A DNA stretch of 64,000 nucleotides. Origin: Imbricaverruca yamaguchii. Taxonomy: Eukaryota > Arthropoda > Thecostraca > Neoverrucidae. Shown here in pieces: positions 1 to 64,000 of the stretch. Positions within the stretch are counted from its first letter, which is position 1; the number at the start of each line of letters is the position of its first letter. The DNA lies in assembly GCA_034440575.1 (NCBI GenBank), contig JAOTOL010001074.1:147501-211500 (forward strand), given 5' to 3'. Below the pieces are notes generated by a model, which searched no databases, had not been told where the DNA came from, and saw only the letters and a program-made list of their open reading frames with translations. The position numbers and the translations under genes are program-made.

Positions 1-995
1 TCGCCAGGTACTGTCCCCCGACCACCGGGCCCGCTCCGGTCGTCGGCGCCCCCCCGCCCGGCCGCTCCGGTGCCAGTACTGTCCGGCGGGGGCGCCCCGG
101 CCCCGGCGTAGCCCGTCCCCCCCGACCACCTGGCCCGCTCCGGTCGCCAGTACTGTCCCCGACCACCGGGCCCGCTCCGGTCGCCAGTACTGTCCCCCGA
201 CCACCGGGCCCGCTCCGGTCGCCAGGTACTGTCCCCCGACCACCTGGCCCGCTCCGGTCGCCAGTACTGTCCCCGACCACCGGCCCGCTCCGGTCCTACT
301 GCCCCGACCACCGGGCCCGCTCCGGTCGCCAGGTACTGCCCCCGACCACCTGGCCCGCTCCGGTGGGCCCCGGGCGGTGCCGTACTGTCCCCGACCCGGC
401 GCGTTCCGGTCGCCAGGTACTGTCCCCCGACCACCGGGCCCGCTCCTGTCACCGGTACTGTCCCCGACCACCGAGCCCGCTCCGGTCGTCGGTACTGTCC
501 CCGCCCCCGACCACCTGGCCCGCTTCGGTTGCCAGGTACTGTCCCCCTCCCCGACCACCTGGCCCGCTCTGGTCGCTAGGTACTGTCCCCCCCCGACCAC
601 CTGGCCCGCTCCTGTCCCAGGTACTGTCCTCGCCCGCCCTGTCCCAGGTACTGTCCCCCCGCACCGGCCCGCTCCTGTCGGTCGCCCCCCGACACCTGGC
701 CCGCTCTGGTCGCTAGGTACTGCCCCCCGACCACCTGGCCCGCTCCGGTCGCCAGGTACTGTCCCACCGACCACCTGGCCCGCTCCGGTCGCCAGGTACT
801 GTCCCCCCCCAGACTACCTGGCCCGTTCCGGTCGCCAGGTACTGTCCCCCACCGACCACCGGGCCCGCTCCTGTCGCCAGGTACTGTCCCACCGACCACC
901 TGGCCCGCTCCGGTCGCCAGGTACTGTACCCCCCCCCCGACTACCGGACCCGCTCCGGTCGCCAGGTACTGTCCCCCCCGACCACTTGCCCCACC
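1..995. repeat. Minisatellite with donor-like CAG|GTACTG in each unit
   Basis: Degenerate tandem repeat of about 37-41 bp with the core GACCACCTGGCCCGCTCCGG followed by TCGCCAGGTACTGTCCCC. Each unit holds CAG|GTACTG, a fair match to a 5' splice site. The array continues off the left edge and lies upstream of the IRE1 KEN exon on the same strand, so it is probably the 5' part of the preceding IRE1 intron. Unit length varies through C-tract slippage and missing blocks. The proline-, serine- and arginine-rich open frames across it are repeat translation, not genes. Confidence 0.9.
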
Positions 996-1230
996 TCTCC
1001 GGACCGGTACACCACGGTCGTGGCCGCTATAACGGGCTGCACAGGTGCATCCTCCACCTTGGTGTCATGTATTGGACACAGTCTTGGGCGCAATATGGCC
1101 GACGTGGTGGTCACGCTGAAAATCACCAGTCCACCACCACTACCATATGTTAGCCTCCCCGGACCGCTGCGCTCCGAAGCAAATGTCTGTCTACTAGCCG
1201 TCCAGACAGCAGGCAGCGGGGGCAAGCGGT

Positions 1231-1768
1231 CCAGGGGTAAGCTGCCCGTCTCGCAACGACAGTGTTAAATTATTCGCAAAATAGGGTGGAATTTACCACT
1301 TTCTGAACACTCAATCGAGATCCTGCTCCAAGAAGTATAGACATACTGCTTCTCGATGCGTGCTTATGAAGTGTCTCCTTTCTAACATTACCTCGTTTGT
1401 TAAGTAGCATGATCATGCTCTTGATAAAGGGTGGTGGTGCACTAATATTCGGCAATGCAATTTCAGGTAAGTGGATGATTCATAATGTGAACATCACCAG
1501 GGTATATATTATTTTTATCTCGCTATCACAAATATTGCTCTTCCTAACATTTTAATATCAAAACATGATGAGGGTACAAACGTTGGCTCAAGTTTAAGTC
1601 TGAAAAACATCAAAGGCATTTGGAATGATACTAATTTCATGACAAATTTCGACATCCTACTGTGCTCGTTTCGACATCTCACACCTAACGAAGAACCAAT
1701 ATTTTCACCTTGCGCAACGACATGACTCAACGATCGACGTGTCATAAACGAATAACCACCGCCACCGA
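1231..1768 (+). mobile_element. tRNA-derived SINE (family A), internally deleted and split by a MITE
   Basis: The left piece (1,231-1,259) matches the tRNA-like head of the family A SINE seen elsewhere in the window (AGGGGTAAGCTGCCCGTCTC). The right piece (1,713-1,768) matches its tail (TGACTCAACGATCGACGTGT followed by AATAACC). The middle of the SINE is absent, and the hAT-like MITE at 1,260-1,712 sits between the pieces with a perfect target duplication. The SINE was therefore deleted internally before the MITE landed. Confidence 0.65.
1260..1712 (-). mobile_element. hAT-like MITE, copy 1 (reverse orientation)
   Basis: Non-coding element of 453 bp starting CAGTGTTAAATTATTCGC and ending ATTTTCACCTTG. 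It is flanked by a perfect 8-bp direct repeat, CGCAACGA, at 1,252-1,259 and 1,713-1,720. CAGTG-type ends with 8-bp duplications are typical of hAT transposons. Its interior matches six other copies in the window, including the phrases GGTGTGAGATGTCGAAACGA and CAGCAGGATGTCGAAAT on the element's sense strand. There is no transposase frame, so it is non-autonomous. Confidence 0.85.
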
Positions 1769-1774
1769 CTAATG

Positions 1775-2106
1775 ACCTCCGGACGTGAATGACCTGTGAT
1801 CCGTAGCCTCTGGACGTGAGTGACCCGTGACCTCAGGACGTGAGTGACCCGTGACCCGTGCCTCAGGACGTGAGTGACCCGTGACCCGTGCCTCAGGACG
1901 TGAGTGACCCGTGACCCGTGCCTCAGGACGTGAGTGACCCGTGCCTCAGGACGTGAGTGACCCGTGACCCGTGCCTCAGGATGGGCGGACCCGCCTCAGG
2001 ACGTGAGTGACCCGTGACCTTCAGGACGGAGTGACCCGTGACCCGTGCCTCAGGACGTGAGTGACCCGTGCCTCAGGACGTGAGTGACCCGTGACCCGTG
2101 CCTCAG
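1775..2106 (+). repeat. Minisatellite carrying the IRE1 acceptor and exon start
   Basis: About a dozen irregular units built from CCTCAGGACGTGAGTGACCC plus one or two GTGACCCGTG blocks. The last unit runs directly into the IRE1 exon: CCTCAG|GACGTGAGTGA is the exon's own 3' splice site and first codons (Asp-Val-Ser-Asp). The upstream array is therefore made of repeated copies of the acceptor plus about 11 bp of exon. Each unit also contains GTGAGT, which resembles a 5' splice site. Confidence 0.9.
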
Positions 2107-2298
2107 GACGTGAGTGATCGGATCGACAAGGAGGTGCACGACTCTGAGCTGGTGCTGCGGCTGGAGCGGCGCGGCTGGGAGGTGCACGACGGAAACTGGC
2201 GCGAACGCATCGACCCGTTCATCGTGGAGGACCTGGGCAAGTTCCGGTCCTACCGCGGCTCCAGCGTGCGTGACCTGCTGCGCGCGCTCCGAAACAAG
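2107..2298 (+). CDS. IRE1 (ERN1) internal exon: first half of the KEN RNase domain
   Basis: Encodes 64 residues in phase 0 on both sides, between CCTCAG and AACAAG|GTACTG. The sequence begins DVSDRIDKE and ends RDLLRALRNK, closely matching the start of the KEN endoribonuclease domain of IRE1, the ER transmembrane kinase/RNase that splices XBP1/HAC1-type mRNA in the unfolded protein response. Visible signatures are FRSYRG, which carries the Tyr equivalent to human Y892, and SVRDLLRALRNK, which carries the Asn-Lys equivalent to N906-K907. The third catalytic residue (His910) is in the next exon, 10.4 kb away. The kinase and lumenal exons must lie left of the window. Both flanking introns carry arrays that include this exon's splice sites. 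Confidence 0.93.
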
Positions 2299-5200
2299 GT
2301 ACTGGCGCTGTGCCGGCTGTGGAGGTCACTGGGGCTGGTCTGGCCAGTCAAGGTACTGACGCCTGGCCAGTCAAGGTACTGACACCTGGCCAGTCAAGGT
2401 ACTGACACCTGGCCAGTCACGGTACTGACGCCGTGCCGGCTGTGGAGGTCACTGGGGCTGGGCTGGCCAGTCAAGGTACTGACACCTGGCCAGTCAAGGT
2501 ACTGACACCTGGCCAGTCAAGGTACTGACACCTGGCCAGTCAAGGTACTGACACCTGGCCAGTCACGGTACTGACACCTGGCCAGTCAAGGTACTGACAC
2601 CTGGCCAGTCACGGTACTGACACCTGGCCAGTCAAGGTACTGACACCTGGCCAGTCAAGGTACTGACACCTGGCCAGTCAAGGTACTGACGCCGTGCCGG
2701 CTGTGGAGGTCACTGGGGCTGGGCTGGCCAGTCACGGTACTGACGCCGTGCCGGCTGTGGAGGTCACTGGGGCTGGGCTGGCCAGTCAAGGTACTGACAC
2801 CTGGCCAGTCACGGTACTGACGCCGTGCCGGCTGTGGAGGTCACTGGGGATGGGCTGGCCAGTCAAGGTACTGACACCTGGCCAGTCAAGGTACTGACGC
2901 CGTGCCGGCTGTGGAGGTCACTGGGGCTGGGCTGGCCAGTCAAGGTACTGACACCTGGCCAGTCACGGTACTGACACCTGGCCAGTCACGGTACTGACGC
3001 CGTGCCGGCTGTGGAGGTCACTGGGGATGGGCTGGCCAGTCAAGGTACTGACACCTGGCCAGTCACGGTACTGACACCTGGCCAGTCACGGTACTGACAC
3101 CTGGCCAGTCACGGTACTGACACCTGGCCAGTCACGGTACTGACGCCGTGCCGGCTGTGGAGGTCACTGGGGATGGGCTGGCCAGTCAAGGTACTGACAC
3201 CTGGCCAGTCACGGTACTGACGCCGTGCCGGCTGTGGAGGTCACTGGGGCTGGGCTGGCCAGTCAAGGTACTGACACCTGGCCAGTCAAGGTACTGACAC
3301 CTGGCCAGTCACGGAGCCGTGCTTGGACACCTGGCCAGTCACGGTACTGAACCTGGCCATCATGACGCCGTGCCGGCTGTGGAGGTCACTGGGGATGGGC
3401 TGGCCAGTCAAGGTACTGACACCTGGCCAGTCACGGTACTGACCGCCCCACTGCTGGCCAGTCAAGGTACTGACACCTGGCCAGTCACGGTACTGACACC
3501 TGGCCAGTCACGGTACTGACACCTGGCCAGTCACGGTACTGACACCTGGCCAGTCACGGTACTGACACCTGGCCAGTCACGGTACTGACGCCGTGCCGGC
3601 TGTGGAGGTCACTGGGGCTGGGCTGGCCAGTCAAGGTACTGACACCTGGCCAGTCACGGTACTGACGCCGTGCCGGCTGTGGAGGTCACTGGGGCTGGGC
3701 TGGCCAGTCAAGGTACTGACACCTGGCCAGTCACGGTACTGACGCCGTGCCGGCTGTGGAGGACACTGGGGCTGGGCTGGCCAGTCACGGTACTGACACC
3801 TGGCCAGTCACGGTACTGACGCCGTGCCGGCTGTGGAGGACACTGGGGGCCAGTCACGGGACCTGGCCAGTCAAGGTACTGACACCTGGCCAGTCACGGT
3901 ACTGACGCCGTGCCGGCTGTGGAGGTCACTGGGGATGGGCTGGCCAGTCACGGTACTGACACCTGGCCAGTCACGGTACTGACGCCGTGCCGGCTGTGGA
4001 GGTCACTGGGGGTGGGCTGGCCAGTCACGGTACTGACGCCGTGCCGGCGTGGAGGTCACTGGGGTGGAACCTGGCCAGTCACGGTACTGACGCCGTGCCG
4101 GCTGTGGAGGTCACTGGGGATGGGCTGGCCAGTCACGGTACTGACGCCGTGCCGGCTGTGGAGGTCACTGGGGATGGGCTGGCCAGTCACGGTACTGACA
4201 CCTGGCCAGTCACGGTACTGACGCCGTGCCGGCTGTGGAGGTCACTGGGGATGGGCTGGCCAGTCACGGTACTGACACCTGGCCAGTCAGGTACTGACGC
4301 CTGCCGGCTGTGGAGGTCACTGGGGATGCTGGCCAGTCACGGTACTGACGCCGTGCCGGCTGTGGAGGTCACTGGGGCTGGGGCTGGCCAGTCACGGTAC
4401 TGACACCTGGCCAGTCACGGTACTGACGCCGTGCCGGCTGTGGAGGTCACTGGGGCTGGGCTGGCCAGTCACGGTACTGACACCTGGCCAGTCACGGTAC
4501 TGACGCCGTGCCGGCTGTGGAGGTCACTGGGGCTGGGCTGGCCAGTCACGGTACTGACGCCGTGCCGCTGTGGGGACACGGGGCTGGGCTGGCCAGTCAC
4601 GGTACTGACACCTGGCCAGTCACGGTACTGACGCCGTGCCGGCTGTGGAGGTCACTGGGGCTGGGCTGGCCAGTCACGGTACTGACACCTGGCCAGTCAC
4701 GGTACTGACACCTGGCGCAGGTCACTGGACTGCACCTGGCCAGTCAAGGTACTGACACCTGGCCAGTCACGGTACTGACGCCGTGCCGGCTGTGGAGGTC
4801 ACTGGGGCTGGGCTGGCCAGTCACGGTACTGACACCTGGCCAGTCACGGTACTGACACCTGGCCAGTCACGGTACTGACACCTGGCCAGTCACGGTACTG
4901 ACGCCGTGCCGGCTGTGGAGGTCACTGGGGATGGGCTGGCCAGTCACGGTACTGACACCTGGCCAGTCACGGTACTGACGCCGTGCCGGCTGTGGAGGTC
5001 ACTGGGGCTGGGCTGGCCAGTCATGCGTCAGGTACTGACACCTGGCCAGTCACGGTACTGACGCCGTGCCGGCTGTGGAGGTCACTGGGGCTGGGCTGGC
5101 CAGTCACGGTACTGACACCTGGCCAGTCACGGTACTGACGCCGTGCCGGCTGTGGAGGTCACTGGGGCTGGGCTGGCCAGTCACGATACTGACGCCGTGC

Positions 5201-8200
5201 CGGCTGTGGAGGTCACTCTGGCCAGTCACGGTACTGACGCCGTGCCGGCTGTGGAGGTCACTGTGGCGGGCCAGTCAGGTCTGACAGGCCAGTCACGGTA
5301 CTGACACCTGGCCACCTGGCCAGTCACGGTACTGACGCCGTGCCGGCTGTGGAGGTCACTGGGGCTGGGCTGGCCAGTCACGGTACTGACACCTGGCCAG
5401 TCACGGTACTGACGCCGTGCCGGCTGTGGAGGTCACTGGGGCTGGGCTGGCCAGTCACGGTACTGAATGACACCTGGCCAGTCACGGTACTGACGCCGTG
5501 CCGGCTGTGGAGGACACTGGGGCTGGGCTGGCCAGTCACGGTACTGACACCTGGCCAGTCACGGTACTGACGCCGTGCCGGCTGTGGAGGACACTGGGGC
5601 TGGGCTGGCCAGTCACGGTACTGACGCCGTGCCGTCTGTGGAGGTCACTGGGGCTGGGCTGGCCAGTCACGGTACTGACACCTGGCCAGTCACGGTACTG
5701 ACGCCGTGCCGTCTGTGGAGGTCACTGGGGCTGGGCTGGCCAGTCACGGTACTGACACCTGGCCATCAGCAGGTACTGACGCCGTGCCGGCTGTGGAGGA
5801 CACTGGGGCTGGGCTGGCCAGTCAAGGTACTGACACCTGGCCAGTCACGGTACTGACGCCGTGCCGGCTGTGGAGGTCACTGGGGCTGGGCTGGCCAGTC
5901 ACGGTACTGACACCTGGCCAGTCACGGTACTGACGCCGTGCCGGCTGTGGAGGTCACTGGGGCTGGGCTGGCCAGTCACGGTACTAGACACCTGGCCAGT
6001 CACGGTACTGACGCCGTGCCGGCTGTGGAGGTCACTGGGGCTGGGCTGGCCAGTCACGGTACTGACGCCGTGCCGGCTGTGGAGGCACTGGGGCTGGGCT
6101 GGCCAGTATTGACACCTGGCCAGTCAAGGTACTGACACCTGGCCAGTCACGGTACTGACGCCGTGCCGGCTGTGGAGGTCACTGGGGCTGGGCTGGCCAG
6201 TCAAGGTACTGACACCTGGCCAGTCACGGTACTGACGCCGTGCCGTCTGTGGAGGTCACTGGGGCTGGGCTGGCCAAAGGTACTGACACCTGGCCAGTCA
6301 CGGTACTGACGCCGTGCCGGCTGTGGAGGTCACTGGGGCTGGGCTGGCCAGTCACGGTACTGACACCTGGCCAGTCACGGTACTGACGCCGTGCCTGAGT
6401 ATACTGACACCTGGCCAGTCACGGTACTGACGCCGTGCCGGCTGTGGAGGTCACTGGGGCTGGGCTGGCCAGTCAACGGTACTGACACCTGGCCAGTCAC
6501 GGTACTGACGCCGTGCCGTCTGTGGAGGACACTGGGGCTGGTGACACCTGGCCAGTCAAGGTACTGACACCTGGCCAGTCACGGTACTGACGCCGTGCCG
6601 TCTGTGGAGGTCACTGGGGCTGGGCTGGCCAGTCAAGGTACTGACACCTGGCCAGTCACGGTACTGACGCCGTGCCGTCTGTGGAGGTCACTGGGGCTGG
6701 GCTGGCCAGTCACGGTACTGACGCCGCCAGTCAAGGTACTGACACCTGGCCAGTCAAGGTACTGACACCTGGCCAGTCACGGTACTGACGCCGTGCCGGT
6801 CTGTGGAGGTCACTGGGGCTGGGCTGGCCAGTCACGGTACTGACGCCGCCGCTGTGGACACTCTGGCCAGTCACGGTACTGACGCCGTGCCGGCTGTGGA
6901 GGCTGGGGCTGGGCTGGCCAGTCAAGGTACTGACACCTGGCCAGTCACGGTACTGACGCCGTGCCGGCTGTGGAGGTCACTGGGGCTGGGCTGGCCAGTC
7001 ACGGTACTGACACCTGGCCAGTCACGGTACTGACACCTGGCCAGGTCACGGCTGGGCTGGCCAGTCACGGTACTGACACCTGGCCAGTCACGGTACTGAC
7101 GCCGTGCCGGCTGTGGAGGTCACTGGGGCTGGGCTGGCCAGTCACGGTACTGACACCTGGCCAGTCACGGTACTGACGCCGTGCCGGCTGTGGAGGTCAC
7201 TGGGGCTGGGCTGGCCAGTCAAGGTACTGACACCTGGCCAGTCACGGTACTGACGCCGTGCCGGCTGTGGAGGTCACTGGGGATGGGCTGGCCAGTCAAG
7301 GTACTGACACCTGGCCAGTCAAGGTACTGACACCTGGCCAGTCACGGTACTGACGCCGTGCCGGCTGTGGAGGTCACTGGGGCTGGGCTGGCCAGTCAAG
7401 GTACTGACACCTGGCCAGTCACGGTACTGACGCCGTGCCGGCTGTGGAGGACACTGGGGCTGGGCTGGCCAGTCAAGGTACTGACACCTGGCCAGTCACG
7501 GTACTGACGCCGTGCCGGCTGTGGAGGTCACTGGGGCTGGGCTGGCCAGTCACGGTACTGACACCTGGCCAGTCACGGTACTGACGCCGTGCCGGCTGTG
7601 GAGGTCACTGGGGCTGGGCTGGCCAGTCAACGGTACTGACACCTGGCCAGTCACGGTACTGACGCCGTGCCGGCTGTGGAGGTCACTGGGGCTGGGCTGG
7701 CCAGTCAAGGTACTGACACCTGGCCAGTCACGGTACTGACGCCGTGCCGGCTGTGGAGGTCACTGGGGATGGGCTGGCCAGTCACGGTACTGACACCTGG
7801 CCAGTCACGGTACTGACGCCGTGCCGGCTGTGGAGGTCACTGGGGCTGGGCTGGCCAGTCAAGGTACTGACACCTGGCCAGTCACGGTACTGACGCCGTG
7901 CCGGCTGTGGAGGTCACTGGGGGTCATAGGGAACCTGGCCAGTCACGGTACTGACGCCGTGCCGGCTGTGGAGGTCACTGGGGCTGGCCTGGCCAGTCAC
8001 GGTACTGACACCTGGCCAGTCACGGTACTGACGCCGTGCCGGCTGTGGAGGTCACTGGGGCTGGGCTGGCCAGTCAAGGTACTGACACCTGGCCAGTCAC
8101 GGTACTGACGCCGTGCCGGCTGTGGAGGTCACTGGGGCTGGGCTGGCCAGTCAAGGTACTGACACCTGGCCAGTCACGGTACTGACGCCGTGCCGGCTGT

Positions 8201-11200
8201 GGAGGTCACTGGGGCTGGGCTGGCCAGTCACGGTACTGACACCTGGCCAGTCACGGTACTGACGCCGTGCCGGCTGTGGAGGTCACTGGGGCTGGGCTGC
8301 GGCTGGCCAGTCACGGTACTGACACCTGGCCAGTCACGGTACTGACGCCGTGCCGGCTGTGGAGGTCACTGGGGATGGGCTGGCCAGTCAAGGTACTGAC
8401 ACCTGGCCAGTCACGGTACTGACGCCTCCGGCTGGGGTCTGGCCAGTCACGGTACTGACGCCGTGCCGGCTGTGGAGGTCACTGGGGCTGGGCTGGCCAG
8501 TCACGGTACTGACACCTGGCCAGTCACGGTACTGACGCCGTGCCGTCTGTGGAGGTCACTGGGGCTGGGCTGGCCAGTGGTACTGACACCTGCCAGTAGT
8601 GACACCTGGCCAGTCAAGGTACTGACACCTGGCCAGTCACGGTACTGACGCCGTGCCGGCTGTGGAGGTCACTGGGGCTGGGCTGGCCAGTCACGGTACG
8701 ATGACACGCTGAGCGTGGCTGCAGTCAAGGTACTGACACCTGGCCAGTCACGGTACTGACACCTGGCCAGTCACGGTACTGACGCCGTGCCGGCTGTGGA
8801 GGTCACTGGGGATGGGCTGGCCAGTCACGGTACTGACACCTGGCCAGTCACGGTACTGACGCCGTGCCGGCTGTGGAGGTCACTAGGTACTGACCTGGCC
8901 AGTCACGGTACTGACACCTGGCCAGTCACGGTACTGACGCCGTGCCGGCTGTGGAGGTCACTGGGGCTGGGCTGGCCAGTCACGGTACTGACACCTGGCC
9001 AGTCACGGTACTCACCTGGCCAGTACGGTACTGACACTGGCCGTCTTGAGGTCACTGACACCTGGCCAGTCACGGTACTGACACCTGGCCAGTCACGGTA
9101 CTGACGCCGTGCCGCTGTGGAGGAGGTCACTGGGGCTGGGCTGGCCAGTCACGGTACTGACACCTGGCCAGTCACGGTACTGACGCCGTGCCGGCTGTGG
9201 AGGTCACTGGGGCTGGGAGGACTGACGCCGTGCGGTGGGGTCACTGGGGTGGGCTGGCCAGTCAAGGTACTGACACCTGGCCAGTCACGGTACTGACGCC
9301 GTGCCGGCTGTGGAGGTCACTGGGGCTGGGCTGGCCAGTCAAGGTACTGACACCTGGCCAGTCAAGGTACTGACACCTGGCCAGTCAAGGTACTGACACC
9401 TGGCCAGTCACGGTACTGACACCTGGCCAGTCACGGTACTGACGCCGTGCCGGCTGTGGAGGTCACTGGGGCTGGGCTGGCCAGTCACGGTACTGACACC
9501 TGGCCAGTCACGGTACTGACGCCGTGCCGGCTGTGGAGGTCACTGGGGCTGGGCTGGCCAGTCACCCCGGTACTGACGCCGCCGGCTGTGGAGGTCACTG
9601 GGGCTGGGCTGGCCAGTCACGGTACTGACACCTGGCCAGTCACGGTACTGACGCCGTGCCGGCTGTGGAGGTCACTGGGGCTGGGCTGGCCAGTCGAGGT
9701 ACTGACACCTGGCCAGTCACGGTACTGACGCCGTGCCGCGTGGACACTGGGGCTGGGCTGGCCAGTCACGGTACTGACACCTGGCCAGTCACGGTACTGA
9801 CGCCGTGCCGGCTGTGGAGGTCACTGGGGCTGGGCTGGCCAGTCACGGTACTGACACCTGGCCAGTCAAGGTACTGACGCCGTGCCGGCTGTGGAGGTCA
9901 CTGGGGATGGGCTGGCCAGTCACGGTACTGACACCTGGCCAGTCAAGGTACTGACGCCTGGCCAGTCACGGTACTGACACCTGGCCAGTCACGGTACTGA
10001 CCTGTGGAGGTCACTGGGGGGCTGGCCAGTCACGGTACTGACACCTGGCCAGTCACGGTACTGACGCCGTGCCGTCTGTGGAGGTCACTGGGGATGGGCT
10101 GGCCAGTCAAGGTACTGACACCTGGCCAGTCACGGTACTGACACCTGGCCAGTCACGGTACTGACACCTGGCCAGTCACGGTACTGACACGCCATCGTGC
10201 CGGCTGTGGAGGTCACTGGGGCTGGGCTGGCCAGTCACGGTACTGACACCTGGCCAGTCACGGTACTGACACCTGGCCAGTCAAGGTACTGACACCTGGC
10301 CAGTCACGGTACTGACGCCGTGCCGCCGGCTGTGGAGGACACTGGGGCTGGGCTGGCCAGTCACGGTACTGACACCTGGCCAGTCACGGTACTGACGCCG
10401 TGCCGCTGTGGAGGTACACTGGGACTGACACCTGGCCAGTCACGGTACTGACACCTGGCCAGTCACGGTACTGACACCTGGCCAGTCAAGGTACTGACAC
10501 CTGGCCAGTCACGGTACTGACGCCGTGCCGGCTGTGGAGGTCACTGGGGCTGGGCTGGCCAGTCACGGTACTGACACCTGGCCAGTCACGGTACTGACGC
10601 CGTGCCGGCTGTGGAGGTCACTGGGGCTGGGCTGGCCAGTCACGGTACTGACGCCGTGCCGGCTGTGGAGGACACTGGGGCTGGGCTGGCCAGTCAAGGT
10701 ACTGACACCTGGCCAGTCAAGGTACTGACACCTGGCCAGTCACGGTACTGACGCCGTGCCGGCTGTGGAGGTCACTGGGGCTGGGCTGGCCAGTCAAGGT
10801 ACTGACACCTGGCCAGTCACGGTACTGACGCCGTGCCGGCTGTGGAGGTCACTGGGGCTGGGCTGGCCAGTCAAGGTACTGACACCTGGCCAGTCACGGT
10901 ACTGACACCTGGCCAGTCACGGTACTGACGCCGTGCCGGCTGTGGAGGTCACTGGGGCTGGGCTGGCCAGTCACGGTACTGACACCTGGCCAGTCACGGT
11001 ACTCTGTGGAGGTCACTGGGGCTGGGCTGGCCAGTCACGGTACTGACACCTGGCCAGTCACGGTACTGACACTGGCCAGGTACTGACACCTGGCCAGTCA
11101 CGGTACTGACACCTGGCCAGTCACGGTACTGACGCCGTGCCGGCTGTGGAGGTCACTGGGGATGGGCTGGCCAGTCACGGTACTGACGCCGTGCCGGCTG

Positions 11201-11758
11201 TGGAGGTCACTGGGGCTGGGCTGGCCAGTCAAGGTACTGACACCTGGCCAGTCAAGGTACTGACACCTGGCCAGTCACGGTACTGAGACTGACACCTGGC
11301 CAGTCACGGTACTGACGCCGGCCGGCTGTGGAGGTCACTGGGGATGGGCTGGCCAGTCACGGTACTGACACTGGGTCACTGGGCACCTGGCCAGTCACGG
11401 TACTGACGCCGTGCCGGCTGTGGAGGTCACTGGGGCTGGGCTGGCCAGTCACGGTACTGACACCTGGCCAGTCAAGGTACTGACACCTGGCCAGTCACGG
11501 TACTGACGCCGTGCCGGCTGTGGAGGACACTGGGGCTGGGCTGGCCAGTCAAGGTACTGACACCTGGCCAGTCACGGTACTGACGCCGTGCCGGCTGTGG
11601 AGGTCACTGGGGCTGGGCTGGCCAGTCAAGGTACTGACACCTGGCCAGTCACGGTACTGACGCCGTGCCGGCTGTGGAGGTCACTGGGGATGGGCTGGCC
11701 AGTCAAGGTACTGACGCCGTGCCGGCCGTGGAGGTCACTGGGGCTGGGCTGGCCAGTC
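2299..11758. repeat. 9.4-kb donor-containing minisatellite filling most of an IRE1 intron
   Basis: The array begins at the exon's donor (AAG|GTACTG). Two modules alternate: a 23-bp module, ACCTGGCCAGTCACGGTACT+GAC, and a 54-bp module beginning GCCGTGCCGGCTGTGGAGGT and ending in the same GGTACTGAC. Together they often form a 77-bp higher-order unit. The 54-bp module resembles the first 54 bp of the intron itself. Every module ends in CAAGGTACTG or CACGGTACTG, so AAG|GT or ACG|GT donor-like sites recur well over a hundred times. The A form is common near the exon and the C form dominates further in. Short open frames here are repeat translation. Confidence 0.95.
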
Positions 11759-12680
11759 AATGTGGCTGTGGATTTGTAATAGGATTGGATTGGATGGAAG
11801 GTAGATGCTGCATCCCGAACACGGATGTGTCGCAAAGGTCGTTCCCAGAATAATTGTTTTGAGGGACGAATGAAGTGCGGTCGATGGTAACTGGAAAGGG
11901 AGGGAACAAAGCGTCGAACTTGGGCATTTTGTGTTCGATGTTTGTGACAGGATATAAATTTGTGTTCGTCAAGATCCTGGAGCATGCTCCTGGACACTGG
12001 CGTTAATTCTTGTAATATATTTGGGAAGGGGTCTTCAGAAAGCTACGCTTAGTGACCAACATTGGAAACGTGAGCAAGCAACTCTGTTCTAGTCTGCTCT
12101 GCTTTGCATCGGTGGCGGCAACACATCTTCGTTGGTGTGCAGAATACAGATGGTGTCAGGAGTAGGGAAGTCGTTTTTTTCTTTCTTTGTGGTGTCCTGT
12201 AATTAAAAGATTGATTAAGAAAATAATACCTGATAGTTTTTTTTTAACCTTCCTCACACTGTTTTGACTTCCTAAATTGACGTCAAAGAGGCATGACTGC
12301 ATGTAGCTGCATTAGTGCATTGTATTTTTACAATGCCACAAATATGAATACTGCCAGAAGAAATTATTATGATGAATTGTGTTGCTAAAATCAACAATAA
12401 CCTGAAAGTCGTGATATTGGACACATGGCTGATTTTAGCCTGGGGGGGGGTGATCTTATTGTCCGGCACGCCTAGAAAAAATCATTCCCCCTGCTAACAT
12501 CGGCCGTCTGTCCAATATTACCACTTCTAGGTGTACTACTGTTGCCATGTTTCGACTCGATGGTTTGGCTTTACATGGGTTCGCGTCCCCGACCACCAGT
12601 GTCGGTGTCAGTGTCAGAGTGACCGCCAGTGTCAGTGTCGGACCGCCGATACACTGACGCCCCTGCTGCCTGGTCGGCAG
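11759..12680. other. Unique 3' part of the IRE1 intron
   Basis: Non-repetitive intron sequence between the array and the last recognised IRE1 exon. I see no additional exon or recognisable element. The final stretch before the acceptor, 12,590-12,640, has a short GTGTCAGTGTCAG/GACCGCCAGTG simple repeat. Confidence 0.6.
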
Positions 12681-12866
12681 CGGAACCACTACCGGGAGCT
12701 GCCGGACGAGGCTCGCGCCGCGCTCGGACCCATCCCCGACCAGTTCGTGCACTACTGGACCAGCCGGTTCGGCCGGCTGCTGGTGCACGTGTGGTCGGCC
12801 GCACAGCACGTGCGTCACGAGCCCATCTTCAGCAAGTACTTCCTGGGCGACTACGACTGGACGCTG
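12681..12866 (+). CDS. IRE1 (ERN1) exon: C-terminal half of the KEN RNase domain
   Basis: The acceptor TGGTCGGCAG precedes CGGAACCACTACCGG. It encodes 62 residues in phase 0, starting RNHYRELPDEARAALG and including FVHYWTSRFGRLLVHVW and HEPIFSKYF, a direct match to the C-terminal half of the IRE1 KEN domain. The His in NHYREL is the equivalent of catalytic human H910, so with Tyr and Asn-Lys in the previous exon the RNase looks intact. The likely donor is ACGCTG|GTGGGT; if it is unused, the frame reads on for 24 more residues of repeat-derived sequence to a stop at 12,939. Human IRE1 ends about 15 residues after this point. Confidence 0.9.
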
Positions 12867-12960
12867 GTGGGTGCGGGGCAATGTGGGCAGGTACAGGGTG
12901 ACGCTGGTGGGTGCGGGCCGATGTGGGCAGGTACAGGGTGACGCTGGTGGGTGTAAGGCG
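12867..12960 (+). repeat. Short 40-bp tandem repeat at the IRE1 donor
   Basis: Two full copies and one partial copy of a 40-bp unit starting GTGGGTGCGGGGCAATGTGG and ending GGTGACGCTG. The end of each unit, GACGCTG, repeats the last bases of the preceding exon (GGACGCTG), and the start of each is the donor GTGGGT. It is a small version of the splice-junction arrays seen elsewhere. A looser GGTGATGCTGGTGGG repeat continues to about 13,135. Confidence 0.8.
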
Positions 12961-13163
12961 ATATTGGGCGTATGGTGATGCAGGATGATACTTGTGTATG
13001 TAGTGTTGTAGGCTGATGCATGGTGATATTGGTGGGGATGTGGTGATGCTGGTGGGTGGGGGTGGGGTGAGGTGGGGGTGATGCATGGCGATATTAGTGG
13101 GCGTATGGTGATGCTGTTGGGTGGGTGGGGGTAATACAGGCTGGTGCAGAATGATTCAGGTAG

Positions 13164-13275
13164 GCAAACTTAGCCCACTATGAGAGTGGGGAGGAGGTGG
13201 CGGCCAAACTTAGCCCACTATGAGAGTGGGGAGGAGGTGGCGGCCAAACTTAGCCCACTATGAGAGTTAGTTAGT
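13164..13275. repeat. 40-bp tandem repeat (TAGCCCACTATGAGAGTG family)
   Basis: Two and a half copies of a 40-bp unit with AAACTTAGCCCACTATGAGA and GTGGGGAGGAGGTGGCGGCC. A related, more diverged array occurs at 16,826-17,090, so this repeat family is dispersed locally. Confidence 0.8.
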
Positions 13276-13768
13276 TACTTATTAGGGCTTTAGGGCTTCC
13301 AACTATGGGAGTGATGGGGGAGGCTGCTGTTGCTGAACATTGGCTGGCACAGTATTCACGGCGTGCTCTCGGATGGGTATGAAGTTAGTGCAGATTGTAC
13401 GGTGTATAGTTAATAGCGTGCTGAGACACATGCTCAGTCCGACCGTGTCTTAGCATGCTATTTTTCAGGAATGTGTCAACTGCTTACTAGGGCCGAATGT
13501 AGTAAATGAACATGTCATCCGAATATAACACTCAGTTAACGCTAGTCTTGCGAGATGTTCCCAGCCAGATCCGACCTAACCTGACCTGACTTGACACGGC
13601 CTGGCAGCGCCACCTTTGAAACTCAACAACTTTTATTACAGCATCCTATCACCTAATTTTATAACTCAGCTCGGCACCTAACTCTCAGAACATTGTTCGT
13701 TTCTGCTTGGCGCTGGTGTGCGCCGGCTGGTTCCGTTTCGCCTCACTAGATGTCACGGCCGTCGCCAG

Positions 13769-13962
13769 GAGCCGGACCCGTCGGCAGTGCCGCCGTGGCG
13801 GCGCAGCCCGCTGCCGGGCGGCTCGCCCAGCCCGTCGCCGTCGCCGCGCCGCCGGCCGGGCCGCGGCCGCTCGCGGGGCTCGGCCCGGAGCGAGGAGACG
13901 CCGCGCGGCCAGCCGGGCATGTCGCTGGTGGGCGCGCTGCTGGTCACCGACGCCCGGCTCAG
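13769..13962 (+). CDS. Putative exon, possible IRE1 3' extension; unrecognised
   Basis: Open stretch between GTCGCCAG and CTCAG|GTGCGG giving 64 residues plus two bases. The peptide is rich in Ser, Pro and Arg (EPDPSAVPPWRRSPLPGG, then RRRPGRGRSRGSARSEE) and ends MSLVGALLVTDARL. The incoming phase 0 matches the donor of the IRE1 exon at 12,866, and the outgoing phase 2 matches the acceptor at 14,446. High GC leaves several other frames open, so coding status rests on splice-site and phase agreement only. I do not recognise a domain. It could be a lineage-specific IRE1 tail or part of a separate gene. Confidence 0.4.
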
Positions 13963-14446
13963 GTGCGGCCCGGCGCGTGGCCCGTCGGCTGGTCGTGCTG
14001 GCACTCACGCGGCCTGGGCCTGGACGGTCGCTCAAACACGCTGAGTTTTTGTTTAATTGTTGTTTGTAAAATTGTTGTTTCTACAGGCTCGATCGTCCCC
14101 TCGCTTCAAGGGAATTGTTAACTGTATTATGTGTTGAATGCATCTATTGGAGGCGTACAGTGAGAAGAAGCTTGTGCCACCCTACATCAACCAATAATAA
14201 TATGTTCATTATTTTTAGATAACATGGGCTGGGCAGGCGCTCTTCAAAAGAGAGGAATCTAGTCCTGCGACATGCTCCGCAAAGACTTGAAGACGGTTTT
14301 AGCTGGTGCATTCTCTGTATCAACTGTTCGTGTGTGCGTGTGTCTTTGTGGAGTTTCTACTTTTTAGCCGTGTGATGTGTTTGTCCTGCTGGATTAGGCC
14401 AGTTGTTATGCTTAATGAATGCACTCTTGCATGTTTGATTAGCCAG

Positions 14447-14870
14447 CCTGCCGGTGTCGGCAGAGGTGACAGACCCGCCCACCCGCAGGAAGCCCGACCA
14501 CAGAGAGGTGCAGGACTCCCGCTCGGAGGACATCGCCACCGAGGTTCGTCAGCGGCTGGTGGACATTGTCCAGGAGAGCGGCGTCATGGTGGAGGCGGCC
14601 GACGCCATCGTGCGCCGCACCTCCCGACCGGACCTGGCCGCCGACACCGGCGCCACCTATACCGCGGCTGGTGTCGACGGTGGCGCCACCTATACCGCGG
14701 CCTGTGCCGACGGTGGCGCCGTCTTTTCCACCGCAGCCGCCGACTGTGCGCCCGGTGATGTTGGCGGCGATCGCGTCGCGCCCGTCGAGGCCGACGCTGG
14801 CGCCACCTGTATAGACAGTGGCGCCGTCCGCGTTAACGTGACCGCTGCGGGTGGGAGTGATGCCATATAA
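14447..14870 (+). CDS. Putative terminal exon, unrecognised; Ala/Gly repeat tail
   Basis: The acceptor GATTAGCCAG is followed by an open frame of about 140 codons to TAA at 14,868. The first half looks like normal protein (EVTDPPTRRKPDHREVQ, then EVRQRLVDIVQESGVMVEAA). The second half is a coding minisatellite of about 33 bp giving DTGATYTAAGVDGG-type repeats. The phase joins cleanly to the putative exon at 13,769-13,962. I do not recognise the EVRQRLVDIVQESG segment. It could be the last exon of IRE1 in this lineage or the end of an independent gene. Confidence 0.45.
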
Positions 14871-15689
14871 TCGTCGATGGACGACGGTGCGACGTCGGCT
14901 GTCGCTGGGCCGAGATCGCCGGGTGAGAATCGTGCTCAAACCTGGTCAGAGTCGTCGGCAACCTCCGGAGACTGTTTTACCTGTCTGGGGACGATCTGAA
15001 CCTCTTCCCAGCAGGTGTTTGAGCCGCATGTCGCCCCACCCTGCGCACCTCGCGGTCCGAGGCTGGAGTCTCGTAGTTTTAAACCTGTATTTTGCTGGCA
15101 GCCGAATGGTGGTGGGGTAATTGGGCGCATTGACGCTGACATTCCGCCCCGCGCTCGCACGGTTTTATTCTGCGGCGCGTTCTTACAGACGACCCAATTT
15201 ACCACTGTGCCTTATAAAGTGGCTATTCGGTTATGCGGAGTGCTGGAGTGTGTGAAGATGTTTACTATCATGTGACGCAAGACCTGACGAGTGACTGCCA
15301 TAATAGTCTGGTTATTGCAGTGTTGTATATATTTGTGTGTGTGTGTGCGTGAAAGTGTGGCGGTCTGGGAGCCCAGCTTTATGAGAACCGCATCTACAGG
15401 CTGCGTCTTTCATGCGATGGCTGTCGTTCCAAGAGAGGTATTATTTAACCATGAGTCCACAGTAGAACATTCCGCAAACTGGTACCTATTGACCATCGGC
15501 ATAGCTCGTATCATAGATCATCAACATGTTTTGGGTTTTGATTTGGGGCCTTGCCACCTACCCTCCCTATGCTAGTTTTGCCATAAAAAGAATCCAGTAT
15601 TTAGCCAAACACAGCTTAATTTCGTGTTTTTGTCAGCAAATACAATTAAAAATAAGGGCCTGGGAGCCAATATTCACTGCAACCTGATG
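14871..15689. other. No gene recognised
   Basis: Mixed-composition sequence after the putative terminal exon. A GTGTGTGTGTGC simple repeat occurs near 15,335. No domain, tRNA or mobile-element end was recognised. Confidence 0.5.
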
Positions 15690-16113
15690 CTTTTATCTAA
15701 GTGTGTTATCCCGAATATTTGAACTCGGACCACCGGGATAAATCGACATTCCTCATGGTAACGCTTTCTAAGGCGATCTTGGGGGCTTGGGACCGCTGGT
15801 GGATGCCTGGGGGCTTCCACCCTCTCCCCCTGAGCATCCCCAGTCGAGTGAAACGCTTGATCGGTGGTGACTTTCACGTGCATTTTATTTCTTGTTCCTT
15901 CCTGTATGGGCTGACCTGGTGGCGCGCCTGTCTGCCGGGTCATCGGTGTATATGACCTCGTCTCCCGGCTACAACCTCTGCAGTGCATCTGTTCCTTTGT
16001 ATTCATGTCAGCTGTTGGTAGTGCACCACCCTTACTTGACCACCGTTTATAATGGGCGCTGCATGACCGATGTAGTCGATGCGCCCCTAAACTCCAATAA
16101 CCAACCAACCACC
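15690..16113 (+). mobile_element. LINE 3'-end remnant with terminal hairpin and tail
   Basis: Ends with GGGCGC (16,054) and GCGCCC (16,081), which can pair as a stem, then CTAAACTCCAATAACCAACC. The same hairpin plus AACCAACC-type tail recurs at 24,030-24,090 (-), 29,066-29,095 (-), 46,994-47,055 (+) and, without a clear hairpin, near 54,540 (+). At 24.1 and 47.0 kb it follows LINE coding remnants, which identifies it as a LINE 3' end. The 5' limit is uncertain and no coding frame is preserved. Confidence 0.6.
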
Positions 16114-16825
16114 GTTTACCTCTTGCACACCTAACAAGACCTCGCGCCAGTCTTGTTAGGATGCACTCTGCGTTCGACCTGCGCCTCGCGTGATTTCTGC
16201 CCGACTCTCACACTCTAACACCGCCAGGCCCATCACTCATGGGACCTCTGTTTAGCCTTCGCTTGGCGATATGACGTGTTGTCCCCGTCCACTGTTCACG
16301 TGACTTGTGCTTGCCCGTTGCCTGGCAACGCCACCGCCGCGTTTCTGCTCGCACGTGCCGCTCTTTACGCGACTTCACCGTCTGATTTTCACTTCATGCG
16401 TCATTGACATGCTGTTCATGTCCTCTACCAGACCTTGACCCGGCGATTCCGATTGAGAGTAAGCTATCCTCGAGTGTGGTTGCCGACTGTGTTGGCCCTG
16501 GCACGCTTGGCACGAGCCTCCAACGGGCCCGTATTCGGGCTCCGCCAGTTCCTGGCACCGTGCTGTGACTTGGTGACGTCACAAATGCGTGTGGTGCCGG
16601 AGGCTGGCGACAGATGGCGTTCAGATCGGGCGCTGTGCGGCACGGATTCCGCCGCCGTCGGTTTGAAATACATTGTACATATACGTGGCGATGTTTCCGA
16701 CCTGCTCTTGGCACTTTGTGGCGGTCGACAAAAGTATACCAACTGTCTGGTTAGGTATGGAAGTCTACCGGATCGAGACTCGCACCAAGGAGTCTAGTTA
16801 AAACAGCAGGACATTCAGCCACCAG
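16114..16825. other. No gene recognised
   Basis: A 120-codon open frame (16,435-16,797, +) and a 92-codon frame on the opposite strand overlap here. Neither has a recognisable domain, and both probably arise by chance or from old transposon sequence. Confidence 0.4.
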
Positions 16826-17090
16826 ATGCCCGGGCAAACTTGGCCACTATGGCAGTGGGAGGGGCGGCTGAGACCAGGTAACCCACTAGGAGTGATTGGG
16901 GCTGTGGGGGCAAAACTAGCTCAATATGGGAGTGATTGGGTCTTCTGGGCCAAACTATCCCACTACGGGAGTGGTGGGGTGGCGGGGCCAAACTAACCCA
17001 ATGGGAGTGGATTGGGGAGGCGGGACGAAACTAGTCTACTATGGGAGCGGCTGAGGAGGCGGGAGCCAAACTAGCGCACTGAGTGGTCGG
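16826..17090. repeat. Diverged tandem repeat (CCCACTATGGGAGTG family)
   Basis: Five or so units of about 40-60 bp with AACTAGCCCACTATGGGAGT and G-rich spacers. Related to the 40-bp array at 13,164-13,275. Confidence 0.7.
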
Positions 17091-17296
17091 GGGTGCGCGG
17101 GTCAAGCGGCTAGCACGGCCGTCCCATATCCGTTTGCATTGCAGGGATGTGTGTTCGACGCTCCGCAGGGCTAAGAAATCGGCCGACGCGCCTGTGAATT
17201 TCGAAAGTATTGAGAGGATCAGCCATATTCCGCCGCCTTGGCAGAGGAACTCGACTCCCTGTGAAACACGTGGGCCAATGTGCCGACCGACGCCGG

Positions 17297-17426
17297 TACG
17301 TAGTCGCGGGTACAAGGTTAGTGGTAGTTACGTAGTCGCGGGTACAAGGTTAGTGGTAGTTACGTAGTCGCGGGTACAAGGTTAGTGGTAGTTATGTAGT
17401 CGCGGGTACAAGGTTAGTGGTAGTTA
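17297..17426 (+). repeat. 32-bp tandem repeat with donor-like CAAG|GTTAGT
   Basis: Four near-identical 32-bp units, TACGTAGTCGCGGGTACAAG followed by GTTAGTGGTAGT. Each contains AAG|GTTAGT, resembling a 5' splice site. No exon was identified upstream, so the link with the splice-junction arrays is only suggestive. Confidence 0.85.
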
Positions 17427-17519
17427 CGTAGTGGGGGCAGCAAGGTTGGCGCCATTATCTTGTAGTCCACCAGAGCTCCAACGCGGAGTATTTGCTAGTT
17501 CTTCCGTGCGGGATTCATG

Positions 17520-17678
17520 TTTGGTTGTTGGATTTATGACGCATCGACCGTTTAGTCATGTAGCGTCGCCAATCTCTCACGTCGATTGGCCGCAGGTGAA
17601 AAGTAGCGACGGGTGAGACTCGAACCCACAATCTTTCGATTGTGAGACAGGTAACTTACCCCTAGACTACCCGTCCCC
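17520..17678 (-). mobile_element. tRNA-derived SINE, family A
   Basis: On the minus strand the element begins GGGGACGGGTAGTCTAGGGG and has a B-box-like GGGTTCGAGTC, then the core CGTGAGAGATTGGCGACGCT and a CAACAACCAA tail. The tRNA-like part would be taken for a tRNA gene by a promoter scan, but the attached core and tail and at least five other copies show it is a SINE. Confidence 0.85.
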
Positions 17679-17827
17679 TGCGGGGTCTATGGACCCAGCT
17701 CACAAAGGAGGCCACTGCGGCTACCAACTGAACATCCAGGTCACCACGCGCACATCAGACTCGGTTTTATTGAACGATTGCGTTGAACCTTTGGTTCATT
17801 TAGGCGCATCCAACCGTAAGGTAATAA

Positions 17828-17955
17828 AGCGTCGTCAATCTCTCACGCCGGTTGTCCGTGGGTGGACTCGGTAAACTCCGACGGTTGCGAGATTCGAACC
17901 CACAATCTTGCGACCAAGAGTCCTACGCTCTACCAACTGAGCTACCGCGGACCCC
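17828..17955 (-). mobile_element. tRNA-derived SINE, family B
   Basis: On the minus strand it begins GGGGTCCGCGGTAGCTCAGT with A-box and B-box (GGGTTCGAATCTC) of a Lys/Arg-like tRNA, followed by the same CGTGAGAGATTG core as family A. A second copy lies at 32,963-33,115. Confidence 0.8.
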
Positions 17956-18139
17956 GAGCGTTGACGTTGGTTGGAGGGCGAGACGTCCGCGTCTATGCCG
18001 CGCATTATTGTGGCCGAGCAACGCCCAGCCATGGTCACCAGGGAGCGCCTGCGAGCCGGTGTTGTGAACAACACGGCCTTCGCGTTGTGGAAGGCGTCGC
18101 GGATGGCGACGCGTCCGCCGGCCAGACGCGCGGCCAACT

Positions 18140-18350
18140 TCGAGCACGTCTCGCCATCCGTGCCGACACAAATACCGGCGGCTTGTGGCACGTCTGGCCA
18201 TCCGCGCCGACACAAATACCGGCGGCTTGTGGCACGTCTGGCCATCCGTGCCGACACAAATACCGGCGGCTTGTGGCACGGCCATTGGACGCGCTTGTGG
18301 ACCGGCTCGCGACGCGCCGACACAAATACCGGCGGCTTGTGGACACCATC
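18140..18350. repeat. 44-bp tandem repeat
   Basis: About four and a half copies of CCGACACAAATACCGGCGGC followed by TTGTGGCACGTCTGGCCATCCGTG, the last copies interrupted. Open frames on both strands (for example 17,835-18,443, -) run through it and are not convincing genes. Confidence 0.85.
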
Positions 18351-18819
18351 TGCGACACCAATCTGCTCCCGCCTAACAACTACCTGACCATTCTCGTGTG
18401 TTGCTCTCAGCGCATCACAACCTCCACAGATAGCGGGCTCCAAACACTCAAAGCGTCCACGGGGCGAAATGCAAGATGGATGTCTGAACGTAAAAGCCGG
18501 CAGAGAAAAGCAACGCCAGCTTAACTACAGCCGTGCCATGCATTCCAACCGATTTCTATTTTTACCCGACACCTGAAAAAAAACTAAGGCATCAAATCAC
18601 AACAGTTCAGCGACAGGACGGGATGAAAAACTTAGACGAAGTGCAATTGACATTCGGGTGTCCATGTGAACAGTACGGCTTGAAATTCGTCCGATAACGA
18701 TGTGGAGTAGTGGACATGCCCGAGCGACTAATTCGCAGTTCACCAAATGACAGAGCGTTGCGACTTGCGACTTATGGAGCTGAAAATCAGCAGTTGCCGT
18801 TCCCTACATATGCGATGCC
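18351..18819. other. Probable TK 3' flank or 3' UTR
   Basis: Lies immediately downstream (minus-strand sense) of the TK stop codon. No recognisable gene. No canonical AATAAA on the minus strand was identified, so the transcript end is unknown. Confidence 0.4.
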
Positions 18820-19086
18820 TTAGAGTGCGTTGCCACTGCCGTTCGGTACATTTTCGTTCGGTACACCATCGCTGCCGTTCTGTACAATTTCGCTGCCGTT
18901 CGGTACACCATCGCTGCCGTTCGGTACAACTTCGCTGCCGTTCGGTACGTCGCCGCTGCCGGCGAACAGCACCTTCTTCGCGGAGTTAGCACTTGAGGCG
19001 ACACTAGCGCCGTTCGACGGCGGCGAGTCGAAGTAGCACTTGCGGCAGACTGCCATGTACTTGTCCTGACCACCTATGATCTCCAC
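18820..19086 (-). CDS. Thymidine kinase last exon (zinc-binding C-terminus plus repeat tail)
   Basis: The acceptor TCCGCCTCCCCAG is followed by 88 codons and a stop. VEIIGGQDKYMAVCRKCYFD matches the TK1 C-terminal segment, whose CRxC supplies the second pair of zinc-binding cysteines and whose preceding loop closes over the thymidine site. The following tail of about 65 residues is not conserved in TK1. It ends in at least four PNGS-type repeats (GDVPNGSEVVPNGSDGVPNG) encoded by a 21- to 24-bp coding minisatellite. Phase 0 joins exon 4 (ETE|VEIIGG). With the other exons the product is about 239 residues plus a missing N-terminus, similar to vertebrate TK1 length. Confidence 0.93.
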   Translation of the reverse strand: MEIIGGQDKYMAVCRKCYFDSPPSNGASVASSANSAKKVLFAGSGDVPNGSEVVPNGSDGVPNGSEIVQNGSDGVPNENVPNGSGNAL

Positions 19087-19194
19087 CTGGGGAGGCGGAT
19101 GTTGTCAGAGCGGGCTGGCGAGGCACCAGGGCGGGCCAGCCTTTTGCCGTTATACAATGATCAGCTGGACAAGGTGACCGGGTATCGGAACAGA

Positions 19195-20235
19195 CTGCCG
19201 AGCCGTCGGAACAGGGACCACGCGTCACCACCCGACACCAGAGCAGTCGGAACAGGGACCACGCGTCACCACCCGACACCAGAGCAGTCGGAACAGGGAC
19301 CACGCGTCACCACCCGACACTAGAGCAGTCGGAACAGGGACCACGCGTCACCACCCGACACTAGAGCAGTCGGAACAGGGACCACGCGTCACCACCCGAC
19401 ACTAGAGCAGTCGGAACAGGGACCACGCGTCACCGCCCGACACTAGAGCAGTCGGAACAGGGACCACGCGTCACCACCCGACACTAGAGCAGTCGGAACA
19501 GGGACCACGCGTCACCACAAACTAGAGCAGTCGGAACAGGGACCACGCGTCACCACCCGACACTAGAGCAGTCGGAACAGGGACCACGCGTCACCAACCC
19601 GACACTAGATCAGTCGGAACAGGGACCACGCGTCACCACCCGACACCAGAGCAGTCGGAACAGGGACCACGCGTCACCACCCGACACTAGAGCAGTCGGA
19701 ACAGGGACCACGCGTCACCACCCGACACTAGAGCAGTCGGAACAGGGACCACGCGTCACCACCCGACACCAGAGCAGTCGGAACAGGGACCACGCGTCAC
19801 CACCCGACACTAGAGCAGTCGGAACAGGGACCACACGTCACCACCAGACACTAGAGCAGTCGGAACAGGGACCACGCGTCACCACCAGACACTAGAGCAG
19901 TCGGAACAGGGGCCACGCGTCACCACCCGACACTAGAGCAGTCGGAACAGGGACCACACGTCACCACCAGACACTAGAGCAGTCGGAACAGAGACCACGC
20001 GTCACCACCCGACACTAGAGCAGTCGGAACAGGGACCACGCGTCACCACCCGACACTAGAGCAGTCGGAACAGGGGCCACGCGTCACCACCCGACACTAG
20101 AGCAGTCTGAACAGGGACCACACGTCACCACCAGACACTAGAGCAGTCGGAACAGGGACCACACGTCACCACCAGACACTAGAGCAGTCGGAACAGGGAC
20201 CACGCGTCACCACCCGACACTAGAGCAGTCGGAAC
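19195..20235. repeat. 41-bp minisatellite in TK intron 4
   Basis: About 25 copies of a 41-bp unit, CAGTCGGAACAGGGACCACG followed by CGTCACCACCCGACACTAGAG, with a few base changes and short deletions. It starts about 110 bp upstream of the exon 5 acceptor (in the direction of transcription). Unlike other arrays here, the unit does not include an obvious copy of the adjacent splice junction. Confidence 0.95.
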
Positions 20236-20617
20236 GCAGTGGTCAGGTACACTAATGCACCTGATGGTGCACTACTGCATCAGGTGCACTACCGCATCAA
20301 GAACACCGGCACACGAGGGTGGCAAGAGGCTGGCCAGATTTCTCATGTTACCATGAACAGTTCACGTTTTCTAAATGTGATCTGTGATCAGATTGATTGA
20401 GAGCGACACACACGTGTATTTGCATGCATGCTTGCATCTTAGCATTGCAGAATGTGCAGCTCTACTTTATCTGCGTTACTTTGGGAGGGATTCGTGGAAG
20501 CCGTTCTCTTGATTTATGACGTATCAGTCAAACCTAATCATCAACGAATTCAAATGACTCCCACTTGAGCTACATGAAATACAACGCATGCAAGCGTACA
20601 CCTTGACACCATCGACA
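20236..20617. other. Unique spacer in TK intron 4
   Basis: Non-repetitive sequence between the 41-bp and 35-bp arrays. No exon or mobile element was recognised. Confidence 0.6.
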
Positions 20618-23390
20618 TATCGTGGCGTAACTCGCTCAGTCTCCACTCCACATATCTGGCGTAACTCGCTCAGTCTCCACTCCACATATCTGGCGTAACT
20701 CGCTCAGTCTCCACTCCACATATCGTGGCGTAACTCGCTCAGTCTCCACTCCACATATCGTGGCGTAACTCGCTCAGTCTCCACTCCACATATCGTGGCG
20801 TAACTCGCTCAGTCTCCACTCCACATATCGTGGCGTAACTCGCTCAGTCTCCACTCCACATATCGTGGCGTAACTCGCTCAGTCTCCACTCCACATATCG
20901 TGGCGTAACTCGCTCAGTCTCCACTCCACATATCGTGGCGTAACTCGCTCAGTCTCCACTCCACATATCGTGGCGTAACTCGCTCAGTCTCCACTCCACA
21001 TATCGTGGCGTAACTCGCTCAGTCTCCACTCCACACATCGTGGCGTAACTCGCTCAGTCTCCACTCCACATATCGTGGCGTAACTCGCTCAGTCTCCACT
21101 CCACATATCGTGGCGTAACTCGCTCAGTCTCCACTCCACATATCGTGGGTAACTCGCTCAGTCTCCACTCCACATATCGTGGCGTAACTCGCTCAGTCTC
21201 CACTCCACATATCGTGGCGTAACTCGCTCAGTCTCCACTCCACATATCGTGGCGTAACTCGCTCAGTCTCCACTCCACATATCGTGGCGTAACTCGCTCA
21301 GTCTCCACTCCACATATCGTGGCGTAACTCGCTCAGTCTCCACTCCACATATCGTGGCGTAACTCGCTCAGTCTCCACTCCACATATCTGGCGTAACTCG
21401 CTCAGTCTCCTCACATCGTGGCGTAACTCGCTCAGTCTCCACTCCACACATCGTTAATGGCGTAACTCGCTCAGTCTCCACTCCACATATCGTGGCGTAA
21501 CTCGCTCAGTCTCCACTCCACACATCGTGGCGTAACTCGCTCAGTCTCCACTCCACATATCGTGGCGTAACTCGCTCAGTCTCCACTCCACACATCGTGG
21601 CGTAACTCGCTCAGTCTCCACTCCACATATCGTGGCGTAACTCGCTCAGTCTCCACTCCACATATCGTGGCGTAACTCGCTCAGTCTCCACTCCACATAT
21701 CGTGGCGTAACTCGCTCAGTCTCCACTCCACATATCGTGGCGTAACTCGCTCAGTCTCCACTCCACATATCGTGGCGTAACTCGCTCAGTCTCCACTCCA
21801 CATATCGTGGCGTAACTCGCTCAGTCTCCACTCCACATATCGTGGCGTAACTCGCTCAGTCTCCACTCCACATATCGTGGCGTAACTCGCTCAGTCTCCA
21901 CTCCACATATCGTGGCGTAACTCGCTCAGTCTCCACTCCACACATCGTGGCGTAACTCGCTCAGTCTCCACTCCACATATCGTGGCGTAACTCGCTCAGT
22001 CTCCACTCCACACATCGTGGCGTAACTCGCTCAGTCTCCACTCCACATATCGTGGCGTAACTCGCTCAGTCTCCACTCCACATATCGTGGCGTAACTCGC
22101 TCAGTCTCCACTCCACATATCGTGGCGTAACTCGCTCAGTCTCCACTCCACATATCGTGGCGTAACTCGCTCAGTCTCCACTCCACATATCGTGGCGTAA
22201 CTCGCTCAGTCTCCACTCCACATATCGTGGCGTAACTCGCTCAGTCTCCACTCCACATATCGTGGCGTAACTCGCTCAGTCTCCACTCCACACATCGTGG
22301 CGTAACTCGCTCAGTCTCCACTCCACATATCGTGGCGTAACTCGCTCAGTCTCCACTCCACATATCGTGGCGTAACTCGCTCAGTCTCCACTCCACATAT
22401 CGTGGCGTAACTCGCTCAGTCTCCACTCCACATATCGTGGCGTAACTCGCTCAGTCTCCACTCCACATATCGTGGCGTAACTCGCTCAGTCTCCACTCCA
22501 CATACCGTGGCGTAACTCGCTCAGTCTCCACTCCACATATCGTGGCGTAACTCGCTCAGTCTCCACTCCACATATCGTGGCGTAACTCGCTCAGTCTCCA
22601 CTCCACATATCGTGGCGTAACTCGCTCAGTCTCCACTCCACATATCGTGGCGTAACTCGCTCAGTCTCCACTCCACATATCGTGGCGTAACTCGCTCCAT
22701 CTGGCGTAACTCGCTCAGTCTCCACTCCACATGGCGTAACTCGGCTATTCGTAACTCGCTCAGTCTCCACTCCACATATCGTGGCGTAACTCGCTCAGTC
22801 TCCACTCCACATATCGTGGCGTAACTCGCTCAGTCTCCACTCCACATACGTGGCGTAACTCGCTCAGTCTCCACTCCACATATCGTGGCGTAACTCGCTC
22901 AGTCTCCACTCCACATATCGTGGCGTAACTCGCTCAGTCTCCACTCCACACATCGTGGCGTAACTCGCTCAGTCTCCACTCCACATATCGTGGCGTAACT
23001 CGCTCAGTCTCCACTCCACATATCGTGGCGTAACTCGCTCAGTCTCCACTCCACATATCGTGGCGTAACTCGCTCAGTCTCCACTCCACATATCGTGGCG
23101 TAACTCGCTCAGTCTCCACTCCACATATCGTGGCGTAACTCGCTCAGTCTCCACTCCACATATCGTGGCGTAACTCGCTCAGTCTCCACTCCACATATCG
23201 TGGCGTAACTCGCTCAGTCTCCACTCCACACATCGTGGCGTAACTCGCTCAGTCTCCACTCCACATATCGTGGCGTAACTCGCTCAGTCTCCACTCCACA
23301 TATCTGGCGTAACTCGCTCAGTCTCCACTCCACACATCGTGGCGTAACTCGCTCAGTCTCCACTCCACATATCTGGCGTAACTCATTTTA
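20618..23390. repeat. 35-bp minisatellite in TK intron 4, donor-less derivative
   Basis: About 79 copies of CGTGGCGTAACTCGCTCAGT followed by CTCCACTCCACATAT, very homogeneous, with occasional CACAT variants and a disturbed patch at 22,690-22,760. It equals the 46-bp unit of the adjacent array minus 11 bp. On the transcribed (minus) strand the missing 11 bp are GTGAGCTGAAG, which is the splice donor. Confidence 0.95.
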
Positions 23391-23764
23391 GCTAACCTCA
23401 GTCTCCACTCTATATGTGGCGGCGTAACTCGCTTTAACTCACCTCAGTCTCCACTCCATATATAGCGGCGTAACTCGTTTTAGCTAACCTTAGTCTCCAC
23501 TCCACATGTGGCGGCGTAACTCGCTTCAGCTCACCTCAGTCTCCACTCCACATGTCGCGGCGTAACTCGCTTCAGCTCACCTCAGTCTCCACTCCACATG
23601 TCGCGGCGTAACTCGCTTCAGCTCACCTCAGTCTCCACTCCACATGTCGCGGCGTAACTCGCTTCAGCTCACCTCAGTCTCCACTCCACATGTCGCGGCG
23701 TAACTCGCTTCAGCTCACCTCAGTCTCCACTCCACATGTGGCGGCGTAACTCGCTTCAGCTCAC
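23391..23764 (-). repeat. 46-bp minisatellite containing the TK exon 4 donor
   Basis: About eight units next to exon 4. On the minus strand each reads GGAGTGGAGACTGAG|GTGAGC, reproducing the last 15 bases of exon 4 and its donor, then TGAAGCGAGTTACGCCGC and a CACATGT spacer. The units furthest from the exon are diverged, and beyond them the array continues as the 35-bp donor-less form. Confidence 0.93.
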
Positions 23765-23884
23765 CTCAGTCTCCACTCCTCTCCGTTTGGTGTAGCTGGC
23801 CGCGCGAAAACACTCCATACAGACGGCGTTCAGCTTCACCACGCTCTCGGCCAACGGCACCAGTCGCAGGATGTCTCCGAACGC
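23765..23884 (-). CDS. Thymidine kinase exon 4 (lasso and first zinc cysteines)
   Basis: Encodes exactly 40 codons in phase 0 between CACGCAG and ACTGAG|GTGAGC. The peptide [20 protein letters not shown] followed by [20 protein letters not shown] is a close match to TK1. [10 protein letters not shown] is a conserved structural motif, CMEC carries the first zinc-cysteine pair, and FRAASYTKR precedes the substrate loop. The donor is at the edge of the 46-bp array. A partial copy of this exon with its acceptor lies just upstream at 23,924-23,989. Confidence 0.95.
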
Positions 23885-24027
23885 CTGCGTGACGCAATAA
23901 TGACGTCACCTCGGGGTACAGCCACAGACGGCGTTCAGCTTCACCACGCTCTCGGCCAACGGCACCAGGCGCAGGATGTCTCCGAACGCCTGCGTTACGC
24001 AATCATGACGTCACATCGGCATACAGT
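23819..24027 (-). repeat. 105-bp tandem duplication copying the 5' part of TK exon 4 and its acceptor
   Basis: 23,819-23,923 and 23,924-24,027 are near-identical. The second copy holds an acceptor (ACGCAG|GCGTTCGGAG) and the first 66 bases of exon 4 (23,924-23,989), then runs into intron-like sequence. It has no donor of its own at the corresponding place, so it is a truncated decoy exon upstream of the true one. Confidence 0.88.
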
Positions 24028-25190
24028 GGTGGTGGTGGATTGGAGTTTAGGGGCGCGTCGACATCAAGGGTCATTTTGCGCCCATAACTGGAATGTAATC
24101 GATCTACGGTGCTGCTATCATAGCTCACTATCATCTTCACGGATGGGGGTATATCACGTCAAAGCGAGCTTGTCGAATGAACATAAAAATATTCCCAGAC
24201 GCTACGGCCTGAGAGTCGTTCCCTATAAGCATACGTAAAGAAAAGTCGGTGTTCAACCGTCCTAAAATCTGGCGTCGTAGAGGTTCTAGCAGTGTACAGC
24301 CAACTAAAACATGGTACACGGTAAGCGGGTTAGAACAGCGCGGACATACGGGACGGTCATTACCGGTCAACATATAACTATGTGTTGCAAAGGTATGGCC
24401 TATTCTCAATCGACAGAGTATTACTTCTTCCCGACGTTTGCTTCGGTGAGAGGATAGCCATTTTCCTAGTGTCGGTTTTAAAACCTTGAGCTTACTACAC
24501 TTTGAATTCCAGGATCGTTGCCATTCTGAATGTATACTTGACAATATAGTAGGGTATATATCTCTTGGAGGGAGCCGTAGATGGACCACACAGCCATTGC
24601 TAATGGCGTGCTTGGCGGTTATGTCAGCAGCTTCGTTTCCGGCGAGTCCAACATGGCTAGGAATCCAGCAAAACACTAAAAATCTTCCCGATGTCATGCA
24701 GGGACTTTACTACTTTGATAATCCTCCGAACAAGTCGGTTATCCTGGTTAAAGATGTTCAGTGCCTGGAGACTGCTCAGAGAGTCTGTGAAAATCACGTA
24801 CTTCGTGGACCGGTCTTTCTGTATAAAATAGAGGGCCTGTAGAATGGCATACAGTTCGGCAGTAAAAATCGAGGTTTGCATCGGTAAACAAAAAGATCGA
24901 ACACTTTGTCGACTTACGTAAGCACACCCGACACCAGAAACTGACTTTGAGCCGTCCGTGTAAATACGCGAAAAGTCGTTATATTCGTGTATTTTTTCCA
25001 ATGCTAGCGTTCGGAGTTCCTCCGGGTTTACCTGCCCTTTCCTTGAGCAGGTTAGTGTCATGCCAGTTTTCACTGGGACATCGGCATACAGCCGCAGGCG
25101 GCTTCGGCAACTACATGGCCTGTCAGAGCACGTGCCCAGTGCACTCACGGCACCGTGGGCGGCAGTGGACGTCACCATCCGCAACGTGTC
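24025..25190 (-). pseudogene. Non-LTR retrotransposon fragment with RNase H domain, in TK intron 3
   Basis: Two minus-strand frames (25,184-24,657 and 24,697-24,137) join across one frameshift near 24,680. The first carries RNase H motifs IYTDGSKS, FTAELYAILQAL and VIFTDSLSSLQAL. The second continues with CWIPSHVGLAGNEAADITAK, giving the D-E-D-D catalytic set. A cysteine motif, CPRCSNPLTVYHVLVGC, typical of I/Jockey-like ORF2 C-termini follows. The reverse transcriptase part is missing (5' truncation). The 3' end has the GGGCGC...GCGCCC hairpin and a CTAAACTCCAATCCACC tail. Confidence 0.85.
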
Positions 25191-25668
25191 CGGCGAGGGT
25201 TCTCAGCCGGACCTTCGATAACGAACGCACCACGCGTGCGTACAGAAATGCCTGCTCGTGTGTCAGTGGCGGATCCACGGGGAACTGGCGGCATGCGGCC
25301 CTCCCCACAGATGGAGATGTGGCAGCCCTTCGAATGGAAGAAGGCGCCCGTTCAGGATGACAGTGCACCCCCTCCCCCCCCCCACACACACACACGTTCA
25401 ACTAGTTCTTTAGCCGATTGCGCCCCTCAGAGTTGAAGTTGTCCTCCAGAAGAAAAAAAAGTTCCCGGATCAAGACTCCTGTTTCCGCCTCTGACTTGCA
25501 CATACCCACATCACGTTCGAGAAGAATTACCGATGCATCTATCGACCAATGCCATCATCTATCGGATGGATGAGTATCTATCGATACTCACCCCTCCGAC
25601 CAGTGATGTGACGTCACAGTCGGGCGTCATGACGTCACAGCGGCTGTGCGACGACTCCTGGCACTCAC
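25191..25668. other. TK intron 3, unique part
   Basis: No exon was recognised between the LINE fragment and exon 3. It contains a C/CA-rich tract at 25,370-25,395 and a GACGTCA-rich stretch near 25,610-25,640 close to the exon 3 donor. Open frames on both strands lack recognisable domains. Confidence 0.5.
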
Positions 25669-25758
25669 CTGGCGCTGAAATGTGGCGTCCAGCGCGGCCA
25701 CCACCACGATCTTTCCCAGGTTGGCCATCTCCTCGGCGAACGGCACACAGTCGGGAAA
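25669..25758 (-). CDS. Thymidine kinase exon 3
   Basis: Encodes exactly 30 codons in phase 0 between GCCGGCCAG and CGCCAG|GTGAGT. The peptide FPDCVPFAEEMANLGKIVVV followed by AALDATFQRQ matches the TK1 segment after the DEGQF motif, with the AALDxTFQR strand that contacts thymidine. The acceptor lies only about 20-40 bp from the edge of a large TGT-rich array in intron 2. Confidence 0.95.
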
Positions 25759-25777
25759 CTGGCCGGCAGACGGACAC

Positions 25778-27225
25778 AGCTGACCAACACAACACAACAC
25801 AACAGCTGACCAACACCGACAACGCAACAGCTGACCAACACAACACAACACAACAGCTGACCAACACTACACAACACAACAGCTGACCAACACAACACAA
25901 CAGCTGACCAACACAACACAACAGCCGACTAACACTAACAACACAACAGCTGACCAACACTACACTACACAACAGCTGACCAACACTAACAACAGCTGAC
26001 CAACACTACACAACAGCTGACCAACACTACACAACAGCTGACCAACACAACACAACACAACAGCTGACCAACACAACACAACACAACATCTGACCAACAC
26101 TACACAACACAACAGCTGACCTACACAACACAACAGCTGACCAACACTGGCAACACAACAGCTGACCAACACTACACAACAGCTGACCAACACTGGCAAC
26201 ACAACAGCTGACCAACACTACACGAGACAACAGCTGACCAACACTGACAACACAACAGCTGACCAACACTACACAGCACAACAGCTGACCAACACCGACA
26301 ACACAACAGCTGACCAACACTACACAACACAACAGCTGACCAACACTGGAAACACAACAGCTGACCAACACAACAAAACAGCTGACCAACACTGACAACA
26401 CAACAGCTGACCATCACAACACAACAGCTGACCAACACTACACAACACAACAGCTGACCAACACTGACAACACAACAGCTGACAAACTCCGACAACACAA
26501 CAGCTGACCAACACTGGCAACACAACAGCTGACCAACACTACACAACACAACAGCTGACCAACACTAACAACAGCTGACCAACACTGCACAACAGCTGAC
26601 CAACACAACACAACAGCTGGCCAACACTGGCAACAGCTGCCCAACACTGACAACAGCTGTCCAACACTGACAACAGCTGCCCAACACTGACAATAGCTGA
26701 CCAACACAACACAACAGCTGACCAACACTACACAACACAACAGCTGACCAACACTGGCAACAGCTGTCCAACACTGACAACAGCTGTCCAACACTACACA
26801 ACAGCTGACCAACACTGACAACAGCTGTCCAACACTGACAACAGCTGTCCAACACTAACAACAGCTGCCCAACACTGGCAACAGCTGACCAACACTGGCA
26901 ACAGCTGACCAACACAACACAACAGCTGACCAACACCGACAACACAACAGCTGACCAACACCACGCAACAGCTGCCCAACACTGGCAACAGCTGACCAAC
27001 ACTGGCAACAGCTGACCAACACAACACAACAGCTGACCAACACCGACAACACAACAGCTGACCAACACCACACAACAGCTGCCCAACACAACACAACAGC
27101 TGACCAATACTACACAACAGCTGCCCAACACTACACAACAGCTGACCAACACTGACAACACAACAGATGACCGACACTGATAACACAAGAGCTGACCAAC
27201 ACTACACAACAGCTGATGCCGATCG
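25778..27225. repeat. AACACAACAGCTGACC minisatellite in TK intron 2
   Basis: Irregular tandem repeat with units of about 14-28 bp built from ACAGCTGACCAACAC plus variable ACAAC, TACAC or TGGCA blocks. On the transcribed strand this is GTGTTGGTCAGCTGTTGT, a T/G-rich sequence running almost up to the exon 3 acceptor. Cysteine- and valine-rich minus-strand frames (up to 245 codons) are repeat translation. Confidence 0.95.
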
Positions 27226-27229
27226 ACAG

Positions 27230-27860
27230 CAGCCAAACAGCCAGCTGTCCGCAGGCACCACTGCACGTCCTGTGGTAAAGGCACACCGATACATACTTCC
27301 ACGCATCTACCAGTTACCTTGCACCTGACAACAAAACAAATATCCGCATTGCACTCTGTGTAATGACCACGTCTCCCATCACTTCGTTACAAACCGCATC
27401 AGGAATTTCGCCATTAGCTCTCCGAAGAATTGAACAAACACTTACATGCCGCAAAAATCAATTTAGAGAACACCACCCCACACACGCATTTTTACACATT
27501 CTCCCAAATCTACACCATGACTATTTAGGTCCCGCTGAAAAGCGAGCCGGCCTCGCCATAACTTCACGCATCAAAACATTTTATACACAATTGCAATACA
27601 ATATTCCACACCTTGCTGCTCTCCCTCCACCAACTATACCACCATCGTGGCAGATGACCGAACGACATTTTTTTTTACATCTCACCACCACTCCAAAATC
27701 ACAGCTTTGTCCAGAATACTTCAACCAAAAATTCCACCAGTTTCGTTCTCGTTATCGCCATGCTCCTTTTGTTTTCACCGATGGATCTCAAGACGCAAAT
27801 TACACGGGGAAATGCCATTGCTTCAGGTGCACACACAAAACAAACCAAATTTGAGTCGAA
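27230..27860 (+). pseudogene. Non-LTR retrotransposon fragment in TK intron 2
   Basis: A 163-codon plus-strand frame (27,363-27,854) contains PAEKRAGLAITSRIKTFYTQ and ends near FVFTDGSQDANYTGK, resembling the ORF2 linker between reverse transcriptase and RNase H and the first RNase H motif. Upstream sequence (VVKAHRYILPRIYQLP) fits the same protein through a stop. Both ends are missing, so it is a dead fragment. It lies antisense to TK. Confidence 0.65.
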
Positions 27861-28208
27861 TGGACGAAACCCAGTTTGAGTCGGTGCACTGAAATATAAA
27901 GCCATTGTTTAGCGCAGCGAAAATTTGAAACATTTCGGTGCAAAACCAACCAATCGATGCATTTTCAGATATTATACGCCATGCTGGTACTGACACTGGC
28001 ATGAAGCAAAAGCACCACTCATGGGTGGAAGGTCACTCCCGCTCCCAGCTGTAATGTCCCGTTCAGGTTGCGTACGATCTTTCGTACTTCAACACAGAAG
28101 GGAGGCAGTGGGAACTTACCCCCGGCGAGCTCGGCCAAGAGTAGGACACCAACACCGTCGCTACCCGGACATCATCCATCGAGACTGGAAAACCACGTGA
28201 CATTGTGA

Positions 28209-28466
28209 CAGGGTTAAAATAATGGTCTTTCGTCAGGTGTGAGATGTTCAAAAGAGCAAAGTAGGATGTCGAATTTTGACACCGAATTAGTGTCATTTTA
28301 AATGTTTTTGATGCCTCAGGCTCAAATTCGAGCTGATAGTGTAGGCACTTCGAGCTGATGGTGTGGATTCCAAGGAGCAGGATGTCGACACTTTTTGGAG
28401 AAGGATGTCGATCGAGCTTTCAGAAAGTGATATATTCCACCCTATTTCACGAATATTTTATCACTA
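28209..28466 (+). mobile_element. hAT-like MITE, copy 2 (short)
   Basis: 258 bp from CAGGGTTAAAATAATGG to GAATATTTTATCACTA, with flanks CATTGTGA and CCCTGTGA (six of eight identical). Same family as the copies at 1,260, 33,451, 42,228, 45,122, 53,257 and 59,108, with an internal deletion. Located in TK intron 2. Confidence 0.8.
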
Positions 28467-28522
28467 CCCTGTGAACACACCACCTCCAGACATTCTCCCA
28501 CTCCCCGCAGATGGACACTCAC

Positions 28523-28652
28523 GAACTGGCCCTCGTCGATGCCGATGACCGAGTAGTGGGAGGCGGCGATGGTGGTGAGGGGTGCCAGGCTGGTGGCGGA
28601 GACGGCCGCCAGCGTCTGCCGGTCGTGGGTGGAGATGTCCGTCTCGTCGTAC
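28523..28652 (-). CDS. Thymidine kinase exon 2 (DEGQF motif)
   Basis: 130 nt: one base completing the Arg codon from exon 1, then 43 codons. The acceptor is GGCGGTACAG and the donor is CAGTTC|GTGAGT. The peptide YDETDISTHDRQTLAAVSAT matches the flexible TK1 segment, and YSVIGIDEGQF contains the Walker B Asp and catalytic Glu (human D97/E98). Joined to exon 3 it reads DEGQF|FPDCV, as in TK1. The frame is unbroken. Confidence 0.95.
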
Positions 28653-28694
28653 CTGTACCGCCGAGGCACGTCACGCGTCAGGGCCACGGGGCTG

Positions 28695-28875
28695 GCGGGT
28701 GCCGGTACCAGAGGTGGTGGGTACCGGTGCCGGGGCTGGCGGTTAGCGGTACAGGAGCTGGTGGTACCGGTACAGGAGCTGGGGGTACTGGTACAGGAGC
28801 TGGCGGGTACCAGTACCAGAGGTGCTGGGTACCGGTACCGGTAGCTGGTGGTTAGCGGTACAGGAGCTGACAGTT
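28695..28875. repeat. Short GTACCGGTACAGGAGCTGG tandem repeat beside the TK exon 2 acceptor
   Basis: Seven or so irregular units of about 20-27 bp containing GGTACAGGAGCTGG or GGTACCAGAGGTG, starting about 45 bp upstream of the exon 2 acceptor (transcribed direction). The unit shares GGTAC with the acceptor region but is not a clear junction copy. Confidence 0.75.
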
Positions 28876-29065
28876 ACTGGCGGCCGGCGGAGCCAGAGGA
28901 GAGATCGCGCCTGCAGCACGCGTGAGCAGGAATGGCCCTGTGATCTAGCCAGAACATACGCCATTGGACATTGGTCTCGCAAACCGATAACTGTCGCCGC
29001 CCAGGGTTCATCATAGCCTGGGAGTATTTCAGGTATTCCGCTAAACCAGACACATCTCTAGTTAT

Positions 29066-29095
29066 TTGGGCTTTAGGGCGCATCGACCATGTTGA
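29066..29095 (-). mobile_element. LINE/SINE 3' tail fragment
   Basis: On the minus strand it reads GGTCGATGCGCCCTAAAGCC then CAAATAACT, the right arm of the LINE 3' hairpin and its tail as at 46,994-47,055. Confidence 0.55.
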
Positions 29096-29239
29096 TCTCG
29101 AAGTGAGGAGGAATGCCGTCAGGGCGCTTTCAGGAATCTCGTTCACCATCGACAAAAGCTAAGACAATGTTATACTGAGCGCAAAATGTCCAAGGCAGTC
29201 GACGCGCACTAAAGCACAAATCCACCACCACCAGTGTTC

Positions 29240-29297
29240 TAATAAAATCGGCAGCCGTTCGGTGTCGAACCGCGGACCTCCGGATCTCAGCTCGGGC
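29240..29297 (-). mobile_element. tRNA-like SINE head at the edge of the 110-bp array
   Basis: The minus strand contains GGCCGGTAGAGCGCCCGAGC then TGAGATCCGGAGGTCCGCGG and TTCGACACC, a plausible tRNA A-box region and an almost perfect B box (GGTTCGACACC). It lies directly downstream of the oldest exon-donor copy. Its GAGCTGAGATCC resembles GAGCTGATCC in TK exon 1, and that short similarity is where the 110-bp repeat units are joined. Confidence 0.7.
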
Positions 29298-32200
29298 GCT
29301 CTACCGGCCACGAGGCGCGCTCTCACCGTGTGTCGTTGGCGTACTTGATGATCAGGCAGCGGTGGTTGGAGACCTGGTAGCGCTTCAGCCGGCGGATCAG
29401 CTCGGACGCTCTACCGGCCAGGAGGCGCGCTCCCCGGTGGGGGGGAAAAAGGGGGTTGGCCGGCGCGCGGCTCCGCTCACCCCGGGCGCGCCTCACCGTG
29501 TGTCGTTGGCGTCTTTGATGGCGCGGTGGTGGAGACCTGTCTGCCGGCGGTCGCTCGACGCTCCCCGCCGTGTGTCGTTGGCGTACTTGATGATCAGGCA
29601 GCGGTGGTTGGAGACCTGGTAGCTTAGGCGGATCAGCTCGGACGCTCTACCGGCCACGAGGCGCGCTCTCACCGTGTGTCGTTGGCGTACTTGATGATCG
29701 GCAGCGGTGGTTGGAGACCTGGTAGCGCTTCAGCCGGCGGATCAGCTCGGACGCTCTACCGGCCAGGAGGCGCGCGCTCACCGTGTGTCGTTGGCGTACT
29801 TGTGATCAGGCAGCGGTGTTGGAACCTGGAGCGCTTCAGCCGGCGGATCAGCTCGGACGCTCTACCGGCCGGAGGCGCGCTCTCACCGTGTGTCGTTGGC
29901 GTACTTGATGATCAGGCAGCGGTGGTTGGAGACCTGGTAGCGCTTCGCCGGCGGATCAGCTCGGACGCTCTACCGGCCACGGCGCCTCCCTGTGTTGGCG
30001 TCTGACGATCGGAGCGGTGGTTGGAGACCTGGTAGCGCTTCGCCGGCGGATCAGCTCGGACGCTCTACCGGCCGGAGGCGCGCTCTCACCGTGTGTGTTG
30101 GCGTACTTGTGATCAGGCAGCGGTGGTTGGAGACCTGGTAGCGCTTCAGCCGGCGGATCAGCTCGGACGCTCTACCGGCCAGAGGGCGCGCTCACCGTGT
30201 GTCGTTGGCGTACTTGATGATCAGGCAGCGGTGGTTGGAGACCTGGTGCGCTTCAGCCGGCGGATCAGCTCGGACGCTCTACCGGCCAGAGGCGCGCTCT
30301 CACCGTGTGTCGTTGGCGTACTTGATGATCAGGCAGCGGTGGTTGGAGACCTGGTAGCGCTTCAGCCGGCGGATCGCTCGGACGCTCTACGGCCAGAGGC
30401 GGCCTCACCGTGTGTCGTTGGCGTACTTGACGATCAGGCAGCGGTGGTTGGAGACCTGGTAGCGCTTCAGCCGGCGGATCAGCTCGGAGTCTACCGGCCA
30501 GGAGGCGCTCACCGGTGTCGTTGGCGTACTTGATGATCAGGCAGCGGTGGTTGGAGACCTGGTAGCGCTTCAGCCGGCGGATCAGCTCGGACGCTCTACC
30601 GGCCAGGAGGCGCGCTCTCACCGTGTGTCGTTGGCGTACTTGATGATCAGGCAGCGGTGGTTGGAGACCTGGTAGCGCTTCAGCCGGCGGATCAGCTCGG
30701 ACGCTCTACCGGCCAGGAGGCGCGCTCTCACCGTGTGTCGTTGGCGTACTTGACGATCAGGCAGCGGTGGTTGGAGACCTGGTAGCGCTTCAGCCGGCGG
30801 ATGTCAGCTCGGACGCTCTACCGGCCAGGAGGCGCGTCTCACCGTGTGTCGTTGGCGTACTTGATGATCAGGCAGCGGTGGTTGGAGACCTGGTAGCGCT
30901 TCAGCCGGCGGATCAGCTCGGACGCTCTACCGGCCACGAGGCGCGCTCTCACCGTGTGTCGTTGGCGTACTTGATGATCAGGCAGCGGTGGTTGGAGACC
31001 TGGTAGCGCTTCAGCCGGCGGATCAGCTCGGACGCTCTACCGGCCAGGAGGCGCGCTACCGTGTGTCGTTGGCGTACTTGATGATCAGGAGCGGTGGTTG
31101 GAGACCTGGTAGCGCTTCAGCCGGCGGATCAGCTCGGACGCTCTACCGGCCAGGAGGCGCGTTCACCGTGTGTCGTTGGCGTACTTGATGATCAGGCAGC
31201 GGTGGTTGGAGACCTGGTAGCGCTTCAGCCGGCGGATCAGCTCGGACGCTCTACCGGCCAGGAGGCGCGTCTCACCGTGTGTCGTTGGCGTACTTGATGA
31301 TCAGGCAGCGGTGGTTGGAGACCTGGTAGCGCTTCAGCCGGCGGATCAGCTCGGACGCTCTACCGGCCAGGAGGCGCGCTCTCACCGTGTGTCGTTGGCG
31401 TACTTGATGATCAGGCAGCGGTGGTTGGAGACCTGGTAGCGCTTCAGCCGGCGGATCAGCTCGGACGCTCTACCGGCCAGGAGGCGCGCTCTCACCGTGT
31501 GTCGTTGGCGTACTTGATGATCAGGCAGCGGTGGTTGGAGACCTGGTAGCGCTTCAGCCGGCGGATCAGCTCGGACGCTCTACCGGCCAGGAGGCGCGCT
31601 CTCACCGTGTGTCGTTGGCGTACTTGATGATCAGGCAGCGGTGGTTGGAGACCTGGTAGCGCTTCAGCCGGCGGATCAGCTCGGACGCTCTACCGGCCAG
31701 GAGGCGCGCTCTCACCGTGTGTCGTTGGCGTACTTGATGATCAGGCAGCGGTGGTTGGAGACCTGGTAGCGCTTCAGCCGGCGGATCAGCTCGGACGCTC
31801 TACCGGCCAGGAGGCGCGCTCTCACCGTGTGTCGTTGGCGTACTTGATGATCAGGCAGCGGTGGTTGGAGACCTGGTAGCGCTTCAGCCGGCGGATCAGC
31901 TCGGACGCTCTACCGGCCAGGAGGCGCGCTCTCACCGTGTGTCGTTGGCGTACTTGATGATCAGGCAGCGGTGGTTGGAGACCTGGTAGCGCTTCAGCCG
32001 GCGGATCAGCTCGGACGCTCTACCGGCCAGGAGGCGCGCTCTCACCGTGTGTCGTTGGCGTACTTGATGATCAGGCAGCGGTGGTTGGAGACCTGGTAGC
32101 GCTTCAGCCGGCGGATCAGCTCGGACGCTCTACCGGCCAGGAGGCGCGCTCTCACCGTGTGTCGTTGGCGTACTTGATGATCAGGCAGCGGTGGTTGGAG

Positions 32201-32815
32201 ACCTGGTAGCGCTTCAGCCGGCGGATCAGCTCGGACGCTCTACCGGCCAGGAGGCGCGCTCTCACCGTGTGTCGTTGGCGTACTTGATGATCAGGCAGCG
32301 GTGGTTGGAGACCTGGTAGCGCTTCAGCCGGCGGATCAGCTCGGACGCTCTACCGGCCAGGAGGCGCGCTCTCACCGTGTGTCGTTGGCGTACTTGATGA
32401 TCAGGCAGCGGTGGTTGGAGACCTGGTAGCGCTTCAGCCGGCGGATCAGCTCGGACGCTCTACCGGCCAGGAGGCGCGCTCTCACCGTGTGTCGTTGGCG
32501 TACTTGATGATCAGGCAGCGGTGGTTGGAGACCTGGTAGCGCTTCAGCCGGCGGATCAGCTCGGACGCTCTACCGGCCAGGAGGCGCGCTCTCACCGTGT
32601 GTCGTTGGCGTACTTGATGATCAGGCAGCGGTGGTTGGAGACCTGGTAGCGCTTCAGCCGGCGGATCAGCTCGGACGCTCTACCGGCCAGGAGGCGCGCT
32701 CTCACCGTGTGTCGTTGGCGTACTTGATGATCAGGCAGCGGTGGTTGGAGACCTGGTAGCGCTTCAGCCGGCGGATCAGCTCGGACGCTCTACCGGCCAG
32801 GAGGCGCGCTCTCAC
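29298..32815 (-). repeat. 110-bp exon-donor minisatellite in TK intron 1
   Basis: About 32 tandem units. Read on the minus strand, each unit is the last 77 bases of TK exon 1 (encoding ELIRRLKRYQVSNHRCLIIK and YANDTR), the donor ACACG|GTGAGA, and 33 bases of intron ending CCGGTAGAGCGTCC, then the next exon copy. Units from about 30,850 to the functional exon are almost identical at exactly 110 bp. Those at 29,300-30,500 carry many deletions and changes. Reading through any donor meets TGA at once (ACA CGG TGA), so only the first donor gives a functional protein. Confidence 0.96.
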
Positions 32816-32928
32816 CGTGTGTCGTTGGCGTACTTGATGATCAGGCAGCGGTGGTTGGAGACCTGGTAGCGCTTCAGCCGGCGGATCAGCTCCGTGGTCT
32901 TGCCGCTGAACATGGGCCCGAAAATCAC
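32816..32928 (-). CDS. Thymidine kinase exon 1 as visible (P-loop)
   Basis: 113 nt giving 37 codons plus two bases, starting after TGTGCGACAG. VIFGPMFSGKTTELIRRLKR carries the Walker A P-loop (GPMFSGKTT) that binds the ATP phosphates in TK1-type thymidine kinases, the cytosolic salvage enzymes that make dTMP. LIIKYANDTR continues the TK1 match. In vertebrates about 20 residues precede VILGPMF; no start-codon exon for them was recognised upstream, so the N-terminus is missing from this annotation. The donor is the first of about 32 tandem copies. Confidence 0.95.
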
Positions 32929-32962
32929 CTGTCGCACAGCCGCCGTCAGCCAGACACAGTGT

Positions 32963-33115
32963 GGGGGCCGCGGTGGCTCAGTAGGTAGAGCGTCGGGTCC
33001 TTGATCGCAAGATCGTGTGCTCGAATCTCACAACCGACGGTGTTACAGAGTTCACACGTGACTAATCGGCGTGAGAAGTTGGCGACGTTACATGACCTAG
33101 CGGTTGAATGCGTCG
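32963..33115 (+). mobile_element. tRNA-derived SINE, family B
   Basis: Begins GGGGGCCGCGGTGGCTCAGT, has a B-box-like GTGCTCGAATCTC, then the shared core CGGCGTGAGAAGTTGGCGAC and GCGTCGTAAA. It lies 35 bp upstream (transcribed direction) of the TK exon 1 acceptor, antisense to TK. Same family as 17,828-17,955. Confidence 0.8.
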
Positions 33116-33450
33116 TAAAAGAGCCGAAGGTTATTCTTCCAAACATCGTGTGGCTGACTGAAGAATTTTCACTGGAGGAGACGAGCAAGGTCGGAAAAAT
33201 AGGCTGATCATAGATGTTTATCAATTAGAACATCATTGTCTCATTTTTCCAATTTGGATGTTGGCTGCCGTTGTTTGTCAATTAACTGGTCTGTGATAAA
33301 GTATTCAAGACACATGGGAAAGTGTAAACTGAGATTTTGGTCCCAGGGTTTTGAATGAAATATCCTCTCCATATTTGATTACCTACGAATTTCCCTGTCC
33401 ACATTCAGAATTACACAGTGCAAGTCCAATCCCGTTAGGGGGGGGGGGAT
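33116..33450. other. No gene recognised
   Basis: AT-moderate sequence with a G-tract at 33,439-33,448. A first coding exon for TK was looked for on the minus strand and not found. Confidence 0.5.
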
Positions 33451-33956
33451 CGGTGTTAAAATAATGAGTTATCATTAGGTGTAATATGTCGAAACGAGTA
33501 CAGCAGGATGTCGAAATCGTCATGGACAGAATAAAATACCTTGGTACTTAAAACCAAGTTTTGATATAATTGCATACATATACCTATTCATCTTACCCGT
33601 TTTGAGAGGCACCTAATTTGTGGATACCGATATTAACGATAACGACACAAATGCCAATGCTATATACTGGCATTGTATAGCACAGCACACCATAGGTGCT
33701 CAATTCGCTGGAATTGCACCACAGGATGTTCGTTATCACGATCCCGGATACGTTACGATGAGCGTAAACATGATGATAATCAACGGGATACTGCTAGAAA
33801 CGAGGCGTGAAAGCTTCGCAAGGACGCACTAAGAACGACGATGTCGATACTTCTTAGGGAAGGATGTCAACTCATTGGTAATGGTACATTTGGTAAGTGT
33901 GGTAACTCGATGGTAAGTGGTGTATTCCGCCCTATGTCACGGATAATTTGTCACTG
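33451..33956 (+). mobile_element. hAT-like MITE, copy 3
   Basis: 506 bp from CGGTGTTAAAATAATGAG to GGATAATTTGTCACTG, the longest copy. The interior includes TTAGGTGTAATATGTCGAAA and CATAGGTGCTCAATTCGCTG, shared with copies 5 and 7. No clear 8-bp target duplication because the left flank is a G-tract. Confidence 0.75.
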
Positions 33957-34530
33957 GTGGGCGAGGGGTGACTATTGGTGGTTGCCGGACCACCATACAG
34001 GCCAACCGAATTCCCTCTCATCTCCTCCGTAATTTGGGACCCGGTCACCACTGGGGTCATGGCTCACTGGGTGGGGGATGCGTGCCCTTCCCTGCTGGCA
34101 TGTTAGAGGAGGCCCTGTCACATGGCCATGTCATATAGCGGTGTCGACCTGTTCAAAACTCACTGTCAAACTCGGGGACACGACGCATTTTTGGTTTAAA
34201 CGACTACCGCACATCATATATCTGATGATCAATCGTGCAGCGAGGATTTTCTTTAGGGGACAACCCAAAACATGTGCATAAATATAACACGCTTTTCATG
34301 CGCTTCACGCGCGGACAATTTTTGGCTTTACAGAGCGAAAATATCAAAATATCTTGCATGATTTTATATAATTTTGGTTGCTAGGAGTGTGGGGCACGGC
34401 CCCCAGCACCCCGACCCTGGCTGCGCCTCTGCCAACGACAAGCTTGCTTCGAGCAGGTCAACCCCCTGCTCACGGAGTCTCCACTCATGCCTCAATCACG
34501 GAGCCTCAATCACCTGCTACATTCCGATGG

Positions 34531-34697
34531 TTGGTTGGGTATTGGTTTTTACGACACGTCGACCGTTAAGTGTAACATGTAAAGTCGCTAATCTCTCACG
34601 CCGACTAGTCGCGGGCGAAGAGTAGCAACAGGTGAGACTCGAGCCCACAACCTTTCGATTGTGAGGCGGGCAACTTACCCCTGGACTACTCGTCCCC
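34531..34697 (-). mobile_element. tRNA-derived SINE, family A, with target duplication
   Basis: The minus strand begins GGGGACGAGTAGTCCAGGGG, with B-box GGGCTCGAGTC, the core GCGTGAGAGATTAGCGACTT and a CCAATACCCAACCAACC tail. It is flanked by the direct repeat ATTCCGATGG at 34,521-34,530 and 34,701-34,710, showing insertion by target-primed reverse transcription. Confidence 0.9.
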
Positions 34698-35239
34698 AAT
34701 ATTCCGATGGCAAATTGTTTTGTTTTTTTCAACGGTTATCAGTGAGCTCCACCGGAAAGGTATAGTGGCATAAAGTGAAATTTTCAGGTTTGCCATGACA
34801 ACCATGAGTTTGCGTCAGGCAGTTTAGTGATCGAACGCTAACATTCCCTTCCGCACCCAGTATTGTGTCATAGCCGAGCTCGTGTCCGAACAGTGGCGTA
34901 CCTAGGATTTGCGCTCAGGGGGGGGGGATTTCGCTTATGAATCACCGGATTTCAACCCGAACTAACACCATCCTGTTGCAAGCTTTTTTCTGTGGTATCC
35001 CGTGATAAGTGGCCTGACACTGCTGAAAATACGCCTGTACAAACAACTGGAAATGTAACATTTTCCAATTCCAGGCATTCAAGTCAATAGCGTCAAGTCG
35101 CCAAGACACGAACGCTAGTGCACGTTTACATCCGCTTTTCACATTCGGCGCGTTCGCCACACTTCGCGTGATTCCTGATACTGCTAGGTCTCCCACGTCT
35201 GACCGGATCGGTTTCTGCCTCCCGTTGTGCTGAGGGTTC

Positions 35240-36860
35240 TGCTGTGTTTATTGTGGGCATCTGATCGCACACATGTGGAACTTCAGCACAATGTTTGGGG
35301 CTACTGTATAATTTGTCAGGTACCGACGCGACTTTTCTGACCCAGGCACGTGTTTCCGAGGGGACCCGGCGCCATATTCTTGCACTCCGTCGAGACCTCT
35401 CCAGCTCCGGTACGCATTTTTGGGGCCACGCGCATTTTGAAAGGTATGTTTAGGACTCCCGAGCGATTTTCCTGGCTCGGACATGTATATTTCGAAATCT
35501 CTCCTTGTTTCAGAGGGCACCGGTTTGACCTTTGTCCAGTCCCGATGATATTTTTAGGGTCGCGCAAAGCTTAAAGAGGAAAATTTTTGATGTCTCAACC
35601 AACACTTTTTGGACAACTAACGGGAATTTTGGGTTTCGAGCGCAACACTTTGCAGGCTCGGCGCGAGTTTGCGAGATGCTTTGTACTTAGCTTGACCACA
35701 GCACGATTTTGGCGGGACACGGCTTAAATTGTTTGGGGTCCAATGCGAGTTTTTGGATGTCAGCAGCATTCATTTAGAGCCCCCCCCCCCGCGAATTCTG
35801 CCGGCCTCGACCCGAATTTATGAGGCCCAGAGCGATGTTCGGGGACCCCGGCGCGATTCCTGGGAGTTTCGTTTTTGCGGCCCAACACGTTTTTTTTAGG
35901 GGGGGGGGGAGCGATTGCTGGAACCCCAGAGTGGTTTTCCACATTGCAAAATAATTGACTAAGTGACCTGGAAATTCACAGTTAATGGAATTGTGTTATT
36001 TCATCCTTGTCTTAGGCTTTTACCATTCTGCCACATGATGTGTGAGCAGTTATCATACACACGATTGCTAAATAATTTAAAATGGGTGTGACTGAATTGA
36101 AAGGGATTGTTTTTTTATTCCTTAACTCCTGCATTTTCTTCTAATCTTTCACTTTTCCAAAGTAGCTCCATTCTTCATCCACAGAGTTAATGGTGAAGTA
36201 ATTTTAGAACGCTGGTCATATTTGTCCATATTTGTCTATCTGTCCATATTTGTCATGCGATTTTTATGGGTTTAGGCCAGACATTTTTTAGCCCATCGTG
36301 ATTTTCATGAACACCGGCACGAATATTTAGGCTTCCAGCGTGATTTGCAGGGTCCAGGTGCGAACTTTTAAGGCCCACAATGATTTGCATGGGTCACGAT
36401 CTGACATTTTAGGAGCCCATCGTGATTTTCGGGGGCCCCGGCCCGATATGTTTGGCCACAGAATGCTTTTCAGGGGCCCAATCTGTCTTTCTTGGCCCAG
36501 CGTCACTTTTAGGGGCCTCAGCAAGATTCATTGGCTGTCAACATGTTCTTCAGGGGCCCGATCCGATTTTGTGGGGAGCCAGCGCGATTTTTAGGGCCCC
36601 GGCCAGACCTTGTGGACCCCAGCATGAAATTCAGGGGCCTAGCCGTATTTTGGGCCCCAACGTCACTTTCAGGAGCACCAGCGGGACTTCTTGTGCCTCA
36701 GCGTGATTTTTAGGGACCCGGTCTGACTCTCTGAGACTCAGTGTGGGGTTTTGGGTCACCATTGCGATTTTTTGGGTGAGGGGCATTAGCGGTACTCTTA
36801 GGGACCCGACCCACTCTTTGGAGGCCCAGCATCACTTTATAGGCGCAGAAGGATGTTTTG
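35240..36860. repeat. Ancient degenerate repeat with GGGGCCC and CGATTTT periodicity
   Basis: Loose tandem pattern of roughly 30-40 bp in which GCGTGATTTT, AGGGGCCC and C/G-rich linkers recur (for example around 36,420-36,720). No two units are identical. It lies between TK and ANKRD27 on the promoter side of ANKRD27. Short open frames on both strands are by-products. Confidence 0.6.
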
Positions 36861-37886
36861 GTCCATGAATGTACATTTCAGATTTCGTGGGATCTTGGGG
36901 CCCCCAGTGCCACTTCCCGCGGCACATACGTAGTTTTTTGCACCCAATGTTGGTCTTGGGGCCAGGCGTCTTCTTTGTGTGTGGGGAGGGGGTGGCAGGG
37001 TGTTTTTAGGGAGCCTAGCATATCTTTTCGAAGCCAACGCGATCTTCCTCAATGCTACCCTCTTCGGTACGACACTGTGCCAGAATCCCTTCAAATATCA
37101 GACATACAGAGCCAGCAACGGCGTGAGATGGGGAGGCGGATCCCCAAATGTCGGGCAATTTAAAATTACGTCCATGGGATCGCATGAAAACATAATTGTC
37201 CCTCCCCCGATCAAGAAAGTGTTCCAAATCCAGAAATCCGGAAATCGTCAAGTCATGGTCCCCAGCCGCGATTCCCCAAGCACACGAACTCAGACGAGTG
37301 CGGAAAGCCATGGAAATGGCAAATCCCAAACGGTGAATTATCTGCCAATTATCTTGGTAACTACATTCACTTGCCGAAACCGAAGGCGAAAATTACTGAG
37401 TGGGCTTCATGATGTGGGAACGTCGGAGCGCAGAGGAAACTGTATTATTTAAAGAATTTATGCTATCACATGGCAATATGGCTGCAGAATTCGGCTCAGT
37501 TGTGACGAACGTGCGGCGATTACACTACGTTATAGTGTTAGGTGGTCGGTAACTACGCACTTTCACTGCGTTGGAAGAGCCGTCAGTGGTGAGGGAGGTT
37601 GTTTTGTGCGTGTAAAGGGTCTTGGTTTTGTGTTATTTTTGGTGTACAATGTATTGAGACACCATATGTTCGCCTGTCATTGATTGACTCAAATGTAAAA
37701 TTAGTGAGTGCTAGAAGTCTGGTTGTATACGAAGTACTGCTCCAATGAGGACAAGCCTTGCCACATACTAAAATTACTAATGTGTTGGCGTAATTGCCAT
37801 CCTGACATTACATTCTAACTAAGTGGGCAGGCCAAGCATATCATGAAGTGCAAGTTGGTAAACAAATGACAAAAAATTGAATTGGG
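36861..37886 (+). promoter_or_regulatory. Upstream region of ANKRD27 (promoter inferred)
   Basis: The last kilobase before the ANKRD27 start codon has no other gene. A 157-codon frame at 36,979-37,452 has no recognisable domain. The start codon context at 37,884 is GGGATGG. No TATA box or initiator could be assigned with confidence. Calling it a promoter region is inference from position only. Confidence 0.35.
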
Positions 37887-40457
37887 ATGGCCCAGTCAGC
37901 AGGTGCATGCCACTATGATGAGGATGTGGCTGAAAATCCATTCTTCAAGGACCTATGTGCTCGGTTTCCAGATGCCTATACAAAAGCTGTTTGTGATGGA
38001 TGGCTGATATGCATTCCACGATCACGCAGTTACAAAGTCTGTGACCTAACTGAAGATGACATGCTTTCACATATTCTTGTGCCAGAACCTGATGACCCAA
38101 GTTCATTTCACACCATAACAAATAAGCATGTTAAGAAGAAGAATGATTCATTTATCCTGCAAGGACAAAAGGGGCCAGAAAGAAGTGTGCATATATTGTT
38201 CTCAGAAACATGCTACTCTGAGGATCTCCACAAGCACACAATCTGTTGTCTGGAAGGTCCACTCTGCTCGTCTGGCAGTCCATACCAACAGATCCACAAT
38301 AACCTGCAGCCATTAACAGGGATGCATGACTGTCTCAGTCTTCTTTGGACAGCTGGAAATGGTCACCATGCTATAAATGCTGTCAACAAATGCTGTGGCT
38401 TGTTTGTGGAGAACAACAGAAACTTGAGTAATGTGGGCCTGCAAGATCTGTGGGAAAAGGTTGACCACCTGTACCAAAAGGCCCTGAGGCTGTTCTGTGA
38501 GAAGGGTGGCATCGAGGACTGGTTTCGGGAGGACCAGATATTCGCAGACTCTGTACGTCTGGCCCTGGAGACATACATGCTGTACCTGCTGTACCAGAGC
38601 CTGATGGAAGGCCTGCTGACCGCCACTGCTCCTGACGATGCCAAACTAAACAAGATCATCCAGAATCTGCAGGACCTGCAGCCAGAAGACATCGGCATTC
38701 GACCCCAGTTCTGGCCTCACCTGGCTGCTGCGCGTCAGCAGATGCTGAAGCTGCCCCGCCAGCACCACCCACTCGGCAAGTATTTGGCTCTGCGGCGGGT
38801 GGCACGCCAATTCGACACAGCCGACACAGTGCTCTCGTCAGACGACCTGCTGCCCATCTACATCCAGCTGGTGGTGCACACGCCAATCGCCAGCTGGACG
38901 GCACAGCTGACCATGCTGCGTCGCTTTCACTTCTCGGCCAGCTCGACCAACCTCAGCGAGTACGGCTTCCTGGTGGCGACGCTGGAGGCGGCGCTGGAGC
39001 ACGTGCGGTCTGGCGCGCTGCAGCCGGCCGCCGAGCCGCCTGACCCGCCGGACGGCGCGGCGCGTGACGGCGAGACGCCCAGCGGCGGCGGCGAGCAGAC
39101 GGTCGTGGCGCGGCTGTTCGCCGCAGTCGCGCGCGACGACGTGGCGGAGGTGGAGGCGCTGCTGGACGCCGGCACGCCGCCGCCGCCGCCGCTCGCCACG
39201 CTCTGCCACCCGCTGTGCACGTGCATGGCCTGCGCGCGCACCCGCACTGCGCTCGCCTCGGCGGCGGCGAGCGCGTCCAGCCTGGACAGCGCTGGCCGGT
39301 CGGCACTGCACGTGGCGGCGGCGCATAGCGCCGTGCGCTGCCTGGAGGCGCTGGTGGCGCGCGGCGCGCCTCTGGACAGCCGCGACGCTGCCGGCCTGAC
39401 GCCGCTGCACTGCGCCGTGGCGCGAGGCCAGCAGGGCGCCGCGCTGCTGCTGCTGCACCTGGGCGCGTCGGCCGGCCGCCGCTGCCGGCGCGGCAACACG
39501 GCGCTGCACACGGCCGCAAACTGTGCGCACGTGGCGTGCGTCAAGGCGCTGCTCTACCACGCCGAGCAGACGGGCGAGCCGGCCGGCGTGGGCGCCGTCA
39601 ACCAGGACGGCGACACGCCGCTCCACCTGGCCGCCCGCTGGGGCTTCGGCCGCATCGTCCAGCTGCTGGCCGCGCACGGCGCGCAGCCAGACGTGCTCAA
39701 CCGGCACCGGCAGACGCCGGCCGACGCCGCGCACGACCACCGGGTGCGCGACGACCTGCTGCTCGCCTGCGAGCTGCACCGGCGGCTGGCGCCGCGCGCG
39801 CTGGTGCGGCTGCGCGCGCCGCCGCCGCCGCCGCCGCAGGCGCCGGCGCCACCCACGGCAGGCGGCCGCGCCACGCGCCGCCTCTTCTCGGCCATCGCCG
39901 CCGGCGACGAGCGGCTGGCCTGCTTCCACCTGGGCCTGAGCGCCGTGGCCGACGGCGCCGAGCCGCTGTGCCACCCGCTGTGCACGTGCGCGCGCTGCGC
40001 GCCGCTGGCGGCGCAGCGCAGCCCGGCGCCGGTGTCGGTGTCGGCGCGCGACCCGGCCGGCCGCTGCGCGCTACACGCGGCGGCCGCTGCGCGCCTGCTC
40101 GACCTGATGCGGCTGCTGCTGGTGTGCGGCGCCGACGTGAATGCGCTGGCCGCCGACGGCAGCACGCCGCTGCACGTGGCGTGCGCCGCAGACTGGGCGG
40201 CCGGCGTGGCCGAGCTGCTGGCGCACGGCGCCGACCTGTGCTGCGCAGACCGCGCCGGACACACCGCCCTGCACGTGGCCTGCGCCAGACGCAGCGCCGA
40301 GCTGTGCCGCCGCCTGCTGCGCGCCGGCGCCGACCCGACCGCCCGCTGCGCCAGAGGACTCACGCCGCTGGAGAGCGCCGGCACCGACCGGCACGCGCTC
40401 GCCAAGGTGTTCGCCGAGGTGGTCGGACAGGGGGTCAGCCCGGCCGGCCACGTGTGA
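37887..40457 (+). CDS. ANKRD27/VARP: VPS9-domain ankyrin-repeat protein, single exon
   Basis: Uninterrupted 856-codon frame. The N-terminus (DEDVAENPFFKDL) resembles VARP. Residues about 225-375 are a VPS9 Rab-GEF domain (LQDLQPEDIGIRPQF, SDDLLPIYIQLVVHTPI, EYGFLVATLEAALEHV), the module that activates Rab21-type GTPases. CHPLCTCMAC (about 440) and CHPLCTCARC (about 695) are the two Cys-rich zinc motifs that in VARP bind retromer VPS29. Each is followed by an ankyrin block (about 470-610 and 710-830), which in VARP bind Rab32/38 and flank the VAMP7-binding segment. Here the linker between blocks is short and proline-rich, so VAMP7 binding may be reduced. Vertebrate VARP is about 1,050 residues and multi-exonic; this copy is shorter and intronless. 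Codon GC rises sharply after about residue 370. No frameshift or internal stop, so it looks functional. Confidence 0.96.
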   Translation: MAQSAGACHYDEDVAENPFFKDLCARFPDAYTKAVCDGWLICIPRSRSYKVCDLTEDDMLSHILVPEPDDPSSFHTITNKHVKKKNDSFILQGQKGPERSVHILFSETCYSEDLHKHTICCLEGPLCSSGSPYQQIHNNLQPLTGMHDCLSLLWTAGNGHHAINAVNKCCGLFVENNRNLSNVGLQDLWEKVDHLYQKALRLFCEKGGIEDWFREDQIFADSVRLALETYMLYLLYQSLMEGLLTATAPDDAKLNKIIQNLQDLQPEDIGIRPQFWPHLAAARQQMLKLPRQHHPLGKYLALRRVARQFDTADTVLSSDDLLPIYIQLVVHTPIASWTAQLTMLRRFHFSASSTNLSEYGFLVATLEAALEHVRSGALQPAAEPPDPPDGAARDGETPSGGGEQTVVARLFAAVARDDVAEVEALLDAGTPPPPPLATLCHPLCTCMACARTRTALASAAASASSLDSAGRSALHVAAAHSAVRCLEALVARGAPLDSRDAAGLTPLHCAVARGQQGAALLLLHLGASAGRRCRRGNTALHTAANCAHVACVKALLYHAEQTGEPAGVGAVNQDGDTPLHLAARWGFGRIVQLLAAHGAQPDVLNRHRQTPADAAHDHRVRDDLLLACELHRRLAPRALVRLRAPPPPPPQAPAPPTAGGRATRRLFSAIAAGDERLACFHLGLSAVADGAEPLCHPLCTCARCAPLAAQRSPAPVSVSARDPAGRCALHAAAAARLLDLMRLLLVCGADVNALAADGSTPLHVACAADWAAGVAELLAHGADLCCADRAGHTALHVACARRSAELCRRLLRAGADPTARCARGLTPLESAGTDRHALAKVFAEVVGQGVSPAGHV

Positions 40458-40939
40458 TGACGTCAGAGGTGGAGCGGTCAGGTCGAATGGGTGGCCGCGC
40501 CTTCGTGCGCCGAGGGTCGCACTGGGAGCGAGAAGATGTGTCGGAAACGAGTCCACATGAACTCTGCCGGTATGACTACTTGAGAGGAGTGTCAAATGTT
40601 GGTGATGTTAGTAGACATAGGACTCCTACTTTTGTTACCCGCCATGTTATTCTTGTCAATTGTTATTCGTCCTGTTATTCTCGTCACTTGGTACTGGTCG
40701 TCAGTATTCGTTGCAAGGGACACAACCGTCCGATCAGTTTAAATCTGTAAGAAAAGCTTCACGGATTTATACTGCTCTTCTATCGCATAATTTGCACACA
40801 CATTGCAAAAATATCGCATGTGGTGTAATTGTTTCTAATTTGTCGTATAACAAATAGCATAACCCAACAGCTCGACTTCGCTGGTTGATTTTGGTCAGGA
40901 CCTACACACGGACATCAATCTCATACAATTGGTAATTCC

Positions 40940-40945
40940 AATAAA
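40940..40945 (+). terminator. Polyadenylation signal AATAAA downstream of ANKRD27
   Basis: Canonical AATAAA about 480 bp after the stop codon, the first one seen on the plus strand, suggesting a 3' UTR of about 0.5 kb. Confidence 0.5.
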
Positions 40946-42227
40946 CGGAAAAGCATCATTAATGTAGCAACGAAGCTGGTCCGAACACAATGCGCGCACG
41001 ACGAATCAATCCTACGAGACGCCATGATTTAGCATAGTTGATGTGATGCCAGGACACTGGATGCGGGATACTGCTCATGAGCATGGTTCGGCTTATATTT
41101 CGCAATCCTCGACTTGGAGGTGAAAATGAAAATGTATGTATGGGCCGTCTAACCGAGATAGAATGACCTTTCTGTTTGCGGCGGCGCACTCTTGTTGTAC
41201 TTCCCAGTGTGCTTGGGCTATCAAAGAGCACCGAGTTTGCAACATTTGTCAAATAGCTTCGTTCAACCCTCTAGCGAGAAAAAGGACAGCGAAATTTATT
41301 GGCGATGACGGTTTTAGAAAGCGAATGGGCTGTGATCATGAACATATGGAGCAAATATCAGTACTTTATATGCCATCCTAATGTGTAACATGTGTAACCC
41401 TATAACTGCATTGCGGAAATTTCACCAGACTCTCCAGAGTGTAATCACAGTGTAACAATCGAGTGCCATATGATGTTTACAACGTACGTTACAAGCAATC
41501 CTCTGTAACACATAGGTTACGTAGCAGCTGGCTGTGGTGAGTGACCCGAGCGATGAATATAGTGTAGGGCCTACGAAGGACCAAGTCTCATCAAGTACCG
41601 TTCATTGGAGGACGTACAACACAGGTCGCCAGTGTTACCCTCCATAGAGAATAATCATATACTACTGAGGTTTACGATGTACGATTTACTTTTGTCACCG
41701 TGGTAGTATATCTGTTACAGGCACATGTCCGCCTTGTCGATACAGCACAACCTTTCGCCATGGCAGTAGATCTGTTGGAGGAACACGTCCGCCTTGCATC
41801 TATGCAACATTACCGTTATGTGTGAGGAAGCTGGCGGCCGTCTAAGTGTGGGGTCCCGAGTTCAAACCTCACTGGTTACTTTAGTTTTCAGCTTCCCACT
41901 CACAAATGGACGTGAGTAGTTGTGACGCCGCACGGCTTGCGCAGCTACCTCCATCGTTACAAAATCCAGACTGTTCTATGTGTCACGCCCGCAAATGGTA
42001 CACGGCTCGTGTACATACCGATGTTGCGCGTGAACGGAACTAATACACGAGATTACACAATCTGACGTCAGCACACTCACCAGCGGAGATTGGCGGCAAC
42101 GCTGCCGCGGCAAAGGCAGAAAGATAATGAAGCCTGTTGACTTTATGATTAAATCGACTTCTTTAGAATGCCATATTGGGCAGCCTCTTGTCCGGACTGC
42201 GGAACTAGTGTGGTGGTGGTACTGGAG
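40946..42227. other. No gene recognised
   Basis: Intergenic sequence. A tRNA-like stretch near 41,835-41,875 (GGGGTCCCGAGTTCAAACCT) may be the head of another old SINE, but no tail could be matched. Confidence 0.5.
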
Positions 42228-42567
42228 CAGGGTTAAAATATTGGTTTTTCGTTTGGTGTGAGATGTCGAAACGAGCATAGCAGGATGTCGAAATTTGGCA
42301 TGTAGGTAGTGTAATTTAAATTGCTTTTGATGTCTTTCAAACCAAAATTAGAGTTGATGGTGTAGGTAATTATGACCGGACCTTTATCATTTGTTTTGAG
42401 GTTTATAATTTAGGAAGAGCTGTATTTCATGAACGAGATACTGTTAGAAAGGAGACATGAATAGTTCATATCCAGAAGCTGGATGCCGATACTTCTTGGA
42501 GAAGGATGTTGATTGAGTGTTCAGAAAGTGGTATATTCCACCCTATTTCGCGAATAATTTATCACTG
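42228..42567 (+). mobile_element. hAT-like MITE, copy 4, with perfect target duplication
   Basis: 340 bp from CAGGGTTAAAATATTGG to GCGAATAATTTATCACTG, flanked on both sides by TACTGGAG (42,220-42,227 and 42,568-42,575). Best evidence in the window for the element's ends and its 8-bp duplication. Confidence 0.92.
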
Positions 42568-43541
42568 TACTGGAGCGCTACTCCTGGCAGTGCTGCTCCT
42601 AGCAGGCCATGAGGCCAGGCCCCCGGGCCACGATTAAAACACAGCTATGCTGGCTATAACTCGGCACGACATTTGCAGAGTAGAAAATGTCCAACAATCG
42701 GCACTCAACATTCCATTCATAAAAGCGCTCGTCTCAGACACCCGGTAGATAGCATGTGAGTAAAAACAGTGTTTCATTTGGTACATTTGATGCAGAAACA
42801 ATCAAGGCAAACAGGACAATTTTGATTAAAGTTGAATGCCACCTACGAACACATGGAGACCCAAATATAATTACAAAATATATCTTAGCAAGATTACAAA
42901 GTATCCATGCAGGATCGTTTTGTAGCTTTCTCTTAATACCAGACATTTCGTGCTTAGCGTTCCTTTTTCCATTCCAGTCGATGTTCGTTGGTACTAAATG
43001 TGATACAAAGTTTTTAATGCTTGTCTGATGTGTTTCGGTGCCCTACACTGACTAGGTCAATGTCAGGAATGCTAAGGAATTTTGTCAGGCAGCTTGACCA
43101 GTAGAGGACCAACAAAGATCCGGGGAAGTTTGGATTGATATCCAAGTATGCAGCAGAATGAAGGAACTTTCCTATTGACCCGGATAATTTATTGTCTGAC
43201 AGTAGAGCCAACAATGAGATGGCGCAGGGGAAGTTCACCAGGGTAAAGTAAAAAACTAGCCTCATCACCTTTCTCAATAGGTGTAGCTCCAAGGTCTACG
43301 TTACTCAAGCATTCACACCAGTGTTGGCATTTGTGCAACCTCCCCCAATGGCCCACGAGGTAGGTACTATCAAAACCCCCCTCTTTCAGCCAGGAAAAAA
43401 GGACCTAAGCCATCTGCTTGGCATATGACTTCAATTTAGTTATTGGAGACGTGCTGATAGTGGGTCTGGAAAGAGTGGCAGATTCAACGCAACACAGACG
43501 TATCAGGGAACATATATGGATAGGGCTCTTGCGCACGGATA
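42568..43541. other. No gene recognised
   Basis: AT-rich intergenic sequence without recognisable coding exons. Confidence 0.5.
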
Positions 43542-44564
43542 TTAACACTCGCACGTCCGACGGTCCGCGCCAACTTCGCATGTCCGGGGGGGGGGGCAGA
43601 TGTCTCCCCCCCCCAAGATCTCTGGAACTATGCTAGCTAGCGACAAACGAAAAACGGCGTTGGATAGCTGGTGATTGGCTCTATCGAAAGTGTTTTGGTC
43701 ATTTTTCGCTGAGGTCAACATTCAGGTCACTGGGCCACCATAGGTCAAATTGTACCAGATCAGGTGGGACTCAGATACCGACACATATCTCAGGACCTGT
43801 AACAGATAGAAACAAACGGCGAAAGCTATTCGACAGTCCTTGAATTGTGCTACCGACAATAGGCGGTGTAATTTAAGGTCAGGTCAACCAAAACTCAGAT
43901 AAAGGTCATGAAGTCATGACCTCAGGTCAGGTCAAGGTCATGAAGTCGCCTAGGGAGGTCATGCAATGTATCAATCGACACGTCCTGGCGATACAAGCAC
44001 AATGACGGTAATTTCAGCCTTCTAGCTCAATGCAGTGGGATACAACGCACATAAATGTGTAGTGATCTCAGGTGACCTCAGAGACCTTGGTGAGGTCACT
44101 GAGCAAAAATGTAAACGGTAACACTGAGCATAGCTTCCATCTACATGCCACAACCGTTGTGAGATCATTCCGAGCGCAAATATGTCACCAGGAAACATTT
44201 GTATATTTTACCATAGCCCTATAATGGGGAAGCCATGGCCGCGACCTGACCTAAGGTCAATGCTACGAAAAACCGATATACATATTATGGTCCCTGATGA
44301 GATCATGACATGCTATAAGTTTGAAATCAATCGCCCAATTATTGTGGAAGTTATACCACCTAGAACACCGAGTGTAGTTGGGCCCCTTCGCCTGACCTGG
44401 TGACCTGAACTGAGATGACCCGGGGTTAAAAATGTATGAGGATATGCGGAAAAGACCAATGAACAGCTATGCAAGGTTTGGCCTTGCCAAACCGATTAGT
44501 TTGGCGGCAAATGAGGAATAATCGGAGGGGGCAGATATCTGCCCCCCGGACGTGCGCGGGTTAA
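43542..44564. mobile_element. Non-autonomous piggyBac-like element flanked by TTAA
   Basis: TTAA at 43,542-43,545 is followed by CACTCGCACGTCCG. At the other end GGACGTGCGCGGG precedes TTAA at 44,561-44,564, so inverted termini of about 14 bp (CRCGCACGTCCG type) abut TTAA on both sides, as in piggyBac transposons. Subterminal G-tract/C-tract palindromes GGGGGCAGATATCTGCCCCC (right) and a counterpart (left) lie just inside. The interior of about 1 kb is rich in AGGTCA repeats and has no transposase frame. Confidence 0.7.
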
Positions 44565-44699
44565 CTAGGGTGGAGAAAAACCGATAACCTGCTGTGAAAT
44601 GGTGAAACAATAGCCTGTGCTGTGGAATGGTGACGCACGGTGTGCATGTACCAACCAGTGTCAAATATATGTGCCAAGAAGAAGGAGGAAGTGTGCAAG

Positions 44700-47055
44700 T
44701 TTTGTCCGATAGATGAGCACTGCCCGCTCATCATCCGCACTGTCCGTGGCTCCGAGATAACGCTGAGCTCACGTCAGCCATGGAGGAGCGTGACGCAGCG
44801 ATAAGAGAGTGGGAGACATCCAGAACACCGGAAGCACGACAGACAATCCGAGCCCGCCGCGAGTTCCTGTGTGGTGGCCTGCTCACTGACCGACGGGAGT
44901 TTTGGCGCCGTTTGAAAGAGTTTGCATTCCGACCGACAGAGGGACCCATCGACAGTGTTGGTGATGTGCTAGCCCGTGCAGACAAGTTCACTTCACACTT
45001 TGCAGAGGCGGGCTCACGCACAGTGGCGGAGGTGGTGTGCGACGGTAGCCCCGCGCCCGGTCCCCGACCGCCCAGTGTGAGCGTCGACGCCAGGGCTGCA
45101 CCCGCCACTCTCCCTGAGCTCCAGTGTTAAAATAATGGTTTTCTGTTGGATGTGGGATGTCCAAATGAGTGCAGCAGGATGTCCAAATTCGCCATGGAAA
45201 CAATGTTGTTTAACATAACTTCTAAGTTCATCAAGCACAAGCTTGATCCAACAGCGTACTCATACCTGGAACTTTTTCCTTCGACTTGAGATACCCAACA
45301 TAGGGGTAACTATCTTATCGATAAGGTCGCAAAATACCGATAATTATTAACTGGTATTGTATAACCACACCATAGGTGATCCTTCTACCTGGAATTGTGC
45401 TCAGAGATGTTCGTGCATCATAAACCGTCATGATGAGAATAAGCATGATACTTTTTAAAAAAAACAATGTACTTTTCTATATGAGATGAGGATTTCATGA
45501 AGACTCATCACGAAGCACGATGTCGATACTTCGTTGGAAGGGATGTCGATTCAGTGTAAAGTGGTATATTCCACTCTATTTCATGAAAAATGTATCACTG
45601 ATGAGCTCTCTAAGGCGATAGGGCGAATGAGTACATTCAGAGCAATCGGGGTCGACGATGTCCCTCTCCACGCCATCAAAAAAAATATACTTCGCTGTCA
45701 TCGGCCAACATCCGCTCCATCTCATCAACTGCTCTACTACTACGCAGACCCTCCCCACTGCATGGAAAGTCTCCCGTGTCACGCCCATTTTGAAGTCAGG
45801 CGATCGATCTGATCTCAACAATTTTAGACCAATATCAATTCTGCCAATATTCATCAAATTCAAGGAAAAGGTAGTTTACATGCAATTGGTGCCAAACCTA
45901 CATAACAAACATGTACTCTCGCCTTTACAGTAGGCCTACCGGCCACACCACTGTACGGAGGACGCCATGCTCCATGCTGTCGAATGGATTCCACAGATGG
46001 TTGACAAGGGCCACGTCGCGTCGCTAACAACGATAGACCTCAGCAAAGCCTTCGACATCGTTGAGCATGGTGTCATTGCCAAGCTCGGCTGGTATGGCGT
46101 GCAGTCGATTGAATGGTTCCGCAATTTCCTCAGCAACCGGAAACAGACGGTGAACGGAGGCTCCTCCACCCTTCCCCGGACTCACGGCGTGGCTCAAGGC
46201 TCCATCATCTGGCCAATCCTCTTTCTCGTCTTCATCAACGACCTGTCATCTTTCGTCCCCCATGGTCGCCTATTATCCTATGCCGACGGTACCCAGCTGC
46301 CAGATCATCATCTGCCCAACATCACCGGCCGATACAGCCTTATGGCACGGGCTAAGGTGTCCATATCTCATCTTCAAAATTGGATTCAGCCCAACAGTTT
46401 AAGGATGAAACCGGACAAAACTCAATTCACCCTCTTTGGCACCAATGGGTCATTAAAGAAGCAGTGAACTTCCAGATTCGAGTCTCCGACCAGCAGCTTA
46501 ACTGGTATTCTCACAAATCCATGGTTGTGTGCAAATAGAACGCCATCACAGCATCCCTATACAAATTTCGCAGTCATTTAGCCACGGATGTCCTCAAGCT
46601 TGGTCCGGATCCACGTTTTTTTCTCACATCCTGTATTGTCTATTCCTCTGGGGCGGAGCCGCTCAGTGCCGTCTGCACCGCTTGCAAAAATGCAAAAACT
46701 CTGCCGCGCAAAGTGAAGTTGACGTTGACTAGTCACCGGTGTGCGCCGCACATTAGGATGACTGAAGTTTGCAGAGATGGTTCGGGAGCACGATTTCGTT
46801 CGGGCACACGGAGTCATGTGTACTGAACAATGCCCGGAAGCTGTTCTTAATATGCTTACCTGGCGGTCACAAGTATCGCAGAGGGAGACCAGAGCTGGGT
46901 CAGTTGGCGAGCCTCATCTCACAAGATGTCGACTCACGCAGACCCAGCGAGGTTTTTCATACCGCGCCGCGGACGCTTGGAACAGGCCACCACCATGGGC
47001 GCTGTATGACCAACGTAGTCGATGCGCCCGAAAGCCCAAATAACCAACCAACAGG
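44700..47055 (+). pseudogene. Broken non-LTR retrotransposon (reverse transcriptase), split by a MITE
   Basis: Plus-strand pieces of an ORF2. 44,780-45,120 (ARREFLCGGLLTDRREFWRR) resembles the endonuclease-RT linker. After the MITE at 45,122-45,600 the frame resumes with DELSKAIGRMSTFRAIGVDD, then SRVTPILKSGDRSDLNNFRP, TTIDLSKAFDIVEHGVIAKL, THGVAQGSIIWPILFLVFIN and LLSYADGTQL. 46,777-47,043 ends GFSYRAADAWNRPPPWALYD, a typical ORF2 C-terminus. Several frameshifts and stops break it, and the catalytic YADD reads YADG, so it is dead. The 3' end has the GGGCGC...GCGCCC hairpin and an AAATAACCAACCAAC tail. Confidence 0.85.
45122..45600 (+). mobile_element. hAT-like MITE, copy 5, nested in the LINE
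   Basis: 479 bp from CAGTGTTAAAATAATGG to AAAAATGTATCACTG, with flanks CTGAGCTC and ATGAGCTC (seven of eight identical). It interrupts the LINE frame between the linker and the reverse transcriptase, so it inserted after the LINE. Confidence 0.9.
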
Positions 47056-47270
47056 CTACCACCGGTCACCATGCAAGCACCGGGCCGCTCTGCATTCATA
47101 CGTGCTTTGGCGCTGAGTCGCTAGTTTCACTATATAGGGGTAAAGCTGTCTAAGCTGTATGCTCTTGAAATGTTTCAGACGCAATTGCATTTACCTGATG
47201 TGCTCACACAACATTGTATGGGTGCAGAAGAACCACTACGTGGAAGTACCTCAACACATGACTTGGTTGA

Positions 47271-47967
47271 CTTCACTGAATTATAAAGATAGATGTTTCA
47301 AAATGATTGTACTTGGGCTAGTCTGATCAAGCTTTCTACGAACCAAGATTGGGAATACAACACGAACGATTGAGATGCAAGCTTGACATAATTAAAAGCC
47401 ATTGACATTTAAATTATCGCACTTGCTAATTCATTCGGGGTACTTTTCGCTTTAACAATCGATTACACCGGTACAAAAAGAGCAAGAACAAAACGCTCTA
47501 ACATGACAAATACAGACATGCATAAGGCCATCGCAAACATTCACTTCGAACATAATTGGGAGCATTTAAATTCGGGTCGCTCACCTCACTTCGAGTCTCA
47601 TTTAAAGTGACACGATTATTTGGCTTCGGAGTATGTATGCCCATTCGCACCAGTAAATTAACAGTTGTGGCGGGAGTGCAGCACACAGTCCCATGTCGCG
47701 CTCAGGGACAACTTTACCACGGCTTGGTTCAGAGACGATGAGTGCAGACTAATTTATCCCTGCTCTTTTTGCATCAGTGAAATCGATCGTTGGAATCAAG
47801 TGACACGGGTGAACTAGCGCGTGCGATAATTTAAATTATGTCAATGGGCTTCAATTATGTCAAGCTTGCATCTCGATCATGTATTCCCAATAGTGGTTCG
47901 TTGGAGGTTTCACCAGGAAGCTGAAGTACATACCTTTTGAAACATCCATCTTTATAATACAGTGAAG
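47271..47967. mobile_element. Long terminal-inverted-repeat element
   Basis: The left arm from 47,271 (CTTCACTGAATTATAAAGAT) and the reverse complement of the right arm ending 47,967 (CTTCACTGTATTATAAAGAT) match over at least 130 bp with mismatches, including GAGATGCAAGCTTGACATAA on both arms. The interior of about 430 bp has no transposase. The superfamily is not assignable from the ends. Confidence 0.75.
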
Positions 47968-50900
47968 ACCGAGAATCGTCCAAAAACTAATAACTCGCTT
48001 TTGTTTCATGCTACACTGTTCATGATTGTGTTCATATGTTTGCATTGTGCCCAGTAGTAGCGAATCCACGATTTTTATGGGGGAGGAAGCCCCCAAAATG
48101 TTATAAGTATGTTTTCACCATGGCACGAATTTTTAGACTTGTGTGGTACTAATCTCAAAATTTCTTCTTTTCTTCTTCTTGACCTTCTTAGCTACATCTC
48201 TGATGCCCAGCACCAGTTATAACAGGCAACTTCGTCTGTAAGCGAAACCCACCGCTGTTGACAATGATTGGAATGAATGAATGAACGAATGAAAGAACGT
48301 GTGAATAAATACATAAATGCTTCATCACGGACGTCTTCAACATTGCAATACTTGCCTGGCGCAAGGCCTTTTACCCAGCATTGGCCTTGCATGGTTCTCA
48401 AAGACAACCAGTTGGATTTCCATTGAAAACTGGTTAACTTTAGCACTTCATATGGGTAGCTGTGGCCATTGTCAAAGCTCGTCTACCTTCACCTCGCGCA
48501 GATGCAAAATTGTGATGATGTACGTACTACCAAGGTTTGGAAAAGGCAGGAACTGAAATTGAACCTGCATGAACTAATTGGTCTTGCAGCCAGCTTTCGC
48601 AGACTGCAAAAATAACATAACCTCATGGATTTGTTATCTGGACATTATGCCCTGAAAAAATCCTTACATTTTTGTCCTGTAAAGCTAAATAACATTGTTT
48701 GATGACTGCAAATTATGGCATTGTCTGTATGTCATTGATGACATTGCTTGGCCCTATTGCTCTTTGGTTATTATTTTTTAAACGAACTGTAAAGTAGAAG
48801 AGCTTTGATGACCCAAACAGAAATGAGATAATCATGACTGAAGTGGACAACATACTTCTTTTTTAAATACTTGATTTCAAAACTCACCTTGAATGCTTTT
48901 GACTGATTGATTCCTTAGGCTTAAGGGCACACCAACTACACTCATTTGGTGCCCAATATTGAATGCCAGTATGGGACCATGACTGAATTGTGGGTTAATC
49001 AGAATACCCACACCAAATTGATCAAATTTCACCTGTGGGTATTCAGCCCAGGTTTTGTTATGTTCCCATACATCTGGACCCAAAAGGTAATACAAATCAG
49101 TATAATACAAAAATGTATTATTTTGGTGTCATACCTACCTTCTTGAAGAAGGTATCACACTGTATACATAAATATTTGGCATTTTAATCATGTTCCCATC
49201 TCAATGTTAAGAACTAATACAGTTAAACTTTCTTATTTTGGTTCTGAAGACTGATCATGGCATTAAATCAACCATAACATTCCTACCAAAACGTTGGCAT
49301 TCACCTCAAGGTGAATGCCAATTGCTAAGAATAAACATGCAGGGTGAACTCTGCATCATGTATTGTAGATAAAATCAGTAATAAGGGACCTCATGCCATT
49401 AGGGGAAGACCATGAAAATACACAAGAGCGTACATCTTGGTTCACTGCAGTTGTCGGTTATAATCATAAGCATGTGTGTGTAATAACAAAATTGGTGCAA
49501 TATATTTCAGGCCGTAAGCCAAGGCATACCTACCATAAGTTTCATGTCTTGAGTGGTGGATGGAAGGTTGAGATCAAAGAAAAACAGGGGAAACATCACT
49601 CAGCCCAGCAAAAATTTCACAAATGGTTTTATGGTTACCCATTATATACATTAGGTTTATGAAGCATTATCCTCTTAAAGCACAACAGGCTCTGGTAGGC
49701 ATCACGCAGACCAGTCACAAAATCACCACGGCGACCTTGGCTTGACAACTGCAATTAAGAAACAAAGTGACCCACCTGAACTTGTCCGCGCCCAAAGCTT
49801 TTTGACGGTGATTCGATATCATAGTAGGAGGAAATTGCACACGCCATCTTTTGCTGAACTCTGATGAATACCACTGAACCGGATGTCAGTCGTTATCGCA
49901 TATATCGCATGCAACACAGACGTGCGAACGCTGCGCCTTGAATACGATGGAAAAATCATAAACAATTTAAAACAGGAAGAATCTCGCGCCAATCATCTGG
50001 TAGCTGAATCCATGCTGTTCTAGGAATTCCCTTTATTGTCATTTTTTTGTAGCAGCGATGAAGGAAGGAGCTACTTGATACGATACGTTAGTAATTCGTT
50101 GCTTTTCAGGAAACTATCCGTGAATAAGATGGATTTCGGTGACTATTTATCGAGAGAAGCTATCTTACAAAATGTATTTGTCACACTTCTCTTTCAATTT
50201 CTCTACTATTTGTTGCTATCAATTTTCCATCAGACACCACATATACAACAGTCGCGTTGTATATGCTTACATACTAAGTATGCGTGTATTTTTGCTCGGG
50301 ATACGCGGAGGTTGTCGATGGGGAGATCGCGCAGAATGTTAAGTTGCTATGTACGTTGCTCCATAGAAATGCAAATGATTGCATTCTTTTACATAATGTC
50401 ATTGCTAATTACATTGCGGTGCAACTGATTAGTGTTAGCATCGTTTTAAATATATTACATTTTCTCACTGCAATACAAATGAAAGCCAGAATGACATTTT
50501 TGTGTTTATATTCAAATATTCCTTTCATTGCTCTGGTGTCCTTGCCCTGGTCTTCTGGCCCTCCATATTCACTTCACACACATTTGTCCTGATTTCAGGT
50601 CTGCAAAGTACAACTCAGCCCTGAACCTAACCAAACCTAACCTTTTCAGATTAAATAAGAATCAACCAAAAGTAATTTGTTACAAAATTCTTCATGTGTA
50701 GGCACACAAATTAGCTGAACTTTAACATGTCTTCTTCATAAAAATGTATTCTTTAGTCATATCAATATTTTTGTTCATACTTCTATACTGCACATATTTT
50801 TTCCCCATAAGCAAACCTTTTATGTTTTGTATATGTTATATATTTGATGTATTCCATAATTGACCTATGTATGTTTGCTGTATGTTATATAATTTTCAGT

Positions 50901-53256
50901 ACCCGTTTGTTAAGTTAGGCTAGGGTATGGTAACATAATGTTCATGTCTGAATGGAATACCTTAATTGGTGGCTTCAGAGAGACAATACCTGGCATCTAC
51001 CAACATGTATCCTTTTTGGGTGGTCAGAAGGGTGTCTGAGATAAAAGGCAGACATGAAGGCAAATAATGTATGAGGTATGGATGAAGAATTCAGTGTGTT
51101 AACTTTCCGGATGATATTACCCTGGCAGGCATGCATATCAATGGTAATGAATATAGTAGAATTCTCTCATTGAACATATAAACAGAAGGACAACTTTTCA
51201 GGCCCCATAGTCATAGTTTTTAGTTGCAATTCTCGCAGTTTTGATGCAGTTTCACAGAAGAATTTAATTCACCAAATAGAGCAGAACAGGATGGATGGAA
51301 ACATTCCAGAGTGGATTTGAGATTGGTTGAAGAAAAGGAAATGAAGGGTAGTATTAGATGGATGTAAATTTGAATGGAGGGATGTTCCAAGTAGAGTGCC
51401 AAATGAGTCTGTTATGGGTCTACTTAATTGTATATTTGTGAACAACATTTTGGTAGGCTGAGGAAAAGGGTGTTTTATGCAGAATTGGACAAATAGAGCT
51501 AGATTGGTGGAAGGATAGGTATGTATATTTGTGTTTGATGTTGGTAGATAGTTCATTTTGAATTTATGATTCTGTATTGATTTGCTCTGGGGATGGCATT
51601 TTGGATAGAGGGGATGATGTTCTGAATGTGTCATAGACCCCTTTGCATGGCATAGACTCCATTGAGCAGGCATGGATGCAACTTGAAAATTATTTGGTAA
51701 GGCATTCAATCCACATGTGTTAGATGGAATCCAAGGAATAGCACTGGGTAGCTAGGATGGATATGCATTGATATTTGTGTCAGATGTTGGTGGATGGTTT
51801 CTTTAGGATGTGTTGATGGTAGGATTGGCCATTATACTGGGCTTATGGTATCTTCCATTTGCAGACTTAGCTGGATGGGCCTTTGTGGCTCTTTCATCCA
51901 AGCATTCTGAAAGAGCCACAAGGGCTATCATTCCATCCAACATAATGAATGCCTTATTCTTGGTTTTACATTTCCACATTACATCAGTAAATGCTTCCTG
52001 GGAATGGGATATCATCCTATTTAGAACTACATGACTCAATGGTCAATGTGTTATAAAGCCAATAACCTACCTAGGCAGTCAGTAAATTGCTGGGCTAATG
52101 TCGACCTCTCTACAGCAGGCAACATGAGGAGCATGCAGTGAACCATACACAGGCTGTACTCCACTGGCAGTAAGACGTGCCTCGGATTGGGTGTTCCGGC
52201 AGCACCAGCCATGTCTGTCCCAAGCCAAGAGCCACTGGACATCCTGATTCGTGAGTATGGTGCCGAGTTTGGCACCAGGTGATAATTGTGCTGACAGCTT
52301 AATGCCCAACTGGTGCTGCTTGAGTGCAAGGACACTGCCCACCCTGAACCTTCCCTTTTGTGTAGAAGATGTGCTAACAGATCATTATTTGGGCAAAGCA
52401 CCCTTAAACTCAAATAACCATAGAAGGTGTGACGTTTTGCCATGTGAAGAGTCGGTACTGTTGATAAGAGCACTAATGGGTGCCCCCTCATGCATATGAT
52501 GGCTTAGTTGCAATGGTGGGTGCTGGGAGTGGTGGTTCATCATCTTTGTTCTCACATTTGGCTGTACCCTGTGTGGCCAGGTTTAAAATGCATTTCTGAG
52601 ATGACAAACTTAAATGACAGTGTTGTGCCTCACTAGATTGCTTCACATTGTTGCTTAGTTAACTTGATGTGCTAATTTGCTTGCTTGACATTGGTGGTTG
52701 GTTAACCTGATGTGGCAATTTGACTGCTTCACATTGGTCTTGCTGTGCTATTTGAATGATTAATATTGGTGTTTGATTCACCTGATGTGATAAGTTGTTT
52801 TTAAGCCAACAGTCAGTATTGAAGTGATTATGTGCAATATTTTGAGAGGCAAAGTGATGTTTCAGATTATGTACTCAGCATTGCTCTTCTATTCTTTGAA
52901 AACCAGGGAGAGTTTCAATTTCTCAACTCTTATAATTGAATTAGATGCTTCAGTTTGCAGTAGTAATTTAAACACTACTTGGTACCCTTCTAAAGTGGAA
53001 CTTTCTACTCAGGGTGCATGCAGATATGCTCACACATCCTGTCTAAAGGAATCCTGTGACCCTGATATGAGAATACCAGTTGTACAATGCAGCTTTGTAA
53101 AATGCAGAGTCGTTTTAGCCTGGACATGACTGAGAATGTCTTGACCCATTAGTTTCAACCAGACATGGGGGCAAAGCTTGCTTCAGCTTCCTGAAGCAAT
53201 GAATTTGTTGGTATTAGCTTCAGCTTTGGCCTCGCGCCATCTTAACACAATAGCTA
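47968..53256. other. AT-rich stretch with no recognisable gene
   Basis: More than 5 kb of AT-rich sequence. Short open frames on both strands have no recognisable domains. A perfect 13-bp inverted repeat lies at 49,294-49,321, and a short fragment similar to the LINE tail (ACTCAAATAACC) lies near 52,410. Confidence 0.55.
49294..49321. repeat. Perfect 13-bp inverted repeat
   Basis: TTGGCATTCACCT and its exact complement AGGTGAATGCCAA are separated by two bases, able to form a tight hairpin or cruciform. No function can be assigned. Confidence 0.85.
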
Positions 53257-53735
53257 GAGGTGTGAAACGTTATTCGTGAAGTAGGGTGGAATATACCACT
53301 CTCTAAACTTTCAATCAACATCCTTTTCAAAGAAGTATCAATATCCTGCTCCTTGATGCATGCTCATAAGTCTTCATGTTTCCTTTCTAACAGTATCTTG
53401 TTTATGAGTATCATGTTCATGTGCTCATGACGAATGGTGATGCGCGATAATTTTCACAACATTTTCACAACGCAAGTTCAGGTAAAGAGATTACCTATGT
53501 GATATGACATGCAATACCATTTTGTAGCATAGGCATTATTCTCCCTCCCCTTCCTAAATTATGAATATCAAAACAAATGATAAAGGTACAGCCATAGGTG
53601 CCTTTATCATTGGTTCACATTTTGATCACACATGAAAGGCGTTTTGATGACACTAATTCCATTGGAATTTTTGACGTCCTACTGTGCTCATTTCGACATC
53701 CCACACCTAACGAAGAACATTCTTTTGGCCCTAAG
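53257..53735 (-). mobile_element. hAT-like MITE, copy 6 (reverse, old)
   Basis: Similar to copy 1 across the length, including TATTCGTGAAGTAGGGTGGA and GACATCCCACACCTAACGAA, but both ends are diverged and no target duplication is visible. Limits are approximate. Confidence 0.65.
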
Positions 53736-54534
53736 CCGGAGGGCCTCTCTCATAACGCACACTGGATGGGGAACAGGTTCAGCCTCACCCCTCTACAATC
53801 TCGATAAAACTACTGGTGTTAGAAACACAATATTTTGGGGGTAGATTGTGGCAAACCTGCTTCAGTATAAATTCCCTGATCCCAGGTCGATGCCTCGTGG
53901 CAGCTCGTGTCGAGATCAGCCACCACACAGCATCTTCGCTCTACTGCACAGAGAAAGCCTGGGTGACTTGTGTGATATGTGTGACCTCTAACACTGCGGC
54001 CGGGCGATCGGCCGCCACACGGTGCATTGATTTTGAACCCTCCTCCCCCCAGTACCTCTAATATGTCTACCAACGGATTTCGGTTTTTGTTGCACAGGGT
54101 GTGCTTATCGACTTTTCACGAAGTCCCACGTTTTCATTATAATATCGCCGCCCGTTTATGAGATGTCGAAGAACAGGAGTGTGGGCGGATTTCGCTCCCT
54201 ACGCTTCCGGTGCGCGTACTAAGTTGCTCCTTCGGATTCCGCTTCATGATTTATCAGCAGATGGTTTCGGCCTCGTCTTCAGCTTCTCGCAGAATTTTGA
54301 ACTGCTGTCTTCGGCGGGGCCGAAGACAAACGTGACGATGGCGTGGCTGGATATTTAATGAATGTACTCTCCCTAGTAACCCTGCATATTTATCCTCTGA
54401 CGTGGAATGCTCTTGTGCATACATCTGCCCTGCCCAGACATCTGCTTGGATTCGCCCCTGTGTCTGGTGATAACGTTACCCTGTTGACTGCCGTGGATCA
54501 GTGTTGCTAGGTTTCCATCCACCCCCGGTGTGGT
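53736..54534. other. No gene recognised
   Basis: Region upstream of the first recognised GGA exon. The GGA start-codon exon should lie here or further left but was not found. Confidence 0.45.
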
Positions 54535-54582
54535 GAGCAGAGCAGTCGAAGCACCTGAAAGCCCAAATAACCAACCAACCAC
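54535..54582 (+). mobile_element. LINE/SINE 3' tail fragment
   Basis: AGCAGTCGAAGCACCTGAAA followed by GCCCAAATAACCAACCAACC, matching the tail of the LINE at 46,994-47,055 without a complete hairpin. It lies about 60 bp upstream of the GGA exon acceptor. Confidence 0.55.
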
Positions 54583-54644
54583 CCCCAGTGCCAGCTGTGC
54601 CATTCCATAGGGTGTGTGGTGATGCCCAGCCTTGGCTTTTGCAG

Positions 54645-54724
54645 AGCGGATCACTAACCCGCTGAGCGACAGCTACGATCCCGCCCTGGTTTACGCCTTC
54701 TGCGAGCGCGTCAAACAACAGCAG
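54645..54724 (+). CDS. GGA adaptor, VHS-domain exon a
   Basis: The acceptor GGCTTTTGCAG is followed by two bases completing a split codon and 26 codons ending VKQQQ. RITNPLSDSYDPALVYAFCE matches the first helices of the GGA VHS domain (ATNP...W..I..FCEQ in vertebrates). GGA proteins are Golgi-localised, Arf-binding clathrin adaptors, and the VHS domain binds acidic-dileucine signals of cargo receptors such as the mannose-6-phosphate receptor. The apparent donor is CAG|GCGAGT, so the next intron would be of the rarer GC-AG type. The start-codon exon is not identified. Confidence 0.88.
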
Positions 54725-54850
54725 GCGAGTTTGCCCTGGGGTTGTTTGATATTTGTACCGCCATCAGTTACGCGTTACGTGTCCGCTTTTCCATTTGCTG
54801 CATGATTGGTTCTTGTTGAAATGTATATTACCTTCCCCTGTACTTGTTGT

Positions 54851-55015
54851 TCATGGGTGGGTAGTCTAGGGGTAAGTTCCTCATCTCACAATATAATATT
54901 GTGGGTTCGAGTCTCACCTGTCGCTGCTCTTCTCCCGCGACTAGTCGGGGTGAGAGATCGGCAACGCTGCATGACTCAACGGTTAACGTGTCGTAAAACC
55001 CAATAACTAACCAAC
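54851..55015 (+). mobile_element. tRNA-derived SINE, family A, with target duplication
   Basis: GGGTGGGTAGTCTAGGGGTA head, B-box GGGTTCGAGTC, core GGGTGAGAGATCGGCAACGC, and a CAATAACTAACCAAC tail. Flanked by CCTGTACTTGTTGT (54,837) and CCTGTATTTGTTGT (55,016). Confidence 0.9.
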
Positions 55016-55207
55016 CCTGTATTTGTTGTGCTTTTTGTACCCAAATGATGGAAGTATAAAGCACACATTAATTCATGATGAAGCAATCATCACGGCGTGC
55101 TTATTTTCGCCGTACAAGTGTTGGTTGAGTCACCGTCGCAGCAGCCGGTGTTTACGTGTGGCAGCCGCTGGTGCAGTAGAGGTGGTGGCGCTTCTGTCGC
55201 TCTGTGG

Positions 55208-55400
55208 TGTCCACCCTCTGACAACTACACCGTGGACAGTTGTCCGAGGGGACGAACACTGTCCACCCTCTGACAACCGCACGTGGGAAGTTGTCGGAGG
55301 GGACGAACAGTGTCCACCCTCTAACAGCCACACCGTGGGCAGTTGTCCGAGGGGACGAACAGTGTCCACTCTCTGACAACCGCACGTGGACAGTTGTCCG
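55208..55400. repeat. 52-bp tandem repeat in GGA intron
   Basis: Nearly four units of 51-52 bp: TGTCCACCCTCTGACAACCG, then CACGTGGACAGTTGTC and CGAGGGGACGAACAG. The arms GTGGACAGTTGTC and GACAAC...GTCCAC give local dyad symmetry. Confidence 0.88.
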
Positions 55401-55562
55401 TGGGAATGAGTAGTCTAGGGGTAAGTTGCCCGTCTCACAATCGAAAAGTTGTGGGTTCGAGTCTCACCTGCCGCTACTCTTCTGCCGCGACCAATCGGCG
55501 TGAGAGATTGGCGACGCTACGTGACTCAACGATCGACGTCGTAAACCCAACAACCAACCAAC
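55401..55562 (+). mobile_element. tRNA-derived SINE, family A
   Basis: ATGAGTAGTCTAGGGGTAAG head, B-box GGGTTCGAGTC, intact core GCGTGAGAGATTGGCGACGC and a CCCAACAACCAACCAAC tail. The direct repeat ACAGTTG is found on both sides. One of the best-preserved copies. Confidence 0.88.
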
Positions 55563-55723
55563 AGTTGCTCGATCGATTTGTTCCAAGTGGCGTTATATGT
55601 TTTGTCAGTTTGTTTGTCATAGTGTTTCATTCGTGTGCGATGGTGGCCATTCCATGCCTTGTAGACCTGATGTCTGTCGGCCTCGTCCCGTCTCAGTATA
55701 GGCAAGTGGTATGGGTTGCCCGG

Positions 55724-55880
55724 GCTGGGGGCGTCAGAGTGGTTAAGGCGTTGAGCTCTGGACACCAAGATCCCGAGTGCGGCATTCGCACCGCTCGGGA
55801 CATCTCCCAATCCTGGGGCCCACCAGTGAAGCAGTGTGGGCAGCGCCGTTAGACGCAATCGTGTATGAAGTACGTCATAA
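55724..55880 (+). mobile_element. tRNA-derived SINE, family C
   Basis: GGGGGCGTCAGAGTGGTTAA head (Leu/Ser-like A box) with a body containing CCCACCAGTGAAGCAGTGTG and GGCAGCGCCGTTAGACG. Shares its body with the copy at 63,414-63,598 and differs from families A and B. Confidence 0.75.
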
Positions 55881-56103
55881 GCCGTCCAGTAGGCAATAAA
55901 GAAGGCATGCGCTACCTTTTAGCTGGCAATTCAGAGTAAACAAACCGACTATGGTGATATCAGTACCTTTGAACTGATTGTGTCAAGACGCCTATTGACA
56001 TTCCTTGTTTGGATTGATGTGTTGGCGGAAGCTCATGACCTGTTGATTGTACCCTGATGTCTAGGATGCCAGCTGACCTGCCACCTGCGACCTGACCTTT
56101 CAG

Positions 56104-56184
56104 GATGGCCCAGTGACGGCCACTCGTCTGTTGGCCTACCGTGTGCAGAGTCCGCAGGAGAAGGAGGCCATGCTGGCGCTGGAT
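56104..56184 (+). CDS. GGA adaptor, VHS-domain exon b
   Basis: The acceptor CCTTTCAG is followed by 27 codons in phase 0; the donor is CTGGAT|GTGAGT. DGPVTATRLLAYRVQSPQEK matches the VHS segment GPPLATRLLAHKIQSPQEWE of GGA. It joins exon a and exon c without a frame change. Confidence 0.92.
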
Positions 56185-57061
56185 GTGAGTTTCGGATTGC
56201 CGTCGGGGTCAGAATAAAAACAAAGACCGCTAAGCATAGTTGTACAAATGATAAAAATGATTATGCACCATAATGTTACATCAACAACGAGCAGTGCGGG
56301 TTTTCGTTGTTTCCCCATGAATTTAGTTATTGCTGCTGTATATATGATGCTTTTTAGATGCTGTCTGATGTTTAGTATTTGCTTAATTATGATTGTTTTC
56401 AAACGCGAGGTGCTACTCGTACATCGTGGGTGAAATTAAAAGTGAAAACTGAAGTTATACTGATACAGTCTGGTCTTCAGATATAGTATCCAGTTTTTGA
56501 AATTGCCAATGTTGACAGAGTTGACCATGACCTCAAGCATATCAGTTTATGCCAGCTGAGGTCACGAGGAAGCTAGTCACCTTAATCCGTCCGGTATAAT
56601 CCGTGGCTTCAATTGATTAAGAATCAAGACAACAGCATGCATCAGACAGTGAAGTGCTGGGATAAAAGCTATGGGCGTGAATGCTCTAAGACGGGTCAAA
56701 GCACCCTAAGACCTGAAGAACACAATTACTGGCTAAGACCACGAAGTAGCATGCGGTTTCCAGCCATGGCTATGCACCACGAGCCTCGTGCGACTTGCTT
56801 TCAGACAACACGAAAGTCTGAATAACAAGCAATCGCAACTATATTCTGGCAGCTATACCGAAGTGTGCAACTATGTCATGCACTTCCGCAGTGCGTTGTG
56901 TGTTTTCCCCACTTTTGCTGTTATAACTTCCGTGATTTCCCGCCAAAGCCTTTCAATCGTTTTTCATTGAAAACGTTGGAGCTGATTACAACGGTAACAC
57001 AGCGCTGCCGTCGCGATGTCATCAGTGTGAGGTGCCACACGCAACACCCCTCCATTCCCAT

Positions 57062-57222
57062 GAGGACGAGTATTCTAGGGATAAGTTGCCGTCTCGCAAT
57101 CGAAAAGCTGTGGGTTCGGGTCTGACCTGTCGCCACTTTTCGCCCGCGACCAGTCGGCATGAGATATTGGCGACGCTGCATGACTCAACGGTCCACGTGT
57201 CGTAAAGCCAATAACCGACCAA
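57062..57222 (+). mobile_element. tRNA-derived SINE, family A
   Basis: GAGGACGAGTATTCTAGGGA head, B-box GGGTTCGGGTC, core GCATGAGATATTGGCGACGC and a GCCAATAACCGACCAAC tail. Lies about 90 bp upstream of the exon c acceptor. Confidence 0.85.
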
Positions 57223-57231
57223 CTCGACTGC

Positions 57232-57313
57232 CCCCCCCGTCAGCTGCTGGACACCGTCGCCGTCGCGATGCCATTATCGTGAGATAACACGTGACTCCCC
57301 CCCCCCCCGTCAG
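57232..57313 (+). repeat. Duplicated 3' splice junction before GGA exon c
   Basis: CCCCCGTCAGCTGCTGGACA occurs at about 57,234-57,255 and again at 57,306-57,325, where it forms the real acceptor and exon start. The unit is about 71 bp. A partial third copy of the intervening sequence (GCCGTCGCGATGTCATCAGT) lies at about 57,008, upstream of the SINE. Confidence 0.8.
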
Positions 57314-57556
57314 CTGCTGGACACGTGCGCACGCTCCGGCGGCGCCAGCTTCCAGGCGGAAGTCGGCAAGTTCCGCTTCCTGAACGAGCTGATCAAGCTG
57401 CTGTCGCCGCGCTACCTGGGTCAGCGGACCTCGGCTCGAGTGAAGCAGCGCGTGGCCGACCTGCTGCGCGACTGGGCTGCCCGTCTGCCGCACGTCGGCA
57501 AGGTCAAGGAGGCCTACCAGCTGCTGGAGAAGCAAGGCCTGCTGCCGCCGCCCGGG
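57314..57556 (+). CDS. GGA adaptor, VHS-domain exon c
   Basis: Encodes 81 codons in phase 0 between CCCCGTCAG and CCCGGG|GTGAGT. LLDTCARSGGASFQAEVGKF, then RFLNELIKLLSPRYLGQRTS and AYQLLEKQGLLPPPG, match the conserved C-terminal half of the GGA VHS domain (KFRFLNELIKVLSPKYLG in vertebrates). The exon is GC-rich compared with its surroundings. The VHS domain is complete across exons a to c, apart from its first helix. Confidence 0.95.
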
Positions 57557-57682
57557 GTGAGTTAATCAGTTATTAGGGCTTCATTAGGACGCCCGGGGTG
57601 AGATGCTGCCTCACGGAAACTGGTGGACGGGAGGTGGTTCGGATTTGAAGTGTATCGCGGGATGCAATGTTGGAATGAAACA

Positions 57683-58350
57683 AAGACGAAGAGGGGGAAA
57701 CGAAGAGTTGACGTGGTCGTTTCCCGTGAATGTTGGTAAGGAGATGGATGAGTGAAGTATGAGAGAGAATAAAAATGAGATGGTGAATTCGAAAGTATAA
57801 ATCCCGTATAGGCCGAAGAGCACATGTAATAACCACAGGGGAAGTTTCACGTGAATTAGTGCCCACATTATCATGTGATCTCCGCGAAGGCAATTCCACA
57901 TGGGGGCCATAGGAGGCGTAGTTCACGCCACAAGTAAGGGGATGAACAGTCTAGGGGTAAGCTGCCCGTCTCACAATCGAAAGATTGTGGGCTGGAGTCT
58001 TACCTGTCGCTACTCTTCGTCCGCGACCAATCGGTGTGAAAGATTGGCGACGCTACATGATTCAACGGTCGACGTGTCGTACAACCAATAATCACCACCA
58101 AGGGGAGGGGAACGAAGAGCTGACATGGGCGATTCCCATGAATGCTCATTGGGAGATGGATGAGTGAGGTATGAAGGAGAAGGAAAATGAAATGGGAGTT
58201 CGAAAGTGTAAACGCCATATAGGCGGAAGAGCACATGTAATAACCGCAGGGGAAGTTTCCCATGAATTATGTGCCCACATTATCCTGCGGTCTCCGCAAA
58301 GCACTTGCACATCGGAGGCCTTAGGTGGCGTAGCTCATGCCACAAGTAAC
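57683..58350 (+). repeat. Duplicated 250-bp block with a SINE between the copies
   Basis: 57,683-57,942 and 58,100-58,350 are about 80% alike by eye and in the same order (GGAGATGGATGAGTGA, then GAAGAGCACATGTAATAACC, AGGGGAAGTTTC, GCCCACATTATC, CACAAGTAA). A family A SINE at 57,943-58,099 separates them. Confidence 0.8.
57943..58099 (+). mobile_element. tRNA-derived SINE, family A
   Basis: GATGAACAGTCTAGGGGTAA head, core GTGTGAAAGATTGGCGACGC, and a CCAATAATCACCACC tail. Flanked by AAGGGGA (57,936 and 58,100), consistent with a short target duplication. Confidence 0.85.
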
Positions 58351-59107
58351 AAACTGTAGAAGTACTAGCAACTACACGCCTGCACCGCGGAGGAAGTTGT
58401 TACTACACGGCAGTATTTGCTTGCGTTGGGCATGTGTTTTCAGTGTGCGGTTCAATGCATGAGTGACCTGATCTTCCGTTTGGCGTTAGTGACGTAGTGC
58501 CTAAGTTACATTCGTCGTCGGTATGGCCCCCGATACTATATCTCTCCTCAGACAACGGAAATATATGACCTGCCAGGATTTTGAGAGGCGTTGATTTGAC
58601 AGCAGAATTAAAGCACGAACGTTTGACTGCTTGACGTGAGAAGTTTATTTATCACCAATCCACTAATGTGGACCACTTATGATTTTCTACTAATTATATG
58701 AAGACGTTAGGCCGGTTTTTATTTTTACTTGGCAATTTCCTGGGGAGGATAATGTTGTTCACGTCATGAATCCAGCAACAGCCCATTTGTCTGACCAAGC
58801 TTAGTGCACACAGTAACCTGCGTACACAGTGAGCAGGCCAGGCTGCTACTTGTAGCAGGCCAGGCTGCTACTTGTAGAACTCCGATTGCTTCTGTCTTAC
58901 CCATTTTCTTTCATCGAGGTGAATAGGATATCGGGCCATTTATTCCACCTTTGCTTACTCTTGATTCAAGCTTGTGCCATTTGTTTCCACGTGCGATCGC
59001 TTCCCAGGCTGGCACGGTTGGCAGGCTCTGCCTTCCATGTTGGCACGATATGCGGGTTATACCTTTCGGGCTGACATGGCTGGCAGATTATGCCTTTTGG
59101 GTTGACG
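58351..59107. other. GGA intron 3, no exon recognised
   Basis: Contains a 21-bp direct repeat (GCAGGCCAGGCTGCTACTTG) at 58,835-58,878 and a loose repeat of GGCTGGCACGG/GGCTGACATGGCTGGCAG at 59,008-59,105. Confidence 0.5.
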
Positions 59108-59590
59108 CAGTGTTAAGATAACGGTTGTTCGGTGGGTGTGAGATGCCGAAACTAGTACAATAGGATGTGGACATTTGTCATAGACACATGCCAATTAAAA
59201 TATCGTTCCATTTGTTGAAGTTAAAAGTTGAGCGAATAGCGCACTTATAAGTGCATGTGTTTCCTTTTGTCCGTGGAGCACCTAATATGGGATGCTCATA
59301 CTAAAGATATTGATGGCAATGCCGTGGTAGCAGCAGATGGTGTTGTTTAGCAGACCACATCAAATATAGCCTCTGTATCCGAAATTGTATCAACAGATGC
59401 TTGTTTATCACAATTTGTAATGGTGAACATAAACATGATACTTATGCACGAAATACTCTTAGAAACTACCCATGAAGACTTCATATGCGCTCATCGACAA
59501 GTTCGATGTCGATGCATCCTTGGGAAGGATCTCTATTCTATACTCAGAAAGTGGTATACTCCACCATATTTCGAGGATAATCTATCACTA
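59108..59590 (+). mobile_element. hAT-like MITE, copy 7
   Basis: 483 bp from CAGTGTTAAGATAACGG to GGATAATCTATCACTA, flanked by GGTTGACG and GGTTGACA (seven of eight identical). Confidence 0.88.
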
Positions 59591-59824
59591 GGTTGACATG
59601 GCTGGCAGGCTGGCAGACACGCACTGTCCATAAAAGCCACTGCACGTGCAGGGCATGTATTGTGAAATAAATAAATAAAGTTCACCTGTGTGATGGCTGT
59701 ATCATGCACCAAGCCCCAAATGACCCGAGCTACCACCGCCCTGGGGCGGGTGCAGTGGCTAGTTTGCCTCCGGCCCTGCCCCGCGGGGGCTCATCTGACC
59801 GCACCTTGTGTGTGTCTGCTGTAG

Positions 59825-59908
59825 ATAACCGGTCGCATGACCGGTGGCGCCGCACAGCGGGCGCGGGTCGAACTGGTCGGCCGTGGTCAGGACGTCGATG
59901 GCATTGCG
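59825..59908 (+). CDS. Candidate exon, unrecognised, at the start of the 44-bp array
   Basis: TGTCTGCTGTAG precedes 28 codons in phase 0 (ITGRMTGGAAQRARVELVGR, then GQDVDGIA), ending GCATTGCG|GTGGGT. The donor opens the 44-bp minisatellite, as other donors here do. It lies within the largest GGA intron but is not part of the GGA family. It could belong to a nested gene, a lineage-specific GGA insert or chance. I do not recognise the peptide. Confidence 0.35.
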
Positions 59909-62480
59909 GTGGGTGTGGTGTTCGTGCTGGACCGCTCTGGCTGGCTATGGTGGGTGTGGTGGTGTTTGTGCTGGTCCACCTCGGCTGGCTATGGTGGGTG
60001 TGGTGGTGTTTGTGCTGGTCCACCTCGGCTGGCTATGGTGGGTGTGGTGGTGTTCGTGCTGGTCCACCTCGGCTGGCTATGGTGGGTGTGGTGGTGTTTG
60101 TGCTGGTCCACCTCGGCTGGCTATGGTGGGTGTGGTGGTGTTCGTGCTGGTCCACCTCGGCTGGCTATGGTGGGTGTGGTGGTGTTCGTGCTGGTCCACC
60201 TCGGCTGGCTATGGTGGGTGTGGTGGTGTTCGTGCTGGTCCACCTCGGCTGGCTATGGTGGGTGTGGTGGTGTTCGTGCTGGTCCACCTCGGCTGGCTAT
60301 GGTGGGTGTGGTGGTGTTCGTGCTGGTCCACCTCGGCTGGCTATGGTGGGTGTGGTGGTGTTTGTGTCTGGTCCACCTCGGCTGGCTATGGTGGGTGTGG
60401 TGGTGTTTGTGCTGGTCCACCTCTGGCTGGCTATGGTGGGTGTGGTGGTGTTCGTGCTGGTCCACCTCTGGCTGGCTATGGTGGGTGTAGTGGTGTTTCG
60501 TGCTGGTCCACTCTGGCTGGCTATGGTGGGTGTGGTGGTGTTCGTGCTGGTCCACCTCGGCTGGCTATGGTGGGTGTGGTGGTGTTCGTGCTGGTCCACC
60601 TCGGCTGGCTATGGTGGGTGTGGTGGTGTTCGTGCTGGTCCACTCTGGCTGGCTATGGTGGGTGTGGTGGTGTTCGTGCTGGTCCACCTCGGCTGGCTAT
60701 GGTGGGTTTGGTGGTGTTTGTGCTGGTCCACCTCGGCTGGCTATGGTGGGTGTGGTGGTGTTTGTGCTGGTCCACTCTGGCTGGCTATGGTGGGTGTAGT
60801 GGTGTTTGTGCTGGTCCACCTTGGCTGGCTATGGTGGGTGTGGTGTTCGTAGTGTTCGTGCTGGTCCACTCTGGCTGGCTATGGTGGATGTAGTGGTGTT
60901 TGTGCTGGTCCACCTTGGCTGGCTATGGTGGGTGTGGTGGTGTTTGTGCTGGTCCACCTCGGCTGGCTATGGTGGGTGTGGTGGTGTTCGTGCTGGTCCA
61001 CCTTGGCTGGCTATGGTGGGTGTAGTGGTGTTTGTGCTGGTCCACCTTGGCTGGCTATGGTGGGTGTGGTGGTGTTCGTGCTGGTCCACTCTGGCTGGCT
61101 ATGGTGGGTGTAGTGGTGTTTGTGCTGGTCCACCTTGGCTGGCTATGGTGGGTGTGGTGGTGTTCGTGCTGGTCCACCTCGGCTGGCTATGGTGGGTGTG
61201 GTGGTGTTCGTGCTGGTCCACCTCGGCTGGCTATGGTGGGTGTGGTGGTGTTTGTGCTGGTCCACCTGGCTGGCTATGGTGGGTGTGGTGGTGTTCGTGC
61301 TGGACCGCTCTGGCTGGCTATGTGGCTATGGTGGGTGTGGTGGTGTTTGTGCTGGTCCACCTCGGCTGGCTATGGTGGGTGTAGTGGTGTTGTGCTGGCC
61401 TCTGGCTGGCTATGGTGGGTGTGGTGGTGTTCGTGCTGGACCGCTCTGGCTGGCTATGGTGGGTGTGGTGGTGTTTGTGCTGGTCCACCTCGGCTGGCTA
61501 TGGTGGGTGTGGTGGTGTTCGTGCTGGTCCACTCTGGCTGGCTATGGTGGGTGTGGTGGTGTTCGTGTTGGTCCACCTCGGCTGGCTATGGTGGGTGTGG
61601 TGGTGTTTGTGCTGGTCCACCTCGGCTGGCTATGGTGGGTGTGGTGGTGTTTGTGCTGGTCCACCTCGGCTGGCTATGGTGGGTGTGGTGGTGTTTGTGC
61701 TGGTCCACCTCGGCTGGCTATGGTGGGTGTGGTGGTGTTTGTGCTGGTCCACCTCGGCTGGCTATGGTGGGTGTGGTGGTGTTTGTGCTGGTCCACTCTG
61801 GCTGGCTATGGTGGGTGTGGTGGTGTTTGTGCTGGTCCACCTCGGCTGGCTATGGTGGGTGTGGTGGTGTTTGTGCTGGTCCACCTCGGCTGGCTATGGT
61901 GGGTGTGGTGGTGTTTGTGCTGGACCACTCTGGCTGGCTATGGTGGGTGTGGTGGTGTTTGTGCTGGTCCACCTCGGCTGGCCATGGTGGGTGTGGTGGT
62001 GTTTGTGTCGGGTCCTGTGTGCTGGACCACTCTGGCTGGCTATGGTGGGTCTGGTGGTGCTTGTGTCGGGTCCTGTGTGCTGGACCACTCCAGCTGGCTA
62101 TGGTGGGTGTGGTGATGTTTGTGCTGGGCCACTCTGGCTGGCTATGGTGGGTGTGGTGGTGTTTGTGCTGGTCCACCTCGGCTGGCTATGGTGGGTGTGG
62201 TGATGTTTGTGTCGGGTCCTGTGTGCTGGACCACTCTGGCTGGCTATGGTGGGTCTGGTGGTGTTTGTGTCGGGTCCTGTGTGCTGGACCACCTCGGCTG
62301 GCTATGGTGGGTGTGGTGGTGTTTGCGTCTGGTCCTGTGTGCTGGATCACTCTGGCTGGCTATTGTGGATGTGGTGGTGTTTGTGTCGGGTCCTGTGTGC
62401 TGGTCCACCTTGGCTGGCTATGGTGGGTGTGGTGGTGTTTGTGTCTGGTCCTGTGTGCTGGATCGCTCCGGCCGGCTGGC
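59909..62480. repeat. 44-bp minisatellite in GGA intron 3
   Basis: About 58 units of CTGGCTATGGTGGGTGTGGT followed by GGTGTTTGTGCTGGTCCACCTCGG. The 3' part (from 61,985) alternates with a longer form containing GTGTCGGGTCCTGTGTGCTG. Units carry GTGGGT, resembling a donor. Because 44 is not a multiple of three and the unit lacks stops, all forward frames stay open (up to 488 codons). These Trp/Cys/Gly-rich frames are repeat translation, not protein genes. Confidence 0.95.
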
Positions 62481-62779
62481 TATGGGCTGTGTTGCTGAAA
62501 AGCTGCAGTGGTGTTGCAGTGACGTATGGTGACGTGCAAGCTTGGGATGGTTATGCGGATTTTGCGAACGCAGGTTGTCGATCGCCTCCACCCCGGCACA
62601 CATTTCTTTCGTTTTGTTTATGGGTATTTACATCGGTAGATGCGGTGCCTTGTGCCTTTTCGCCACTGGGGCTCGCTTGGCAGGATCATCTTAATTTGCC
62701 GGCACTTCGAAGTCAAGGCGAGTGGTACTCAGTGAAGGGTACGCTATTTGACACCACCTCCTGAGATATTTTGGCCCAG

Positions 62780-62890
62780 CTGCTGTACGCTGGCATGAGG
62801 CAGTGGCGGTACGATCGGTTCGCTGCGGATCGCAAAGTGGATGTGTTGTGTGACGTGCCTCAGTCGTATCCCATCGCCACTGTTAAAGTG
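62780..62890 (+). CDS. Candidate exon, unrecognised, downstream of the 44-bp array
   Basis: TTTTGGCCCAG precedes 37 codons in phase 0 (LLYAGMRQWRYDRFAADRKV, then DVLCDVPQSYPIATVKV), ending AAAGTG|GTGTGT. It is phase-compatible with the candidate exon at 59,825-59,908 and with the GGA exons on both sides. The amino-acid composition looks like real protein, but it does not match the GGA VHS-GAT linker. It may belong to a nested gene or be lineage-specific. Confidence 0.4.
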
Positions 62891-63195
62891 GTGTGTATGT
62901 CATGATTTAGTGGCACGCACGTTCTGTACAAACAATGAGGAACATTAGGCCTGTTTTCCTATCTTGGTTGCATTGTTTGTTGGTCGATTGCTTTTTTATC
63001 GAAATATTTTCAAGGCGTGCTACCAATATCTACTACCACCGTCAGGTATCTGGTATCCAACCACTTGGTATATTTTACCTGTCGTACGCGGAGTTCTTTT
63101 GTCTTGTGCATGAGCTCGTTTTTGTAAAAGGTCCGCTGGAAGTGCCTTTAGCAACATTGTGATTTGTCGAAATCATAACGGCATTTCTGCTGCAG

Positions 63196-63357
63196 TCGGA
63201 CCCCAATCGGACTCCCACTCCGCCACCTGCCGGCCGGCTGCCGAACCCAATCTTCGACGACAGCCAGAAGGCGGCGCTGTTGAAGCGGCTCCTTCAAAGC
63301 ACGGATCCCGAGGATATACAGGCTGCCAACCGCCTCATCAAGACCATGGTGAAGCAG
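63196..63357 (+). CDS. GGA adaptor, hinge to start of GAT domain
   Basis: The acceptor TTTCTGCTGCAG is followed by 54 codons in phase 0; the donor is AAGCAG|GTGAGG. After a proline-rich link (SDPNRTPTPPPAGRLPNP) the peptide IFDDSQKAALLKRLLQSTDP, then EDIQAANRLIKTMVKQ, matches the N-terminal hook of the GGA GAT domain, which binds Arf-GTP at the trans-Golgi network. The rest of the GAT, hinge and gamma-ear exons lie beyond the window. Confidence 0.95.
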
Positions 63358-63413
63358 GTGAGGGAGTCCGACGTCGTCGTTCCGCTTCTGCTTGTTGCAA
63401 AAACTGTAACAAG

Positions 63414-63598
63414 GGGCGGGGATGGCCGAGTGGTTAAGGTGTCGGACTATGAATGCAAAAAGCCCCGGGTTTGACACTAGCACCGCCCAGGGCATTTTCC
63501 AATCCCACGGCCCACCGGCGAAACAGTGTGGGCGGTGCCATTAGCCGTGAATGTGCATGAAGTGCGTCGTGAACCACCCAATAACCAAACAAACAACA
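63414..63598 (+). mobile_element. tRNA-derived SINE, family C
   Basis: GGGGATGGCCGAGTGGTTAA head with Leu/Ser-like A box, B-box-like CGGGTTTGACAC, body CCCACCGGCGAAACAGTGTG, and a CAATAACCAAACAAAC tail. It sits 57 bp downstream of the GGA GAT exon. Confidence 0.85.
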
Positions 63599-64000
63599 AA
63601 CCCTGTAATGAGGATGTGGATCAGATGCAATTGGCAGGCGAACTGAGTGGCTATGTTATTGCGACCTGGCTCACTTCGGTCTGGTCTCGAGGCTATGGTC
63701 CGGCGGGATAAGCGGAGGATTTGGAAGAAATATATAACCTCCAACTCCGAGTTAGACGTTGTGAGATCTGTTTGACGACATAGTGTGCCACACGTGGTGA
63801 GAGTTTACAAAGAACAAGGATACTAAGAAATCAACAGCTGTTTATGAACATGCATTTATATTTTCGAAACAGACGTGGACATGCACCATATGCTCTCCAG
63901 GCCTCCTAATGTCATAATGGTGCATTAACATGGAGCTGCGGTTACATGTTACAACTGCATGGAGCTACATGAAACATGGAACAATTCGCTCAATGTACGC
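63599..64000. other. GGA intron, no exon recognised
   Basis: Window end. No exon or element was recognised. Confidence 0.5.

Follow-up and report, generated by a model that had tools for sequence, protein, structure and literature searches.

A Tandem Array over the Exon 2 Donor of a Barnacle TK Gene and Its Probable Founding Duplication

Introduction

Minisatellites whose units span an exon/intron boundary have been described in amphioxus under the name "mirages," and the mechanism that generates them is called unclear in that account (PMC3087553). Seeding of minisatellites by direct repeats of 5–10 bp is a published model; according to one study, 7 bp is the commonest size of seed repeat in human TE-derived arrays, and two published models cover only 6% of TE-derived arrays (PMC3389668). 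Squamate reptiles have SINE-derived satellites, tandem repeats formed from portions of elements (PMC10702118), and a potato RdRp gene is reported to have gained an intron when a boundary was duplicated in tandem (PMC4974935).

The window analyzed here is a 64,000-nucleotide stretch of the genome of the barnacle Imbricaverruca yamaguchii (contig JAOTOL010001074.1, 147501-211500), in which a 34-unit array lies over the donor of TK exon 2. Like the mirage minisatellites of the amphioxus Adh3 and globin genes, its tandem units span the exon–intron boundary (77 exon nucleotides plus donor and intron in each); unlike them, it belongs to a barnacle, has 34 units of 110 bp, and offers a readable founding junction, the very step described as unclear for amphioxus (PMC3087553). 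Mirages are further characterized by undisturbed regular splicing and by lengths that vary across alleles or cells; the TK array is represented by one assembled copy. As in the models of Haber and Louis and of Taylor and Breden, as summarized elsewhere, the duplicated segment lies between direct repeats of 5–10 bp and the last unit is partial (PMC3389668). Unlike in those models, one TK repeat sits in a coding exon and its partner in a tRNA-like sequence, whose box spacing serves as an independent ruler and argues that the match is older than the array. The source SINEs of the squamate satellites are reportedly of the tRNA type, and the TK unit is likewise partly built from tRNA-type sequence; it differs from those satellites in being tRNA-derived in one segment, with a singleton source, and in having exon and donor as its remainder. 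The TK duplication crosses an intron–exon boundary as in potato RdRp, but no new intron is shown in TK, where by eye each array unit has a donor and none has an acceptor. Boundary minisatellites and direct-repeat seeding are already known, and the readable founding junction is the added feature. Among the matches listed, no barnacle case of a boundary minisatellite was found in the open-licence literature, which is weak evidence of absence.

The TK Locus and Its Array

In protein comparison, the closest relatives of this TK are from barnacles (Pollicipes pollicipes, 85%; Amphibalanus amphitrite, 82%), and exons 2–6 form a single reading frame when joined. The 767-Mb genome yields 33 TK protein matches; because all of them sit on the same contig, no second locus is found in this assembly, which may be incomplete. 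Intron 1 also holds two open frames on the + strand, one of 858 aa with ankyrin and VPS9 domains (37881-40454) and one with a reverse transcriptase domain (RVT_1; 45934-46464).

Table 1. Coordinates of features in the TK region of the window
Feature	Position	Strand	Basis
TK exon 1	49773-49847	-	
TK exon 2, 113 nt, VIFGPMFSGKTTELIRR...NDTR; its final 77 nt supply the exon portion of unit 1	32816..32928	-	aligned with barnacle TK proteins
Exonic copy of the match GAGCTGA	32886..32892	-	unit-by-unit reading, repeat comparison
34-unit array; 110-bp consensus with 77 nt of exon end and 33 nt of donor/intron	29294..32892	-	unit-by-unit reading; TRF
First donor, GTGAGAGCG, sole donor keeping TK in frame	32807..32815	-	read-through gives ..NDTR, then stop
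Intronic copy of the match GAGCTGA	29287..29293	-	unit-by-unit reading, repeat comparison
tRNA-like segment, A box to B box, 45 nt	29261..29305	-	pattern search, spacing; missed by Rfam tRNA model
Separate dispersed short repeat adjoining the tRNA-like segment	29176..29237	-	similarity matches
TK exon 3	28523-28652	-	
TK exon 4	25669-25758	-	
105-bp duplication (2 copies) spanning the acceptor and start of TK exon 5	23819..24026	-	TRF, junction probe
TK exon 5	23765-23884	-	
TK exon 5 donor array, 46-bp inner and 35-bp outer units	20615..23779	-	TRF
TK exon 6	from 19086	-	

The 110-bp array joining exon end to intron that was reported in the initial annotation is real, and its 34 units are read on the minus strand; its exon had been taken for exon 1 and is in fact exon 2, which the array enters 36 nt from the exon start. 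The intronic part of the unit includes the donor. TRF calls the array from 29568 to 32892 (periods 220 and 330) or from 29994 to 32892 (period 110), and both edges read cleanly. The listed TK proteins of Pollicipes and Amphibalanus, when aligned, contain the corresponding segment once. The consensus unit junction is GGTAGAGCGTCC joined to GAGCTGATCC, and in some left-hand units it is broken. Fifteen of the 34 units are identical to the consensus, including all 14 nearest exon 2. The last unit (29403-29294) reads GGTAGAGCGCCC joined to GAGCTGAGATCCGG...GGTTCGACACC, and a 7-nt partial unit closes the far end.

At the DNA level the term coding-exon minisatellite fits the array, while in translation the stop comes at the very next codon beyond the first donor. 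This poses a question of donor choice for the cell, with an intact donor core (GGTGAG) in 29 of the 34 units and an open frame from the first donor only. Judged from sequence, splicing would take that first donor and remove the array as intron, and because it would do so the TK gene probably still works.

The Probable Founding Match and the tRNA-Like Segment

The letters common to exon 2 and the tRNA-like end of the array are GAGCTGA, as had been noted, followed after a 2-nt offset by GATCCG. The GAGCTGA copies flank the ancestral unit at a distance of 110 bp. Of the direct repeats that exon 2 shares with the first 300 nt of the intron, this one, at 7 bp, is the longest, and it contains the unit junction. 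A 7-bp repeat is per se ordinary, being present in 54 of 60 shuffles. At greater distance, the intron also shares longer repeats, of 9 and 8 bp, with sequence lying upstream of exon 2. At sites 93 and 108 the last unit has G and C, matching the tRNA-like end; most inner units have C and T there.

At its far end the last unit runs on into GGTAGAGCG...GGTTCGACACC. The start-to-start spacing of the A and B boxes, from GGTAGAGC to GGTTCGA, is 34 nt, equal to that of a tRNA-like element at 17934 (-), and it passes unbroken through GAGCTGA, which we take to belong to the anticodon arm (assigned by hand from tRNA geometry). The unbroken spacing argues that the intronic copy is native to the tRNA-like segment and that the unit is the chimaera; the match thus probably predates the array. 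Across the 767 Mb, a pattern of the two boxes (GGTAGAGCG, 20–30 nt, GGTTCGANNCC) matches 36 times and its reversed control never, and 33 of the 36 have the same total length of 45 nt as the segment at the array end. The Rfam tRNA model and ARAGORN did not detect the segment at 29261..29305; despite these misses, we take it as tRNA-derived from its boxes and spacing.

The initial annotation had gone further and called the segment a tRNA-like SINE. Its head is indeed tRNA-like, with an A box and a B box, but searches of the genome by DNA similarity, by a pattern allowing up to 3 mismatches, and by a gapped pattern gave no second, dispersed copy: with ≤3 mismatches, its core is found at the array end and in one array unit only. 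None of the 25 other distinct 45-nt heads resembles it closely: the best agrees at 11 of 25 variable sites, a value reached in 275 of 2,000 shuffles. No target-site duplication is seen by eye around 29176-29312, where the array overlies the 5′ side. We have dropped the name SINE because no second copy turned up; the segment may be what remains of an old SINE, or a solitary tRNA pseudogene.

The adjoining sequence was considered as a SINE tail and rejected. It is a dispersed repeat of its own, with 17 hits (E ≤ 0.01) in 234 kb, and a B box lies upstream in one of the 17, the copy next to the array itself. Further copies of this ~50-bp repeat are at 24023-24084, L034 3176-3221, and L033 4090-4143; three copies have apparent target duplications of ~14 bp (by eye), with GTT- or TGG-rich edges, and the repeat is possibly a very short retroposon. 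A different tRNA-like dispersed element has two copies, 17955-17786 (-) and 32963-33132 (+), that are 79% alike over 173 columns; the second sits just upstream of TK exon 2.

Origin of the Array

We propose, with a probability of about 0.7, that the minisatellite over the TK exon 2 donor goes back to a single tandem duplication between two GAGCTGA copies, one in the TELIRR codons of exon 2 and the other a short way into intron 2, inside an old sequence of tRNA origin. The founding duplication suggested in the initial annotation is upheld in this form, between short direct repeats of a coding exon and of tRNA-like intronic sequence, by the position of the junction in the longest short-range repeat, by the 7-nt partial unit that ends the array, and by the tRNA spacing. 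The second unit would have arisen by replication slippage, microhomology repair, or unequal exchange, and later expansion would have proceeded by slippage or exchange, with the latest growth on the exon side. Template switch, slippage, end joining, and unequal exchange are not distinguishable here.

A partial last unit always mimics flanking direct repeats, so the case for the match rests on the tRNA spacing. The first duplication might have been independent of the match, with blunt ends, or the 7-nt overlap might be left over from a later change to the array edge. The inner unit at 30810, GAGCTGACATCC, carries a 2-nt insertion at the place of GA in the tRNA-like end, which suggests that the edge may be reshuffled, and the other boundary arrays that we inspected by eye show little or no clear founding homology, so that arrays here may not need it. 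Yet the GAGCTGA letters are required by the tRNA spacing, and accidental homology this long is rare: when exon 2 is paired with intron bases 8–140, only eight of the 14,916 possible breakpoints share at least 7 bp, every one from the GAGCTGA repeat. We regard a founding event without the match as unlikely. Much less of the array might be real than appears, if it were largely an assembly artefact with a far lower true number of units. A 5-kb run of N lies before the window, and in 31 of the 34 units (the three most broken excluded) the changes are 39 deletions, ten substitutions, and one insertion. Small deletions dominate the left-hand units, and part of their decay may therefore be assembly or consensus error. 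Against an artefact on the larger scale, substitutions recur among the units and mark unit types (C93G in four, A55G in three, A83C in two), both array edges read cleanly, and other repeats of a similar kind stand nearby; we hold it to be highly improbable.

It is also conceivable that minisatellites in this genome arise preferentially at splice junctions, the tRNA-like match being incidental to the founding of the array. We placed 27 junctions in TK and in the neighboring IRE1 gene (KEN domain; + strand), the IRE1 exons being located with a human protein query and their edges set by eye; both ends of the first matched IRE1 exon and the x560 acceptor were excluded, and the x224 donor position is uncertain by 2 bp. 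Boundary-spanning repeats were found at seven of the 27 junctions with a 6+18 probe and at six with a 10+14 probe, and intron sites 60–200 nt from the junctions are repeated in 11–12 of 27. The 10+14 test is, however, also passed by 129 of 400 positions drawn at random from the contig and by six to nine of 27 intron sites 300–1,000 nt away; the corresponding counts are nine of 27 for intron sites at 30 nt and four to five of 27 for exon sites 30–60 nt inside. Because random positions are repeated as often as junctions, with no excess at the junctions over the random and intron controls, splice-site targeting is without support and improbable as an account of the TK array. The founding duplication between the GAGCTGA copies remains the preferred reading.

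Other Boundary Repeats in TK and IRE1

The six junctions with nearby boundary copies by the 10+14 probe are the TK exon 2 donor, the TK exon 5 acceptor and donor, the IRE1 x73 donor, and the IRE1 x224 and x843 acceptors; the IRE1 x906 donor is the seventh, positive with the 6+18 probe only. By eye, founding matches at these arrays amount to a run of G at the x73 donor, about 0 bp at the TK exon 5 donor, an imperfect match at the exon 5 acceptor duplication, and a 13-bp match, perhaps a remnant, at the x224 acceptor, with none clear at the x906 donor or the x843 acceptor. In the TK exon 5 donor array, a donor GT is present in nine inner 46-bp units (GTGAG in seven of them) and in none of the 77 outer 35-bp units.

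Tandem repeats called by TRF cover 37% of the window, 3%–54% of nine flanking stretches, and 14% of 80 kb elsewhere, and the arrays may simply be the product of a repeat-rich region where selection lets them stand. As a tentative generalization, which we think somewhat more apt to fail than to hold, boundary minisatellites could be common in barnacle genes of repeat-rich regions (~1/4 of splice junctions), with dozens of identical donors tolerated since splicing would reliably take the donor nearest the acceptor, and with arrays shedding donors over time, as the outer exon 5 units would illustrate. If true, they would offer a naturally occurring test of donor choice and of the conversion of exon ends to intron.

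Several smaller observations concern the same two genes. The two copies of the 105-bp duplication at TK exon 5 differ by eye at one site in their exon parts and at more in their intron parts. IRE1 has repeats over the x843 acceptor and the x906 donor, and a 9.4-kb array after x843 repeats donors resembling CAAG/GTACTG, yet gives 0 copies in the junction probe test; these IRE1 repeats occupy 1776-2117, 2340-11759, and 12860-12953. The coding part of TK exon 6 contains a 21-bp repeat (18855-18948; PNGSEVV-like) that is absent from the aligned barnacle TK proteins.
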